NCBI RefSeq assembly: GCF_030408575.1
Contig: NZ_CP047047.1
Coordinates: 1-64,000 of the forward strand
Origin: Corynebacterium auris
Lineage (GTDB): Bacteria > Actinomycetota > Actinomycetes > Mycobacteriales > Mycobacteriaceae
DNA: 64,000 nt
Direction: 5' to 3'
A model generated the notes under the pieces. That model made no database searches. It saw nothing but the letters and a program-made list of their open reading frames with translations, and was not told the DNA's origin. Below, one piece after another: positions 1 through 64,000 of this stretch. The position numbers and the translations under genes were made by a program. Position 1 is the first letter of the stretch, and every line of letters begins with the position of its first letter.

Positions 1-1545
1 GTGGCGGAACAACCCATCGAAGCGCTGTGGCGCGACATCGTCGCAGAACTGCTGACTCTGTCGGAGCGCCCGAGCTCAGCGATTCCGACCCTCACGCCAC
101 AGGAGCGCGCCTACCTCCAGCTGGTGCGCCCCGTCATGCTTGTCGACGGCTACGCCATCCTGTCCACCCCGCACGCCGCAGCCAAGTCCGTCATCGAGGA
201 CAACCTGGCCCCCCACATCGTTGCGCTGCTCACGCGCCACCTGGGCACCCCGTGCAGCCTCGCCGTCTCCGTCCACCAGCCCGCGCCGCCCGCGCCACCT
301 GCGCCGGAACCCGAGCCCGCGGGGCAGGAGTGGTACCCGACGACGTCCGAGTCCTTTCGCACCGAGCGCCCCCACCAGCCGGGAGAGCAGATCCCCATGG
401 GCCTCGACGAGCTCGCCCGCATGCACTCTCAGCAGCAGGCCGCCTCGCAGCCGTCGGCACCAGCCCAGCGCATTCCCCGCGAGAAGCCGGCGCACGACCC
501 GGACCGCGAGACCTCGCTCAACCCGAAATACACCTTCGAGAACTTCGTCATCGGCTCCTCGAACCGCTTCGCCAACGGCGCCGCCGTGGCCGTGTCCGAA
601 AACCCCGCCCGCGCCTACAACCCCCTATTCATCTGGGGCGGCTCCGGGCTGGGCAAGACCCACCTGCTGCACGCCGCCGGCAACTACGCGCACGTGCTCC
701 AGCCGGGCTTAAGGATCAAATACGTCTCCTCCGAGGAGTTCACCAACGACTACATCAACTCCGTGCGCGACGACCGGCAGGAATCCTTCAAACGGCGCTA
801 CCGCAACCTCGACATCCTCATGGTCGACGACATCCAGTTCCTCGAGGGCAAGGAGGGCACCCAGGAAGAGTTCTTCCACACCTTTAACGCCCTCCACCAG
901 GCCAACAAGCAGATCATCCTGTCCTCGGACCGGCCCCCGAAGCAGCTGACCACCCTGGAAGACCGGCTGCGCACCCGCTTCGAAGGCGGGCTCATCACCG
1001 ACGTGCAGCCGCCCGACCTGGAAACGCGCATCGCCATCCTGATGAAGAAGGCGGCGGCCGACGGCACCCATGTCGACCACGCGGTGCTCGAGCTCATCGC
1101 CAGCCAGTTCCAGTCCTCCATCCGCGAGCTCGAGGGCGCGCTGATCAGGGTCTCCGCCTACTCCTCACTCATTGAAGAGCCCATCACGCTCGAGGTGGCC
1201 CAGGTCGCGCTGCGCGACATCCTGCCGGACGAAAACGACATCAACATCACCGCCGCCGCCATCAAGGACGCCGCCGCCGAGTACTTCGGCGTCACCCTCG
1301 AGCAGATCACCGGCGCGGGCAAGACCCGGCAGGTTGCCCACGCCCGCCAGCTGGCGATGTACCTGTGCCGCGAGCTCACCGAGCTCTCCCTACCGAGGAT
1401 CGGCGACGAATTCGGCGGCAAGGACCACACGACCGTCATGTACGCCGACCGAAAGATCCGCAAGGAAATGACGGAAAACCGCGGGACCTACGACGAGATC
1501 CAAGAGCTGACCCAGATGATCAAGAACAGGGCCCGGATGCTGTAA
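1..1545 (+). CDS. dnaA: Chromosomal replication initiator protein DnaA
   Basis: DnaA is the AAA+ initiator that binds DnaA boxes at oriC, melts the duplex and recruits the helicase. The protein has 514 residues and a GTG start at base 1. An N-terminal domain (about 1-90) is followed by a Pro/Ala-rich linker (about 95-165) of the kind common in actinobacteria. Walker A is GGSGLGKT at residues 213-220, Walker B is the LMVDDIQF segment, and the C-terminal DnaA signature DHTTVMYADRKI lies near 475. The window begins exactly at the start codon, so the promoter is not visible. A hairpin terminator follows, then the box-rich oriC and dnaN. Length and domains are full, so the identification is secure. 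Confidence 0.99.
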   Translation: MAEQPIEALWRDIVAELLTLSERPSSAIPTLTPQERAYLQLVRPVMLVDGYAILSTPHAAAKSVIEDNLAPHIVALLTRHLGTPCSLAVSVHQPAPPAPPAPEPEPAGQEWYPTTSESFRTERPHQPGEQIPMGLDELARMHSQQQAASQPSAPAQRIPREKPAHDPDRETSLNPKYTFENFVIGSSNRFANGAAVAVSENPARAYNPLFIWGGSGLGKTHLLHAAGNYAHVLQPGLRIKYVSSEEFTNDYINSVRDDRQESFKRRYRNLDILMVDDIQFLEGKEGTQEEFFHTFNALHQANKQIILSSDRPPKQLTTLEDRLRTRFEGGLITDVQPPDLETRIAILMKKAAADGTHVDHAVLELIASQFQSSIRELEGALIRVSAYSSLIEEPITLEVAQVALRDILPDENDINITAAAIKDAAAEYFGVTLEQITGAGKTRQVAHARQLAMYLCRELTELSLPRIGDEFGGKDHTTVMYADRKIRKEMTENRGTYDEIQELTQMIKNRARML

Positions 1546-1566
1546 CCCGGCTTCTCTTCTCCCTCG

Positions 1567-1602
1567 CCGCGAGCGCTGTTTCGGCAGCGCCCGCGGTTTT
1601 TT
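1567..1602 (+). terminator. Intrinsic terminator after dnaA
   Basis: A 5' arm CCGCG-ag-CGCTG and a 3' arm CAGCG-cc-CGCGG enclose a 6-base loop, with six T residues at 1597-1602. It lies 22 bases after the dnaA stop and separates dnaA transcription from the origin. Confidence 0.8.
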
Positions 1603-2107
1603 CGTACGCGCAGAGCCTTCTCCACAGGTTTGTGCACAGCTGTGTAATTCCACCGATGTGATTCCATGATTTCACGCACACTCTGACCCAGACCACGACG
1701 CAGCGTGGGTGTGGATAACTCGCGGGTTCGTGTGAAAGCCCAGTGGACAAGCCCCCACGCGCTGTGGAAGGACGCGACGCCTGGAAAGTTATCCACATCG
1801 GCCCCGGTTTATCCACAGGTTATCCACACCGGACGGCACACCCCGTTTTTCCGGCGCGACCACACCAAACCCTGGTTCATCCACAGAATGCACAGGACTT
1901 ATTGCTGTTACCGACTCCTCACTTTTGTCATTCTCCCGAGGGAAAGAGGACCTGTGAGTCACGCCGCTCGGGACATCGACAAGCAAGCGAAATCCGCGAC
2001 CCCGGTAAATGACACGGGTGGGCGCTGCGCCTAAGGTGGAGTGAAATTCCGTCATTCTGTCCGCTGCTTTCGGGCGCGGGCCAACGTGCAAGGAGCCGCT
2101 CGCCGCT
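1603..2107. other. Replication origin oriC (dnaA-dnaN intergenic region)
   Basis: This gene-free stretch between dnaA and dnaN carries the perfect DnaA box TTATCCACA at 1789-1797, 1809-1817 and 1820-1828 on the + strand, and its reverse complement TGTGGATAA at 1710-1718. A variant, TTCATCCACA, is at 1876-1885, and weaker matches (tccacagg near 1621, gctgtggaag near 1762) are also present. The two boxes at 1809 and 1820 are only 11 bases apart. Position between dnaA and dnaN is the usual actinobacterial oriC site. The dnaN promoter should also lie here, but I cannot place it with confidence. Confidence 0.92.
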
Positions 2108-3295
2108 ATGGACGACAACCGCGTGTCATTTCGCGTTCACAAGGAAGACCTCTCCGACGCCGTAGCCTGGGTCGCACGAAGCTTGCCAACGAAGAACACG
2201 CAACCGATCCTCCGCGCCGTCGTCATCACCGTCGACGACGACGGCCTGGAGTTCGCCGGTTTCGACTACGAGGTGTCCTCCCGCGTGCGCATCGGCGCCG
2301 AGGTGGGCGAGCCGGGCCGCGTCGCCGTCGCGGGCAAGCTCCTCGCGGACATCGTGGGCAACATGCCCGCCAAGCCCGTCGAGGTCTCCTCCGACGGATC
2401 GAAGCTGCTGCTCCAGGGCGGATCCGCGCGCTTCGAGCTGCCGCTCATGCCGCTTGACGACTACCCGCAGCTGCCCACCCTGCCCGAGGTGACGGGCACG
2501 CTGTCTCCCGCGGACTTCGTCGGCGCCGTCACCCAGGTCGCCTCCGCCGCCGGGCGCGACGACACCCTGCCCATGCTCACCGGCATCCACCTCGAGGTCA
2601 CCGGCTCCACCATGCAGCTCACCGCCACCGACCGCTTCCGCCTGGCGCTGCGCACCATTTCGTGGGAGCCGGTCGCCGAGTCCGTCCAGGCGAAGCTGCT
2701 CGTGCCCGCGAAGACGCTGCTGGACAACGCGCGCACCCTGGACACGCACATCGACACCCCCGTCGAGATCGCCGTCGGCGACACCGAGAACATCGGCGGA
2801 GACGGGCTCTTCGGCCTGCACTCGAGCAACCGCGAAACCACGACCCGCATGCTCGACGCCGACTTCCCGAACGTCCAGCCGCTCCTGCCGAAGTCCCACA
2901 CCTCCATGGCGCGCGTGGCCATCGCGCCCCTGGTCGAGGCCATCCGCCGCGTCAGCCTTGTCGCCGACCGCAACGCACAGATCCGCATGCAGTTCCGCTC
3001 GGGCGAAGTCACCCTGTTCGCCTCCGGCGCTGATTCCGGCGAGGCCACGGAAACGGTCGAGGCGGAGTTCGAGGGTGCCGAGGGCCTGCTCATCGCCTTC
3101 AACTCCGGTTACCTCAAGGACGGTCTCGCGGTCATCCCCACCGACGACGTGGTCTTCGGCTTCACCGAAGCCTCCCGCCCCGCGATCATGATCCCGGCAT
3201 CCGACGAACTGCCCGCCCCCGGGGCCGACGGCACGTTTGCCACCCCGCAGACGGACTTCACCTACCTGCTCATGCCGGTGCGCCTGCCGGGTTAA
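2108..3295 (+). CDS. dnaN: DNA polymerase III beta subunit (sliding clamp)
   Basis: This is the ring-shaped processivity clamp that tethers replicative polymerase and other partners to DNA. The 395-residue product is of normal length and has the three-fold repeated clamp architecture. It ends in the conserved motif LLMPVRLPG, which is the typical C-terminus of bacterial beta clamps. The ATG at 2108 is preceded by AAGGAGC near 2090, which sets the start. recF begins four bases after the stop, so the two are probably co-transcribed. Confidence 0.98.
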   Translation: MDDNRVSFRVHKEDLSDAVAWVARSLPTKNTQPILRAVVITVDDDGLEFAGFDYEVSSRVRIGAEVGEPGRVAVAGKLLADIVGNMPAKPVEVSSDGSKLLLQGGSARFELPLMPLDDYPQLPTLPEVTGTLSPADFVGAVTQVASAAGRDDTLPMLTGIHLEVTGSTMQLTATDRFRLALRTISWEPVAESVQAKLLVPAKTLLDNARTLDTHIDTPVEIAVGDTENIGGDGLFGLHSSNRETTTRMLDADFPNVQPLLPKSHTSMARVAIAPLVEAIRRVSLVADRNAQIRMQFRSGEVTLFASGADSGEATETVEAEFEGAEGLLIAFNSGYLKDGLAVIPTDDVVFGFTEASRPAIMIPASDELPAPGADGTFATPQTDFTYLLMPVRLPG

Positions 3296-3298
3296 ACC

Positions 3299-4471
3299 GT
3301 GTACATCCGCGAACTCGACCTACGGGACTTTCGCTCCTGGCCGGCGCTTTCGCTCACGCTCGAACCGGGAGTCACCGTGCTTTCGGGGCGCAATGGCCAC
3401 GGCAAAACAAACGTCGTCGAAGCGGCGTACTACAGCTCCGTGCTGCGCAGCCACCGCGTGCCCACCGACGCCCCGCTGATCCGGGCCGGCGCGAGCGACG
3501 CGCGCGTCTCGGTGACCACCGTCAACGAGGGACGCGAGCTGACCACCCACCTGCTCATCAGGTCCAACGGGGCGAACCAGGCGCAGATCAACCGCACCCG
3601 CTTAAAGTCCCCCCGCGAGATGCTCGGCGTGCTGCGGACGGTGCTTTTTTCCCCGGAGGACCTGCGCCTTGTGGGCGGCGAGCCGGCGGAGCGCCGCCGC
3701 TTCCTCGACGACCTCGCGGCGCTGCGCACGCCCCGCCTCGGCGGGGTGAAGGCGGATTACGACAAGATCCTGCGCCAACGCAACGCCCTTCTGCGCAGCT
3801 CGGCGCTGAACCTACGCCGCGGCTACGACGACCCCGCGGGCGCCGCCGCGCTGAGCACCCTCGATGCGTGGGATTCCCAGCTCGCGCACGCCGGCGCGCA
3901 GGTCATCGCGGGAAGGCTTTCGCTTCTCGACGCCCTCGAGGCGCCCATCACCGAGGCCTACTCCGCCGTGGCCCCGGAGTCGCGCCCCGCGGCGGCGCGC
4001 TACCGCTCCACCGTCGACGACGCCGTGCACACCCTGCTCGGGGAGGACACCCGCGACCCGGAGGTCATCGAGGCCGCCATGCTCAGCGAGCTCGGCCGCA
4101 GGCGCACGGAGGAAATCGAGCGCGGCGCCACGCTCGTGGGGCCGCACCGCGATGACCTGCTCCTGCTGCTCGGCGACCAGCCGGCGAAGGGGTACGCCAG
4201 CCACGGTGAGACCTGGTCGCTGGCGCTTTCGCTCCACCTCGCCGAGTACACCCTGCTCGCCGCCGAGGGGGCCGAACCCGTGCTCATCCTCGACGACGTC
4301 TTCGCGGAGCTCGACTCCGCCCGCCGGGAGCGGCTGGTCAACGTGGCCGCCACCGCCGAGCAGGTCCTCATCACCGCCGCCGTGGGCGACGACCTGCCGG
4401 ACAACCTCCACGACGCAGTCAGCGGGCGCTTCAGCGTGCTCATGGAGGAGGGGAGGTCCCGCATTGAGTGA
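3299..4471 (+). CDS. recF: DNA replication and repair protein RecF
   Basis: RecF is an SMC-like ATPase that helps load RecA at gapped DNA in the RecFOR pathway. The 390-residue product starts [14 protein letters not shown] and shows Walker [10 protein letters not shown] near residue 30. The ABC-type signature region ([16 protein letters not shown]) and Walker B ([11 protein letters not shown]) are near residues 300-345. The start is GTG at 3299, three bases after the dnaN stop. The end overlaps the next gene by eight bases, indicating translational coupling. Confidence 0.97.
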
Positions 4472-5057
4472 CCTGATCAAGAACACCTTCGACACCTTGC
4501 GCTCCACCGCGCGGCGGCGGGGCGGGAAGCTACCCGACCTGAAACGCCAGGGCACGAGCGTGATCCCCCGGCGCAGCGCGCGGCGCGGGGACACAGCCCC
4601 GCAGGTGACGGTGCCCGGGCTCAACCTCGGGCACGAGGGCGCGCCGGCGTGGCGGGGACGGGGCCGACCCACCGGGCCCGACGGGCGCCCTCTCGGGCGC
4701 CGCACCACAGTGCAGGGCTTCGGGGTGCTGGTGAGCAAAGAGATCCGCGAGCGCGACTGGACCCACAACATCGCCTACGGCTGGGTCATGGGCAACTGGG
4801 AGGGGCTGGTCGGGGAGAAGATCGCCCAGCACACGAAGGTGGAGATGGTCAAAGACGGGGAGGTGTTCATCTCCTGCGACCAGACCGCGTGGGCAACCCA
4901 GCTGAAGTACATGCAGGGTACGGTCCTCGCCGAGATCGCCCGCAAGGTCGGGCCCGGCGTGGTGACGAAACTGCACGTCTACCCGCCGAAAACGAAGAGC
5001 TGGCGCTACGGCCCGCTGCACGTCAAGGGGCGTGGGCCGCGCGATACCTACGGCTAA
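4464..5057 (+). CDS. dciA: DUF721 / DciA-type helicase-associated protein
   Basis: This 197-residue protein of the DUF721 family sits in the conserved place between recF and gyrB. The family is recognised as DciA, which acts with the replicative helicase DnaB in bacteria that lack DnaC/DnaI. A basic, low-complexity N-terminal half precedes the conserved core (about 85-185), which contains [17 protein letters not shown] and the [14 protein letters not shown] segment. I chose the TTG at 4464 because the purine-rich GGAGGAGGGGAGG stretch lies just upstream inside recF. A GTG at 4468 is out of frame. The family call is firm. The helicase role rests on family knowledge. Confidence 0.9.
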
Positions 5058-5126
5058 CTCGCGCGTACCGTGGGTGGGATCACACGGTGTAAGATAGGAC
5101 GGGTTAAGGTCCCGATAGCGCAATAG

Positions 5127-8407
<3,281 letters not shown>

Positions 8408-8426
8408 AGGTCGATGATACGGCATA

Positions 8427-8442
8427 AAGACTAAGCGGTCTA
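8427..8442. promoter_or_regulatory. McbR-like operator candidate 1
   Basis: The bases read AAGAC-TAAGCG-GTCTA. The published Corynebacterium sulfur regulator (McbR) consensus is TAGAC-N6-GTCTA, so nine of ten defined positions match. The site overlaps the -35 hexamer of the ROK gene. Assignment to McbR is inference. Confidence 0.55.
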
Positions 8443-8524
8443 TCCGGGGGCCGGGGTGACCGCAGGGCAGTCATGGCCTTTGACCATAGTTTTATCCACG
8501 GTGAGTGGAACCCTGGGGTGAAAA

Positions 8525-8540
8525 TAGACCGTGTGGTTTA
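8525..8540. promoter_or_regulatory. McbR-like operator candidate 2
   Basis: The bases read TAGAC-CGTGTG-GTTTA, nine of ten defined positions of TAGAC-N6-GTCTA. It lies about 95 bases before the flavin reductase-like gene, in the same divergent control region as site 1. Confidence 0.5.
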
Positions 8541-8633
8541 CTCGCCCTCATGCCACTCAAGGGAGGCGAAGCCGCCAGTGGCCAGAACGATTGGATGCTT
8601 ATGCCGCGGAGAAAACCCACAGAAGGAGATGCA

Positions 8634-9158
8634 ATGACGACCAGCACGCCGGCCCTGACCCGAACCGCAGTCAACCTCACGGACACCCGCGCGCTGCGCA
8701 CCGCCCTCGCGCTCGCGCCGACCCCGTTGACCACCGCGGGAGCGATTGTCGACGGCTCCCCGGCCGGCATGATCATCGGCAGCTTCGTCGGCCACAGCCT
8801 CGAGCCCGCCCTGGTGAGCGTGAGCATTCAAAAGACCTCCACGACGTGGCCGCGCCTGCGGCGGGCTCCGCTCATCGGGCTGAGCATCCTCTCGGAGGCC
8901 AACCGGGACGCTGTGGCGAACTTCTCCCGCCCCTCCGCGGAGCGCTTCGACGGCCTCGAGTACGAGACGGACGGCAGCGCTATCCTCCTGCCCGGCGCCG
9001 CGTTCAACGCCACCGCAAGGCTCGTCGAGGAGATCGAGGTGGGCGACCACATCCTCGCCATCGCGCAGATCGAACGCGCGCACATCACCGCCACCGAGGA
9101 CGGAGAAGGGCACCGGCCGCTCGTCTTCCACCGCTCCGCGGTCACCACCACCATCTAA
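8634..9158 (+). CDS. Flavin reductase-like (FMN-binding) protein
   Basis: This 174-residue protein belongs to the flavin reductase-like domain family. The segment TTAGAIVDGSPAGMIIGSFV, followed by SLEPALVSVSIQK and TWPRLRRAPLIGLSILSE, is the usual FMN-binding fold. Such proteins supply reduced flavin to two-component monooxygenases, for example those that desulfonate alkanesulfonates. The ATG at 8634 is chosen because AGAAGGAG lies at 8621-8628. It heads a run with an ABC transporter of the sulfonate/taurine/nitrate type, which fits a role in sulfur scavenging. No monooxygenase partner is present in the window, so the substrate is unknown. Confidence 0.85.
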   Translation: MTTSTPALTRTAVNLTDTRALRTALALAPTPLTTAGAIVDGSPAGMIIGSFVGHSLEPALVSVSIQKTSTTWPRLRRAPLIGLSILSEANRDAVANFSRPSAERFDGLEYETDGSAILLPGAAFNATARLVEEIEVGDHILAIAQIERAHITATEDGEGHRPLVFHRSAVTTTI

Positions 9159-9213
9159 CCCCGCCGGCCCCGCACGCGGGCCGCGCTACCTGAGTACCTA
9201 CCGAGGAGAACGA

Positions 9214-10029
9214 ATGCTGGCGGACAACCGGTGGCGTCTGCGCGGCGTGCAACTATCCGTGCTCGTCGCGCTCATCGCCATTTGGTGGGCTATCACCCAC
9301 TTTTCACAGATCAGCCCGGTGATCCTGCCGTCCCCGGTGGACGTGGCCAGGCAGCTGGTGGAGACGAACCTCTGCCAGGAACACGGCGAGGGCAGCGCCC
9401 GCCGCACCTGTGGCGTTCAGGGCTACTTCCTGTGGCAGCACCTGCTGGCCACCGTGCAACGCGTCGCAGTCGGCTTCGGCGCGGGCATCATCTTCGGCGT
9501 CGTGCTCGGCTGGCTGTTGGCGTCGAACCGCGTCGTACGAGCGATCATCGAGCCCTACGTCAGCTTCATGCGGGCGCTGCCCCCGCTGGGCTACATCGGC
9601 CTGCTCATCGTCTGGTTCGGCATCGGCGACACCTCGAAGGTCATCCTTCTGTTTTTGGCCACCTTCCCCGCTGTCACCGTCGCCACCACCTCGGGTGTCA
9701 TCGGGGTGCGCCACGACTGGGTGCGCGCTGCGCAGTCGATGGGAGCGAACCGCGCCCAGGTGCTCCAGCGCGTGACCATCCCTGGGGCGCTGCCCGAGAT
9801 CCTCAGTGGCATGCGCCTGGCCAACGGCATGGCGTGGTCGGCGATCATCGCCGCGGAGCTCAACGACGGGATCCCCGGGATCGGTGCGCTGGCCTTCATC
9901 TCCGGAACCCAGCTGAATACCTCTCTGACCATTGCCTCCATCATCGTTATCGGCGTGGTGGCCGTGGGAATGGATCAGCTTTTCCTCTACGCCGAACGGC
10001 GCTGGGCCCCCTGGCGCGGAAAGGGATAA
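9214..10029 (+). CDS. ABC transporter permease (sulfonate/taurine/nitrate type)
   Basis: This is an inner-membrane permease of 271 residues with about six hydrophobic helices, of the SsuC/TauC class. The cytoplasmic EAA-type loop is visible as VRAAQSMGANRAQVLQRVTIPGALP near residues 170-190, the site that contacts the ATPase. It has a near-consensus ribosome site GAGGAGAA before the ATG. It is followed after seven bases by the binding protein and then the ATPase, forming one transport operon. The exact solute cannot be told from sequence. The upstream McbR-like sites favour a sulfur compound. Confidence 0.9.
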   Translation: MLADNRWRLRGVQLSVLVALIAIWWAITHFSQISPVILPSPVDVARQLVETNLCQEHGEGSARRTCGVQGYFLWQHLLATVQRVAVGFGAGIIFGVVLGWLLASNRVVRAIIEPYVSFMRALPPLGYIGLLIVWFGIGDTSKVILLFLATFPAVTVATTSGVIGVRHDWVRAAQSMGANRAQVLQRVTIPGALPEILSGMRLANGMAWSAIIAAELNDGIPGIGALAFISGTQLNTSLTIASIIVIGVVAVGMDQLFLYAERRWAPWRGKG

Positions 10030-10036
10030 GCCTTCG

Positions 10037-11077
10037 ATGACATCCAAGATTTCGGCCGCCGTGCTCCTTGTGGCCGCGGCGCAGGTTTTGTGCGGGTGCG
10101 TGGGCACCCCGGCGAGCGAATACGAGCAGCGCGTCAACGCCGAGTGCCCCGTCGAGCCCTCTGCCGCAGAGGGGGAGATCCGGCTTGGCTACCAGGTGAT
10201 CCTGGGCACCGAGCTCTACGTCCGTGACCGCGGCCTGGCGGAGGCGTGCATGCCCAACGCGGACCTGCGCTGGATCCGTTTCCCCACCGGCCAGGACGTG
10301 GTGAAGGGCCTCGCGTCCGACTCCATTGACGTCGGTTTCCTGGGCTCAACCCCTTCGGCCAAAGCCCTCAGCGAGCCGCTGAACCTCGACGTTGTCATCC
10401 CGCGCGTGAGCGCCGTCATCGGCGACACCGAGGCGCTCGTGGCCAAGGACGACTCGATCACGAGCATCACCGACCTGCGCGGCGCGAGGATCGCGGTGCC
10501 CTTCTCCTCAACGGCACACTACAGCCTCCTCAACGCCCTGCGCACGGCCGGACTGGACCCCACCCACGACGTGGAGCTGGTCAACCTCTCCCCGGATGCG
10601 CTGCCCGCGGCGTGGCAGTCCGACGACATCGACGCGGCCTACGTGTGGGACCCAGTCCTGGCCTACCTCGCGGACTCGGGGCACATCGTGCTCACCAGCA
10701 CGGACGTCGCTGAAGCCGGGGCGCCGACGTACAACTTCACGCTGGCTGCGCGCAGTTGGACCGACGACAACCCCGAGCTGTTGGCAACCTGGCTCGACCT
10801 GCAGGACTGGGCGGCGCGGGTGAGGCAAGACGAGCCAGAGGAGTTCGCCCAGGGCAATGCCAACGAGGCGCAGCTTAGCGTCGAGGAGATCCTGTACCAG
10901 CTCGACGGCCTGCACATCGTGGGCGACGAGGAGCAGCGCGAGCAGCTCGCGGGCGTGCCCGAGGCGCTGGAGAGGACGTCCGCCTTCCTCGCCGGCGAGG
11001 GCGAGGTTGCCGCGCCACTGTCCAGCGAACAGGCGCGCGACGCGGTGGTGTTCACGGAGGAAGGAAACGCACAATGA
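10037..11077 (+). CDS. ABC transporter substrate-binding lipoprotein (TauA/SsuA-like)
   Basis: This 346-residue extracellular solute receptor has a lipoprotein signal peptide MTSKISAAVLLVAAAQVLCGC; the LCGC lipobox gives Cys21 as the lipidated residue. The mature part contains GEIRLGYQVILGTELYV and SIDVGFLGSTPSAKAL, typical of the NMT1/TauA-like periplasmic-binding fold. The ATG at 10037 is chosen because the signal peptide begins there. The longer reading frame from 9932 lies within the permease gene. Its last bases overlap the ATPase start (ATGA), so the two are translationally coupled. Confidence 0.92.
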   Translation: MTSKISAAVLLVAAAQVLCGCVGTPASEYEQRVNAECPVEPSAAEGEIRLGYQVILGTELYVRDRGLAEACMPNADLRWIRFPTGQDVVKGLASDSIDVGFLGSTPSAKALSEPLNLDVVIPRVSAVIGDTEALVAKDDSITSITDLRGARIAVPFSSTAHYSLLNALRTAGLDPTHDVELVNLSPDALPAAWQSDDIDAAYVWDPVLAYLADSGHIVLTSTDVAEAGAPTYNFTLAARSWTDDNPELLATWLDLQDWAARVRQDEPEEFAQGNANEAQLSVEEILYQLDGLHIVGDEEQREQLAGVPEALERTSAFLAGEGEVAAPLSSEQARDAVVFTEEGNAQ

Positions 11078-11847
11078 TCACGCTTGACAACATCTCCCAC
11101 GTCTACACCACCGAGGACGGCGAGGAGGTGCCCAGCCTGCAGCGCTTCAGCCTCGACATCGCGGCCGGCGAGCGCGTCTGCGTCGTCGGGCCCTCCGGCT
11201 GCGGCAAGTCGACGCTGCTGCGCCTGATCGCGGGTTTCCTGCTGCCGAGCACCGGAACCATCTCGGTGGCGGGCAAGCAGGTAAAGGGCCCAGGCAACCA
11301 CTGTGGGGTGGTGTTCCAGCAGCCGACGTTGTTCCCGTGGCTGCGGGTGAAGGACAACATCCGCTTCGGGGCGTCACTTAGCGGCGACGCCGAGCAGGAG
11401 AAGGCCGCCGACCGGCTCACTGAAGTCGTCGGGCTCACCGAGGCGCGGGAGCGGTTCCCCCACGAGCTGTCCGGCGGGATGCAGCAGCGGGCCCAGATCG
11501 CCCGCGTGCTGGCGCAATCACCCCGCGTGGTCCTCATGGACGAGCCTTTCGGGGCGCTGGACCCCTTCACCCGCGAACAGCTGCAAGCCGACCTGCTGGA
11601 CATCTGGGCGGCGGGTCAGCCGAGCATCGTGTTTGTCACCCACTCGGTGGACGAGGCGCTGCTGCTCGGCCAGCGTGTGGTGGTGATGGCCGCGAAGCCT
11701 GGGCGCATCGTGGGCGTGTACGACGTGCCTGACTTCTACGCCGAGGAGCGCGACCTCGGCGCTGTGAGCGATCTGCCGGAGTTCCGCGCGCTGCGGCGCG
11801 AGGTGAAGGAAGCGATCAGCTCGGCCGCTGCTACGTCTTTTGTTTGA
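11074..11847 (+). CDS. ABC transporter ATP-binding protein (TauB/SsuB-like)
   Basis: This nucleotide-binding subunit (257 residues) powers the uptake system encoded just upstream. It has Walker A GPSGCGKST near residue 40, Q-loop VVFQQPTLFPWL, signature LSGGMQQRAQIARVLA and Walker B VVLMDEPFGALDP. The switch-region sequence FVTHSVDEALLL follows. FQQPxLxPW is characteristic of the sulfonate/nitrate/taurine branch. The start overlaps the binding-protein stop by four bases. Confidence 0.93.
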   Translation: MITLDNISHVYTTEDGEEVPSLQRFSLDIAAGERVCVVGPSGCGKSTLLRLIAGFLLPSTGTISVAGKQVKGPGNHCGVVFQQPTLFPWLRVKDNIRFGASLSGDAEQEKAADRLTEVVGLTEARERFPHELSGGMQQRAQIARVLAQSPRVVLMDEPFGALDPFTREQLQADLLDIWAAGQPSIVFVTHSVDEALLLGQRVVVMAAKPGRIVGVYDVPDFYAEERDLGAVSDLPEFRALRREVKEAISSAAATSFV

Positions 11848-11884
11848 GAGCGGGATCACATTCCGCTGACTACACTCACCTGAC

Positions 11885-12739
11885 ATGGCTTCCGTCGATA
11901 TCACGCTGCCCGACAGCTCTACCAGCACCGTTTCGCTCTTTCCGGCGCAGGGTAAGGAAAAGCCCCTGGTGGTGGTCTGGCCGGGCTTCGGGATGGGCGC
12001 CCGCTACTACACCCCAATCGCCGAATGGCTCAGCGGGCGCGGGTTTCCGGTGGCCATCGGAGAGCTGCGCGGGCAGGGCACAAGCACGGCGCGGGCGACG
12101 CGCTCGAGCACGTGGGGTTACCACAATCTGGTCACGGAGGATTACCCGCTGACCATCAGCGCCGCCAAGGACGTCCTCGGGTTACCCGCCGATCACCCTG
12201 TCGTGCTGCTGACGCACTCCATGGGCGGCCAGGTCGGAATCCTCTATCTCTCCAGCGCCCTCGCGGGGGAGCAGAACGCGATCGGGATGATGGGCGTGGG
12301 CACGGGCAGCCCGTACTGGAAGTCGTTTACGGGGCGCAGCAGGCGCCGCATCGGCTGGGGCGCGCCGGTCATGTCGGGTGTGTCGCGCACCCTGGGTTTT
12401 TGGCCGGCGGGCAGGCTTGACCTCGCCGGCTACGGCCGTCAGGCCGGCCGACACGTCCGAGAGTGGGCGCGGTTATCGCGCACGAACGAGATTGGCCACA
12501 TCGCTGGGGCGGATTACCCCGCGGCGGTGGCGTCGGTACAGGTCCCGGTGCTGTTGACGCGCTTCGCCAACGACGAGGACTGCACGGTCGCTTCGGCGGA
12601 GGCGCTCGCGCAGCACGTGCCCGCCGCCGAGGCTGCGGTGGAACAGCTCGACGGGGGCCTCGGGCACAACAGGTGGGCGCGTGACCCGGAGGTCGTGGGG
12701 CGCCGGTTTGTTCGCTTCTACGAGGAGAAGCTGGCCTAG
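11885..12739 (+). CDS. Alpha/beta hydrolase
   Basis: The 284-residue protein has an alpha/beta-hydrolase fold of the serine aminopeptidase-like (lysophospholipase) type. VVVWPGFGMGARYYTPIAEWL resembles the oxyanion region, and the nucleophile elbow is LLTHSMGGQVGIL. The HSMGG form departs slightly from GxSxG. A late Asp/His pair is likely in NDEDCT and LGHNRW. It lies 37 bases after the transporter ATPase and could be read from the same promoter. The substrate is unknown. It overlaps the convergent HNH gene by four bases. Confidence 0.8.
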   Translation: MASVDITLPDSSTSTVSLFPAQGKEKPLVVVWPGFGMGARYYTPIAEWLSGRGFPVAIGELRGQGTSTARATRSSTWGYHNLVTEDYPLTISAAKDVLGLPADHPVVLLTHSMGGQVGILYLSSALAGEQNAIGMMGVGTGSPYWKSFTGRSRRRIGWGAPVMSGVSRTLGFWPAGRLDLAGYGRQAGRHVREWARLSRTNEIGHIAGADYPAAVASVQVPVLLTRFANDEDCTVASAEALAQHVPAAEAAVEQLDGGLGHNRWARDPEVVGRRFVRFYEEKLA

Positions 12740-14163
12740 GCCGCGGGCCCCGCCCGGTTGCGGATGCGCGCACCGGCTGAGGCGTGGTACCCGTGGGTCT
12801 CGTTCGTTCGGGGCGGGGAGCCGTCGGCGGGGTGGTGTTCGACGCGGCCGGTGGTGCAGTTGATGTCCACGAAGCCCTTGTTGCGGTACCCGTCCCTGTC
12901 GTCGTTGACGCAGCGGTGGTGTTCGCGGCAGAGCCCGGCGAGGTTTGAGATGTCGGTGAGGCCGCCGTTCTTCCAGGCCAGGACGTGGTGCGCTTCGAGC
13001 TCCATGCCGGGGCGGTCGCACCCGGCCCAGGCGCAGACGCCCTGGGCGGCGAAGAGGGCGAGCTTGAGCCCGATGTTGGCAAAGCGGGTGCGGCCCAGGG
13101 CGAGGGGAAGTGCCGTGACGGGGTCGAGTTCGAGGACGAAGTCGGAGCCGCTGAGGCCGAGCCGGAGAATGTCGTGGGCGTCGAGGTCGATGCCGGTGTT
13201 GGTGGAAAAGAGGGTGTCGCGGTCGGCGGCAGTGAGGTCGTCGGCGGTCAGCGAGAGGATGATGGACGCAGCGCCGCGCCCGCGCTCCTGTTTGCCGTGC
13301 TCGTAGCTGCGGAGGATGGAGACGAACTGGTCGGCGCCGCGCTGGGCGCGGGTGCGGCGGTCCTCCGCCGGGGCGGTTGAGACGTTTGTGCCGGGCGCGT
13401 AGCCGGGCTGGATGAGTGCCTTGAGCAGGGCCATTTCCGCGCGGGGGAGCTGCAGGGTCACCCGGCCGAGTCCGTCGCCGTCGAGGCGGCCGAAGCTGAT
13501 GGAGCGCTTCTTCCACGCCGCGTAGGGGTCCTTTTCGCCGTCGTAGTCGCGGCCGGCGAGGTTGGCGCGGCGGACCTTGTCGCGCAGCCAGCGGCGTAGG
13601 TCCTCCGGGCCGCGGGTGGTCGCTTCCTCGAGGGCGGCGGCGTGCAGTTCGTCGTAGCCGGGGTTGGCGTGTTCGTTAAGGTCGCGCAGGCAGAGCTGGA
13701 TGATCCGCTGTTTTTCCCCGTTTACTGCGCCGGCGCGGGTGCGGGCAGCGGCGCGGGCGCGGCGGGCGTGCTTGAGGCGCCGGGCCTCCTGCGCGCGGGC
13801 TCGCTCGCGTTGCGGGTCCGGGTCGGGGTCGGCCGGCAGGGAGGGCACCTCCGGCTCGCCGAAGAGATCTTGGCCGCGTTTGATGCGGCTGCGCGCTTCG
13901 GCGCGGGAGAGACCTAGGACGTCGGTGAGGTACTGCGTCGCGTGGTTGGCGCCGACGGCCGCGCCAGCGCCGTCGCGGTCGGCGAGGAAGGCAAAGGAGG
14001 CGTCAATGCCCGCAAGGGCGTCGAGACAGGAGTAGAGGCGTTCCATATCGGCGCGCACGTCGGCGAAGGCGAGGCGCTCGGGCGCAGAGAAGAGCGCGGA
14101 GAGTTCTCCGGTGGCGTTCGAGATGGCGTCGACAAGCGAGCTCAGCGGCGTGGACACGGGCAC
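12736..14163 (-). CDS. HNH endonuclease with DUF222 domain
   Basis: This 475-residue protein has a long N-terminal helical DUF222 region and a C-terminal HNH nuclease motif. The sequence CAWAGCDRPGMELEAHHV, then LAGLCREHHRCVNDD, gives the paired Cys and His residues of the beta-beta-alpha metal fold. Such genes are often present in several copies in actinobacteria and are commonly linked to mobile DNA, but their role is not well defined. The start is GTG at 14163 with an AAAGGGG stretch just upstream. There is no visible intein or intron around it. Confidence 0.88.
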   Translation of the reverse strand: MPVSTPLSSLVDAISNATGELSALFSAPERLAFADVRADMERLYSCLDALAGIDASFAFLADRDGAGAAVGANHATQYLTDVLGLSRAEARSRIKRGQDLFGEPEVPSLPADPDPDPQRERARAQEARRLKHARRARAAARTRAGAVNGEKQRIIQLCLRDLNEHANPGYDELHAAALEEATTRGPEDLRRWLRDKVRRANLAGRDYDGEKDPYAAWKKRSISFGRLDGDGLGRVTLQLPRAEMALLKALIQPGYAPGTNVSTAPAEDRRTRAQRGADQFVSILRSYEHGKQERGRGAASIILSLTADDLTAADRDTLFSTNTGIDLDAHDILRLGLSGSDFVLELDPVTALPLALGRTRFANIGLKLALFAAQGVCAWAGCDRPGMELEAHHVLAWKNGGLTDISNLAGLCREHHRCVNDDRDGYRNKGFVDINCTTGRVEHHPADGSPPRTNETHGYHASAGARIRNRAGPAA

Positions 14164-14282
14164 CCCCTTTCCCTAGTACTGTGCCGCCTAGCCTAAAACT
14201 CGTCCCCGACACCACCTCCACACGTTCGAACATACAATCGAACAAGCCAGCAAGAAAAGGCCCCTACCAGGGGGCGGAGGAC

Positions 14283-14564
14283 TTAGCTAGCGCCGCTGGA
14301 GAGCCGGAGGGGGATGGCGATGGCGCTGGAGAGGATGCCGAGGGAAGAGTTGATCAAGATCGCGGCGGTGCCGACCTTCAGCGCTTGCTCCGTGTCGTGG
14401 CGGTTGAGCGGGGACAGGCCCTCGAAGAAGTCTACGATGCTGGCGGGGATGTGGAGGCGGGAGCTGGGCTCAGGCGCCACGATCTGTGCGTTGGCGGCGG
14501 GGGCGAGGGGAGCGAGGATCGTGGCGGTTGCGGCGGCCGCGATCAGGGTCTTCTTGATGTTCAT
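14283..14564 (-). CDS. Small secreted protein of unknown function
   Basis: The 93-residue product begins with a clear signal peptide, MNIKKTLIAAAATATILAPL, with a likely AXA-type cleavage at ANA-Q near residue 27. The mature part of about 66 residues ends in a hydrophobic stretch (AAILINSSLGILSSAIAIPL), which could be a membrane or assembly helix. The ribosome site GGTGCTCCC on the coding strand is moderate. No family is recognised. A similar signal peptide opens the protein at 39037. Confidence 0.75.
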   Translation of the reverse strand: MNIKKTLIAAAATATILAPLAPAANAQIVAPEPSSRLHIPASIVDFFEGLSPLNRHDTEQALKVGTAAILINSSLGILSSAIAIPLRLSSGAS

Positions 14565-14654
14565 GGGAGCACCTTTGTACGTAGTGTGGCGGGGACGAGA
14601 ACTATGCTACAGAACGGCAAGGCTCCGCGTAGGAAATCAGCAGTTGATATTCAG

Positions 14655-14685
14655 AAAGCGGCCCCCGCTCACAGGGGCCGCTTTT
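14655..14685. terminator. Bidirectional hairpin terminator
   Basis: There is a perfect inverted repeat AAAGCGGCCCC / GGGGCCGCTTT around an 8-base loop, with T-rich sequence on the + side and the symmetric A/T flank on the other strand. It lies downstream of the Doc-like/antitoxin pair, which is read leftward. Confidence 0.75.
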
Positions 14686-14797
14686 CGTTGGGGCTCTTCC
14701 GCCACAGGGTCGTAACGCGACCGTATGTCACATCCGCCACTGCAACCACAACAGCAACAAACCTAACACGGGGCCCGGGGTCGCGCCAGCCGCGCCC

Positions 14798-15067
14798 TCA
14801 GCCCGCGTCCACCCAGTCCCTGTACACCCCCGCGGCGACCTCGGCCAAAACGTCGTTGTGCCCTGTCAGCGGGCCGAGCGCGAAGATCGTCCGGCGCAGC
14901 TGCGAGGCCGCGGCGTCGCCCGAATCGAACACCGGGGCGCCGTGGATGCGCGCCCCGGGCACGGCGGCGCAGGCGGCGAGGGCTGCGAAAGAGCGCACGC
15001 GCACCTTATATATGCGGCAGACCTCGTCGGCAATGGCGAGCATCTGCTCGGCGCTCAACCCCTTCAC
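14798..15067 (-). CDS. Doc/Fic-like protein with degenerate motif (possible toxin remnant)
   Basis: This 89-residue protein begins MKGLSAEQMLAIADEV, which resembles the start of Doc-type toxins. The segment AAASQLRRTIFALGPLTGHN aligns with the Doc region AALL..L..NHPFxDGNKR. The catalytic HPFxDGNKR motif is replaced by GPLTGHNDV, so Fic activity (AMP or phosphate transfer) is unlikely. It lies five bases after a ribbon-helix-helix gene, the normal antitoxin-toxin order. It could be a decayed toxin, a regulatory paralogue, or an unrelated small protein. The alignment is by eye and uncertain. Confidence 0.5.
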   Translation of the reverse strand: MKGLSAEQMLAIADEVCRIYKVRVRSFAALAACAAVPGARIHGAPVFDSGDAAASQLRRTIFALGPLTGHNDVLAEVAAGVYRDWVDAG

Positions 15068-15072
15068 GCGAC

Positions 15073-15288
15073 TCAGGCCTCCCGGGCGCGGCGGATGCGT
15101 GCCTCGGTGGCGGCGTATTCCTGAGCGCGGGCGCGGGCCAGGGCGGTGACGGTGGCGTCGTCAAGCATGCGCGCGGCGGCGGTGGCGATGGCGCGGCGCG
15201 CGGCCTCCTGCTTGGAGCAGCCCCACGCGGAGGCGAGGAGGACGAGCGCCTTGTCCTCCTCCGTGGTCAACCGCAGCGTCATAGCCAT
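15073..15288 (-). CDS. Ribbon-helix-helix (CopG-type) antitoxin-like protein
   Basis: The 71-residue product MAMTLRLTTEEDKALVLLAS followed by WGCSKQEAARRAIATAAA fits a ribbon-helix-helix DNA-binding fold: a short beta strand, then two helices. These proteins autoregulate toxin-antitoxin operons. I chose the ATG at 15288; another ATG at 15282 is possible. The longer frame to 15423 would run through the gyrA promoter and start. The coding sequence is directly followed by the Doc-like gene. Confidence 0.72.
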   Translation of the reverse strand: MAMTLRLTTEEDKALVLLASAWGCSKQEAARRAIATAAARMLDDATVTALARARAQEYAATEARIRRAREA

Positions 15289-15364
15289 ACCACTGTGATA
15301 CCACCACCGGGGGAAAAGCGCGCGAGGGCGGCTAGAATGACCGCAGGCAAAAGAAAGGTAACCC

Positions 15365-17926
15365 ATGAGCGACGACACCCTCGGCGGTGACGAATACGAC
15401 CGCATCAAACCCATTGACATCAATGAGGAGATGCAGACCAGCTACATCGACTACGCAATGAGCGTGATCGTGGGCCGCGCGCTTCCCGACGTCCGCGACG
15501 GCATGAAGCCGGTTCACCGCCGCGTCCTGTACGCAATGTACGACGCCGGATTCCGGCCCGAGCGCTCCTACGTCAAGAGCGTGAAGGCCGTCGGCGAGAC
15601 GATGAGTAACTACCACCCGCACGGCGATTCCGCCATCTACGACACCCTCGTGCGCATGGCGCAGCCGTGGGCGATGCGCTACCCGCTTGTCGACGGCCAA
15701 GGAAACTTCGGTTCCCCCGGCAACGACGGCCCGGCGGCCATGCGCTACACCGAGTGCAAGCTCACTCCGATTGCGATGGAGATGGTCCGCGACATCCGCG
15801 AGGACGCGGTGGAGTTCTCCTCCAACTTCGACGGCAAGACCCGCGAGCCGGACGTGCTGCCCTCGCGCGTGCCCAACCTGCTCATGAACGGCTCCGGCGG
15901 CATCGCCGTCGGTATGGCCACGAACATTCCGCCGCACAACCTGCGGGAGCTGGCGGAGGCCATCTACTGGATCTTGGATAACCCCGAGTCCGACGAAAAG
16001 ACCACGCTGGACGCCGTCATGGAACGCGTCAAGGGCCCGGATTTCCCCACGGCCGGCCTCATCGTCGGCGACCAGGGCATCAAGGACGCCTACACCACCG
16101 GCCGCGGCTCGATCCGCATGCGCGGGGTGACGGAGATCGAGGAGATCGGCAACCGCCAGGTCATCGTCATCACGGAGCTGCCCTACCAGGTCAACCCGGA
16201 TAACTTCATCGCCGGCATTGCGGACCAGATCAACAACGGCAAGATGCCGGGCGCGGCCCGCATCGAGGACGAATCCTCCGACCGCGTGGGCATGCGCATC
16301 GTGGTCACGCTGCGCCGCGACGCGGTCCCGCGCGTGGTGCTGAACAACCTGTACAAGCACTCGCAGCTGGAGACGAACTTCGCCGCGAACATGCTCTCCA
16401 TCGTCGACGGGGTGCCGCGCACGCTGCGCCTCGACCAGATGCTGCGCTACTACGTCCAGCACCAGATCGACGTCATCGTCCGGCGCACCCGCTACCGCCT
16501 CGAGGAGGCGGAAAAGCGCGCCCACATCTTGCGCGGCCTGGTCAAGGCCCTCGACATGCTCGACGAGGTCATTGCCCTGATCCGCCGCTCGCCGACGGTG
16601 GACGAGGCCCGCGCCGGGCTAATTGAGCTTCTCGACGTCGACGAGGTGCAGGCCGACGCCATCCTCGCGATGCAGCTGCGCCGCCTGGCGGCCCTGGAAC
16701 GCCAGAAGATCGTCGACGACCTCGCCGCCATCGAGCGCGAGATCGCCGATTACAAAGAGATCCTGGCCAACCCCGAGCGCCAGCGCGCGCTCGTGGCAGA
16801 GGAGCTCCGCGAGATCGTGGACAAGTACGGCGACGAGCGCCGCACCCAGCTCGTCGCCGCGACGGGCGACGTCACCGAGGAAGACCTCATCGCCCGCGAA
16901 AACGTGGTGGTCACCATCACCTCTACCGGCTACGCCAAGCGCACCAAGGTCGACTCCTACAAGTCCCAGAAGCGCGGCGGCAAGGGCGTGCGCGGCGCCG
17001 AGCTGAAGCAGGACGACGTGGTGAAGAACTTCTTCATCTGCTCGACCCACGACTGGATCCTCTTCTTCACCAACTTCGGCCGCGTCTACCGCCTCAAGGC
17101 CTACGAGCTGCCCGAGGCCGGGCGCACCGCCCGCGGACAGCACGTGGCCAACCTGCTGGAGTTTCAGCCCGAGGAGAAGATCGCCCAGGTCATCCAGATC
17201 CAGTCCTACGAGGACGCCCCCTACCTCGTCCTAGCCACCCGCGAGGGCCGGGTGAAGAAGTCGCGCCTGACGGACTACGAATCCGCGCGCTCGTCCGGGC
17301 TCATCGCCATCAACCTCAACGAGGGCGACTCGCTCATCGGTGCCGTGCTGGTCAACGAGGAGGAGGACATCCTTCTCGTCTCCGAGCAGGGCCAGGCGAT
17401 TCGCTTCACCGCCGACGACGAGCAGCTGCGCCCGATGGGCCGCGCCACCGCCGGCGTGAAGGGCATGCGCTTCCGCGGCGACGACCAACTGCTCGCCATG
17501 ACGGTGGTCGCGGACGGGCAGTACCTGCTCGTGGCCACCACCGGCGGCTACGGCAAGCGCACCCCGATCGAGGAGTACAACGCGCAGGGCCGCGGCGGCA
17601 TGGGCGTGATGACCTTCAAGTACACGCCGAAGCGCGGTAAGCTCATCGGTGCGCTCGCGGTGGAGGAGGAAGACCAAATCTTCGCCATCACCACCGCCGG
17701 CGGGGTCATCCGCACCGAGGTCAACCAGATCCGCCCGTCGTCGCGCGCCACCATGGGCGTGCGGCTCGTGGACCTGTCCGACGGCGTGGAGCTTTTGGCC
17801 GTGGACAAGAACGTCGAGGACGAAGGCGAAGAAGAGGCCACGGCGGTGGCAAAGGGTGAAAAGACGCTCCAGGAGGCGATGGAGATCACCTCCTCGGCCC
17901 CCGGCAAGCCAGAAGGTGAGGAGTAA
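15365..17926 (+). CDS. gyrA: DNA gyrase subunit A
   Basis: GyrA is the DNA-cleaving and rejoining subunit of gyrase. The 853-residue product has the winged-helix region with the quinolone-resistance segment ([18 protein letters not shown]). The catalytic tyrosine lies in AAMRYTE, and the GyrA box QKRGGKGV is visible. The C-terminal domain has repeated beta-pinwheel blades. In the QRDR the positions equivalent to E. coli Ser83 and Asp87 read Ser and Asp in GDSAIYD, which is the susceptible-like state. Start ATG at 15365 follows AAAGAAAGGTAACCC. The DUF3566 gene begins two bases after the stop. Confidence 0.99.
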
Positions 17927-17928
17927 TC

Positions 17929-18273
17929 ATGGCCGCTCGTACAGTGACCATTACTCATGTGAACGCGATCACGGCGTTCAAGATCGGGTCGATCCTCGCG
18001 GTCGTCGGCTTCGTCGCGTGGATGATCGCGGCGGCGCTCGTCTACGGCGGTCTCCAAGGCGCCGGGGTGATCGAGTCGATGAACTCGCTCATCGGCGGCG
18101 TGGGCGGCGACCAGGTCATCGACTTCCCGCTCTTCCTCTCCGCGGCGGCTTTGTTGGGGCTCGTCGGAGTCGTGTTCGTCGCCGTCATGTCCCCCTTGGT
18201 CGCGGTGATGTACAACGCCGTGGCGAACCTAGTGGGCGGGTTGTCCGTCAACATGGACAACAACGCGCGCTAA
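17929..18273 (+). CDS. DUF3566 membrane protein
   Basis: This 114-residue membrane protein of the DUF3566 family is always found just downstream of gyrA in actinobacteria. Two hydrophobic helices are evident, about residues 20-42 (IGSILAVVGFVAWMIAAALV) and 68-95 ([20 protein letters not shown]). The stop of gyrA and this ATG are two bases apart, indicating co-transcription. The function of the family is unknown. Confidence 0.93.
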   Translation: MAARTVTITHVNAITAFKIGSILAVVGFVAWMIAAALVYGGLQGAGVIESMNSLIGGVGGDQVIDFPLFLSAAALLGLVGVVFVAVMSPLVAVMYNAVANLVGGLSVNMDNNAR

Positions 18274-18352
18274 GGCTTAACGAGAGAACATGCCCCTGAA
18301 CTGGCGATTTGGCGTTGCCGGGAGCGGTGGGTAATGTTCTATCTCGTTCCCA

Positions 18353-18429
18353 GGGCCTATAGCTCAGTCGGTTAGAGCGCATCGCTGATAACGATGAGGT
18401 CGCAAGTTCGATTCTTGCTAGGCCCACCA
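18353..18429 (+). tRNA. tRNA-Ile (GAT)
   Basis: The acceptor arms GGGCCTA (18353-18359) and TAGGCCC (18419-18425) pair fully. The anticodon stem CATCG/CGATG encloses the loop CTGATAA with anticodon GAT at 18387-18389, and the T-loop GTTCGATTC is standard. CCA is encoded at 18427-18429. Confidence 0.98.
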
Positions 18430-18430
18430 C

Positions 18431-18503
18431 GGGGGATTAGCTCAGTTGGTAGAGCACCTGCTTTGCAAGCAGGATGTCAGGAGTTCGATTCTCCTATCCT
18501 CCA
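18431..18503 (+). tRNA. tRNA-Ala (TGC)
   Basis: Acceptor arms GGGGGAT and ATCCTCC pair with one G-T. The anticodon stem CCTGC/GCAGG encloses TTTGCAA with anticodon TGC at 18464-18466. D- and T-arms are standard. The full CCA is not encoded. It follows tRNA-Ile after one base, the usual gyrA-distal pair. Confidence 0.98.
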
Positions 18504-18518
18504 CAGGACGTTAACGAA

Positions 18519-18547
18519 GCGCCCGGCTGCACGGCCGGGCGTTTTTT
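18519..18547 (+). terminator. Intrinsic terminator after tRNA-Ile/Ala
   Basis: The stem GCGCCCGGC / GCCGGGCG-type hairpin (18519-18541) is followed by six T residues. It ends the tRNA pair before the convergent cutinase-like gene. Confidence 0.88.
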
Positions 18548-18559
18548 CATCCCACCCGC

Positions 18560-19927
18560 CTATTCCGCGACGATGTTTTCGGCGATCTGCTCCATCCAGC
18601 CCACGGCGTAGTCGTAGCCGGTCTCGCCCTCGATGCGGTACCCGCCGGTGTAGCCGTCCCTGTAGTACGCGAAGTGGTTCGGGCCGAAGTCGCCGAGGAG
18701 ACGAGCGGTGGCGGCAAGGTCGGCGTAGCGCGGGTCGTCCATCAGGTGCAGCAGGCCGGCGCTCGCCGCGATGTCCCGGCTCGCGCGGGCGGCGGCGTCG
18801 TGCACGGCGTCCTGAAACGCGGGGGCGCGCCGCTCCGCGGCGTCCAGGGCGGCGGTAAGGGCCGCGTCGGTCTGGGGGGTTAGAGAGGCCGCGGCGCGCA
18901 GACCGCCGATGGATTCGCTGAGCACCCGGTAGGAGGCGGCCTCCCGCAGGACGCGGGGCAGCGCATGGAGCACGACGAGGGCGCCCATCTGCGAGGGGGT
19001 GAGCCCCTGGCCCGCTGTGGCGCGCGCGTTGGCGGCGAACAGGTGCAGCTCCGCCAGGGCCTCCCGCACGAGCCCCGGGGTGAGCACGGTGGGACCAGTT
19101 GCGGGGGAGGGGTCCTCGACGCGCTTTGCGACGTCGGTAAGCGAGCGCACGAGCGAGCCTTCTGAGGCGGAACACGCGACGTCGGCGGGGTTGCACAGCG
19201 AGAGCACCTTGCCGCGCAGGGCGGCAAAGGAGCCCGCCCGGGCCCCGGCGATGCCCACGCGGTCGGCGGGGAGCGCGTTGCCGCCGCTGTTGACAATCTC
19301 GTGGTTCGCGGCGAGGAGCCCCGCGGGCTCGGGCCCGTATAAGCGCGACGGAGCGGCAGGTTCCGCCGGGGGCCGCAGTGGCGAGCGGGCGGGGTCGGCG
19401 ATGAGCGTCACGGCCGCGACGGAGTCGGCGCTGACCCCGGGGATTGCGCCGCTGGCGGCGAGGGCGGCGGCGTCGCCGATGATGTGGGCGCCCTGCGAGA
19501 AACCGACCAGGAGGAACCGGGTGCGCGGGCACTGCGCCGCCGTCGCCTCCAGGTGCGCGGTCGTGCGCTGGAGGCCGATCCGGTGGGATTCCCCGTACGT
19601 TCGGGGCTCGGTCCCGTCGTGGGGGTTGTCGCCGCCGGTGGCGTTGGAACCGGTCAGGCCGTTGAACCGGGCGATGGTGGAGGGGTAGGGCACGCGGAAG
19701 ACGGAGACGTTGGCGGCGCCGAGGCGCTCGATGAGGTCGTGGGCGGGGGAGGAACCGTCGTCGAGAAGCGGGCGATGGGCGGTATCGGGGTCCCAGGAGT
19801 GCGAAGCGCCCGTCCCGGCGGCCTGCACGACGTGGACCGGGGTGCAGCGCGCGGGGACGCCGGCGTGGGCGGGCGCTGCGATCGTGACAGAAAGGACCAG
19901 AGCAGCGGCCCCAAAAAGAGTTTTCAC
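18560..19927 (-). CDS. Cutinase-family secreted esterase
   Basis: This secreted hydrolase of 455 residues has a signal peptide MKTLFGAAALVLSVTIAAPA ending near AHA-G. The cutinase-type nucleophile elbow is FLLVGFSQGAHIIGDAA, near residue 140. In actinobacteria these enzymes cleave lipid or polyester bonds. The N-terminal ~230 residues are the cutinase-like part. The C-terminal ~200 residues form an Ala-rich helical extension not seen in small cutinases. The ATG at 19927 is set by the signal peptide. It is monocistronic, and its 3' end faces the tRNA terminator. Confidence 0.85.
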   Translation of the reverse strand: MKTLFGAAALVLSVTIAAPAHAGVPARCTPVHVVQAAGTGASHSWDPDTAHRPLLDDGSSPAHDLIERLGAANVSVFRVPYPSTIARFNGLTGSNATGGDNPHDGTEPRTYGESHRIGLQRTTAHLEATAAQCPRTRFLLVGFSQGAHIIGDAAALAASGAIPGVSADSVAAVTLIADPARSPLRPPAEPAAPSRLYGPEPAGLLAANHEIVNSGGNALPADRVGIAGARAGSFAALRGKVLSLCNPADVACSASEGSLVRSLTDVAKRVEDPSPATGPTVLTPGLVREALAELHLFAANARATAGQGLTPSQMGALVVLHALPRVLREAASYRVLSESIGGLRAAASLTPQTDAALTAALDAAERRAPAFQDAVHDAAARASRDIAASAGLLHLMDDPRYADLAATARLLGDFGPNHFAYYRDGYTGGYRIEGETGYDYAVGWMEQIAENIVAE

Positions 19928-19981
19928 TCGGAGTATCTTACCGGGCGGGGCGCCGACTTACCCCGGCCCGGAAAATATGCC

Positions 19982-20443
19982 CTACTTCTTGGGCAGGGTC
20001 AGCAGCGCCACGCCGGCCGCGGTGAGCCAGGAGTCCTTGGCCAGGGCGGTGCCGGACTGGCTCGGGCGGATGCCGTCGGATTCGGTGTTCTCCGGGTTGC
20101 CGAAGTACATGCTCAGCAGGCCCGCGGAGAAGGCGGTGAGGCCGAGCCCGGCGAGGCGGTTCGGGATGAACGGCAAAAGCAGCGCCGCGCCGAGCGCGGT
20201 TTCCCCGGCGGCGAGCAGCGAGGCGAAGTTCTTCGGCTCGATCTCCTTGACAAAGGGCAGCCCCGTGGCGGCCATGCCCTGCAGGCCCTCGGCAGTCTCC
20301 TGGTCGGCGTTGAACTTGCCCAGCCCGGCGTTGAGGATGTACAGGCCGATCGGGCCGCGCAGTGCCGCAGAGGTGAACTTGGTGTTCACCTTGTCCTGGG
20401 CGGAGGTGATGCCGGTGGGGATCTTCTTGAGGGGGTTAAACAT
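19982..20443 (-). CDS. DoxX-family membrane protein
   Basis: The 153-residue integral membrane protein resembles DoxX: RGPIGLYILNAGLGKF near the start, GETALGAALLLPF in the middle and WLTAAGVALLTLPKK at the end. Three to four hydrophobic helices are expected. The family is linked to redox or respiratory functions in several bacteria but is not defined here. It is divergent from a TetR-type gene 149 bases away, so that regulator may control it. No clear operator palindrome is visible between them. Confidence 0.82.
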   Translation of the reverse strand: MFNPLKKIPTGITSAQDKVNTKFTSAALRGPIGLYILNAGLGKFNADQETAEGLQGMAATGLPFVKEIEPKNFASLLAAGETALGAALLLPFIPNRLAGLGLTAFSAGLLSMYFGNPENTESDGIRPSQSGTALAKDSWLTAAGVALLTLPKK

Positions 20444-20592
20444 GCGTTTCTCCTTTGGTTGTTGAGTGACGTTTCAGTGCTCGCGCACATCACCGAGGAT
20501 AGGGGCTTTCCGTGGGCCGCGTCGGCGCGCAGGTAGCGTGGGTGAGCAGCGAAGGTTGGACAATCGCACACGTGAAACGGAAGGAGGGGTGC

Positions 20593-21162
20593 ATGCGTGC
20601 CGACGCCAAACTCAAGCGCAAACAGCTCATCGCCGCCGCCACCGAGCAATTTCGCACACGCGCGAGCAACGAGGTGACCCTGGAGGCCATCGCCAGGCAG
20701 GCCGGGGTGGGCATTGCCACCCTGTACCGGCACTTTTCCACGCGCGATCAGCTGCGCCAGGCGTGCGCCATCGACCTCTTCGACACCCTAGATGAGGTGC
20801 TCGCCGAGACCATCGAGCGTTTCGACGCCGCCCCGCGCGCCGCGTGGGAGGGGGCCATCTGGCGCCTCGCCGACTACGGCGTCGGCGTCCTCGTCGACGC
20901 CCTGGCGCAGGAGGACCCCGACGCTGTCCCGGCGGAGCTCGTGGCCAAGCGAGCGCAGTTCTTCTCGCGGGTGCAGGAACTCCTCGACAAGGCCGCGGAG
21001 CACGGTCTGGTCCACCCGCGCCTCGGGCCCCTGGAGCTGGCCGCCGAGCTCATCGTGGCCACGCGCCCGCTGCCACGCGCGGCCAGCCGGTTGTTCCCCG
21101 ACGTTCGGGAGAGGATGGTGCGCCACATGCTCGTCGCGTGGCGCCAGGAGGCGGGGGCCTAA
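20593..21162 (+). CDS. TetR-family transcriptional regulator
   Basis: The 189-residue repressor-type regulator has the N-terminal helix-turn-helix EVTLEAIARQAGVGIATLYRHF, a signature TetR recognition motif, followed by a ligand/dimerisation domain. I chose ATG 20593 because AAGGAGG lies ten bases upstream (20581-20587) and the HTH then sits at the normal distance. Neighbours are a divergent DoxX gene and a convergent unknown gene, overlapping by four bases. The ligand is unknown. Confidence 0.9.
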   Translation: MRADAKLKRKQLIAAATEQFRTRASNEVTLEAIARQAGVGIATLYRHFSTRDQLRQACAIDLFDTLDEVLAETIERFDAAPRAAWEGAIWRLADYGVGVLVDALAQEDPDAVPAELVAKRAQFFSRVQELLDKAAEHGLVHPRLGPLELAAELIVATRPLPRAASRLFPDVRERMVRHMLVAWRQEAGA

Positions 21163-21869
21163 CCGGCGTTGCCGCGCTGCTCGTCTTCGAGGGCGTCGCG
21201 GGTGTCCAGGGTGGACAGCTGCTCGTCGAGCGAGCTGAGCAGCTCCTCGTCGCGCTCGGCTGGCTCCTCGCCGAGGGGGCCCGCCGAGCCGTGTTGTTCG
21301 GCCGCGCCGTGCGCCTCGGCAGGGGCGTGCGCGTCCTCGCTCGTGGTGGAGTACACCAACGTGGCGTGCCCGGTGGCCCCCGTGGAGGTCGGTGAGGCAG
21401 GCTCGGTGTCGGAGGGCTTCTTCAGGGCGAACTCGTAGACGGCGTAGGCCACCCCGCCGAGGGCTGCGATGGCACCGACGACGCCGAGGGCGGTCGCGGC
21501 GCGGCGAGCCGCGGCTTTGCGTTCTTCCTTCTTCTTTGCCTTGATCCGGGACGGGGCGGTTTTGGCGTCGTCAAGCAGCGCCTGGCGGCGAGCCTTGCGC
21601 GCGGGGGCGGCGGCGTCGAAGGAGGCGCGGCGGCGGTCCAGGCGGTCGTGGGCGTTGCGGGTCACTGCGCCGGCCTCGGCGCGCGCGGCGCCGTAGAGCT
21701 CGCGCAGTTCGTCGAGGTCGGGGGCGTCGACGGGATCGGTGGAGCTGTTTTTGACGGAGTCGACGACGGCGTTGTAGATGTCGCGCTGTTTTTCGTCGTC
21801 AAGCTTGCGAAAGTATGTGTATGCGGCGTTGGCTCCGCGCAGGGCCAGGCGCGCCGAGGTGAGGTTCAT
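21159..21869 (-). CDS. Unknown single-pass membrane protein
   Basis: The 236-residue product has a charged N-terminal helical part with a coiled-coil look (LDDEKQRDIYNAVVDSVK). A single hydrophobic segment follows near residues 125-150 (ATALGVVGAIAALGGVAYAV), and then an acidic, Ser/Ala/Glu-rich tail. Basic residues before the helix suggest the N-terminus is inside. I do not recognise a family. A perfect 18-bp palindrome lies 74 bases upstream of its start. Confidence 0.8.
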   Translation of the reverse strand: MNLTSARLALRGANAAYTYFRKLDDEKQRDIYNAVVDSVKNSSTDPVDAPDLDELRELYGAARAEAGAVTRNAHDRLDRRRASFDAAAPARKARRQALLDDAKTAPSRIKAKKKEERKAAARRAATALGVVGAIAALGGVAYAVYEFALKKPSDTEPASPTSTGATGHATLVYSTTSEDAHAPAEAHGAAEQHGSAGPLGEEPAERDEELLSSLDEQLSTLDTRDALEDEQRGNAG

Positions 21870-21942
21870 GGGGGGCTCCTTAGCTTCGTTGGGTACGTGC
21901 GCACCAGCCTAGCCACCGCCGGAGCGAAAGACATGCGAAAAA

Positions 21943-21960
21943 ATGAACAGACCTGTTCAT
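21943..21960. promoter_or_regulatory. Perfect 18-bp palindrome, TetR-operator-like
   Basis: ATGAACAG-AC-CTGTTCAT has perfect 8-base arms. It lies in the divergent region between the membrane gene (-) and metF (+). The spacing fits a TetR-type operator rather than an actinobacterial SOS box, which has a 4-base gap between GAAC and GTTC. The bound protein is unknown. Confidence 0.6.
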
Positions 21961-22135
21961 AAGGGGGTGCCGCCGGAAGAATTATATTCATCTATATCGC
22001 GGCGTTGACCTGCAAATTAGACAGCTCTGTACGGATCGCGTTGTGCCTGCCGTTGAGGGGCAATAACCTTAAGCAGCGTTGCACCGTAAGCGCCGAGCCC
22101 GGCCAGGAATCACCGCTGATGAAAGGTCTTTTTTC

Positions 22136-23131
22136 ATGCGTGGAAATAACCCTCCGTCGCGGCTTTCCACGCCGGCGCACCGGGCCTGGGCCGCGCATCC
22201 GCTGGTCTCAGCCTCGGCGCCGCTGGATGGCCCCGACGACACACCACCGGCCCCGAAGCCGCACACGCGCACGGCGTTGAGCTTCGAGCTCATCCCGCCG
22301 CGCGATACCGCCGACGCCGAACGCCTGGGCAAGCTCATCCAGGGCTTGGCCGCCTACCGGCCCGACTACGTCTCCGTGACCTCCTCTCGCCGCTCGGGCT
22401 GGCTGTCCGGCACGGCGGATCTCATCTCGCTGCTTGACAGCACGACGAACCTGCGCACCATCGCCCACCTGGCCTGCACGGCCGGCACGCGCGAGGAGCT
22501 CACCGAGTGGATTCGCACGCTTCTCGACGCCGGGGTGCGCGGCTTCCTCGCGCTGCGCGGCGACCTCCCGGAGGGCGAAACCAGCCTGCCGGAGGGCTAC
22601 CTGCAGCACGCGACCGATCTGCTCAACCTCATCCAGGACGTCGAGGAGGAGGAGGCGTTCCACCTCGCCGCGGGCAAGCTCGCGCTCTCCGTCGCCTGCT
22701 ACCCGGCAGGCCACGCCGAGTCGCGCAACCGCGACGAGGACCTGGACGTGCTTTTGGCCAAGCAGCGCCTCGGCGCGGACTTCGCCATCACGCAGCTCTT
22801 TTTCGACGCCGAGGACTACCTGAGCTTCGTCACCACCTCCCGCATGGCGGGGGTGCGCATCCCGCTGATTCCGGGGATCATGCCCATGACCAGCCTGAAG
22901 CGGGTTGAGCGCATGGGCGTGCTGTCCGGGGTCACCGTGCCCGACCGCGTGATAAACCGCCTGTCCGCCGCCTCCACGCCGGAGGAGGAGTACGAGGTCG
23001 GCATGGAGCTCTCCGCAGAAATGACCCGAGCGATCCTGGATGCGGGAGCGGGCGGGTTGCACATCTACACCCATAACGACATCACGGTCACCCGTGACCT
23101 GCTGGACCGGGTGGGCATCCCGCGGCCCTAG
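22136..23131 (+). CDS. metF: Methylenetetrahydrofolate reductase
   Basis: MetF reduces 5,10-methylene-THF to 5-methyl-THF, the methyl donor for methionine synthesis. The 331-residue product has a TIM-barrel core with TALSFELIPPRD and the strand YRPDYVSVTSS. The segment GVRGFLALRGDLPEG is the family FAD/substrate region, and GADFAITQLFFD is also visible. The ATG at 22136 gives the best fit; the longer frame from 22079 adds only basic, unconserved residues. metE follows 48 bases later, so methyl supply and use are co-encoded. A half-site TAGAC (22018-22022) is the only sulfur-regulator hint. Confidence 0.93.
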   Translation: MRGNNPPSRLSTPAHRAWAAHPLVSASAPLDGPDDTPPAPKPHTRTALSFELIPPRDTADAERLGKLIQGLAAYRPDYVSVTSSRRSGWLSGTADLISLLDSTTNLRTIAHLACTAGTREELTEWIRTLLDAGVRGFLALRGDLPEGETSLPEGYLQHATDLLNLIQDVEEEEAFHLAAGKLALSVACYPAGHAESRNRDEDLDVLLAKQRLGADFAITQLFFDAEDYLSFVTTSRMAGVRIPLIPGIMPMTSLKRVERMGVLSGVTVPDRVINRLSAASTPEEEYEVGMELSAEMTRAILDAGAGGLHIYTHNDITVTRDLLDRVGIPRP

Positions 23132-23179
23132 TAGCCGCCCCACAGTTTTACCCACGACCTACTTTCTTAAGGACACCCC

Positions 23180-25435
23180 ATGACCACTTCCTTCCCCGCC
23201 GCGACGATCGAGGGCTACCCTCGCATCGGCGCCAACCGCGAGCTCAAGAGGGCCCTCGAGTCCTACTGGGCCGGGCGTATCGACGCCGAGACCTTCCGCA
23301 CCACCGCCCGCGCGCTGCGCATCGACACCTACAACCGCCTGCGCGATCTGGGCCTGACCGAGGACTACTCCATCCCCGCCGACGTCGCCTACTACGACCA
23401 GGTCCTCGAGACCGCCCTGACCGTCGGCGCCGTGCCCGGCGGCACCGACCTCGATGAGGAGTTCGCCCTCGCCCGCGGCAACGACACCCGCGTCCCGCTC
23501 GAGATGACGAAGTGGTTCGACACCAACTACCACTACCTCGTTCCCGAGCTCGCCGCCGGCCAGGATGTCACGCCCGCCCCGGAGCGCATCGTGCGCATCG
23601 TCGAGGAGGCCCGCGAGGCCGGCCACACCGTGCGCCCCTACCTCGTGGGCCCGGTCACGCTCATCGCCCTGTCCAAGCCCGCCGAGTGGTCGCTGCTCAA
23701 CTCGCTCGTGGAGTCCTACTCCGCCGTCCTGCGCGCCCTGAAGGACGCCGGCGTGGAGTGGGTGCAGGTCGCGGAGCCCGCCGTTGTCGCCGACCTGTCC
23801 ACGCCGGACAATGAGCTCGCCGGCTACCTGCGCGAGGCGTGGACCGCGCTGCTCGCCCTCGAGGACCGCCCGAACGTGTACCTGACCACCCCCTACGGCT
23901 CCGCCCGCGAGGCGCTCGACGTCTTCGGCGAACTCGCGCCGGAGGCCCTCCACGTCGACCTCGCGCCGTGGACCCTGGAGGCCGACCCCGGCTACCCCGC
24001 CCGCGTCGCCGCCGCTATCCCCGCGAAGGTGCACCTTGTCGCCGGGCTTATCGACGGCCGCAACGTCTGGGCCGCCAACCTCCGCGAGCGCAGCGAGGTG
24101 CTGGCCTCGCTCCAGCGCGACTCCGTCTCCGTGTCCACCTCCACCTCCCTGCAGCATGTGCCCCACACGCTGAATGCGGAGCGCAACCTCCCGGTCGAGG
24201 TCGCCCCGTGGCTGTCCTTCGCCGACGAGAAGATCGGCGAGGTCAAGGCGCTCGTCGCCGGACCCGAGGGCGCCGTCGAGGCCTTCTCGCAGTCGGACCG
24301 CGCCGTGCGCACCCGCAGCGAGTCCACCACGATCCACAACGAGGCGGTGGCGCAGCGCGTGGCCAAGCTGCCCGAGGGCGAAGTCAAGCGCACCCCCGAG
24401 TTCGCCGAGCGCCAGAAGGCCCAGGACACCGAGCTCGGTCTGCCCAAGCTGGCCACCACCACGATCGGCTCCTTCCCGCAGACCACGGAGATCCGCAAGG
24501 CGCGCGCCGATCACAAGGCTGGCGAGCTCACGGATGAGCAGTACCGCGAGGCGCTGAGGGCCGAGATCAAAAACGTCATCGAGCTGCAGGAGGAGATCGG
24601 TCTGGACGTCCTCGTCCACGGCGAGGCGGAGCGCAACGACATGGTGCAGTACTTCGCCGAGCTCCTCGAGGGCTTCGTGGTCACCGAGAACGGCTGGGTC
24701 CAGTCGTACGGCTCGCGCTGCACCCGCCCGCCGATCGTCGTCGGCGACGTCTCGCGCCCGGCCGCGATGACCGTCGAGTGGTCGCGCTACGCGCAGTCCC
24801 TTTCGGACAAGCCGGTCAAGGGCATGCTCACCGGCCCGGTGACCATCCTGGCCTGGTCCTTCAAGCGTGACGACGTCCCGCTGTCCGTCTCCGCCGACCA
24901 GATCGCCCTCGCGCTCGCGGACGAGGTCCGCGAGCTCGAGGAGGCCGGCATCAAGGTCATCCAGATCGACGAGCCGGCGCTGCGCGAGCTGCTGCCGCTG
25001 CGCGCCGACGACCGCCCGGCCTACCTCGACTGGGCCGTCCGCGCCTTCCGCCTCGTTGCCCTGGAAGCCCAGCCGGCCACCCAGATCCACACCCACCTCT
25101 GCTACTCCGAGTTCGGCCAGATCATCGACGCTGTCGCGGGCCTGGACGCCGACGTCACCTCGATCGAGGCCGCGCGTTCCAAGATGGAGCTGCTCGAGGA
25201 CATCGACGAGACCTTCCACGCAGAGATCGGCCCCGGTGTCTACGACATCCACTCCCCGCGCGTGCCCAGCAAGGAGGAGATGGTCGAGCTGATCAAGGCC
25301 GCCCTGGACAACGTCCCGACCGAACGGCTCTGGGTCAACCCGGACTGCGGCCTGAAGACCCGCGGCTACGCCGAGGTCGAACCGGCCCTGACCAACATGG
25401 TCGCCGCCCGCAACGAGGTCGCGCAGGGGCTGTAG
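23180..25435 (+). CDS. metE: Cobalamin-independent methionine synthase
   Basis: MetE transfers the methyl group of 5-methyl-THF-polyglutamate to homocysteine. The 751-residue protein has the usual two-barrel arrangement. The C-terminal catalytic barrel shows the zinc/homocysteine region [30 protein letters not shown] and [12 protein letters not shown], which supply the His/Cys/Glu/Cys ligands. The ATG at 23180 follows TTAAGGACACCCC. It is preceded by metF and followed by a strong terminator. Confidence 0.98.
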
Positions 25436-25454
25436 GCCCTAGGCTCGCTGGACG

Positions 25455-25490
25455 CCCCCCGGGGCCGTGTGAACGGGCCCCGGGGGTTGT
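25455..25490 (+). terminator. Intrinsic terminator after metE
   Basis: Arms CCCCCGGGGCC and GGCCCCGGGGG flank a 9-base loop and are followed by a short T-rich run. It lies 20 bases after the metE stop. Confidence 0.8.
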
Positions 25491-25499
25491 TGCGTCGTC

Positions 25500-26080
25500 A
25501 GGCGGGTTGGCTCGGTTCGCCAGTGAAACGCAGCTAATCGCTCTAATGCAGCGCCCTGGTTTCCGTTGCGCTTACTGAACGCCCAACCGCCGAGCGTCTG
25601 ATTGTTGCTAGCGGGCGTTTTCCATCTGACATACCCGAATGACGCCCACGTCCGGTGGGCATACATCCGCCCCGTCGTGTGCAGACCGTTGAACGTTTCA
25701 GCCACCGTGTTGCCGCAGGAGCCGCCGACAGTACCGGCAGAGGGGTCAATCCCAGCTTGGGCCAGTGCTTCACCGTGACCGATCGGCACATGCCGCGAGC
25801 CATGATCACCGTGGTGGACAAAAAGGCCACCAGCGCAAAACAGTTCCAACAGCAATTCATCGGTGCGCATACTCGCCCAAGTCGCGGTGCCGACAATCGC
25901 GCGGGAGTACGCGTCCGTGACGAACGCGGTGCAGCCAAAACCCGACAGGGTGCCTGCATAGGTGATGTCACCGACCCACAGCCGGTGCGGCGCACGCGCT
26001 GTGAAGACACGGTTTACCAGTGCGAGCGCTCACAAAAAATCGACGCAGCTGGTGTTGAGCCGATCGTGGTAGCCCGGCTT
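25500..26080 (-). pseudogene. Decayed IS3-family transposase (OrfB) remnant
   Basis: On the minus strand, pieces of an IS3-type DDE integrase survive in more than one frame. A WVGDITYAG-like piece near 25960 and a TDAYSRAIVGT-like piece follow in one frame. MRTDELLLELFCAGGLFVHH, then SRHVPIGHGEALAQAG and SCGNTVAETFNGL, continue in another. At least one frameshift and loss of the start and end make it non-functional. No terminal repeats could be placed. It sits between the metE terminator and the cyclophilin gene. Confidence 0.75.
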
Positions 26081-26157
26081 ACCCAAGAGCGGGCACCTTC
26101 GTTCAGACCCACACGCGAGCGCTGTTAAACGAATTGTTCCCGCGTATCCTGGATCAC

Positions 26158-26679
26158 ATGACTCAGAAGACGCAGACAATGACGTTGCACACCAACCACG
26201 GCGACATCGTCGTGGACCTGTTCGGCAACCACGCGCCGAAGACGGTTGAGGTCATCACCGGCCTGGCCAAGGGCACCCAGGAATACACCACCAAGAACGC
26301 CTCCGGCTCCAACGAGGGCCCGTTCTACGACGGTGCCATCTTCCACCGCATCATCCCGGGTTTCATGATCCAGGGCGGTGACCCCACGGGCACCGGCACT
26401 GGCGGCCCGGGCTTCCAGTTCGCCGACGAGTTCCACCCGGAGCTGCAGTTCGATCGCCCCTTCCTTTTGGCCATGGCCAACGCCGGCCCGGGCACGAACG
26501 GCTCGCAGTTCTTCATCACGGTGGACGCGACGCCGTGGCTGAACAACCGCCACACGATCTTCGGCGAGGTCACCGACGCGGATTCGCAGAAGGTTGTTAC
26601 GGAGATCTCCCGGGTGCGCACCGGCCGCATGGACCGCCCCGTTGAGGACGTCGTCATCGAGTCCATCGACGTCCAGTAG
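26158..26679 (+). CDS. ppiA: Peptidyl-prolyl cis-trans isomerase (cyclophilin type)
   Basis: This cytosolic proline isomerase of 173 residues lacks a signal peptide. FYDGAIFHRIIPGFMIQGGD carries the catalytic Arg and Phe, and GTNGSQFFIT, WLNNRHTIFGEV complete the cyclophilin active site. I chose the ATG at 26158. A -10-like TATCCT at 26145-26150 leaves only seven bases before it and no ribosome site is visible, so the mRNA may be leaderless. It is a standard neighbour of the rhomboid gene in corynebacteria. Confidence 0.95.
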   Translation: MTQKTQTMTLHTNHGDIVVDLFGNHAPKTVEVITGLAKGTQEYTTKNASGSNEGPFYDGAIFHRIIPGFMIQGGDPTGTGTGGPGFQFADEFHPELQFDRPFLLAMANAGPGTNGSQFFITVDATPWLNNRHTIFGEVTDADSQKVVTEISRVRTGRMDRPVEDVVIESIDVQ

Positions 26680-26700
26680 CAGCAACCGCTGCCCGACCCG

Positions 26701-26733
26701 CCCCCGAGCGCCTCGCCGCGCCGGGGGTTTTTG
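26701..26733 (+). terminator. Possible terminator after ppiA
   Basis: CCCCC...GGGGG arms with further GC pairing between them are followed by TTTTT. The central pairing is imperfect, so confidence is moderate. It lies directly before the rhomboid start. Confidence 0.5.
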
Positions 26734-26736
26734 CCT

Positions 26737-27363
26737 ATGAATACACAGAGAATCTTTGCCGGTGCGCCCGTCACCGCGCTTGCCTGCGCGCTGTGCGCGA
26801 TATTCTTCGTCGCCGCGGCGATCGCTGGGACCGGCCTGCGCGAGTCCATGCTCCTGTTCGGGCCGTTCGCGGCCGAGGGGTGGGGTTGGCTGCGTGCCCT
26901 GACCTCCGGGTTCATGCACTTGGACCTGCCGCACGTGGTGCTCAACGTTCTTATGCTCGCGCTCATCGGCGCGGAGGTGGAGCGCTTCGTCGGCCCCCGC
27001 TCCTACGCGCTGGCCTACGTCGCGGGGCTGCTCGGTTCCTCGGCGGCGGTGCTCGCCATGAACTTCACTACCCCCACCGCCGGCGCCTCCGGCGTTTTGT
27101 ACATGCTCATGGCGCTGCTCGTTGGCATTGCTTATCGACGCCAAACCGACCTGCGGCCGGCCTTCGCGCTCGTAGCGGTGAACCTGGCGTACTCCCTCAT
27201 TGCCCCCGGGGTGAGCCTGTGGGGCCACGTCGGCGGGCTCGTGATGGGGATCCTGCTGGCGTTTCCGCTGACCTCTCCCGACCCCCGGGTACGCGGCGCC
27301 GGCGCGGCGGGCGGGGTGCTGCTCGGGGGCGTGGCGGTGGCGCTTTCCCTCTTGGCGTTCTAG
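26737..27363 (+). CDS. Rhomboid-family intramembrane serine protease
   Basis: The 208-residue polytopic protein has about six hydrophobic helices. TSGFMHLDLPHVVLNVLML matches the rhomboid HxxxxHxxxN element. The catalytic serine lies in TAGASGVLYML (GxSG), and the catalytic His in WGHVGGLVMGI. It therefore keeps the Ser-His dyad for cleavage inside membranes. The start is ATG at 26737 (a TTG two codons earlier is possible). The 3' side is a gene-free stretch rich in DnaA boxes. Confidence 0.92.
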   Translation: MNTQRIFAGAPVTALACALCAIFFVAAAIAGTGLRESMLLFGPFAAEGWGWLRALTSGFMHLDLPHVVLNVLMLALIGAEVERFVGPRSYALAYVAGLLGSSAAVLAMNFTTPTAGASGVLYMLMALLVGIAYRRQTDLRPAFALVAVNLAYSLIAPGVSLWGHVGGLVMGILLAFPLTSPDPRVRGAGAAGGVLLGGVAVALSLLAF

Positions 27364-27399
27364 GCGGCGGCGTTGTTCACCGGTTTTCCCCAGGGCGAG

Positions 27400-27608
27400 T
27401 TACCCACAACTTTTCCCCACAATGTGGATAACTACATCGGTGTCATTCTTCGAACTCCGTGGCGATGAAAACTCCCCCGCGGCCTGATGACCAGCGGGGG
27501 AGTAAGCGTCAACCGAGCGGTGTTCGCATGTGGGTAAGTAGTGCACAGGGTTATCCACAGGTGGGGATAACCCTGTGACTCACAGATTCCTCCACACGCT
27601 GTGGATAA
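27400..27608. promoter_or_regulatory. Second DnaA-box cluster between convergent genes
   Basis: This 257-base gap between two convergent genes holds three perfect DnaA boxes: TGTGGATAA at 27423-27431, TTATCCACA at 27551-27559, and TGTGGATAA at 27600-27608. Near-matches are TTACCCACA (27400), TTCCCCACA (27413) and TGGGGATAA (27562). The box at 27551 is inside a perfect 11-base inverted repeat, CAGGGTTATCC / GGATAACCCTG (27546-27575, 8-base loop). There is no replication gene next to it. It may titrate DnaA or act as an accessory DnaA-binding site. Confidence 0.7.
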
Positions 27609-27620
27609 CTCCACTCACAG

Positions 27621-28949
27621 TTAGAACAGGCCGGAGTTCGGGTTGCCGAGGTCCGTCACGGTGGCCTTGCGGGAATCGACGTTCTGGTCATTGAACGTCG
27701 AGGTGTCGCCCTTGAGGCGCGCGGTTTGGGTGACCGTCATGTAGTTGCGCAGCCTGCCCTCACGGGTGTTGCCGTCGCCGAAGTCGAAGGCGCCGAGGAG
27801 GACATCCTCGCCAGCGTTGACCGGGTTGGAGAGGGTGACCTCGAAGGTGCGGGTCTGGGTGGCAAAGTTGTAGCCGAGGTCGCGCACGTGGGAGCCGTTC
27901 GCGCCGCGGGCGGTGATGAGGCGGTCGACGCCTTTCGGGCCCTCCGCGGTCTTGACGTGCACTCGGAAGGTCAGCAGCGGGAACTCTCCCCAATAGCGCT
28001 CGGAGCCGTTGTTCTTCACGCGCAGCGCCACCGTGCCGGCGAAACCGGGGGATTTCAGGGCGGAGGTGGTGAAGTAGGGCTCGAGGTCGAGGGCGACAGA
28101 GTCAGCGGCGGGCGCGTCCGTGAACTCCTTGTTGGTCACGTCGGCGGGCTCGGAGTCGGCGACCTTCGTGACGTCGTTAAGCGTCTCGCCCTCGGTGATC
28201 TTCTCGGCGTCGGCGGCGAAGGAGGGGTTGTCCTTCTCGGTGACCTGCGCTCCCTTGTTCGGGGCCCAGGAACCGGCCGGGGTGGAGTAGTTCTTCACGC
28301 GAACCTCGTTCTTGACCGGCATGTTGGCCACCCATGCGGTCGGCGTGGCCCACGTGCCGTTCGGGCGGCAGCGCTGCTGCGTGCCGGTCATGGTGACGGT
28401 GCGGAAGCCGTAGGTCGCCTCACCCGTGTTGCCGGCTGGGACGTCGTACGGGCCGATCTTCTGGCCGGCCGTCCACGCGAGGGAGCCGGAGACGCTGAAG
28501 CCCAAGGTCTTTGCCAGCGAGTAACCGATTGAGCCCTGCATGCCGTTGCGGGAGCCGGAACCGCCGATGTTGAGCGTCTCGGTGCGCGAGCCGTTCACGG
28601 AGGCGGAGATGGACGCGGTGCGCGAGAGGTCCTGCGTGAGCGGGACGGTGCTGTCGCTCAGGTTGGTGGTGGAGATGGTGCCCACCGGCAGGAAGTTATC
28701 GGTGACCTTGTACACGACGGTGCGGTAGTCCTCCGTCGAGTTGCACACCGGGCGCGGGTTGAGGATGTTGGCCTTCAGGTGGTCGCTGCCGCGGTAGGTG
28801 TGGATGATCGGCAGGGCGCTGTTGGTGGCGGGGGTCTCGGGGTGAGAGACCTCGAGGGTCTGCGCTCCGGCGATCGGGGCGATAGCGGCGACGGCGCCTG
28901 CTGCGGCGAAAAGGGATACCGCGCGGCGCGCGAATCCGTTGAACTTCAT
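27621..28949 (-). CDS. Large secreted protein, possibly aerolysin-like beta-fold
   Basis: The 442-residue product has a signal peptide (MKFNGFARRAVSLFAAAGAV ... AGA-Q near residue 29). The region about 105-170 is an alternating Ser/Thr/Gly pattern (TASISASVNGSRTETLNIGG, then MQGSIGYSLAKTLGFSVSGS) ending before YDVPAGNTGEATYGFRTV. This resembles the amphipathic strands and PAG-type turn of ETX/MTX2-like pore-forming proteins, but the match is by eye only. The C-terminal half is acidic and then beta-rich. It is monocistronic with the start set by the signal peptide. Confidence 0.8.
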   Translation of the reverse strand: MKFNGFARRAVSLFAAAGAVAAIAPIAGAQTLEVSHPETPATNSALPIIHTYRGSDHLKANILNPRPVCNSTEDYRTVVYKVTDNFLPVGTISTTNLSDSTVPLTQDLSRTASISASVNGSRTETLNIGGSGSRNGMQGSIGYSLAKTLGFSVSGSLAWTAGQKIGPYDVPAGNTGEATYGFRTVTMTGTQQRCRPNGTWATPTAWVANMPVKNEVRVKNYSTPAGSWAPNKGAQVTEKDNPSFAADAEKITEGETLNDVTKVADSEPADVTNKEFTDAPAADSVALDLEPYFTTSALKSPGFAGTVALRVKNNGSERYWGEFPLLTFRVHVKTAEGPKGVDRLITARGANGSHVRDLGYNFATQTRTFEVTLSNPVNAGEDVLLGAFDFGDGNTREGRLRNYMTVTQTARLKGDTSTFNDQNVDSRKATVTDLGNPNSGLF

Positions 28950-29067
28950 GGACGGACCTTTCTTCCAGGGGGTCGGGATCTTTACCGAAGAAAGAACCTA
29001 CGGCCGCCTGGAAGGAAGTTCAACAGGAGCTGGGAAACTTGGTACGAAAGTAGAAAAGCGCTGCCTA

Positions 29068-29349
29068 CTAGCGCCAACCCATGGTCATGAGCAGGCCGAG
29101 GATGAGACCGGAGAAGCCGATCAGGTAGTTCCACGGGCCGAGCTCCGCGAGGAACGGGATCTGGTCGCCCGCGACGTAGAAGAGCACCAGCCAGGCCAGC
29201 CCCACGATCATGAGGCTGAACATGATGACCTTGTACCACACCGGCGTGCCGCCGGTGTTGATCTTGACCGGGGTGCGCGAGCCCGCCGCCGTCGAGGCGG
29301 TGGTGGCCGGGCGGGTCTGGGCGTCCTTGTTAACTTTTGCCTTAGGCAT
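29068..29349 (-). CDS. crgA: Cell division protein CrgA
   Basis: CrgA is a small membrane protein that interacts with the FtsZ/FtsI divisome in actinobacteria. The 93-residue product has a basic Ala/Thr-rich N-terminus, then two membrane helices: [20 protein letters not shown] (about 41-60) and [20 protein letters not shown] at the extreme C-terminus. The final LLMTMGWR matches the family ending. It lies beside the pknB operon, its conserved place. Confidence 0.95.
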
Positions 29350-29443
29350 AGTGAAAACCCTTCGCTCTCAGGCGCCCGGCCCCGCGCCGGACGCGACGTG
29401 CTGTGGGCTGCAATTTTACCACCACGCCCGGCCGACAAAAGCC

Positions 29444-31410
29444 CTAGCGGCCCGGGAGCAGCTTCGCCGGGTCGAACTCCCAGAGGTTGTAGCCGATCTC
29501 CTGGTCCTTCCGGATGGTCTCTCCGGCCGGGACCTCCTGGTGGCCGATGCGCCCCTGGTCCACCACGGCGCCGGTGGCAACCGTCGGGCCCTCCACGAGG
29601 CGCCCGTTCCAGCCGGCCTCGCGCAGGGCGGAGTCGGCCTGCTGGGGCGTCATGCGCACGATGTCGATCATCTTCATCAGCATGCCGTTGGACACGCGCA
29701 GCTCGATCGTCGTGCCCCGGTCCACCTGGGTGCCCTGGCCAGCGGCGGCGACGACCTCCCCGCTCGGCAGCTCGGAGTCCACCTGGGTGACGGTGGCGTT
29801 CAGGCCGAGGGAATCCAAAAGCGACGTCGCCTGCTCGACGGTCATGCCCTCCATGGAGGGAACGTTGACTTGCTCCCGGCCGGAGGAGACCACGACGGAG
29901 ACCTCCGAGCCCTTGGAAAGCTGCGAGCCGCCGGCGGGGTTCTGCGACATGATGATGCCCTCGGGGACGTCGTCGCTCGGCTCCGTACGGAAGTCGGTGT
30001 TGAGCTCTAGGCCCGCGTCCTCGAGCACCTGCGCCGCGTCCTGGGGGGTCAGGCCGGTCAAATCGGGGACGTCGGTGACCTCGCGCCCGGAGGAGACGGA
30101 CACGGTGATGAGGGTGCCCGGGCGCAGCTGCGAGCCCGCCGTCGGGTTGGTGTCAATCACCGTCCCGCGCGGCACGTCGGGGCTCGGCTCGTCGCTCACC
30201 GCTACCTGCAGGCCCAGGCGCTCGAGTTCGGCCACCGCCTCCTCGCGGGGTTTTCCGGCGAGGTCGGGTACCGCCACCATCTGCTCCTCGACGTTGTCCT
30301 CGCCGGTGCGGTCGGTGAAGACGTTGTAGGCCACAACGCCCGCGGCGACGACCAAGATGAGCCCGAGCAGGATGGCGACCCACTTCATCCAGCCGGAGCC
30401 CTCCTCCTTTTCGTTGGCGCGGCGGTGCTCTTCGTAGCGGCTCATCCCGCCCGTGGCGGGGCGGGAAGCGACGGCGGCGCCGGAGACGACGGTGGCGTCC
30501 GGGTCGTCCGCCGGGTCATTTCCCGCGTCCGCGGCGGGGTAGGCCAGGTGGTTGCGCGCCGCGTTGGTCACGGCGCCGCGCTCCAAAAGCTCCAGGTCGG
30601 CCCCCATCTCGGAGGCGCTCTGGTAGCGGTCGGCGGGGTGCTTCGCCATCGCGGTGAGGATCACGGCGTCGAGGTTGACCGCCTCGCTTTCCGCGAGAGT
30701 GTTCACGAGGGTGCTCGGCGCCTCCGGGTCCTCCTGCACGTGCTGGTACGCCACGGCGAAGGGGGTTTCGCCCTGGAAGGGCGGCTGGCCGGTGACCATC
30801 TCGTACATGACGCAGCCCAGGGCGTAGACGTCGCTGCGGCCGTCGGCAGGTTTGCCCCGCGCCTGCTCCGGCGAGAGGTACTGCGCCGTGCCGATCACGG
30901 CGGCGGTCTGAGTCATGGCGGAAGTGGAGTCGTCGAGGGCCCGGGCGATGCCGAAGTCCATCACCTTGACCGTGCCGGTCGTGGTCACCATGACGTTGGC
31001 GGGCTTGACGTCGCGGTGGATAATGCCGGCGTCGTGGCTGGCCTGGAGGGCGTGGGTGACCGGCAGGAGCAGCTCGGCCGCCGCGCGCGGGGTGAGCGGG
31101 CCGTCCTCGCGGACGATGTCGCGCAGGTTGCGGCCGTTGACGATTTCCATGACGATGTACGGCACGTCGACGCCCTCGCGCTCGATGGAGCCGGTGTCGT
31201 AGACCGCCACGATGTTGGGGTGGTTCAGGCGCGCAGAGTTCTGCGCCTCGCGGCGGAAGCGCTCGCGGAAGTTCTCGTCCCGCGCCATGTCGACCTTGAG
31301 CATCTTCACGGCAACGGGCCGCCCGAGGGCGGTGTCGGTGGCCGCGTAGACGTCGGACATGCCGCCTGTGCCGATGAGTTCGGCGAGCTCGTAGCGGTTG
31401 GCAATCAGTG

Positions 31411-31414
<4 letters not shown>
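29444..31414 (-). CDS. pknB: Serine/threonine protein kinase PknB
   Basis: PknB is a membrane kinase that controls cell-wall growth and division. The 656-residue product has an N-terminal kinase domain: glycine loop LIGTGGMSDVYAA, lysine VAVKMLK, catalytic HRDVKPANVM, DFGIAR. A single membrane helix KWVAILLGLILVVAAGVVAY lies near residue 330. Four extracellular PASTA repeats of about 65 residues follow; they bind peptidoglycan fragments. It is the last gene of the pstP-rodA-pbpA-pknA-pknB run and overlaps pknA by four bases. Confidence 0.98.
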
Positions 31415-32894
<1,480 letters not shown>

Positions 32895-32895
<1 letters not shown>

Positions 32896-34328
32896 TAGTT
32901 CCCTCCTGCCTGTGCTGCGTTGAGGATGGCGCGGCCGATGGGGGAGGAGACCTGGCCGCCGGTGGCGCTGAGGCCGATGTTGCCGCCGTCTTTGACCACC
33001 ACGGCGACGGCGACGTCCTTGTCCGGGTCGAAGGCGACGTACCAGGCGTGCGGGGCGGCGCCCTCGCCGTGCTCGGCGGTGCCGGTCTTCGAGGCGTAGC
33101 CGTTGCCGTTGTAGCCGTAGGTGGAGCGCTCGGAGCTGAACATTAGGTCCCGCAGCGTCGCGGCCTCCTCCGGCGTGATGGCTTCGTTGATCTCGCGCGG
33201 GCGCGTCTCTCGCACGGGCGTGAGGTCGGGGCGCACGATCCGGGAGACGACGTAGGGGGCCATGCGGCGGCCGTCGTTGGCCACCGTCGCCGTCATGACG
33301 GCCGCCTGCAGGGCGGTCATGGTGACGTCGCGCTGGCCGATCGCGGACTGGGCGAGCTCGGCCGCGCCGGGCAGGTCGCCCAGAGAGCCCGCCGCGGTGG
33401 GCAGCCCGAGGTCGTAGGTCTCGCCGACGCCGAAGGCCGCCGCGGCCTCGCGCAGCGGCTCGGTGCCGATGTCGATGGCCGTCTCCGCGAAAGCCGTGTT
33501 GCACGACAGCGCGAAGGCGGTGCGCAGGGTGACCGTGCCACCGCCGCCGCAGGCCTGCCCGCCGTAGTTGGGCAGCGTGGCCTCGGTCCCCGGCAGCGGG
33601 ATCTCGGCCTCGCCGGTGACAGGCGAGTCGGGCGTGTAGCCGTTGCGCAGCGCGGCCGCGGTGGTGATGATCTTGAAGATCGATCCCGGCGGCAGCTGCT
33701 CCTGCGTCGCCTGGTTGAGCAGGGGGTTGCCCGGGTCGTTGTTGAGCTGCTCCCACGCCTGCTCGGCGGTGTCGGGGTTGACTACCGCGTTCGGGTCGTA
33801 GGAGGGGGTAGAGGCCAGGGCGAGCACCTCGCCTGTCGACGGCCGCATGGCCGCCACCGCACCCTCGTAGCCCGGGTCACTGAGCTGCTCGTAGGCCAGA
33901 GCCTGCAGATTCGGGTCGAGAGTGAGCTCGACGCTGTTGCCCGCCTTGTCCTCCTCGCGTCCGGTACGCACGAAGCGGGAGCCGCTCAAGGTGTCCTCCC
34001 CGATGAGTTCGGCGTTAAAGCCGGCCTCGATGCCGGCGGTGCCGTACTGGTCGGAGACGTAGCCCACGACGGGAGCGAAGGAGATGGGCAGGTTGGGGTA
34101 GGTGCGCTGGTAGAAGTCGTTTTCGTCCTTGTAGGACTCGGCGAGGACCTGGCCGCCGGCGTTGATGTTGCCGCGGTTGATCTGCTTGAGCTCGACGAAG
34201 GTGCGCGCGTTGAGTGGGTTCTGCGCGTAGCGCTCCTCGCGGAATCCCTGGATCACCGTGAAGTTGATGAGCAGGATCACGGTCAGGATGAGGGAGACGA
34301 CGGCACCGAGGCGGATCGCTTTGTTCAT
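32895..34328 (-). CDS. pbpA: Penicillin-binding protein A (transpeptidase)
   Basis: This class B penicillin-binding protein cross-links peptidoglycan. The 477-residue product has one N-terminal membrane anchor (AVVSLILTVILLINFTVIQG), an N-terminal dimerisation region and a transpeptidase domain. The motifs are SIFK with Ser216 and Lys219, SCN near 275-277, and KTGT near 418. The genes are packed in the order fhaA-fhaB-pstP-rodA-pbpA-pknA-pknB, with start/stop overlaps on both sides. Confidence 0.97.
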
Positions 34329-35680
34329 CGGGCCACCTCCACGGGCTGCGGCGCCGGCTCAACGGCCGCGGCGGAATCGGAGCTCAAGGGCCTGTTCGCG
34401 GCGTTGGAGATGCGCAGAAGCAGGCCGAGCAGGATGTAGTTGGCCATGATCGCCGAGCCGCCGGCGGACATGAAGGGCGTGGTCAGCCCGGTCATGGGCA
34501 GCAGCGCGGAGACGCCGCCGGCGACCACGAAAACCTGGATGACGATTGTGGTGGACAGGCCCGCCGCGAGCAGCTTGCCGTAGGAGTCGCGCACCTGCAG
34601 CGCGGCGCGGAAACCGCGCGTGGTGAAGACGGCGAAGAGGATGAGCACGGCGGCCAGGCCGGCGAAGCCGAGCTCCTCGCCGAGCGCGGCGAGGATGTAA
34701 TCGGAGTGCGCCACCGGCACCATGTCGGGGTGCCCGTAGCCCAGGCCGGTGCCGGTCACCCCGCCCCAGCTCAGGCCGAACAGCGCCTGGGAGGGCTGGT
34801 AGCCGCTGGTGTCGTAGTGGGCGAGGGGGTCGATGAAGTTGTTCACGCGTTCCTGGATCTTGTCGGAAACCTGGTACACGGCCCAGCCGCCGAGGGCGAC
34901 GAGGCCGACGCCGATGAGCAGCCAGGAGGTCCGGCTGGTGGCGAAGTACAGCATGCCGAGCACGGTGGCGAAGAGCAGCAGCGCCGGGCCGAAGTCGTTG
35001 GACACAGCCATGATGAGGATCGCGATGGCCCACACCACGAGGATGGGGGCAAGATCGCGCAGGCGCGGGAAGCTCAGGCCCAAAAAGCGCCGCCCTGCCA
35101 CGGTGAACAGGGAGCGCTTCTGCGCCAGCAGCTGGGCGAAGAAGATGAGCAGCAGGATCTTGGAGAACTCACCCGGCTGGATGGAAAACGGGCCGAGCCA
35201 GATCCAGATGCGGGCGTCCGCGTAATCCGGTGGTTGGGGCCAGACGAGCGGCAGCGCCAGCAGGATGAGCCCGGCCAGGCCGAGCAGGTAGGAGTAGCGT
35301 GAGAGCGACTTGTGGTCGCGCAGCGCCACGAGCGTGAGCACGAGGAGGATCACCCCGGCCAGAGACCACAGCACCTGGCGCTCGGCGAGGGGGCCGTAGC
35401 CGGGCCTGTCGGCGAGGTCGAGGCGGTAGATCACCACCAGCCCGATCGCGTTGAGGGTGGCCACCACCGGCAGCAGCAGCTGGTCCGAGTGGGGGGCGGT
35501 GACACAGATGGCCACGTGGGCGACGGCGTAGACGAGGACGAAGCCGCCTACGAGGTAGAGCATCTCGGTGGACAGGGTCCGCCCCTGCGACATCTCCAAG
35601 CCAAACAGCATGAGAAGCAGGAGCACGGCCGCGCAGATGAGCAAGAGGAGCTCGCGGCCGCGGGTATAGAAGCGGGTCAT
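34325..35680 (-). CDS. rodA: SEDS-family peptidoglycan glycosyltransferase (RodA/FtsW)
   Basis: SEDS proteins polymerise glycan strands with a partner class B PBP, here PbpA. The 451-residue product has about ten to twelve hydrophobic helices. It contains the family segments WIWLGPFSIQPGEFSKILLL, VSNDFGPALLLFATVLGML and LGLSWGGVTGTGLGYGHP. A C-terminal MTGLTTPFMSAGGSA motif is also present. It overlaps pbpA by four bases and follows pstP with one base between stop and start. Confidence 0.97.
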   Translation of the reverse strand: MTRFYTRGRELLLLICAAVLLLLMLFGLEMSQGRTLSTEMLYLVGGFVLVYAVAHVAICVTAPHSDQLLLPVVATLNAIGLVVIYRLDLADRPGYGPLAERQVLWSLAGVILLVLTLVALRDHKSLSRYSYLLGLAGLILLALPLVWPQPPDYADARIWIWLGPFSIQPGEFSKILLLIFFAQLLAQKRSLFTVAGRRFLGLSFPRLRDLAPILVVWAIAILIMAVSNDFGPALLLFATVLGMLYFATSRTSWLLIGVGLVALGGWAVYQVSDKIQERVNNFIDPLAHYDTSGYQPSQALFGLSWGGVTGTGLGYGHPDMVPVAHSDYILAALGEELGFAGLAAVLILFAVFTTRGFRAALQVRDSYGKLLAAGLSTTIVIQVFVVAGGVSALLPMTGLTTPFMSAGGSAIMANYILLGLLLRISNAANRPLSSDSAAAVEPAPQPVEVAR

Positions 35681-35681
35681 G

Positions 35682-37088
35682 TTAGTTCACCGTCCTGCAG
35701 GGTGTGCTGGGGGCCTGGCCTTCCTGCTCCGTGGGTTCGGTGACGCACACCGGCAGGGCGTTGTCGGCGAGGCGATTCATCAGGGCGACGGCGTCCTCGT
35801 AGGTGCCGCCCTGGAAGTCCTCGAGGGCGGAGCGCTGCGAGGGCGGCAGGTCGTCGGTGGTGAACACGGTGCAGTCGCCCGGCTCGGCATTGGCGTCGGC
35901 GACGCGGAGCTTGTTGTCCTCGTCAATGCAGGCCAGCTGTATCTCGGCGTGCTCCTGGGAGCGCAGCCCGGAAAGCAGCGAGCCTTCTTCGCGTGTGATG
36001 GTGATTTCGTTGTCCTCGTTCGCTTCGACGTAGTAGGTGTCTTCGGCGCGGCTGTCCAGCCAGGCGACGACGCCGACGCCGACGATGGCGACGGCGAGCA
36101 GCGCGACGACCCAGGGCCAGGGGGAGCGGCGTCGGCGGGGCTCCTCGTCGTCGCCAGCGTCCTCGCTGGCGGAGCTGGCCGAGCCCCCGTCATCCGACGC
36201 GGTGCGCCGGCCCGTGTACGTGGCCGCGTTCACCGCCGGGGCGGGGGCGGCGGCCGCGCTGGTGAGGGCTGCCGCGCGGCTGGCGGCCGAGTCGGGGTGG
36301 GTCGGTTCGATGTCGGGCGCGAGGGCGCCGGCGACGGCGGCCGCGGTGGGGAGCTGAGGGGCGTTGTCCTGGGCGGTATCGACAACGTCGGCGACGATCA
36401 CCGTGATGTTGTCGGGCCCGCCGGAGCGCAGCGCTAGCTCGATGAGGCGCTGCGCGGCAGCCTCGGGGGTGCCGTGGCGCAGCGCCTCCTCGATGGTGGA
36501 GGCGGTCACGGGGTCGGACAGGCCGTCGGAGCACAGCAAGAAACGGTCGCCCGCGCGCACCGGGATCATCTCCAGGTGCGGGTCGACGGGGCGACCTGTG
36601 TAGGCCTTGAGGATCAGCGATTTCTGCGGGTGCGTGGACACGTCCTCCGGGTCGAGGCGGCCTTCGTTGACCAGGGACTGCACGAAGGTGTCGTCCTCGG
36701 TGATTTGGCTCAAGGTGGCGTCGCGAAGCATGTAGCCCCGGGAGTCGCCGACGTGGATGAGCCCGACCTCGGTGCCGTTGAACATGAGGGCGGTCAGGGT
36801 GGTGCCCATGCCCTCTTGGGCGGGGTTGTCGTCGACGGAGCCGGCGATCGCGGCGTTGGCGTCCTCGGCGGCCGCGCCGAGCAGCGCGAGGACGTCGGCG
36901 TCGGCGGGGTCCCGGTCGAGGTGCTCCATGTGCTCCACCATGAGCTGCGAGGCGACCTCCCCGGCGGCGTGGCCGCCCATGCCGTCGGCAAGCACGAGAA
37001 GGTGCGGGCCCGCGTAGGCCGAGTCCTCGTTGTTGCCGCGCACCAGGCCCCGGTCGGAGATGGCGGTGTAGTTGAGCTTCAGGCTCAT
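35682..37088 (-). CDS. pstP: PP2C-family Ser/Thr phosphatase PstP
   Basis: This membrane phosphatase reverses phosphorylation by PknA/PknB. The 468-residue product has the PP2C catalytic domain (SDRGLVRGNNEDSAYAG, LADGMGGHAAGE, IHVGDSRGYMLRD, SDGLSD) in residues 1-235. A linker follows, then a membrane helix (WPWVVALLAVAIVGVGVVAW near 325-345) and a short extracellular part with Cys residues. It overlaps fhaB by four bases. Confidence 0.97.
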   Translation of the reverse strand: MSLKLNYTAISDRGLVRGNNEDSAYAGPHLLVLADGMGGHAAGEVASQLMVEHMEHLDRDPADADVLALLGAAAEDANAAIAGSVDDNPAQEGMGTTLTALMFNGTEVGLIHVGDSRGYMLRDATLSQITEDDTFVQSLVNEGRLDPEDVSTHPQKSLILKAYTGRPVDPHLEMIPVRAGDRFLLCSDGLSDPVTASTIEEALRHGTPEAAAQRLIELALRSGGPDNITVIVADVVDTAQDNAPQLPTAAAVAGALAPDIEPTHPDSAASRAAALTSAAAAPAPAVNAATYTGRRTASDDGGSASSASEDAGDDEEPRRRRSPWPWVVALLAVAIVGVGVVAWLDSRAEDTYYVEANEDNEITITREEGSLLSGLRSQEHAEIQLACIDEDNKLRVADANAEPGDCTVFTTDDLPPSQRSALEDFQGGTYEDAVALMNRLADNALPVCVTEPTEQEGQAPSTPCRTVN

Positions 37089-37531
37089 GGCATCAACCTC
37101 ACAATCGTGCGGCCCATCTTGATATCCGTGCCCACGGAAACGCGTTCTGGCTGGTCAATGCGGGTTCCCTGGACGAAGGTGCCGTTGCGCGAGTCGAGGT
37201 CCTCGACGAACCATTCGCTGCCGCGGCGGAACAGCCGGGCGTGTCGCGATGAGGCGTAGTCGTCGCCGAGCACGAAGTCGTTGGTGTCGGCGCGCCCGAG
37301 GGTGATGTCCTCGACGCTGGCGATGCTCATGTGCGAGCCCCGCAGCGGGCCCTCGGCCACCACGATCTGCCGCGCCTTGTCCCTTGTAACGGGGGCAGAC
37401 GCAGTTGCTTGTCGACGCGCCCCAGACGCCGCCGACACGTCTCGGCGCACGCCCCACAAGACGAGCAGGATGAACAGCCAGAGAAGGATGAGCAGCCCGA
37501 AGCGGGAGCCGAGGATGATCGCTGAATCCAT
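37085..37531 (-). CDS. fhaB: FHA-domain protein FhaB (FipA)
   Basis: The 148-residue protein has an N-terminal membrane helix (FGLLILLWLFILLVLWGV) and a C-terminal forkhead-associated domain that reads phosphothreonine (ITLGRADTNDFVLGD, SSRHARLF, VEDLDSRNGTFVQG). It is a scaffold for the PknA/PknB pathway. I chose ATG 37531; upstream codons in the longer frame are within fhaA. It overlaps pstP by four bases. Confidence 0.95.
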   Translation of the reverse strand: MDSAIILGSRFGLLILLWLFILLVLWGVRRDVSAASGARRQATASAPVTRDKARQIVVAEGPLRGSHMSIASVEDITLGRADTNDFVLGDDYASSRHARLFRRGSEWFVEDLDSRNGTFVQGTRIDQPERVSVGTDIKMGRTIVRLMP

Positions 37532-37539
37532 GCGTCTCC

Positions 37540-38427
37540 TTACGATTCTCGCTGGCCCGGGAGCGGGCCGCGGAACATCTCGGTGCTCGGGTAGGCCACG
37601 TCGTCGGGGTTGAGGCCCGCGTCCGAGGCGAGGCCCTTCTGCGGCTCGACGATACGCACCTCGATGTGGGAGTGGCCGACGGTGATGACGTCGCCGTCGG
37701 CAAGCAGCCAGTTCTCCACCGGTTCGTCGTTGACGGTCGTGCCGTTGGTGGACTGCAGGTCGACCAGAACGGCGGACTCGCCGTCCCACGTGATCTCCGC
37801 GTGCTGGCGGGACACGCCGGTGTCGGGGAGGCGGAAGTCCGCGTCGTTGGAGCGGCCGATGATGTTGGAACCCTCGCGCACGAGGTAGGTGCGCGACGAG
37901 CCGTCTTGGAGCAGCAGGCTTACTGTCGGCTCGCCAGAGGTGGTGGGGTCGGACATGTCATCCTCCTCTTCGCGGCCGGCGTCGGCCGCGATCTCGTTGT
38001 CATGTGTCGGTTCCGCAAAGATCGCGTCGAAGCCGTTGGGGACGTCGGGGGCGGCGTCGATGTACGACGACACCCGCAACTGCCCGGTCCGCAGACCGGA
38101 CTCCTCCGCGACGCGCACGACCACCGGGCCGCCCAGAAACCAGCCTTGGTTGCGCACGTAACGCGTCAGCTGGTCCGCCAGCTGCGAGGGAAGGTCCGGG
38201 CTTTGGGAGAGGTTCTCCAGGTCCTTCGAGGACACCCCGACCGCGTACACATTCGGGACAAGAAGGTCGTCCTGGTCCGTCAGGACGACGCTGTCTTGCG
38301 CTTCCTGCTTCACCAGCTCTTCGATCTCCGCCGGCACAACCTTGCCGCCGAAGATCGCGGCCATGCTGTTGTCCAGGCCGCGCTGCATCGAACTGTCCAG
38401 TTTGGCCAGCCTGTCCATGAATGACAT
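37540..38427 (-). CDS. fhaA: FHA-domain protein FhaA (DUF3662-FHA)
   Basis: The 295-residue protein has an N-terminal DUF3662 domain (RGLDNSMAAIFGGKVVPAEI, residues 1-125) and an acidic linker (about 145-155). A C-terminal FHA domain (about 185-275) carries IIGRSNDADFRLPDTGVSRQ and LQSTNGTTVND. It binds phosphorylated partners such as the MviN pseudokinase in mycobacteria. It is the first gene of this operon, and its promoter is in the 220 bases up to tRNA-Leu. Confidence 0.96.
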   Translation of the reverse strand: MSFMDRLAKLDSSMQRGLDNSMAAIFGGKVVPAEIEELVKQEAQDSVVLTDQDDLLVPNVYAVGVSSKDLENLSQSPDLPSQLADQLTRYVRNQGWFLGGPVVVRVAEESGLRTGQLRVSSYIDAAPDVPNGFDAIFAEPTHDNEIAADAGREEEDDMSDPTTSGEPTVSLLLQDGSSRTYLVREGSNIIGRSNDADFRLPDTGVSRQHAEITWDGESAVLVDLQSTNGTTVNDEPVENWLLADGDVITVGHSHIEVRIVEPQKGLASDAGLNPDDVAYPSTEMFRGPLPGQRES

Positions 38428-38650
38428 TGGCCCGCACCTCCTTCCACACTTCCTGACGACCCGGATCGACGATCTTCACAGCCGCGCGAGCGGTCAATAA
38501 CCAAGACAGTATAGATGGGCGACGCCCATCGACATAGACGAAAGCGCCGGGTCGAGGCACAACCAGGTACCCCACCCCGGCGAAAAAAGCGCGATGGGCA
38601 TGGGATTTGGTAGTTCGTCCTGGCCGGGTGCTATATTAATCAAGTCGCCC

Positions 38651-38734
38651 GCCCGGGTGGCGGAATTGGCAGACGCGCTGGCTTCAGGTGCCAGTGTTCG
38701 CAAGAACGTGGGGGTTCAAGTCCCCCCCCGGGCA
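38651..38734 (+). tRNA. tRNA-Leu (CAG)
   Basis: Acceptor arms GCCCGGG and CCCGGGC pair fully. The anticodon stem CTGGC/GCCAG encloses TTCAGGT with anticodon CAG at 38685-38687. The long variable arm (TGTTCGCAAGAACGT) is the type II form for leucine. CCA is not encoded. A -10-like TATATT is at 38632-38637. Confidence 0.98.
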
Positions 38735-38742
38735 CGATCCGA

Positions 38743-38772
38743 ATCGGTCGCCACGATGGCGGCCGATTTTTC
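38743..38772 (+). terminator. Intrinsic terminator after tRNA-Leu
   Basis: ATCGGTCGCC / GGCGGCCGAT arms (one G-T pair) with a 5-base loop, followed by TTTTTC. The remaining 264 bases to 39036 hold nothing else I can name except the upstream region of the next gene. Confidence 0.8.
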
Positions 38773-39036
38773 TTGGGTTAAACGACAAAATGTGTGTCTG
38801 GTGTGAGGCCCCCCGACCCTGTTCCGGGCTCCCATTCCCCTTCGGTGCACACCCGCACCGCGGAGTCCGTGGGGCGGCGGCAGCTGCGCCGTTGCCCCGA
38901 TCGTCTACTTTCGTCTCCACCCCCGCGGGCTCAACCCTCTTCCTTGGCGCCACAGGCGGCATTAATGTTCCGTTCCGGCACTGCACATGCGGGGCCGAAG
39001 ACATTTCAGAGACCACCCGATTCCTGGAGAGACACC

Positions 39037-39381
39037 ATGAAGATCCAGAAGGCCCTCCTGGCCATCGCCACCGCATCCACCATCGCAGTCAGCGGCGCGG
39101 CCGTCGCGAACGCGCAGGAAGACGAGAGCGGTAACCCCGCCCTCACCTCCGAGACAGCCGGCACCGAGACCGGCGCTGACACCGACAACGGCGCCGGCAG
39201 CGGCAGCAGCGAAAAGCCCGGGGAGAAGAAGTCCTCCTCCGCCGGCTCCTCCGACAAGTTCTTCGGCTGGGACGAGTCCACCACCGGTACCAAGAAGTTC
39301 GAGGATATCTTCGGCATCATCGTGAAGATCTTCAGCGGCATCTTCAAGGCCGTCAAGGTCTTCCTGCCGCTGTCCTCCTAG
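39037..39381 (+). CDS. Small secreted protein with C-terminal amphipathic helix
   Basis: The 114-residue product has a signal peptide MKIQKALLAIATASTIAVSG with cleavage near ANA-Q (residue 27). The mature middle is Gly/Ser/Thr/Glu-rich. The last 30 residues (FEDIFGIIVKIFSGIFKAVK plus a short tail) form a strongly amphipathic, Lys- and Phe-rich helix. The ATG at 39037 fits the signal peptide and follows CTGGAGAGA. No family is recognised. The helix suggests membrane or pore association, which is inference. Confidence 0.8.
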   Translation: MKIQKALLAIATASTIAVSGAAVANAQEDESGNPALTSETAGTETGADTDNGAGSGSSEKPGEKKSSSAGSSDKFFGWDESTTGTKKFEDIFGIIVKIFSGIFKAVKVFLPLSS

Positions 39382-39418
39382 GAGTCCGTCGGCCCAAGAT
39401 GCTGTGGGCACCCGAGGC

Positions 39419-39535
39419 CTACACCCAGCCCCTGTCCCGGGCCAGGGTGTAGGCCTCGTAGCGGTTGTGGGCGCCCACCTTGCTCATTGCGGAGGAGAGG
39501 TAGTTGCGCGTCGTGCCGGGGGCGATGTCAGCGCT
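39419..39535 (-). pseudogene. C-terminal fragment of a LuxR-type response regulator
   Basis: Only the last 38 residues remain: SADIAPGTTRNYLSSAMSKV, then a stretch ending DRGWV. The same region of the intact regulator at 41969 reads LHLAEGTVRNYLSRAMQKTH and ends EHDWL. The rest of the gene is replaced at about 39536 by the left end of an IS21-type element, so it is an IS-disrupted gene. The N-terminal part is not found in the window. Confidence 0.8.
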
Positions 39536-40115
39536 CTTTGAAAAGTAGCCCAAAACGCTCTCCGGAAAGTAGCCCATCCGAAAAAGATTGGATGGGTGAT
39601 TTCTTTGGACCAATGGGCACAGATCCGTTACCTGCGTGGGCAGGGTTTATCGATACGCAAGATCGCCAACGAGGTTGGTTGCGCGAAGAAGACTTTCGAG
39701 CGGGCACTCGCTTCGGATTCGCGTTTGAAGTACCCGCCGCGTCGGGCTAGAGCCACGAGTTTCGCCGCCTTTGAACCACAAGTACGTGCGTTGCTGGCTG
39801 AAACTCCACGTCTTAACGCAAAAGTCATCGGACAACGCGTTGGGTGGACTGGGTCAGAATCGTGGCTGCGCAAAAACATTGCCCGGATCCGACCCGAGTA
39901 TCTTCCCGCAGACCCCGTGGACACGCTTACCCATCTTCCCGGGCGTGAAATCCAGTGTGACCTGACTTTTGCCGCCGGCGGGTTGCCCGATGCGAGCGGT
40001 GTGCACCGGCCATTCCCGGTGCTGGTGATGGCGGCATCGCATTCCCGATTCGCCGCAGCCTGTCTGCTTCCGACTCGCACAACTGATGATCTGATAGCTG
40101 GGATGGGTCAGGTCC
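39536..40115 (+). pseudogene. IS21-family istA fragment with left-end repeats
   Basis: Two similar direct repeats, AAAAGTAGCCC and GGAAAGTAGCCC (39540-39577), mark the multiple-repeat end typical of IS21. The GTG-started frame at 39596 encodes the N-terminal ~170 residues of an IstA transposase: a helix-turn-helix (LRGQGLSIRKIANEVGC), then LPGREIQCDLTF and VLVMAASHSRFAAAC, the start of the DDE domain. Homology ends near 40100-40115, where an unrelated fragment in the opposite direction begins. The rest of istA and all of istB are missing. Confidence 0.8.
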
Positions 40116-40294
40116 TTGGTGCGGGTGTCGCTGACTGTGGCGTAGTCAGCCCCGCAGACGCTGTCTGCTTGGGTGGACAAGGATCTGGTTGATGAAGTCC
40201 TGCAGCATCTGACGTGTGTCTGATCTGGGGATGCTTGGGTGAGCAGCTCATCAAGGTAGGCGGTCGGGTCGATATGATTGGGTCCAGCGGCCAT
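40100..40294 (-). pseudogene. IS256-family transposase N-terminal fragment
   Basis: On the minus strand a frame from ATG 40294 reads MAAGPNHIDPTAYLDELLTQ ASPD. After a frameshift it continues with MLQDFINQIL, then STQADSVCGADYATVSDTRT. This matches the N-terminus of a mutator-type (IS256) transposase but differs from the intact IS256 at 53059. It is broken by a frameshift and cut off at the junction with the istA fragment. Confidence 0.65.
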
Positions 40295-40384
40295 CGCGGT
40301 TATTCCTTTCGAGGAGATGTTGGAATTGATTCGAAAGGTACTGCGGTGGCCGCCTCACACATTCATGAGGCCCCTCACCGACAG

Positions 40385-40750
40385 TCACAGATACACCACG
40401 CTAACGGACGTAACCCTGGGATGTGACAGCTCATCGAGCGTGACTTCAAAGCCGTGCCCGACCGGCTGGTATGGGACCGGGAAGCTGGCATTGGGGCGAT
40501 ATCCCTGTTGGAGCACTCCAAGGCAGCAGAGATGGCTGCATAGCTCGCTCCGCTCAAACACATCGCCATGATGTCTCTGAAGTTGGCCATAAAGGCCCTC
40601 CTTGCAGTCAGAAAGTGGTGACACCCCGACACAGATTGAGCCGACGTCATCTACAAAAATGACCGAAAAAGAGGATCCCTACCACCTATCCGGAAAACCC
40701 CTACCAACTACGCAGATTGCCCCTACCAACTACACGGAAACGGCAGTCAG
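40385..40750 (-). pseudogene. IS21-type fragment, minus strand, with left-end repeats
   Basis: From ATG 40590 a minus-strand frame reads MANFRDIMAMCLSGASYAAI SAALECS, the helix-turn-helix start of an IstA-like protein, and then degenerates. Upstream of it, at 40681-40745, three spaced copies of a TAGTTGGTAGGGG-type motif (seen as CCCCTACCAACTA on the + strand) are the IS21 left-end repeats. The outermost ~50 bases recur inverted at 52965-53003. No function remains. Confidence 0.7.
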
Positions 40751-41101
40751 GTGCCACGACCCGCAGGACGGGCACTCATAGATCCGCAACGGGCCCGCAT
40801 ACGCGACCGCCACAGCGCGACATGCGCTGCGTCACCGTGGTCGTCATACTGCCGCTTCCCGGTGTCGGTGCAGAGGTCACGTGGCCTCGGAGGAGCACGC
40901 CTTTTCCTTCTCCGATGCCGAGCCACGCCCCGCCTCCTTAAGACCGATGCGGGCAGTCTAAGACCCTAAGAGTCGGGTGTCCGTGAGCCTTCAGAGCACG
41001 CTGCGCCCTATCCATAAGATGGTGGATGTGCCCCCGCCGTCCCGGCGATATCATCAGAGCATCGATACAAGTACCATCTGAGGACCGAAGGTGATGGCGA
41101 G
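40751..41101. other. Intergenic stretch with no recognised feature
   Basis: Between the IS21 end and the DCC-family gene I see no open reading frame with family support, no tRNA and no clear terminator. The promoter of the gene at 41102 should lie here. Confidence 0.5.
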
Positions 41102-41632
41102 ATGACGGCTGTTGATTTGGTATTCGATGGCCAGTGCGGTTTTTGCACACGCGCCGTACTCGCGATCAAGCGCCTCGATCGTAATGGGCGGGTCACAGTC
41201 CATCCGTTTCAACGTGACGGAGTGCTGGATCAGTTCGACCTCACCCCGCCGGATGTCCAGAACGCGGCGTGGGCAATCTCAGGTACTGGTCGATACGGTG
41301 GTGCCGGTTCCATCAACATCGCGCTAGATGCCGCGCTTGGGATTTCGCTGTTCTCCCGATTCTACCGCCTGCCTGGAGTCCGACATGCGCAGGACCGCGT
41401 GTATGGTTGGGTTGCTTCGCGACGTTATCTTTTCCGCGGAGTGACACCATGGTGCTCTGCGAACGCCGACGACTGCGGCGCTGCAGTACCGGGCGCATCA
41501 TGCGGCATCAATGCGCAGTCTACATCGGGGTCATGCCGATTGTCAGCGAGCATCAGTTGGACCATAACAGCCAGCGTATCGACAAATCGGCCGCATGACG
41601 GGGAGGAGCGCGCATGGATTTGTTCGTCGTAA
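41102..41632 (+). CDS. DCC-family (DUF393) thiol-disulfide oxidoreductase-like protein
   Basis: The 176-residue product starts MTAVDLVFDGQCGFCTRAVL. The DGxCxxC motif is the signature of the DCC family, a thioredoxin-like fold often encoded beside HTTM membrane proteins. The body (VTVHPFQRDGVLDQFDLTPP, SRFYRLPGVRHAQDRVY) matches the family through about residue 125. The last 50 residues look unlike the family and may result from a frameshift. An HTTM-like gene is at 45752 in the same island. The role could be redox handling of a peptide or membrane partner, which is inference. Confidence 0.82.
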   Translation: MTAVDLVFDGQCGFCTRAVLAIKRLDRNGRVTVHPFQRDGVLDQFDLTPPDVQNAAWAISGTGRYGGAGSINIALDAALGISLFSRFYRLPGVRHAQDRVYGWVASRRYLFRGVTPWCSANADDCGAAVPGASCGINAQSTSGSCRLSASISWTITASVSTNRPHDGEERAWICSS

Positions 41633-41946
41633 CTATCCAGGTGGTGCCGATGCTCTTCATTGCGATATTTCTCGATCGACGAGACGCCACGCCGGAGGAG
41701 CAGGGCGGAGGAATGCGCTACTTTCACCTAGTTGTGGCGCTGCTGGGTCTGGTAGCGTTCACGATCTCCGTGTACGTTGTCGGCGGCTCTGGAAGTCCGA
41801 CGACGTGGATGAGAATTGTCGTAACGAGCGCGTTGGGCTTCGCGATGGCAGCTTTGTCAAGCCAAGTTCTCTATCGCGTGCTACAGAACGGGCCACGCCG
41901 AATCGAGCACCGCCAGGATGCTCCACCAGGCGACCCAGCCTACTGA
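41614..41946 (+). CDS. Small membrane protein of unknown function
   Basis: The 110-residue product has an N-terminal helix (FVVTIQVVPMLFIAIFL), then two more hydrophobic segments (YFHLVVALLGLVAFTISVYV, IVVTSALGFAMAALSSQVLY) and a polar tail. The ATG at 41614 follows GGGGAGGAG, a strong ribosome site, and overlaps the end of the DCC gene by 19 bases. No family is recognised. It may be part of the same operon. Confidence 0.7.
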   Translation: MDLFVVTIQVVPMLFIAIFLDRRDATPEEQGGGMRYFHLVVALLGLVAFTISVYVVGGSGSPTTWMRIVVTSALGFAMAALSSQVLYRVLQNGPRRIEHRQDAPPGDPAY

Positions 41947-41968
41947 AGTTCGGTACCGGCAGCCATGG

Positions 41969-42574
41969 TTATAGCCAATCATGCTCCCGGGCATAACGCG
42001 CAGCCTCGTGACGTGTGGCCGCGTGTGTCTTCTGCATCGCGCGGGATAGATAATTGCGCACCGTACCTTCTGCTAGGTGCAGCCGAGAGGAAATTTCAGC
42101 GACCGAATACCCTTCGGTGGTTTCTCTGAGCACGTCAATTTCCCGTTCGGTCAGCGGACAGTCATCCATGACTGCTAACGCGGACACTTCAGGGTCTATC
42201 CAGCGGCGTCCTTGATGAAGGGCTTGCACAACCTCGCCTATCTGTGCGGGTTCCGCAGCTTTGCTCACGAATCCGCGCACACCCAAGGCAAGTGCTTTGC
42301 GAAGGATGCCTGGTCGCGCGTGGCGAGTCAGCATGAGGATCGTCTGCTCCGGGCATTCCGCTAGTATCGCTTCTGTCGCGTCGAGCCCGTCCATCGTTGG
42401 CATCTCCATGTCGATGACGAGTACATCGGGTCGATGCTGCAGGGTCACGGCTACGGCTTCGCTGCCGTCAGAAGCCTCCGCGACAACCGTTATGTCCGAT
42501 TCGAGCGGGAGGATGGCAGCGAGGGCGCTGCGCAGTAGGTTCTCATCATCGGCGAGGACGATACGCGTGGTCAT
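41969..42574 (-). CDS. LuxR/NarL-type response regulator
   Basis: The 201-residue regulator has a receiver domain (acidic pocket LADDE, phospho-acceptor Asp55 in VLVIDMEMP, conserved Lys in GFVSKAA). The C-terminal LuxR helix-turn-helix is TEREIDVLRETTEGYSVAEI, then GTVRNYLSRAM. It pairs with the DesK-like sensor kinase three bases upstream. The likely targets are the divergent ABC operon and the bacteriocin-like cluster; GTGAC/GTCAC palindromes lie in the intervening promoter. A broken homologue is at 39419. Confidence 0.92.
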   Translation of the reverse strand: MTTRIVLADDENLLRSALAAILPLESDITVVAEASDGSEAVAVTLQHRPDVLVIDMEMPTMDGLDATEAILAECPEQTILMLTRHARPGILRKALALGVRGFVSKAAEPAQIGEVVQALHQGRRWIDPEVSALAVMDDCPLTEREIDVLRETTEGYSVAEISSRLHLAEGTVRNYLSRAMQKTHAATRHEAARYAREHDWL

Positions 42575-42577
42575 TTT

Positions 42578-43675
42578 TCACCCTTTCTCAGTGCCGGGGA
42601 ACGTAGCAGCAGTGACAAACGACCTCCCGCACTTTGCTATCTCCATCTCTCCGCCCCGTTCACGAACGCGCGTTCTCAGTGCCGCTAGCCCACGCAACTG
42701 CGGTGCTGGCCCGGGGGCACACCCGTCGTTTGTGATTGCGATGGAAGCCCGATTCAGCACAATCCCTACGGACCGGGCTTCGGCGTGTCGCAAGATGTTA
42801 GTCGTCGCCTCGCGCAGAACTAGACTCATTGGTTCCTCGAACTCACCACGTATTTTTTCCACTTGATTGACATTTACGCGGATACCCGCTGCTTCGAAAA
42901 GATTTTTAGCGTTTTCAATCTCGGCGGAAAGAGTCAGACGTCTGTTGCCGTACGCTAACGTATTCGTCTGCGATATCGTCTCGGAAATCAGCTCCTGTAC
43001 CTGTCGGAGTTCCTTGTCTACTCGCGATGGATCCTCGCCGACGAGTTTCTGGGCCAGTGCTGTTTTCAGTTTGACCACATGTAGCGTGTGACCCTGGATA
43101 TCGTGCAGGTCGCTTGCGAACCGGACGCGTTCTTTCATCAAAGCCAGTTCAACCTCGGTCTGCCGCTTCGCGTCGAGCTCGGTGAACAGCCGCCATGCGG
43201 TTGCGTTAAGGCAGAATACGACAGTAAATAGAGCGGCTCCACCGATGGCGATAAGCAAATATGGGCCGGAGACCTCCGGCCCGCCGATAAGGGTGAGTAG
43301 GCCAGTAGCGAGGACGACAACCATGAGCAGACCAGCGGCGGGGCCTTGCCACCGGGGGAGTTTGGAAATTGTCACGGCACCCACTACGCAGAAACCTAAG
43401 GCAAACACCGGCCCAAGAGTGAATAGCGCGCCAAAAAGCCAGGTTATTTCGGTGACGACGAGGCCAATCATCGCCACCCGTAAATTCAGGGGGGTATGCC
43501 ATCTGGCCGCCTCCCAGACTGCCACGGCAATACTCGGGGCGGCTATCAGCGGCTGCCATATTGTCGTGGACCCAACCACGATCAGGACGCCAGCCGCGAT
43601 TCCCACGGCCACCACAAAGGTCAGGGTGGCGATCGACCGCATACGAGCCAGTGGGGTCGATTCCCTACGGCTCAT
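42578..43675 (-). CDS. Sensor histidine kinase, DesK/HisKA_3 type
   Basis: This membrane sensor has about five or six hydrophobic helices in the first 200 residues, then the phospho-accepting H-box FASDLHDIQGHTLHVVKL. A HATPase domain follows (LREATTNILRHAEARSVGIV, AALRTRVRERGGEMEI). I chose ATG 43675 (365 aa). A TTG at 43720 would extend it by 15 residues and overlap the small membrane gene by 29 bases. It forms a two-component system with the regulator at 41969. Confidence 0.9.
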   Translation of the reverse strand: MSRRESTPLARMRSIATLTFVVAVGIAAGVLIVVGSTTIWQPLIAAPSIAVAVWEAARWHTPLNLRVAMIGLVVTEITWLFGALFTLGPVFALGFCVVGAVTISKLPRWQGPAAGLLMVVVLATGLLTLIGGPEVSGPYLLIAIGGAALFTVVFCLNATAWRLFTELDAKRQTEVELALMKERVRFASDLHDIQGHTLHVVKLKTALAQKLVGEDPSRVDKELRQVQELISETISQTNTLAYGNRRLTLSAEIENAKNLFEAAGIRVNVNQVEKIRGEFEEPMSLVLREATTNILRHAEARSVGIVLNRASIAITNDGCAPGPAPQLRGLAALRTRVRERGGEMEIAKCGRSFVTAATFPGTEKG

Positions 43676-43691
43676 CGTTGATGGCTGCCCT

Positions 43692-43943
43692 TCACTGTTG
43701 GACTGATTTCTGCCGCTCAATGGTCTGCTGCAGTGCCCATGAGGCGAACGCGGCTGCGACGATAACAGTCACAGCGGCGGCAATCAGCCAGGCTGCGCCA
43801 GGGCTGTCGAAACTCGGAAGCCAGTCCGCGACCCAACCCGGTAGCAGGTCCCGCGTCGCGGGAATCAGCTCTAACAACATGATGGTGCTGATGACGCCTG
43901 CTGCAATGATTACAAGCGCGAGTAAATACTGAATAGCTCTCAT
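43692..43943 (-). CDS. Small two-helix membrane protein
   Basis: The 83-residue product has two membrane helices (YLLALVIIAAGVISTIMLLE and AAWLIAAAVTVIVAAAFASW) separated by a Pro/Trp-containing loop. The ATG at 43943 follows GAAAGGAAC eight bases upstream; a TTG seven codons earlier is less likely. It lies just ahead of the sensor kinase in the same direction and may help in sensing or immunity. No family is recognised. Confidence 0.75.
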   Translation of the reverse strand: MRAIQYLLALVIIAAGVISTIMLLELIPATRDLLPGWVADWLPSFDSPGAAWLIAAAVTVIVAAAFASWALQQTIERQKSVQQ

Positions 43944-44014
43944 GAGTACGTTCCTTTCAGACAACCGGGGCGTTAGGGCATCTTTACCCTATGTCGATCT
44001 TCCCGGCAGCAACA

Positions 44015-44065
44015 GTGACGCTGCGTCACTTCCGTGAGTCGCGGATGTCACTCATTATTGGTGAC
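44015..44065. promoter_or_regulatory. Pair of GTGAC/GTCAC dyads, likely operators
   Basis: GTGACGC-T-GCGTCAC (44015-44029) is a perfect palindrome with 7-base arms. A second dyad GTCAC-N9-GTGAC is at 44047-44065. Both lie between the sensor operon (-) and the ABC operon (+). They are good candidates for binding by the LuxR-type regulator at 41969. Confidence 0.6.
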
Positions 44066-44110
44066 GCCGCAGAACTGTCGAACTAGCGACTTCCGAAGTT
44101 AGGTAGTGGC

Positions 44111-44998
44111 ATGGGTGAAAAACCAGTGATTGAAATCAATGATCTCGCCGTCAGCTACGGTTCTTATGAGGCAGTTCGAGACATAACCCTGTCGGTCGCG
44201 CCGGGCGAATTGTACGCGCTGCTCGGAACGAATGGGGCGGGAAAGACCTCAACCCTCGAAACGATTGAGGGGCACCGGAAACCCTCACGCGGTACGGTGA
44301 GAGTCTTCGGCCTCGATCCCACTGATCGGCGGCGTGTGCGGCCGAGAGTCGGGATCATGCTTCAAGAAAGCGGATTCGCTCCTGACCTTACTGTCAGTGA
44401 GACCGTCCGTCTCATTGGCCGCCTCACTCGCCGCAGCGATGATTTGGATCGCGTTCTCGCTGTCGCAGATCTCACGGCGAAACGCACCTCGAAGGTCGCT
44501 CAGCTTTCTGGTGGTGAAAAGCGTCGATTGGATTTCGCAACCGCGATATTCGGCAGCCCTGACTTGATCTTTCTCGACGAGCCGACCACCGCGTTGGATA
44601 TCCACGCGCGTGACGCCCTGTGGGCTGCCGTCACGCAGATGCGCCACGGCGGAACAACGATCGTCCTGACCACACACTACCTCGAAGAAGCCCAACAGTA
44701 TGCCGACCGAATCGGTGTGATGCATCGAGGCCAGTTGCGCATGGAAGGCACCGTCACCGAACTCACGCAGATGCTGCCGGCCACCATTACCTTCCGCCTC
44801 CCACCCGGCACCGCCACACCGAGGGGAGCCGTTCGCCGCGACTCGGCTGGCGAATCCGCGTGGGTGATTGAGACCCAGGATTTGCAACGGGATCTCCACC
44901 TACTGCTCAATTGGGCCGCCGAACGCTCCATTGCTTTCGACGACCTCGCAGCGGGTCCCACCAGCCTTGACGACGTCTTCCGCGCCCTGAACGACTGA
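44111..44998 (+). CDS. ABC transporter ATP-binding protein (export type)
   Basis: This nucleotide-binding subunit (295 residues) has Walker A GTNGAGKTS, Q-loop IMLQESGFAPDLTVSE, signature LSGGEKRRLDFATAI and Walker B DLIFLDEPTTALD. A C-terminal extension follows that is typical of drug- and peptide-export DrrA/CcmA-like proteins. It likely works with the membrane partner at 45022 in peptide export or self-protection. Start ATG 44111. It is read divergently from the two-component genes. Confidence 0.93.
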   Translation: MGEKPVIEINDLAVSYGSYEAVRDITLSVAPGELYALLGTNGAGKTSTLETIEGHRKPSRGTVRVFGLDPTDRRRVRPRVGIMLQESGFAPDLTVSETVRLIGRLTRRSDDLDRVLAVADLTAKRTSKVAQLSGGEKRRLDFATAIFGSPDLIFLDEPTTALDIHARDALWAAVTQMRHGGTTIVLTTHYLEEAQQYADRIGVMHRGQLRMEGTVTELTQMLPATITFRLPPGTATPRGAVRRDSAGESAWVIETQDLQRDLHLLLNWAAERSIAFDDLAAGPTSLDDVFRALND

Positions 44999-45021
44999 CC
45001 GACGAAACAAAGGAGCCTAGA

Positions 45022-45729
45022 ATGCGCGCTATTGCTCTCAGTGAACTGACCCAGTTCTTCCGAAACCGCCTTGTAGCGGCCACCGCGGTGCTCGTGCCCC
45101 TATTCTTCGCTGTCGTGTTAATTGCCACACGAGACAACTTCGGAGGTTCAGCCGTCGTGGCAGCACTGGTCACCGTCGTCGTCCCAGCGATGGGCACGTA
45201 CATCACCGCGACCACCACCCTGGCGTCGCGACGCCAGACCCTCTTCCTCAAGCGGCTTCGTTCCACAGCGGCTGGGGACGCCGGAATTGTCGCCGGTATA
45301 CTGGTGCCTTTGGTCGTGATCAACGTCGTCCAACTCGCCGTCATTCTTGCCGCGTTGGCACTGATCGACCAGATGCCCGCCAACTTCGTCGGACTCATCC
45401 TCTGCGTCGTGACCATCGAAGCGCTCTTCCTCGGATTGGCCGTGGCCACGTCGGGATTCACGAACTCGCCCGATCACGCGCAAGTGACCTCTCTGCCGGT
45501 CTTCATCATCACCGTCGGTGTCGCCATGTGGATCGCCTTCACCGGGACCGAGGACCTTCTCATGGTCAAGCGGCTCATCCCCGGTGGCGCGCTCACGGAG
45601 CTGGTGATCGCGTCCTGGAATGGCATCGAACCAGCCTCAATGCTCGCCCTCCTTTTGCCGACGCTGGCCTGGGTCTTCGTCGCGTTCGTCGTCGCAAGTC
45701 AGCTCTTCCGTTGGGAGCCCCGCCGCTAA
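45022..45729 (+). CDS. ABC-2 type transporter permease
   Basis: The 235-residue integral membrane subunit has about six helices (LVAATAVLVPLFFAVVLIAT, AGIVAGILVPLVVINVVQLA, LLMVKRLIPGGALTELVIAS) in the layout of ABC-2 permeases. The ribosome site AAAGGAGCC precedes ATG 45022. It lies 23 bases after its ATPase and 22 bases before the HTTM-like gene, so all may be one transcript. Confidence 0.88.
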   Translation: MRAIALSELTQFFRNRLVAATAVLVPLFFAVVLIATRDNFGGSAVVAALVTVVVPAMGTYITATTTLASRRQTLFLKRLRSTAAGDAGIVAGILVPLVVINVVQLAVILAALALIDQMPANFVGLILCVVTIEALFLGLAVATSGFTNSPDHAQVTSLPVFIITVGVAMWIAFTGTEDLLMVKRLIPGGALTELVIASWNGIEPASMLALLLPTLAWVFVAFVVASQLFRWEPRR

Positions 45730-45751
45730 TTCTCAAGATCGGAGCAAGCAC

Positions 45752-46612
45752 ATGTTCACCAAGAGCCCTCATCGCGACCCCGTATCAGACACGGCCCGCG
45801 CTTTCTCGGCGGGGAGCAGGATCACCGCCGTCGGCACGTTCATCAGCGCCGCCGAAGAGTTTTCCCGCTCACGGGAGATGAGCGACACAGGTCTGTTCTC
45901 CTGGCCTATTCGACGCACCGCCTTTCGAACGTTGAGTCACCCGAAGCTCGAAAAGCCGCTGAGAACTCTTGGACACCCCCGATACCGCTGGTTAGTTGGC
46001 GCACGTGCCCTGGCTTCACTCGGGGTGATCGTCGCGCCTCGTCGATCCAAGTCACGCCTCGTGTCATTGTTCGCCCTCTCAGGCCTTTTGCTCGTGAAGA
46101 GCTACCGATCCTCCTACGGCTCCGATGGCTCGGATCAGATGTCCTTCATCTCCGCAGCATCGACGGCCATCGCTGAGACTCCGCGCCTGACGCCTCAACA
46201 GCAAGACGTGATGTCGGGGTTCGTGGCGTTCCAAAGCGTGCTGTCCTACTTCTCAGCCGGCGTCGCGAAGTTGCGGTCACCCGTATGGCGCGACGGCTCT
46301 GCGATCGAAGGGATCTTCCGGACCAAGACGTACGGCGACGAGTGGCTGTATCAGTTCGTCCACCGTCATCGGTGGGCACGGCTGACCTTGGCGTGGTCCG
46401 TGATCGTGGCCGAGACCATCTTCCCCATCATCCTCGCCCTGCCGCCCGTCGCACGGCGAGCACAGTTCCTCGTCGCCGCAGGTTTCCATGTCGGCAACGC
46501 GCGCTTCATGGGCCTCAATCGGTTCTTCTGGGCGTTTCTCGGCACATACCCCCACGTCGAACACAACGCAGCGTTCCTCCGCCAGGCATGGCAAGAGCAA
46601 TCACGAAAGTAA
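45752..46612 (+). CDS. HTTM-like polytopic membrane protein
   Basis: The 286-residue product has several helices. VLSYFSAGVAKLRSPVWRDG followed by SAIEGIF is the HTTM hallmark (membrane part of vitamin K-dependent carboxylase-like proteins). The C-terminal part contains WSVIVAETIFPIILALPPVA and NARFMGLNRFFWAFLGTYPH. In linaridin clusters a membrane protein together with an alpha/beta hydrolase is needed for maturation. The neighbour at 46619 is such a hydrolase. The ATG at 45752 is chosen; the longer frame runs into the permease gene. Confidence 0.82.
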   Translation: MFTKSPHRDPVSDTARAFSAGSRITAVGTFISAAEEFSRSREMSDTGLFSWPIRRTAFRTLSHPKLEKPLRTLGHPRYRWLVGARALASLGVIVAPRRSKSRLVSLFALSGLLLVKSYRSSYGSDGSDQMSFISAASTAIAETPRLTPQQQDVMSGFVAFQSVLSYFSAGVAKLRSPVWRDGSAIEGIFRTKTYGDEWLYQFVHRHRWARLTLAWSVIVAETIFPIILALPPVARRAQFLVAAGFHVGNARFMGLNRFFWAFLGTYPHVEHNAAFLRQAWQEQSRK

Positions 46613-46618
46613 CCAGCA

Positions 46619-47500
46619 ATGACCCCTCGTCTCGATCCAACCGCCCCGGCCTCCCCTCTTCCAGGTGCATTCGTAACTGTGACAGGCCGCTCCGTGCATG
46701 TCCTCACTCACCTCGAACCAGGCGGCAGCACCCCGAAAGTCGTCTTCGAATCCGCCCTCGGCTGCCCCTGCACCGAATGGGTCACCGTACAGAGAATCCT
46801 CGCAGGAAACGGGGTCAGCTCACTCGCCTACGACCGCCCAGGCGTCGGATGGTCTCCACCGGCGCGAGGCCCCCTGAACAGCGAGGCACAGGCAGCTCTA
46901 CTTAGCGAACTAATCGGTTCCGTTACGACCGCTCCCGTCGTACTCGTAGCTCACTCGGTAGGTGGACTGCTCGCACTGTCATTCGCTGGACGATTCCCGA
47001 AGCAGATTGCCGGAGTCGTGTTCATCGATTGCACTCACCCCGAGCAGCACCTCCGCTCATCTCGCCAGCGAGAAGCGTTGAGGAACTTGCGGCACCAGCT
47101 CCGCCGGGCACACCGACACCCTCGTCCGGACATCGCCGGGACGGACGTCGAGATGCTTCCCCCGCCATACGACGAGCTCACATACCGCATGGCGACAAGC
47201 CCACGAGGCATGCGGGCCGCATTGGCCGAGGTTGACCAGAGCACACGCGCATGGGCGCCTGACGCCGCGAACCATCGCCTGGACGGTACTCCGCTGACAG
47301 TACTCACTGCTGGTTCGGTCGCCTACGATGACCCTTCACATAGGGTATTGCAGCGCGAACTCGCGGCCCTGAGCGCTGTCGGTCGACATCACATCGTCCC
47401 AGAAGCCACCCATCAAGGCATCGTCATGAACCCCTTCCACGCTGGCAAGACCGCAGGCGCGATCTTGTCGATGGTCCCACAGCAGAAGGAGACGTCATGA
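46619..47500 (+). CDS. Alpha/beta hydrolase of the RiPP cluster
   Basis: The 293-residue protein has the hydrolase fold: VVFESALGCPCTEW near the oxyanion strand, YDRPGVGWSPP, and nucleophile elbow VVLVAHSVGGLLALSFAG with the catalytic Ser. VVFIDCTHPEQ and EATHQGIVMNPF would supply the acid and His. It is directly linked to the membrane gene upstream (6 bases) and overlaps the next gene by four bases. In type-B linaridin systems a hydrolase of this kind partners a membrane protein; assignment here is by context. Confidence 0.85.
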   Translation: MTPRLDPTAPASPLPGAFVTVTGRSVHVLTHLEPGGSTPKVVFESALGCPCTEWVTVQRILAGNGVSSLAYDRPGVGWSPPARGPLNSEAQAALLSELIGSVTTAPVVLVAHSVGGLLALSFAGRFPKQIAGVVFIDCTHPEQHLRSSRQREALRNLRHQLRRAHRHPRPDIAGTDVEMLPPPYDELTYRMATSPRGMRAALAEVDQSTRAWAPDAANHRLDGTPLTVLTAGSVAYDDPSHRVLQRELAALSAVGRHHIVPEATHQGIVMNPFHAGKTAGAILSMVPQQKETS

Positions 47501-48048
47501 ACACCGCAACAGCCAGCCAGCGCGGACGCCTATCCACAATCTTGTTCGCCGCGCCGGTCACGATCTGGGCCGCCGCGACGATCGCCGTCCAACTCGGCAG
47601 GGGCGAGAAGCTCGTGCGTCGAGTTGACCCGACCGGGCTCTACGTACCGGACTGGCGATTCTTCGCCCCGGCACCGGCCGAGCATGAGTATCACCTTCTC
47701 TATCGGCACGAACTCGAGGAGGAACTGACCCCCTGGCAGGAAATCGGCTTCTCACAACGACGCTCGCTGCTTCACCTCATCTGGGCACCCCATCGGCGAA
47801 GCGAGAAGGGCCTCTTCGATGCCGTCAGCGAGCTGATCCAGACGACGAAAGCCGCGAAGAACCTGGCCTCAATGAAAATCACCCCGGCCTACCTCGCGCT
47901 CTTGAACGTCGTCACGCATCAAGTCGTGGCCCCAGAAGAGGCCAGGAGGGTGCAGTTCCTCATCATTCGGGCCGCCGAGTACGAGCCGACAGTGATCCCT
48001 GACCCCTTGTTCTTATCCGACCTCCACCGAATCGAGGTGGCATCATGA
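47497..48048 (+). CDS. Unknown protein of the RiPP cluster, one membrane helix
   Basis: The 183-residue product has an N-terminal membrane helix (STILFAAPVTIWAAATIAVQ) followed by GLYVPDWRFFAPAPAEHEYH, a soluble domain with no recognised family. The overlaps (ATGA) at both ends show tight coupling to the hydrolase and methyltransferase. The counterpart in linaridin clusters would be the small unassigned maturation protein. This is inferred from position only. Confidence 0.75.
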   Translation: MNTATASQRGRLSTILFAAPVTIWAAATIAVQLGRGEKLVRRVDPTGLYVPDWRFFAPAPAEHEYHLLYRHELEEELTPWQEIGFSQRRSLLHLIWAPHRRSEKGLFDAVSELIQTTKAAKNLASMKITPAYLALLNVVTHQVVAPEEARRVQFLIIRAAEYEPTVIPDPLFLSDLHRIEVAS

Positions 48049-48809
48049 CCACAGCAGACCCGTCAACCGGGAGCTATGGTGACGAACTCATCGACGTCTA
48101 CGATCTCATGTACGCCGGTCGCAGTGACGTCCATCTGCTTCCGGATTTCTGTCGTCAGCTCGACCCAGCGGCAGCCCGCGTGCTTGAGTACGGCATCGGA
48201 ACCGGACGCCTCGCGCTCCCGATGGCCCGTTCCGGGTATGAGGTGGCCGGCATCGACTCCTCCGTCGCGATGCTCGATGTGCTCTCATCTCGCATTCAGG
48301 GGCTGCCCGTCACAGGTGTCCACGGCGACTTCCGCAGCACGGTGATATCAGAGCAGTTCGACATCGTCCTCATCCTCACCAACACGCTCTTCATGCTTCC
48401 AGCTCTCGACGAGCAGCGTCGCGTCATCACCCAGGCAGCGAACAACCTCACCCAGACAGGCAAGCTCGTCATCGAGACATACGACCCCCAAGTCTATCTG
48501 GAACGACAGTCGCCGTTCTCCGTAACGGTGCCACTGGCGCCATCCATGCTGCTGACCGACACAGTGATCACCGACCGTCGCGAGTGCAGGGTCACCCAGA
48601 TCCATGCCGTCTCCAGGCCCGACCGCATCGATACCATTACTGAGGAAAGCCACTGGCTCACGCCACGCGAACTCGATCTCGTGGCCGAGTCCGCCGGCCT
48701 CCAGCTCACGCACCGTTACGCCGACTTCGATCGGTCACCAGTCACCGAACACAGCCGTAACTTCGTGTCGGTTTACACACTCCGGACTGAACGTGACGGA
48801 GCACCATGA
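48045..48809 (+). CDS. SAM-dependent methyltransferase
   Basis: The 254-residue class I methyltransferase has motif I VLEYGIGTGRLALPMA, the acidic strand-2 end VAGIDSSVAM, and motif IV-like FDIVLILTNTLFML. Linaridins such as cypemycin carry N-terminal methylation by a methyltransferase of the cluster, so this gene may modify the peptide. It is coupled by four-base overlaps on both sides. Confidence 0.88.
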   Translation: MTTADPSTGSYGDELIDVYDLMYAGRSDVHLLPDFCRQLDPAAARVLEYGIGTGRLALPMARSGYEVAGIDSSVAMLDVLSSRIQGLPVTGVHGDFRSTVISEQFDIVLILTNTLFMLPALDEQRRVITQAANNLTQTGKLVIETYDPQVYLERQSPFSVTVPLAPSMLLTDTVITDRRECRVTQIHAVSRPDRIDTITEESHWLTPRELDLVAESAGLQLTHRYADFDRSPVTEHSRNFVSVYTLRTERDGAP

Positions 48810-49465
48810 TCACCGTGTTGATTCTCGACTCCGAGGCGGATAGCATCATCCTGCCATCCCGGATCGCCCTTCCTGATGGCGAGACCATCGTCGTCCGAAA
48901 AGGCGACGAGTACATTGGCATCGATGCTGTCCTAGCCGACTACGCCACTTTCTGCCAAACCAGACAGAAGCACACCGCAGCCTCACGGGTCGTTGACGCG
49001 CATCCCGTCATTGTGGCTTGCGCCGACCCGACCTACGCGGTCGACGCACTTCATGACGGCGCGGCAGCGGTCATTGGTCTTCCTGTGGACGCAGCTGAAC
49101 TCACAAGCGCTGTCTACGCGATAGCTAAACCAGGCAGGTACCTCTCACGGCGAATTCTCGCTGCCTCTGCGGCACGGACAGCAAGAGCCGCCGACGGGTC
49201 TCCTCATCTGTCGCCACGCGAGGTTCAGGTGCTCGCCCTCTTGTCAGCGGGCCTGTCGGATACTGATATCGCCACCGAACTCTTCGTCACTCCCGCGACG
49301 GTCCACACCCACCTGCTCAACCTCCGGCGGAAGCTCGATGCGCGGAATCGAACTCATGCGGTTGTCAAAGCTATCGAACTCGGCTTCATACCGCCCACGT
49401 TGCCGATTGCCGATGCCGCCACGCACGGTTCAGATCTCACGCGGAAAGGGAGCCGAACCCCTTGA
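48806..49465 (+). CDS. LuxR-type orphan regulator
   Basis: The 219-residue protein has a degenerate receiver-like N-terminal half (VIVACADPTYAVDALHDGAA without a clear phospho-acceptor Asp). The C-terminal LuxR HTH is LSPREVQVLALLSAGLSDTD, then VTPATVHTHLLNLRRKL. It closes the operon and faces the precursor-like gene. It may act without phosphorylation and control the cluster; the repeated promoter element at 49844 and 50804 is a possible target. Confidence 0.88.
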   Translation: MITVLILDSEADSIILPSRIALPDGETIVVRKGDEYIGIDAVLADYATFCQTRQKHTAASRVVDAHPVIVACADPTYAVDALHDGAAAVIGLPVDAAELTSAVYAIAKPGRYLSRRILAASAARTARAADGSPHLSPREVQVLALLSAGLSDTDIATELFVTPATVHTHLLNLRRKLDARNRTHAVVKAIELGFIPPTLPIADAATHGSDLTRKGSRTP

Positions 49466-49487
49466 TGATATGGGGTCCGACTCCCTT
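49446..49487. terminator. Strong bidirectional terminator
   Basis: Arms AAGGGAGCCGAACCCC (49446-49461) and GGGGTCCGACTCCCTT (49472-49487) around a 10-base loop are nearly perfectly paired. It serves the convergent LuxR gene (the arm overlaps its last codons) and the precursor-like gene. Confidence 0.85.
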
Positions 49488-49499
49488 GGGGGACGAGGC

Positions 49500-49745
49500 T
49501 CAGACGAGCATCGCGTCCTTGCGGGCGGCGAGCATCTCCGAGACGGGGGCGTCCTCATCGATGCCTGCCATCACCTCGTCCGGCCGGGAGCTGTGGTAGC
49601 CGGCGGCCGTCGTTGCGGTGGTGGCGGTCGTCGCCGTGATCGTCGTGGTGATGATGGTTGCGAGCACCGGCTCGCTGTCACCGTAGAGCGACCCGACCTG
49701 CTGAAGGTCCGCTTCGTCAGCGAACTTGGTGATGTTGTTCCTCAT
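49500..49745 (-). CDS. Linaridin-like RiPP precursor peptide (Thr-rich, no Cys)
   Basis: The 81-residue peptide has a leader-like N-terminal part (MRNNITKFADEADLQQVGSL). The following segment, residues 28-49, holds eleven Thr residues among seventeen at 30-46 (LATIITTTITATTATTATTA) and is followed by a polar tail to residue 81. There is no Cys, so lanthionine rings cannot form, but Thr can be dehydrated to dehydrobutyrine, as in linaridins. The ATG is preceded by AAAGGAG, a near-ideal ribosome site. The precursor call rests on composition and its place in the cluster. The exact leader/core border is unknown; the C-terminal 30 residues are atypical. Confidence 0.72.
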   Translation of the reverse strand: MRNNITKFADEADLQQVGSLYGDSEPVLATIITTTITATTATTATTAAGYHSSRPDEVMAGIDEDAPVSEMLAARKDAMLV

Positions 49746-49843
49746 GATCGATCTCCTTTGTCCGTCAGTCGGCTGATGGCCTATCGGGAAGCCTTGCGAG
49801 CAACCCCGATACCCATAGGCTACGGAGCCTGGCCCTCGTCATC

Positions 49844-49861
49844 ATCCACAGAACTATGGAT
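49844..49861. repeat. Shared promoter element, copy 1
   Basis: ATCCACAGAACTATGGAT, an imperfect dyad with ATCCA/TGGAT arms, lies 99 bases before the precursor-like gene and overlaps the 3' end of the hydrolase gene. It matches copy 2 (50804-50821) in 16 of 18 bases. Confidence 0.6.
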
Positions 49862-50747
49862 CTTGTGGCGCGCGTCTCATCCTTCTTCTGGAGGGATTGC
49901 TCGCATCCTTAGCAATGTCGGACCACAGCGCCTTTACGAGATACTCCTTGGTGGCGTTCGGCCCTCGAAGCATTGCATGCGCCGTGCCTGAGACTCTGCG
50001 TTCGAAGTCCACGACAATGCATGAACCGGAATCGCGCCCCTGTCCCGTGTGGTACACAACGCCCCTGCGCAGCACAAACCAGCCAATCCGCGATTCCAAC
50101 TCCAACGAGTCTTCTGCGAATCTCACTAAATCGTCCGTCGTGGACCATAGCCCTCCCGCGGGGCGATAGGCGCTTGTCGAGATTGCCCAAGGACGACGAG
50201 GTAGCCCAAGCAGCCTGGAGGCGAGGGGCTGACCGCTTTCCGGTGTGACCGTCACCGTTGGATACCGATGAGGAAGTAGCACAAAATCACGAACGAGGGT
50301 AAACCAATCAGTCGCCATTGCGCGCTCGATAGCGATTCCAAGCAGTGCGTATCCAACGTTCGAATACGCGAAGCCCGACGGACTCACCGGCCTATCCAAG
50401 GCGGTCAGGCTAGTTAAGAGTGTCGAAGCGTCAACCTCCCCATAAGGATCATGCAGCAACCACGACCGCGCGCCGGGATGAATATGCGGCAGTCCTGAGC
50501 GATGAAAGATCAAGTCTTGCAAAGTTGCATTGAGGCCGGTCAGTTCAGGCACTAGATCGCTCACCGGAGTTGACAGTGGGAGCTGTCCTTCTTCCGCCAA
50601 TACAGACGCGAGACGTGCGGTGACGGGCTTGGTGAGGGAGGCCCACTCTACAAGCGCTCCACCGCGATAGATGGAGCTGTGACTTAGAACCTCGCGCGAG
50701 CCGGATTGACTGCTGCGCACGGCGTATAGCCGCCGACTATCACGCAT
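49854..50747 (-). CDS. Serine hydrolase (beta-lactamase/DD-peptidase, S12-like)
   Basis: The 297-residue protein has the class C-type active site: SLTK with Ser37 and Lys40, YSN at 128-130, the FHRSGLPH loop, and YHTGQG near residue 240 in place of KTG. No signal peptide is seen, so it likely acts in the cytoplasm. It is read in the same direction as the precursor-like gene and lies upstream. A role in leader removal or peptide turnover is possible but unproven. Confidence 0.82.
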   Translation of the reverse strand: MRDSRRLYAVRSSQSGSREVLSHSSIYRGGALVEWASLTKPVTARLASVLAEEGQLPLSTPVSDLVPELTGLNATLQDLIFHRSGLPHIHPGARSWLLHDPYGEVDASTLLTSLTALDRPVSPSGFAYSNVGYALLGIAIERAMATDWFTLVRDFVLLPHRYPTVTVTPESGQPLASRLLGLPRRPWAISTSAYRPAGGLWSTTDDLVRFAEDSLELESRIGWFVLRRGVVYHTGQGRDSGSCIVVDFERRVSGTAHAMLRGPNATKEYLVKALWSDIAKDASNPSRRRMRRAPQDP

Positions 50748-50803
50748 AACACTTATCCACGCCTCTCACAACAGAAACCATAGTTCCAGGCGCGGGAGTC
50801 GAC

Positions 50804-50821
50804 ATCAACAGAACTGTGGAT
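50804..50821. repeat. Shared promoter element, copy 2
   Basis: ATCAACAGAACTGTGGAT lies 57 bases before the serine hydrolase start and matches copy 1 in 16 of 18 bases. A partial inverse copy, CCATAGTTC, is at 50778-50786, and CAGAACTGTCG occurs before the ABC operon at 44070-44080. Confidence 0.6.
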
Positions 50822-50918
50822 GCGAGGGATGGTCGCTGCCTCCTGATCGGCTCCAGTTCAGCTCACGCATGCTTGGCGGGGCCAAGGCTTTCTCTATCGC
50901 GTCAAGCTTTCCGACCGC

Positions 50919-51455
50919 TTACGCTGCCGAGTCATATCCGATAGGCTGAGGGCGCGCACAGTAGGTATCTCCCTTGAGCATGTTCGGCTCGTCGAGGAAG
51001 AGCACGCTAGGTTCGCCGAGCAGCGCACACGCCAAATCGAGGCGGCGCTGCTCTCCCCCGGAAAGCGCGCCCACCGTGACGTCGTCGCGGTGGCTTAGCT
51101 CCACTTCATCCATGACTTCGCCAACCGGTCGCGGCGTAGAGCAGGTGCCCGCCCACATTGCCAGCGATTCCTTTACCGTCAGCGCCTGTGGCAGCCCTCC
51201 CGATTGCAGCATGATCCCCAGGCGCGGGCGCACCTTGGCGTGCTGCTGGTAGGGGTCCATTCCGTTGATACGCACTCTGCCCCCGTCAGCTTTGGCCAGA
51301 CCCTCCACTACCTCGAGAGCTGACGTTTTGCCCGCCCCGTTTGTACCTAGCAGGCCGAAGACCTCTCCGGGGTGGACCGAGAAACTGATCGAGTCCACGG
51401 CGGTGTAGTCGCCGTACTTTCGCGTGAGTTTGTCTACTTCAATGTCGTTGCTCAT
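50919..51455 (-). pseudogene. Truncated ABC transporter ATPase
   Basis: From ATG 51455 the frame reads MSNDIEVDKLTRKYGDYTAV and contains Walker A GTNGAGKTS, IMLQSGGLPQALTVKES, signature LSGGEQRRLDLACALL and Walker B LFLDEP. The next residues, NMLKGDTYCARPQPIGYDSA, replace the D-loop and the rest of the domain, so about 100 residues are missing. It resembles the ATPase at 44111 and is probably an IS-linked deletion product. No partner permease remains. Confidence 0.82.
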
Positions 51456-51645
51456 GTTTACCAGCGTGCCTGTGTGGCGTTTCCGCCGGTAGAGATGCTT
51501 GTCACGAGTTCTGTGTGACATTTGTCAGCGAGCGGCGGCGGTCGGGGTGGCGCGCACAATTGCTTGATTAACGGCCTGCGGGGGCAACGCCTCGAACTGA
51601 ACCGTCATGGTTTTTGCCGCCTTCCAATGGGGAAGGAACAGCGCC

Positions 51646-52475
51646 GTGAAGAAGTCTTACGACCTCGAGTTCACGGGTCGGCCCGTGCGGCTGGTCCGGC
51701 AGCGCCGTGTTGATTCCCGTTTGCTGGCTGCGGCGTCAATGGCCATGGTGATTAGATGGGAGTTTTTCCGAGAAACGCTGCGTAATTGGGTTCAGCAGGC
51801 TGAGGTCGACGCCGACCACGCGCCCGGTGTCACCACCGAGGAGGAATAAGGAAGTGACCCGGCTGCGGGCGGCTGAGGAGATACTGAAAAACGCCATCGG
51901 CTTCTTCGCCGTCGAGCCAGCGTGTGGTGCCTGCGTACGCAAGGCGCGCAGGTTGTGACGGGGTTCTACCGGCGCCGACAGGGTTACTCGGTGGCGCACT
52001 GGGCCGTTAACCGTTTGACGTGAGTAGCCGGGATGGACGGTATCTCCAGGCGCCGGATAAAACCCCGCATAACGATTCCTGGGGCCCGGGGTGAGTGCCC
52101 CGGGTCTGCCCAAAAGGGATGTCACCGCCCAAGCCCGGCAACCGGATGTGTGTCGCCTTCATCGTCGGCTGTCATGCCCAGACCTTTCGCGGGGTGGAAC
52201 TGGTGCTCGCCCCGCTGCGCCTGGCGTTGTGGGAATGCGACCGAACCCACCACTCGGGTGCCGGCGGTTAAGTACACGGCGGTGGAATTCACCGACAACG
52301 TAGCCGTGCAGGAGATCGCGCCGCAGGTCTGCAGCGTGGGTGATGCCTATGACAATGCGCTGACGGAGTCGATCGTGGATGTCGGGCTTGCGACTATGCC
52401 GCCGGTGCAGTGTCACAACAACCGACGATCGCATTTTACCCTGCGCATGCTCCCTCCCGCGGAGTACAAAAGACC
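51646..52475 (+). pseudogene. Heavily decayed IS3-family element
   Basis: Frame pieces read VKKSYDLEFTGRPVRLVRQR, then FFRETLRNWVQQAEVDADHA (OrfA helix-turn-helix and leucine-zipper region). EFTDNVAVQEIAPQVCSVGD, AYDNALTESIVD and HNNRRSHFTLRMLPPAEYKR (late OrfB) follow in shifted frames. Stops and frameshifts throughout make it dead. It differs from the two IS3 copies at 54455 and 62238. The stretch from 51456 to 51645 holds nothing I can assign. Confidence 0.75.
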
Positions 52476-52670
52476 TACTGGGCTGGGCGCGCTACAATCA
52501 CTGAGCCCCGTGAAGGCGGCGACGCCAATCTAGAGGCGCAACAAAAGCGTGACGGTTCGCGACCATACTCACTCCTCTTCACCCGCGAAGCTCCGCGCAT
52601 CGAGCTCATCAGCAGCGTCGCCGCTCGCCTTTCCATTACCTCGGGTGCTGGACTTCGTGTTGCGACCGGC

Positions 52671-52762
52671 TATTTGGTAGCAGCGTCGTGGCTTTCCGGT
52701 AGCGCTTCAGTGAGTATCCGGTAGCAGCTCAAAGCGCTCAAGGTGATACTTCCGGTAGCCGC
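52671..52762 (+). repeat. IS21-type left-end repeats
   Basis: Four spaced copies of a (T/C)CCGGTAGC-like motif occur: TATTTGGTAGCAGC (52671), TTTCCGGTAGCGCT (52693), TATCCGGTAGCAGC (52715) and CTTCCGGTAGCCGC (52749). Multiple spaced repeats at the end are a hallmark of IS21 elements. They precede an istA start at 52801. Confidence 0.65.
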
Positions 52763-52800
52763 ACCACTCGGGTGCGGCTCGTACTGGAAGGAGTCCGCTT

Positions 52801-52974
52801 ATGACGGATTACCGTGCGGTGATGACGCTGCTGATTCGGCAGTGTTCTTACCGCCAGATTGAACACCAGCTCGGATGCTCGCACCGCGCGATTTCACGAG
52901 CGAACCAAGCACTGCGAAGCCTTGGTCTGACCACTGTTGAACAGGTCGCGGCGTTGACTGCCGTTTCCGTGTAG
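52801..52974 (+). pseudogene. IS21-family istA N-terminal fragment
   Basis: The 57-residue frame MTDYRAVMTLLIRQCSYRQI, then EHQLGCSHRAISRANQALRS, is the helix-turn-helix start of IstA with ribosome site AAGGAGTCC. It is cut at about 52966, where a different IS21 end (TGACTGCCGTTTCCGTGTAG) begins. The same ~50-base end is present inverted at 40696-40748. Confidence 0.75.
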
Positions 52975-52993
52975 TAGGTAGGGGCAATCCGCG

Positions 52994-53002
52994 TAGTTGG
53001 TA
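52994..53002. repeat. Target-site duplication of IS256, left copy
   Basis: TAGTTGGTA at 52994-53002 is repeated exactly at 54444-54452, directly outside the two ends of the IS256-family element. A 9-base duplication is usual for this family. Confidence 0.9.
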
Positions 53003-54443
53003 GAGGGTGTCAGGAAGTTTGTGTGTGAGGCTCTGATCCAGAAGGAGTTTCACTGATAATGACTACCGTGTCACCGAAGAAAGGCCATGACCCGAGCAGG
53101 GTCAACGAGATCAGCGCGAAGCTGATGGAAAACCCGGAAATCGCCGCACTGATCGGCGAGCTATCAACCTCCGTCGACGATGCCAGCGACCTGGTCAAAG
53201 GTCTATTGCAAGCCTCGATCAACGCGGGTCTGCAGGCGGAGATGGACGCCCATTTGGGGTACGGGCACTCAGATCGCGCGGCCAAAGCCCAGGTAAGCCC
53301 CTCAAACGGTGACAATCACCGCAACGGGTCGTACACCAAAACTGTGGGCACCGGCTACGGCCCGGTGGACATCACAGTGCCTCGGGATAGAGCGGGCACG
53401 TTTCACCCGGTCATGGTGCCGAAAGGGGCACGCCGGCTGACAGAGCTCGATGACATGATCGTCTCGCTCTACGCCGGCGGAATGACGGTACGCGATATCC
53501 AGCACCACCTGGCATCGACCCTGGGGGTGGACATCAGCCCGGATACCATCAGTACCATCACCGATGCGGTCCTCGATGAGGTGATGGTGTGGCAAAACCG
53601 TCAGCTCGATGAGTTCTACCCGGTCATTTTCCTCGACGCGCTGCGGGTGAAAATCCGCGACGGTCACCGGGTGGTCAATAAAGCCTGCTACATGGCTGTT
53701 GGCATCGACATCGACGGGACCAAACACATCCTGGGACTATGGATCGCCGACAATGAAGGGGCTGCATTCTGGGCATCCGTGTGCGCGGACCTGGCGAACC
53801 GTGGAGTCAATGACGTGTTCATCGTCTGCTGCGACGGGCTCAAAGGCCTGCCTGAGGCCGTGGAAGCGACCTGGCCGAACTCGATGGTACAAACCTGCAT
53901 CGTGCACCTGATCCGGGCCGCCAACAGGTGGGTGTCCTATAAGGACCGCAAATCTGTATCCAGCGCGCTGCGGCAGGTCTACACCGCACCGAACGAGGAC
54001 GCCGCTTGCGCCGCCCTCGATGCCTTCGAAGCCTCGGAACTGGGGCGGAAGTACCCCCAGTCGGTGAAGGTCTGGCGTGATGCGTGGGAGAGGTTTATAC
54101 CGTTTCTGCAGTTCCCGCCTGCAGCTCGCCGGGTGCTCTACACCACCAATGCCATCGAGTCGCTTAACGCTGAGCTGCGGAAAGCGACCCGCAACCGTGG
54201 CCAATTCCCCACGGATGCTGCGGCGTTGAAGACGCTGTGGTTGATGGTCTGCAACATCGAGGACAAACGCGCCGCCCAACGCGCGAAAAAAGCGAAGCGG
54301 GCAATCGACTGCAACGGCTATATTGAAGGGGCGAAAACCTCAGGGTGGAAACAAGCCATCAACCAACTATCCGTGGCCTACCCAGACCGGTTCGCCAACT
54401 ACTTGTAAACCAAGCCCCCGCACACAAACAAACGGACACTCTC
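53003..54443 (+). mobile_element. Complete IS256-family insertion sequence
   Basis: The element is 1441 bases. Its ends are imperfect inverted repeats: left GAGGGTGTCAGGAAGTTTGT, right (reverse complement) GAGAGTGTCCGTTTGTTTGT. A perfect 9-base target duplication flanks it. With an intact transposase it appears to be a recent, possibly active insertion into older IS debris. Confidence 0.92.
53059..54408 (+). CDS. IS256-family (mutator type) transposase
   Basis: The 449-residue transposase is full length. MENPEIAALIGELSTSVDD and GLQAEMDAHLGYG form the N-terminal part. The catalytic domain has VIFLDALRVKIRDG (first Asp), FIVCCDGLKGLPEAVEATWP (second Asp) and TTNAIESLNAELRKATRNRG (Glu), giving the DDE triad of the mutator family. 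The ATG at 53059 is within the element ends. Confidence 0.96.
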   Translation: MTTVSPKKGHDPSRVNEISAKLMENPEIAALIGELSTSVDDASDLVKGLLQASINAGLQAEMDAHLGYGHSDRAAKAQVSPSNGDNHRNGSYTKTVGTGYGPVDITVPRDRAGTFHPVMVPKGARRLTELDDMIVSLYAGGMTVRDIQHHLASTLGVDISPDTISTITDAVLDEVMVWQNRQLDEFYPVIFLDALRVKIRDGHRVVNKACYMAVGIDIDGTKHILGLWIADNEGAAFWASVCADLANRGVNDVFIVCCDGLKGLPEAVEATWPNSMVQTCIVHLIRAANRWVSYKDRKSVSSALRQVYTAPNEDAACAALDAFEASELGRKYPQSVKVWRDAWERFIPFLQFPPAARRVLYTTNAIESLNAELRKATRNRGQFPTDAAALKTLWLMVCNIEDKRAAQRAKKAKRAIDCNGYIEGAKTSGWKQAINQLSVAYPDRFANYL

Positions 54444-54454
54444 TAGTTGGTAGG

Positions 54455-55766
54455 TGGTTTGCCCCAGGTTTAATGGAGGGTGGGAATGTGGAAAAGGAGC
54501 CCTACACATGCCCTCGAAGTACACGCCTTAAGTTGAAGCAGCGCGCCATCGAACTGGTGCTGCACGCGCAAGCTGACCCTGACACGTCTCGCGGTACGAT
54601 CACCCGCATCGCTGTCGAGCTCGGAATGAGTAAGGAAACTCTGCGCGGCTGGGTCCGCGCTCATAAACAATCCGGCGCGGCAACCCCGGCTGAATCGGTG
54701 GATTGTGCAGCGGAGAACCGCAGACTGCGAGCTGAACTGATTGAAGCGAAGCGCGCCAACGAGATTTTGAAAAGAGCATCAGCTTTTTTCGCGCCCGAGT
54801 GCGAGCGCCCACACAGGTAGTCGTCCGGTTCATCGACGACAACCGGGAGGAATTCGGGGTCGAGCCGATTATTCGCGCCTTGGCGGCAACCGACGCGAAA
54901 ATCGCCCTGAGCACCTACTACGCCTACAAATCCCGGCCTGAATCATCTCGATCTATCCGCGACCGACAACTACGCAAAGCTTTGCGTGCCATCTACGACG
55001 ACAACTACTCCTGCTATGGAGCGCGCAAACTTTGGGCTGAGATCAATCGCCAAGGTGACTTCGGTCACGTCGCCCGGTGCACCGTCGAGCGCCTCATGGC
55101 ACTCGAAGGCATCCGTGGTATCCGGCGCAGGAAGAAAAAGCCCTCCACCCGCAGCGCTGCCCCCGATAACTGCCCAGTCGACTTGGTCGAGCGCGACTTT
55201 GTGTCGATGCGCCGAACCGGCTGTGGGTCGCGGATATCACATACATCCCCACGCGTGTCGGGTGGGTATACGCCTCGTTCGTCCTCGACGCGTATACCCG
55301 GGAGATTGTTGGCTGGCAGATCACCAACCACATGCGCACATCGCTGGCTAAAGACGCACTTGACATGGCCTTGTCAGCGCGCCTGCGCGCCGGTGAAGAT
55401 GTCTCCGGTCTGATCCATCACTTTAGACAGGGGCGTGCAGTACAGGTCGGTTGTCTACGGAGAGACCTTGGCTCAGTCGCAGGTTATCGCTTCGGTTGGC
55501 TCGCGGGGAGACTCCTACGACAACGCGATGGCAGAAGCGCTGAACTCAGTGTTCAAAGCTGAACTCATCGACCGTAGGACCTGGCCGGGGCTGCGAGATG
55601 TTCTCGTCGCGACGTCGACATGGGTCGGCGGGTACAACAACCGTCGTGTGCACTCGGCGCTGGGGTACCGCCCACCCCGCCAGGTCCATCAGGAATACAC
55701 CGCCGCGAACACCCAAGCGGCCTAATCGACAACAATAGGACCCTCTACAAAACTCGGGGCTTGACA
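54455..55766 (+). mobile_element. IS3-family element, copy 1
   Basis: The element is 1312 bases by its ends: left TGGTTTGCCCCAGGTTTAAT, right (reverse complement) TGTCAAGCCCCGAGTTTTGT. The two share GCCCC and GAGGGT blocks at the same distance from TG. It is the same length as, and nearly identical to, copy 2 in the opposite orientation. No matching 3-4 base target duplication is seen at its own ends. It begins two bases after the IS256 target duplication. Confidence 0.88.
54488..55725 (+). pseudogene. IS3 transposase orfA/orfB with shared frameshifts
   Basis: OrfA (54488-54820, GTG) reads VELGMSKETLRGWVRAHKQS and ENRRLRAELIEAKRANEILK. OrfB (about 54799-55725) has YYAYKSRPESSRSIRDRQL and, after a frameshift near 55200, VDAPNRLWVADITYIPTRVG. 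A second shift near 55432 leads to SRGDSYDNAMAEALNSVFKA, the Glu region of the DDE core. An early ATG frame (MPSKYTP) meets a stop after seven codons, a third break. Copy 2 has the same breaks, so they predate the duplication. Both copies are likely inactive on their own. Confidence 0.85.
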
Positions 55767-55821
55767 AAGGACCAAACATGCGCCTGACCACCATCGCATA
55801 ACAACCGGCAACGCCTGAGTG

Positions 55822-55885
55822 AGATACCGCTACCGGGTACCCACTCAGGCGCTACCAGATACTCACCACACCGCTACCATTTCGG
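55822..55885 (-). repeat. IS21-type end repeats, opposite orientation
   Basis: Read on the minus strand there are three spaced copies: AAATGGTAGCGGTG, TATCTGGTAGCGCC and TACCCGGTAGCGGT. They match the (C)CGGTAGC repeats at 52671-52762 in inverted orientation. They may be the right end of the same IS21 element, whose inside was lost or replaced by IS256 and IS3 sequence. Confidence 0.55.
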
Positions 55886-56253
55886 TCTTCTGAACAACTT
55901 CGTGCCTGCCTGAGACCATCGAGGAATGGGTCGGCGTCAAGGGACTCCCTGCTTTGAAGGCTGGGAACATAGTCGGCGGTTCGCCTACATCGACGCCAGC
56001 TGGTCAGGTGCGAGGCTCGAAGCCCTCGGCTCCGCGCAGCGTCCCGAGCCCCGAGTGATGGGCCGAGGGCCGGCCGGGCGTCTTCGCAAAGATGTCGACC
56101 AATAACGGCGAACCCGAACCGGAAACCTGGACCTCCAGAAATCAGTGAGCTCGTGCAGGATCAGCCGCCTCATTCCTCGACCAGCCCGGGCGGGCGCGTA
56201 TCCCAATAGTTATGTCCAGGTGGAGCAGGCGGCGGCATGTTGAACTGGAGGAA
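55886..56253. other. Intergenic stretch with no recognised feature
   Basis: Between the IS21 end and the response regulator I find only short frames without family support, including one of 73 residues on the minus strand that looks like a chance frame. Nothing further can be named. Confidence 0.5.
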
Positions 56254-56892
56254 TCAATCGCCTAATGCTTTATACAATGTGAGCGCCAACGCTGTTCTGT
56301 CCCGTGCGGCGAGTTTTCGCAGGAGTGCCGAGACATGGTTCTTGACGGTTCCCTCGGCGAGGACGAGAGTCTGGGCGATCTCAGTGTTTGTCAGCCCACG
56401 GGCAACGAGTTCGGCCACCGTGCGTTCACTGCGAGTGAGAATCGCCAACGGTTCGTCGTGGGAATCCCTAGGGCGTATCGCTGCCTTCGCCACCCGTGGA
56501 TCGAGGATCATCCCGCCGTCAATAACCGCGTGTAATGCAGCGGTGAGTCCCTCGACAGATGTGTCTTTGAGCAAGAAACCCGACGCGCCGGCAGCAAGTG
56601 CCGACTGCACCAGCGCATCATCATCGAAAGTGGTCAGGACCAAGACCGGCAGCCCAGGGTAAAGGGCGGCGCATTGTGCTGTAAGTTCTACGCCATCCAT
56701 ACCGGGCATCCGTGCGTCGGTGAGCACCACATCCACGTCTTCTTTGGCTAACGCTTCGAGTGCGGTCTTCCCGTCCGGTGCCTGGGCCACGATATCGATC
56801 CCGCCGACGGTGCCGAGGAGCAGGGTCAGGCCGCGACGTATCAGTTGTTGGTCTTCGACCAGCAGTACTCGTGTCGCTCTTGAGTCGGTCAC
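56254..56892 (-). CDS. NarL/LuxR-type response regulator of the LanKC module
   Basis: The 212-residue regulator has the receiver domain with Asp59 (DVVLTDARMPGMDG) and Lys109 (GFLLKD), and the LuxR HTH LTRSERTVAELVARGLTNTE, then GTVKNHVSALLRKL. It overlaps its sensor kinase by four bases. The divergent LanKC operon is the likely target; an inverted CATGAC repeat lies in the shared promoter region. Confidence 0.93.
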   Translation of the reverse strand: MTDSRATRVLLVEDQQLIRRGLTLLLGTVGGIDIVAQAPDGKTALEALAKEDVDVVLTDARMPGMDGVELTAQCAALYPGLPVLVLTTFDDDALVQSALAAGASGFLLKDTSVEGLTAALHAVIDGGMILDPRVAKAAIRPRDSHDEPLAILTRSERTVAELVARGLTNTEIAQTLVLAEGTVKNHVSALLRKLAARDRTALALTLYKALGD

Positions 56893-58127
56893 GGGGTCTC
56901 CTCTCGATCGGCTACTCCAGAACCACCGAGTGGCACAATGACGTCGAGGTGGAACTCGCCGCTGATTCGGCGTGCGCGCATGGAGCCGCCGTGCTCTGCG
57001 GCGCGGTCGGAGATGCCGCGTAATCCGAACCCGAACTCGGGTTCTGCTTCTGGCAGCTTGGTTGCCGAAACCCGTCCGAAGTCATTGATGATGGCAAGCT
57101 TCAGGCGGCGGGCCTCCACGCTGAGGAAGATGCGCACTGTTCGGGCGCGGCTATGCCGCAGGGCGTTGGTCAATCCCTCTTGTACTGCGCGGTAGATCAG
57201 CAGCGAGACCGCGTCGTCACTGGCGAGTTCGTGGTCTGAGGCTTCATCCCCGGAGACGTCTACTGTCAGGCCGGTGCCTCGAAAAGATTCGGCAATGAGT
57301 TCAAGTGCGGCAAGCCCTCGGGCACCGGCATCGCGGACTGGGTTCAGTGCACGCACCCACATGCGCATTTCGGCAAGAGCATCACTGGTGGTGTCTTTGG
57401 CGGTGCGGATCTCTTCCCACGCCTGGTCAACATCGGCTCCACGCATTCTTTCAGCGAGCTCAAGGCTCATCGAAATCAGGGTGAGTCGGTGACCAAGCCC
57501 GTCGTGAAGTTCCCTGGCGCTTCGTGCTCGTTCGTCGGAAAGAAGGAGCTCCTTTTCTATCTCCGCGGCGTGGCGCAGACGATCAATCACCTGCTGATCA
57601 TCATGCCGACGTTGTTCAAAACTGCGAAGCGAAAGGCCCAGCGCGATCCCAAAACACAAGAGCACAGCGACGGGAACGACGTTGATCAGGCCCTGTGCCG
57701 CGCCGACGAGGAACTCATCCCACGACCCCGTGTTGCTGAGTACATGCAGTGCGAATCCGACGCACGAGATCCAAATGGTTGCGTAAATACCGGCTCTGAG
57801 GGAAACGTCAATGACCGCGAACGCGACCACCAGAAGCAGGACGGGGATCGTGAAGTCCAGGGTGCCGAAGACGGCGACCGGAGTGGCCAGAACGACGGCC
57901 AGTATTGTCCATTCGACTCCATGGCCGACGCGAACCATGCACGGACGTAAGGTCCAGAGAGCGGTGATTATCGGTACGAGTGCCAGCCACGTGAGAGCGA
58001 CGAAGAGCTCGCTTCCTGTTTGCGCGGAGTCTGCGATGCCCAGGACCGCTGCTGTGAGCAGGCAACAGAGCGCGACTGCCTGGAGCACCACTAGCGTGCG
58101 CTCGACACTCGCGTGGAACGAAACCAT
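56889..58127 (-). CDS. Sensor histidine kinase of the LanKC module (HisKA_3)
   Basis: The 412-residue membrane kinase has about six hydrophobic helices in residues 1-180, then H-box SARELHDGLGHRLTLISMSL and an ATPase domain (YRAVQEGLTNALRHSRARTV, FGFGLRGISDRAAEHGGSMR). It forms a two-component system with the overlapping response regulator. The sensed signal is unknown; peptide or cell-envelope stress is typical for such pairs. Confidence 0.93.
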   Translation of the reverse strand: MVSFHASVERTLVVLQAVALCCLLTAAVLGIADSAQTGSELFVALTWLALVPIITALWTLRPCMVRVGHGVEWTILAVVLATPVAVFGTLDFTIPVLLLVVAFAVIDVSLRAGIYATIWISCVGFALHVLSNTGSWDEFLVGAAQGLINVVPVAVLLCFGIALGLSLRSFEQRRHDDQQVIDRLRHAAEIEKELLLSDERARSARELHDGLGHRLTLISMSLELAERMRGADVDQAWEEIRTAKDTTSDALAEMRMWVRALNPVRDAGARGLAALELIAESFRGTGLTVDVSGDEASDHELASDDAVSLLIYRAVQEGLTNALRHSRARTVRIFLSVEARRLKLAIINDFGRVSATKLPEAEPEFGFGLRGISDRAAEHGGSMRARRISGEFHLDVIVPLGGSGVADREETP

Positions 58128-58162
58128 GCCGTTAAACCTAGCTTCGCTGACAGCTGTGCGCC

Positions 58163-58199
58163 CATGACTGTGGTCATGAGAATGTCGTGACCATGGGTA
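58163..58199. promoter_or_regulatory. Inverted-repeat operator candidate before LanKC
   Basis: CATGAC-TGTG-GTCATG (58163-58178) is a perfect dyad with a 4-base loop. TGACCATGGG at 58188-58197 pairs with CCCATGAC at its left side, giving a second overlapping dyad. It lies in the 151-base divergent region between the kinase (-) and LanKC (+) genes. Confidence 0.5.
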
Positions 58200-58278
58200 G
58201 ATGTGCTATTTCGCACACCGGCATAGCGTAAACCACACATCGACCGCTGGAATTTGAAGAACGGGGAAGGGTGAAACG

Positions 58279-59889
58279 ATGCCACTTGATATTCAGTATC
58301 TGCGGTACTGCCAGCCAGGGAACCCCTTCTATGCTCCTGCGGAGATTGACCAGACAGATGGGGTCTTCGACGTCTCAACTCATGCGCCAGCCGGGTGGAG
58401 TTCGAAAATTACTCACCCGTGGATCAATTGGATCCCGGATGAGTGGCCGTTCCCGAGGCAGGGATGGAAGATTCATATATCGGCGACATCCGAGAACGCT
58501 AACACCGTGCTCACATCCGTGGCGCGATTTTGCTTCAGCACCGGCCTGCCGTTCAAACATCTAGCATCCGCCCGCGACCTCCTGACCCAGAACAGCAAAT
58601 ATGCGGACCGGTCTGCTGCCGGAAAATTCATCACGGTCTACCCGAGTTCTGATGGGGAGTTCACGTCCGCGCTTGAGGGGCTTGACGCGGTCCTCGCTGG
58701 TAATGAAGGGCCGTACATTCTCTCCGACAGGCGATGGAGATCCGGCCCGGTCTATTTCCGGTATGGCGCCTTCGTGCCGCCGTCCGATGACGCTCCGTTC
58801 GTTTCAACGTTGATCGACCCAGAGGGCAATGAAGTCGAAGACCTTCGCCGGCCGGCATACACGCCCCCAGAGTGGGCTGTCTTGCCGGAAAAAGTGGCCG
58901 CATCGACCGGTGACGAAGAGGTTCACTTCCCCTTTACGATGCGCTCTGCGCTCCATTTCTCCAATGGCGGAGGGGTATACCTCGCTGAAGCCACTACGGA
59001 CGAATACGTGTCGGCGGGCACGCTGATCGTCTTGAAGGAAGCCCGCCCGCACGCGGGTTTGGACGTCGACGGAACCGACGCAGTGACCAGGCTGAAGCAT
59101 GAAGCCGAGGTGCTCGAAGGGTTACAAGGGCTGGGCTGCGTTCCAGCCTATTACGGGTCATTCACCGCATGGGAGCACAGGTTCCTCGTCATGGAACACG
59201 TCCGGGGGCATGATCTCAAACGCGAATGGATGACCCGCACCCCGGTACTTCGACCGGCACCGTGGCGCCTTCGCGACAGGGCGTTCGTGAATTGGCTCGC
59301 CTCAACTGTCGAACGCCTGGACCGCGCGCTGGCCGCCGTACACGATGCGGGATGGTTGCTTGGCGATATTCATCCCAAGAACGTCATCATGCGGGACGGA
59401 ACCATACCGGTTTTCATCGATTGCGAATTCGCTCACAGCATGGACCCCGACTGGCGCTGCCAGCAGGGCGCTCCCGGGTACGAACCCTATTTTGGCTTGA
59501 CCGGCGTTGCTGCTGATCAGTGGTCGATGGGAATGCTGAAACTGGACCTGATCTACCCCCAGACCACGATTACCGACCAGGGCAACGCCTGGAAGATCGA
59601 ACAGTTGCTCAACAGCGGAGTACAGTCCCTTGCTGTGCCCGACTCGGTGCGCACCTCGATCCGCAGCGCCACGGTCGATGTGTTGCCGGCGACCAGAAGA
59701 GAAGTGTTCAACGAGCGAGTTCGGGGAATCGAAGCTCTCTCTGATATCGGGCTGCGCGAGGAGATCGCACGCGGGCTTTTGAGCCTGCTCGACTGGAGCG
59801 ATGAGGGTCCGCTCGCACCGGGAGATATCGCCCTGTTCGCCCCAGAGTGCCCGGGTTGGCCCAGCTCGATCACGTGGGGCAATTGCTAA
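58279..59889 (+). CDS. LanKC-like lyase-kinase protein lacking the LanC cyclase domain
   Basis: The 536-residue protein matches the N-terminal two-thirds of class III lanthipeptide synthetases. The lyase part (about 1-200) has GWKIHISATSENANTVLTSV, PFKHLASARDLL, GKFITVYPSSDGEFTSALEG and PYILSDRRWRSGPVYFRYGA. The kinase part has Lys253 (VLKEARPHAG), GDIHPKNVIM with Asp363 and Asn368, and FIDCEFAH with Asp381. The end APGDIALFAPECPGWPSS is where the LanC cyclase domain should begin, but the gene stops with TAA; about 350 residues are missing. The ATG follows GGGAAGGG. It should be able to phosphorylate and eliminate Ser/Thr but not close rings. Confidence 0.88.
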   Translation: MPLDIQYLRYCQPGNPFYAPAEIDQTDGVFDVSTHAPAGWSSKITHPWINWIPDEWPFPRQGWKIHISATSENANTVLTSVARFCFSTGLPFKHLASARDLLTQNSKYADRSAAGKFITVYPSSDGEFTSALEGLDAVLAGNEGPYILSDRRWRSGPVYFRYGAFVPPSDDAPFVSTLIDPEGNEVEDLRRPAYTPPEWAVLPEKVAASTGDEEVHFPFTMRSALHFSNGGGVYLAEATTDEYVSAGTLIVLKEARPHAGLDVDGTDAVTRLKHEAEVLEGLQGLGCVPAYYGSFTAWEHRFLVMEHVRGHDLKREWMTRTPVLRPAPWRLRDRAFVNWLASTVERLDRALAAVHDAGWLLGDIHPKNVIMRDGTIPVFIDCEFAHSMDPDWRCQQGAPGYEPYFGLTGVAADQWSMGMLKLDLIYPQTTITDQGNAWKIEQLLNSGVQSLAVPDSVRTSIRSATVDVLPATRREVFNERVRGIEALSDIGLREEIARGLLSLLDWSDEGPLAPGDIALFAPECPGWPSSITWGNC

Positions 59890-59974
59890 GGCGCGCTCAC
59901 AACCGGTGGGCGCGATTCGGAGTGCACACGTAGTCAGAATCGTGCCCACCACCCAACTCACGAAAGGAACTTCC

Positions 59975-60697
59975 TTGACCACCACGCTCAGCGCCACAGA
60001 CCTTCGACGAGTCGTGAAATCGGGGCCGAGCACGACCGAGATCCTGCGCGGATGCAACCTCGATCTCCACGGTGGTGGTCTGACGGCGGTGGTGGGGCAT
60101 TCCGGCTCAGGAAAGTCGTCATTGCTGATGTGCCTCGGCGGCCTCGATGAACCGACGTCGGGAACAGTGACTATTAACGGGCAAGACATCTACCGCTTAT
60201 CGTCAAACAGACGTGCGAGCATGCTTCGGACCCAAATCGGATTCGTTTTCCAGCAGTACAACCTTGTTCCGTTCCTTACCGTCGAAGAGAACATTGCGCT
60301 TCCATTCCAACTCGACCGGGCGAAGGTGCCCCGCGACACGATCAACCAACTCATCGAATCGTTTGGTCTCGGCCATCGTCGCCGCGCGTCTGCGAGGTCG
60401 CTCTCCGGTGGCGAACAGCAGCGGACCGCGTTGTGTCGCGCTCTCGCCCGGCGGCCCGGCATCGTCTTCGCAGATGAGCCGACTGGCGCACTCGACTCCC
60501 AGAGCACCGGCATCGTCCTCCACACGTTAAGGCAAATGGCAGATGACGGGCAGATGATCGTCATGGTTACTCACGACCTAGAAGCAGCGGCCTGCGCTGA
60601 CACAGTCATCGTGATGCGCGATGGATGCACCGTTGAGACAGTCGGTCGCACCACCAGCCAGGATCTGCTGCACATCATGTCCGGTCTCGGAGCTTGA
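59975..60697 (+). CDS. ABC transporter ATP-binding protein (MacB/LolD type)
   Basis: The 240-residue ATPase has Walker A GHSGSGKSS, Q-loop FVFQQYNLVPFLTVEENIAL, signature LSGGEQQRTALCRALARRP and Walker B IVFADEPTGALDS. This is the LolD/MacB class used by peptide and antibiotic exporters. I chose TTG 59975, with GAAAGGAAC ten bases upstream. It follows LanKC by 85 bases and precedes its permease by four. Confidence 0.93.
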   Translation: MTTTLSATDLRRVVKSGPSTTEILRGCNLDLHGGGLTAVVGHSGSGKSSLLMCLGGLDEPTSGTVTINGQDIYRLSSNRRASMLRTQIGFVFQQYNLVPFLTVEENIALPFQLDRAKVPRDTINQLIESFGLGHRRRASARSLSGGEQQRTALCRALARRPGIVFADEPTGALDSQSTGIVLHTLRQMADDGQMIVMVTHDLEAAACADTVIVMRDGCTVETVGRTTSQDLLHIMSGLGA

Positions 60698-60701
60698 GCC
60701 C

Positions 60702-62105
60702 ATGCAACGCTACGTTCTGAGAATGTTTGCCGACGAATGGCGGCAGTGGGCACCCGCCATCGCTGTCGTTACCGTGATTGCAATAATGATCGGACTCTGC
60801 ATCAATCAATTCGCTTGGACGACGACACCGCAGTTCCGTACCGCGGTCTCCAATGCCAGCGTTCCCCTCGCGGAATTCCAGATTCTCTCGGTCACCATCT
60901 ACGTGGTGATCGCCCTCGTCTCCTGGGTTGCCTTGACCGTGGTCGGCCGAGCAAGTATCCAAGCCACCCGTCACTCCCATGCGCTCTGGCTCCTCCTTGG
61001 AGCATCTCCACGAACGGTGTTCCGGTCCGCTCTGCTCGTTCTGCTCCTCGTCAGTCTCTGCGGTGCAATCCTTGGCGCCCTCGTCTCGAGTCTCCTGAGC
61101 TTCTGGGCGATACCGGCGTTCAATACGGCCGTATCGTCCGCGGTCAACCTGCCTGGATTTACCATCGCAGCCTGGGCTCCTATGGCGATCATCCTCGTCA
61201 GTGTCGTCACCACCATGGTCGGTGGACTGTTACCTGCCCGGCGGGCATCCCGTATTCAACCCAGCGTCGCCCTGCGCACGTTCCATCCACCCGTCCAGCG
61301 TAGCCCCTCGACGGTCTTCCGGATCATCTGTGGGTCGTTCTTTCTGTTGGTCGCCGCGGCGCTGGTCGTGGCGTCGAGCTTTGCCTCCCAGCTCGGTTCC
61401 ACTGGCCCCGGCCCGATGTTCAACCTCGCGATCAACGCCGGTAGTTCGGCGCTGATCGCTGTCTACCTGTTCTGTCCCGAGATTGTCAGATCTGTCTTCT
61501 GGATCCTCCACAAGCTCTTCACGAGTACAGGATTGGTGATCTCGGCATTGGGCACGCGAGCCGCGGCTGCCCGAGCACAAATCAGTGCCACGACGATTGC
61601 CCCGCTGGCTGGCGGTCTCGGCGGAATCGGCCTGCTGCTGTGCGCTGTGAACTCGGTGGCCGCGATGACCCAGATACTTCAGCCCGGCACCCCGACGGAT
61701 CTCACCGACGTGTGGACGATCGTTGCTGTTATCGCCGTGTCAATGCTCGCCACGAGCGCGGCAGTTGTCGCTCTCTCGGCCCACGGACGAGGACGCGAGA
61801 TCGCGCTGCTCCAAGCAGCCGGCATGCATGCTCGCCAGGTCCACATTCTCATCGCCGCTGAAAGCCTCGCAATGTCCGCCACCGCCGCAGTGACGGCAGT
61901 CGTCCCGGTGGTCATCGGCGGCTTGGTCTGCGCCTTCGTGTCGGCGGCTACTCTCGGCGGTACCTCCGTTGTGGTGTGGCCTCTGCCCAGCATGCTTACC
62001 GGTTTGCTCGCATCCTGGCTCCTGCTGTTCCTCATTCTGGTCATCCCAACGATCGCGCCTCTCCGCGAAGGGCCGGGCTCACACTTGCGGGAGCAGGTAA
62101 TATGA
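60702..62105 (+). CDS. FtsX-like permease of the MacB-type exporter
   Basis: The 467-residue protein has one N-terminal helix (WAPAIAVVTVIAIMIGLCIN), then two blocks of three helices characteristic of FtsX-like permeases, with a TSALLLGASPRTVFR-type loop. PARRASRIQPSVALRTF marks the end of the first block. It works with the ATPase just upstream. The stop overlaps the next ATG (ATGA), so a third gene was translationally coupled. Confidence 0.9.
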   Translation: MQRYVLRMFADEWRQWAPAIAVVTVIAIMIGLCINQFAWTTTPQFRTAVSNASVPLAEFQILSVTIYVVIALVSWVALTVVGRASIQATRHSHALWLLLGASPRTVFRSALLVLLLVSLCGAILGALVSSLLSFWAIPAFNTAVSSAVNLPGFTIAAWAPMAIILVSVVTTMVGGLLPARRASRIQPSVALRTFHPPVQRSPSTVFRIICGSFFLLVAAALVVASSFASQLGSTGPGPMFNLAINAGSSALIAVYLFCPEIVRSVFWILHKLFTSTGLVISALGTRAAAARAQISATTIAPLAGGLGGIGLLLCAVNSVAAMTQILQPGTPTDLTDVWTIVAVIAVSMLATSAAVVALSAHGRGREIALLQAAGMHARQVHILIAAESLAMSATAAVTAVVPVVIGGLVCAFVSAATLGGTSVVVWPLPSMLTGLLASWLLLFLILVIPTIAPLREGPGSHLREQVI

Positions 62106-62237
62106 TGGGTCAAACTGTTGTCGGAGTCATCGCGCCACGCATTCGTGCTTTCGCCGAACACCTGCGCGCGCTCGAAACACTCCGACCATGGGAACAGGAC
62201 CCAGCGCAGACACCGCCAGAGCGCGTCCACACCATTC
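62102..62237 (+). pseudogene. Truncated third gene of the LanKC operon
   Basis: ATG 62102 overlaps the permease stop. About 45 residues remain (MMGQTVVGVIAPRIRAFAEH, then LRALETLRPWEQDPAQTPPE) before the frame runs into the IS3 copy at 62238. It is too short to identify. The original gene was longer and its 3' part is lost from the window. Confidence 0.75.
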
Positions 62238-63549
62238 TCTCAAGCCCCGAGTTTTGTAGAGGGTCCTATTGTTGTCGATTAGGCCGCTTGGGTGTTCGCG
62301 GCGGTGTATTCCTGATGGACCTGGTTCGGTGGGCGGTACCCTAGCGCCGAGTGCACACGACGGTTGTTGTACCAGCCGACCCATGTCGACGCCGCGACGA
62401 GAACGTCTCGCAGCCCCGGCCAGGTCCTACGGTCGATGAGTTCAGCTTTGAACACTGAGTTCAGCGCTTCTGCCATCGCGTTGTCGTAGGAGTCTCCCCG
62501 CGAGCCAACCGAAGCGATAACCTGCGACTGGGCCAAGGTCTCTCCGTAGACGACCGACCTGTACTGCACGCCCCTGTCTAAAGTGATGGATCAGACCGGA
62601 GACATCTTCACCGGCGCGCAGGCGCGCTGACAAGGCCATGTCAAGTGCGTCTTTAGCCAGCGATGTGCGCATGTGGTTGGTGATGGGCCAGCCAACAATC
62701 TCCCGGGTATACGCGTCGAGGACGAACGAGGCGTATACCCACCCGACACGCGTGGGGATGTATGTGATATCCGCGACCCACAGCCGGTTCGGCGCATCGA
62801 CACAAAGTCGCGCTCGACCAAGTCGACTGGGCAGTTATCGGGGGCAGCGCTGCGGGTGGAGGGCTTTTTCTTCCTGCGCCGGATACCACGGATGCCTTCG
62901 AGTGCCATGAGGCGCTCGACGGTGCACCGGGCGACGTGACCGAAGTCACCTTGGCGATTGATCTCAGCCCAAAGTTTGCGCGCTCCATAGCAGGAGTAGT
63001 TGTCGTCGTAGATGGCACGCAAAGTGTTGCGTAGTTGTCGGTCGCGGATAGATCGAGATGATTCAGGCCGGGATTTGTAGGCGTAGTAGGTGCTCAGGGC
63101 GATTTTCGCGTCGGTTGCCGCCAAGGCGCGAATAATCGGCTCGACCCCGAATTCCTCCCGGTTGTCGTCGATGAACCGGACGACTACCTGTGTGGGCGCT
63201 CGCACTCGGGCGCGAAAAAAGCTGATGCTCTTTTCAAAATCTCGTTGGCGCGCTTCGCTTCAATCAGTTCAGCTCGCAGTCTGCGGTTCTCCGCTGCCAG
63301 ATCCACCGATTCAGCCGGGGTTGCCGCGCCGGATTGTTTATGAGCGCGGACCCAGCCGCGCAGAGTTTCCTTACTCATTCCGAGCTCGACAGCGATGCGG
63401 GATATCGCACCACGAGACGTAGCAGGGTCAGCTTGCGCATGCAGCACCAATTCGATGGCACGCTGCTTCAACTTAAGGCGTGTACTTCGAGGGCATGTGT
63501 AGGGCTCCTTTTCCAAATTCCTACCCTCCATTAAACCCGGGGCGAACCA
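62238..63549 (-). mobile_element. IS3-family element, copy 2 (inverted)
   Basis: The element is 1312 bases, the same as copy 1, in opposite orientation. Its lower end reads TCTCAAGCCCCGAGTTTTGT and its upper end, reverse-complemented, TGGTTCGCCCCGGGTTTAAT. No matching short target duplication is seen. With copy 1 it brackets 6.5 kb that contains the LanKC module. Confidence 0.88.
62279..63516 (-). pseudogene. IS3 transposase orfA/orfB, copy 2
   Basis: Same gene structure as copy 1: orfA from TTG 63516 (LEKEPYTCPRSTRLKLKQRA), then orfB with breaks at the same places (ERDFVSMRRTG where RDFVDAPNRLW is expected; LIHHFRQGRAV where HHSDRGVQY is expected). Only a few residues differ from copy 1, for example Asp to Ala in DPATSRG. 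Identical breaks show descent from one already broken copy. Confidence 0.85.
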
Positions 63550-63594
63550 GCCGTTTGTCACGGATGCAGATGACAAATGTCACCAGCGCATCGC

Positions 63595-63999
63595 TTAACG
63601 ACGCCCTCCCAGCGCCCGGCCCCGTAGCCTGAGCTTCCCCGGGTTCTGCTGCACCTGGATCCCGGTAATTCCCCCGCCGACGATTTCCAGGGTCACCGCT
63701 CGCGTCATGTCGATCGATTCCGCCACCAGTACCGGACCACCGATCGCGTCATCCACCCTGAAGCGTGGCATTCCCCACCGGCCTATGATTCCGGCGAGGA
63801 ATCGCGTCACCTTATCCCTGCCGCGAATCGGGTTGAGGGCCGCGCGTGCGGTGCCTCCCGCGTCAGTCCAGAGCACCGCGCCTTCGGACAAAATGTCCGT
63901 CAGCGCTTCGAGTTCGCCGCGATTCAGTTTCTCCGCCAGAGCTCGCAGAGTCTCCTTGTCCGCTACCCGCGGCGCCCCCTCAGGCTCCCGCAGGATCGA
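63595..63999 (-). CDS. SigJ-like ECF sigma factor, C-terminal part (window edge)
   Basis: The frame is open to the end of the window, so the N-terminal sigma regions are outside. The visible 134 residues include DKETLRALAEKLNRGELEAL, TDILSEGAVLWTDAGGTARA, and GRDKVTRFLAGIIGRWGMPR. This is the SnoaL-like domain that ECF41/SigJ-type sigma factors carry after sigma region 4. The family's C-terminal domain modulates promoter opening. The IS3 copy ends 45 bases beyond its stop. An internal ATG at 63891 is not the true start. Confidence 0.82.
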   Translation of the reverse strand, partial: SILREPEGAPRVADKETLRALAEKLNRGELEALTDILSEGAVLWTDAGGTARAALNPIRGRDKVTRFLAGIIGRWGMPRFRVDDAIGGPVLVAESIDMTRAVTLEIVGGGITGIQVQQNPGKLRLRGRALGGRR

Positions 64000-64000
64000 A

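Follow-up and report, generated by a model that had tools for sequence, protein, structure and literature searches.

Linaridin biosynthesis in the genus Corynebacterium has been described for corynaridin of Corynebacterium lactis, whose cluster comprises crdA, G, E, L, T and C (PMC9927463, in the parts cited here). The same parts of that paper call a PxxxTP cleavage motif conserved in linaridin precursors and an SDR gene typical of type B linaridins, and state that exactly how the putative modification enzymes of linaridins work is unclear. Parts of further papers are also cited (PMC10880069, PMC7794033, PMC5719810, PMC6579920, PMC7438953, PMC8549736, PMC10683109, PMC12188740, PMC5343777, PMC9146348, PMC12589487).

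The window, by which we mean the whole 64,000-nucleotide stretch of Corynebacterium auris contig NZ_CP047047.1 analysed here, contains a cluster encoding a linaridin-family peptide with a threonine-packed core, whose product has not yet been observed. The cluster is intact and type-B-like, looks mobile and represents a new subgroup of linaridin clusters. Compact as well as intact, and with an unusually Thr-dense core, it offers a clean system for linaridin modification.

A probable linaridin gene cluster in Corynebacterium auris

Homologues of the cluster are found in Microbacterium marinilacus (L002) and Brevibacterium sandarakinum (L003). The window features are listed below; LinG, LinE, LinL and LinM are names given to the window genes by homology, and percentages refer to the counterparts in L002 and L003.

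41102-41632, plus strand: DCC1-like thiol-disulfide oxidoreductase (Pfam DCC1-like, 1.6e-14; 55% in L002)
41614-41946, plus strand: small protein, probably membrane (homologue in L002)
41969-42574, minus strand: response regulator (Pfam Response_reg and GerE; 75% in L002, 74% in L003)
42578-43720, minus strand: HisKA_3 sensor kinase (Pfam; 53% in L002, 41% in L003)
43692-43964, minus strand: small, probably membrane protein ahead of the kinase (46.5% in L002, 40% in L003)
44111-44998, plus strand: ABC transporter ATPase (Pfam ABC_tran, 6e-29; 69% in L002, 56% in L003)
45022-45729, plus strand: ABC-2-like permease partner (70% in L002, 39% in L003; Pfam sub-threshold only)
45752-46612, plus strand: LinG, HTTM membrane protein with a predicted GGCX-like fold (Pfam HTTM, CrdG match, fold search)
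46619-47500, plus strand: LinE, alpha/beta hydrolase (Pfam Abhydrolase_6, 6.9e-15; motifs; weak CrdE match)
47497-48048, plus strand: LinL, DUF5819-like, below cut-off (hhalign to CrdL, family alignment, structure model)
48045-48809, plus strand: LinM, SAM methyltransferase, CypM relative (PDB matches)
48806-49465, plus strand: LuxR-type regulator (Pfam GerE, 6.6e-17, the sole domain above cut-off)
49500-49745, minus strand: LinA-like precursor peptide (81 aa, Cys-free; homologues in the L002 and L003 clusters)
49745-49662, minus strand: predicted leader of the precursor, residues 1-28 (by analogy with corynaridin)
49661-49503, minus strand: predicted core, residues 29-81, starting ATIITTTIT (by analogy with corynaridin)
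49658-49608, minus strand: Thr block, residues 30-46 (11 Thr)
49854-50747, minus strand: serine hydrolase of the beta-lactamase/PBP fold, a short way upstream of the peptide gene (Pfam Beta-lactamase, 1.8e-26; 44% in L002, 40% in L003)
50919-51521, minus strand: second ABC ATPase, 200 aa, with an odd C-terminus, apparently truncated (Pfam ABC_tran)

An earlier note on this DNA had listed an HTTM-like protein, a hydrolase, an unknown protein (LinL here), a methyltransferase and a LuxR regulator as a run with overlaps, beside an ABC exporter and a two-component system, and all lie where it had placed them; three 4-base overlaps follow in succession (LinE/LinL, LinL/LinM and LinM/LuxR). Direct reading likewise bears out the opposite-strand, Cys-free peptide of 81 residues with eleven Thr in residues 30-46. 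The two-component pair, the ABC pair, LinG, LinE, LinL, the methyltransferase, the LuxR regulator, the PBP-like hydrolase and the peptide are common to the window, L002 and L003. In L003 the peptide is flanked by the kinase side on one hand and the ABC gene on the other; thus, cluster content is kept though position changes. Neither the DCC1-like protein nor the small protein at 41614-41946 has a match in L003, whereas both are matched in L002; more distant DCC1-like homologues (29-33%) occur in L011, L012 and L015.

The precursor peptide

As judged from its sequence, the 81-aa ORF is a real gene, because it has homologues inside the same cluster type in L002 (60% identity) and L003 (40%) and because conservation is lowest at third codon positions (0.52, against 0.73 and 0.73 for first and second positions, in the comparison with L002; 0.46, against 0.59 and 0.62, with L003). 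The gene is preceded by AAAGGAG, read directly in the sequence. Among the 875 stop-to-stop frames of at least 40 aa in the whole window, the precursor alone contains at least nine Thr, its eleven included, per 17 residues.

Across 19 aligned precursors, four residues never vary (Ala-9, Pro-26, Val-27 and Arg-75 of the window peptide), and a C-terminal box like ELLxxR is kept across them despite a variable middle; the window version is EMLAAR, and the last residue of the peptide is Val. The counterpart of the cleavage motif reads PVLATI in the window and L002 precursors and PVLATP in the L003 homologue. Precursors beside the same LinG-LinE-LinL trio in Prauserella cavernicola (L004) and Saccharomonospora (L006) carry PVLCTE, PVLCTI, PVFCTT and PVLCTA, so that the closing proline of PxxxTP is not universal. 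By analogy, cleavage would take place after P-V-L (residue 28).

The Prauserella locus has three tandem precursors with PVLCT/PVFCT motifs ahead of linaridin-type genes (L004:2936-4259) and the Saccharomonospora locus has two (L006:3628-4251); several of these are Thr-rich.

Relationship to described linaridins

A further Corynebacterium genome, G596, contains a locus (L091) that agrees with the corynaridin locus as published, as far as the cited parts go (PMC9927463). Its six genes are ordered A-G-E-L-T-C, and its 69-aa precursor has PxxxTP at 29-34 and seven Thr plus Ser-29 in the core. Compared with its products, LinG matches CrdG (35%, E 1e-31) and LinL matches CrdL (27%, BLASTP E 3e-14; hhalign 99.4%), whereas LinE matches CrdE weakly (36% over 58 aa, E 3e-4). 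LinM finds CcbJ first in the PDB set (9.5e-24), followed by CypM (7wzg) and YunM (7wzf), at E 4e-22 each. These resemblances to linaridin maturation proteins, weak in the case of LinE, support the linaridin class proposed in the earlier note, which would have had to be given up had no such similarity emerged. LinG scores 27.5 bits against Pfam HTTM (E 2.9e-6; cut-off 27.7), LinE carries AHSVG at 109-113 and THQ near 263, and LinL has one predicted long N-terminal helix and a W-R-F-F-A-P domain (model pLDDT 91).

For the L091 precursor (9476-9685, minus strand), we calculate 3979.20 Da for a core C32-V69 that carries eight dehydrations. This is 18.01 above the mass published for corynaridin, 3961.19; the published value would correspond to nine waters or to a mass given without the terminal water.

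The association of the trio with linaridin-type precursors extends beyond corynaridin. At L020 and L022 the trio comes after precursors that score above the cut-off of the NCBIfam model for cypemycin family RiPPs (85.2 and 59.6 bits, cut-off 35), a model that misses two other precursors tried as well as the corynaridin-type, L002, L003 and window peptides. We also counted PxxxTP motifs in 44 loci with flanks (22 and 20 relatives, L091 and L092), of which 36 have the trio and 32 were retained after near-identical L067, L006, L063 and L007 were dropped; about one-third of further match places, unextended, lie outside this count. A small ORF with PxxxTP is present in 23 of the 32 trio loci and in 1 of 160 shuffled regions, the shuffle having kept two-base blocks only.

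Within the class, the window cluster has a LinL homologue and the LinG (HTTM) and LinE (hydrolase) genes. It shares with the corynaridin cluster these three homologues, ABC transport, a Thr-rich precursor and the genus, but adds the methyltransferase, two-component system, LuxR regulator, DCC protein and PBP-like hydrolase, lacks the SDR gene and has an ABC transporter of the two-gene type. The two precursors have no evident similarity beyond the motif: that of the window is encoded on the opposite strand, reads PVLATI and has a longer predicted core (53 aa). With type A linaridins (cypemycin, grisemycin) the cluster shares the CypM-like methyltransferase and the enzyme trio found beside NF033752 precursors; the C-terminal Cys and LinD decarboxylase of that type have no counterpart in the Cys-free peptide or, by Pfam scan, among the 18 proteins scanned. 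Legonaridin (type B) is likened here by its published description (PMC9927463, in part); it shares LinG/E-type genes and a methyltransferase, while the type B SDR gene, LinC, was not found at 36-56 kb of the window (tblastn with CrdC, E 1e-5). The same query found an SDR in only three of 32 sequences searched (L091, L004 and L006), and thus loci with the trio do not generally carry one.

Transport and a PBP-fold hydrolase

The ABC ATPase probably serves export, immunity or both. The PBP-fold hydrolase has the motifs SLTK, YSN and HTG, with SxxK and YxN present in all three clusters (window, L002 and L003), and its PDB relatives include D-alanine carboxypeptidase, the Ulm16 cyclase, alkaline D-peptidase and ClbP. 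Because D-residues occur in type A linaridins (PMC10373908, in the part cited), our guess is that this enzyme could be a D-peptidase or a self-protection/immunity enzyme.

Distribution and mobility

The cluster is rare in the genus. A LinL-like protein was found in 4 of 242 Corynebacterium genomes (the window's own, G606, G572 and G596). The peptide was found in two of 101 genus genomes searched, the window's own and G606; both have the cluster, so that the earlier note's worry about a peptide conserved without the cluster is not borne out. The protein search returned one further peptide copy (P0019, 98% identical), and LinL is 92% identical in Auritidibacter ignavus (P0002); the two probably come from the same Auritidibacter ignavus genome. 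On this basis the gene set, of bacteriocin type, is spread across bacterial families as well as in Corynebacterium, with relatives in Microbacterium and Brevibacterium.

Features bearing on mobility are as follows.

39596-40192: resolvase-type HTH protein
39658-52659, no strand: block common to the window and G606 (99.7% over 13,002 bp), with neighbouring blocks reordered
53059-54408: Mutator transposase

The G606 flanks of the 13,002-base block also match the window (98.1% and 99.8%). Matching flanks mean close kin, and sharing between the window and G606 therefore does not by itself show transfer. GC content is 0.60 in the cluster region versus 0.67 outside. Horizontal acquisition of the cluster is suggested by several features together: it is missing from the remaining genus genomes searched, Auritidibacter has near-identical proteins, GC content differs, the neighbouring blocks are reordered in G606, and a resolvase-type protein and a transposase are present.

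An inverted repeat of 61 bases has its two arms, 90% complementary, at 40689-40749 and 52955-53015; relative to the ends of the shared block, the first arm is about 1 kb inside and the second 0.3 kb outside. A tRNA-Leu (CAG) at 38651-38735 (plus strand) lies about 0.9 kb before the block. Genome G572 holds L092, a linaridin-like locus of yet another, third kind within the genus, with two short Ala-rich precursors (2428-2871; PVTATP and PVMATP) before LinG-, LinE- and LinL-like genes (2913-6057).

Alternative readings of the cluster

Two other peptide systems were weighed. One is a RiPP cluster of the daptide type, where LinM would have the task of dimethylating a C-terminal amine, and the best NCBIfam model for LinM is indeed daptide_MTase NF041820 (E 4.8e-22); yet it scores 78.6 bits against a cut-off of 175, and CypM and YunM rank in its top three in the PDB set. 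The hallmarks named in the cited part of PMC10036551 (alcohol dehydrogenase, aminotransferase, RRE protein and site-2 protease) are all missing among the scanned cluster proteins, as is an oxidative decarboxylase, and the peptide does not have the C-terminal Thr expected of daptides but ends in Val. We give this reading almost no credence. Very improbable, too, is an SDP-like system (SdpA/SdpB/SdpC), in which the HTTM protein would help to mature a hydrophobic toxin with no dehydration. LinG has the HTTM lysine motif in common with SdpB and matches export_SdpB TIGR04033 (E 1.4e-4), but with 21.6 bits against a cut-off of 178.4; SdpA was not found in the genome, leaving no SdpA and SdpB above family cut-offs, and relatives of LinL and LinG accompany CypA-type and PxxxTP precursors.

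It is also conceivable, though unlikely, that the window holds a decayed or silent linaridin island, its genes kept through recent transfer and yielding no product. The apparent truncation of the second ABC ATPase, the nearby Mutator-type transposase and the rarity of the cluster fit such decay. Against it, the frames of LinA, LinG, LinE, LinL, LinM, LuxR and the ABC genes are open in the window, as are those of LinG, LinE, LinL and LinM in L002 and L003, and the LinL and peptide frames of G606 contain no stop.

Proposed biosynthesis and the role of LinG

Established here are the genes that the cluster contains, the homology of its enzymes to those of corynaridin and cypemycin type, and the conservation of the peptide together with the cluster. 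We consider it very likely that this is a horizontally spread, linaridin-class RiPP cluster of a type-B-like variant, making a Thr-dehydrated, leader-cleaved, N-methylated product with ABC export and/or protection. In the pathway that we infer, the membrane enzyme set LinG-LinE-LinL would dehydrate core Thr (up to 11, residues 30-46) to dehydrobutyrine, the leader would be cut off behind residue 28, and the CypM-like LinM, predicted to methylate the N-terminus, would act on the newly exposed Ala. Calculated masses for the predicted core A29-V81 are 5436.67 Da without modification, 5266.59 Da for 11 dehydrations plus two methyls, and 5212.56 Da for two methyls and dehydration of all 14 Thr/Ser. 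The ABC pair would export the peptide, a putative bacteriocin, and/or protect the producer, with the two-component and LuxR regulators controlling the cluster.

How dehydration might proceed is suggested, more tentatively, by LinG. In fold searches it has a predicted HTTM fold of the type of GGCX, the animal vitamin K-dependent gamma-carboxylase, with Lys173 at the place of GGCX Lys218, and Trp and Phe at the places of Trp223 and Phe286; unlike GGCX, it lacks the lumenal carboxylase part and does not keep the Glu-binding Asn159/His160. LinG might be a membrane enzyme of the vitamin-K-carboxylase type, partnered by LinL, in which menaquinol and oxygen would yield a strong base; by removing the Thr alpha-proton, this base would cause water to be lost. 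We regard as doubtful the full proposal that LinG and LinL form a split vitamin-K-carboxylase-like enzyme, LinL standing in for the lumenal part behind the HTTM domain, whose menaquinol/oxygen base gives dehydrobutyrine, with reprotonation giving the D-residues seen in type A linaridins and the DCC protein perhaps recycling quinone. The predicted fold does make the mechanism concrete and falsifiable (Lys173, oxygen, menaquinone), and if it were true, the window cluster would supply an extreme case of its substrate, offering up to 11 sites within 17 residues. Of 22 HTTM/SdpB control loci, two were the window's own; a narrow lysine-tryptophan pattern occurs in 11 of the remaining 20, and two of these (L120, L121) are SdpB proteins that exceed the cut-off of their family. 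The lysine motif is common across the HTTM superfamily, and by itself is therefore no proof of base chemistry in LinG.

Gene architecture varies among relatives. Among 48 HTTM rows of relatives, 8 have the HTTM protein and the hydrolase joined in a single ORF of 609-632 aa. HTTM and LinL-like pairs in which the hydrolase has no tblastn match occur at L017, L021, L023, L061, L066 and L076, and in L017 and L066 the two are fused.
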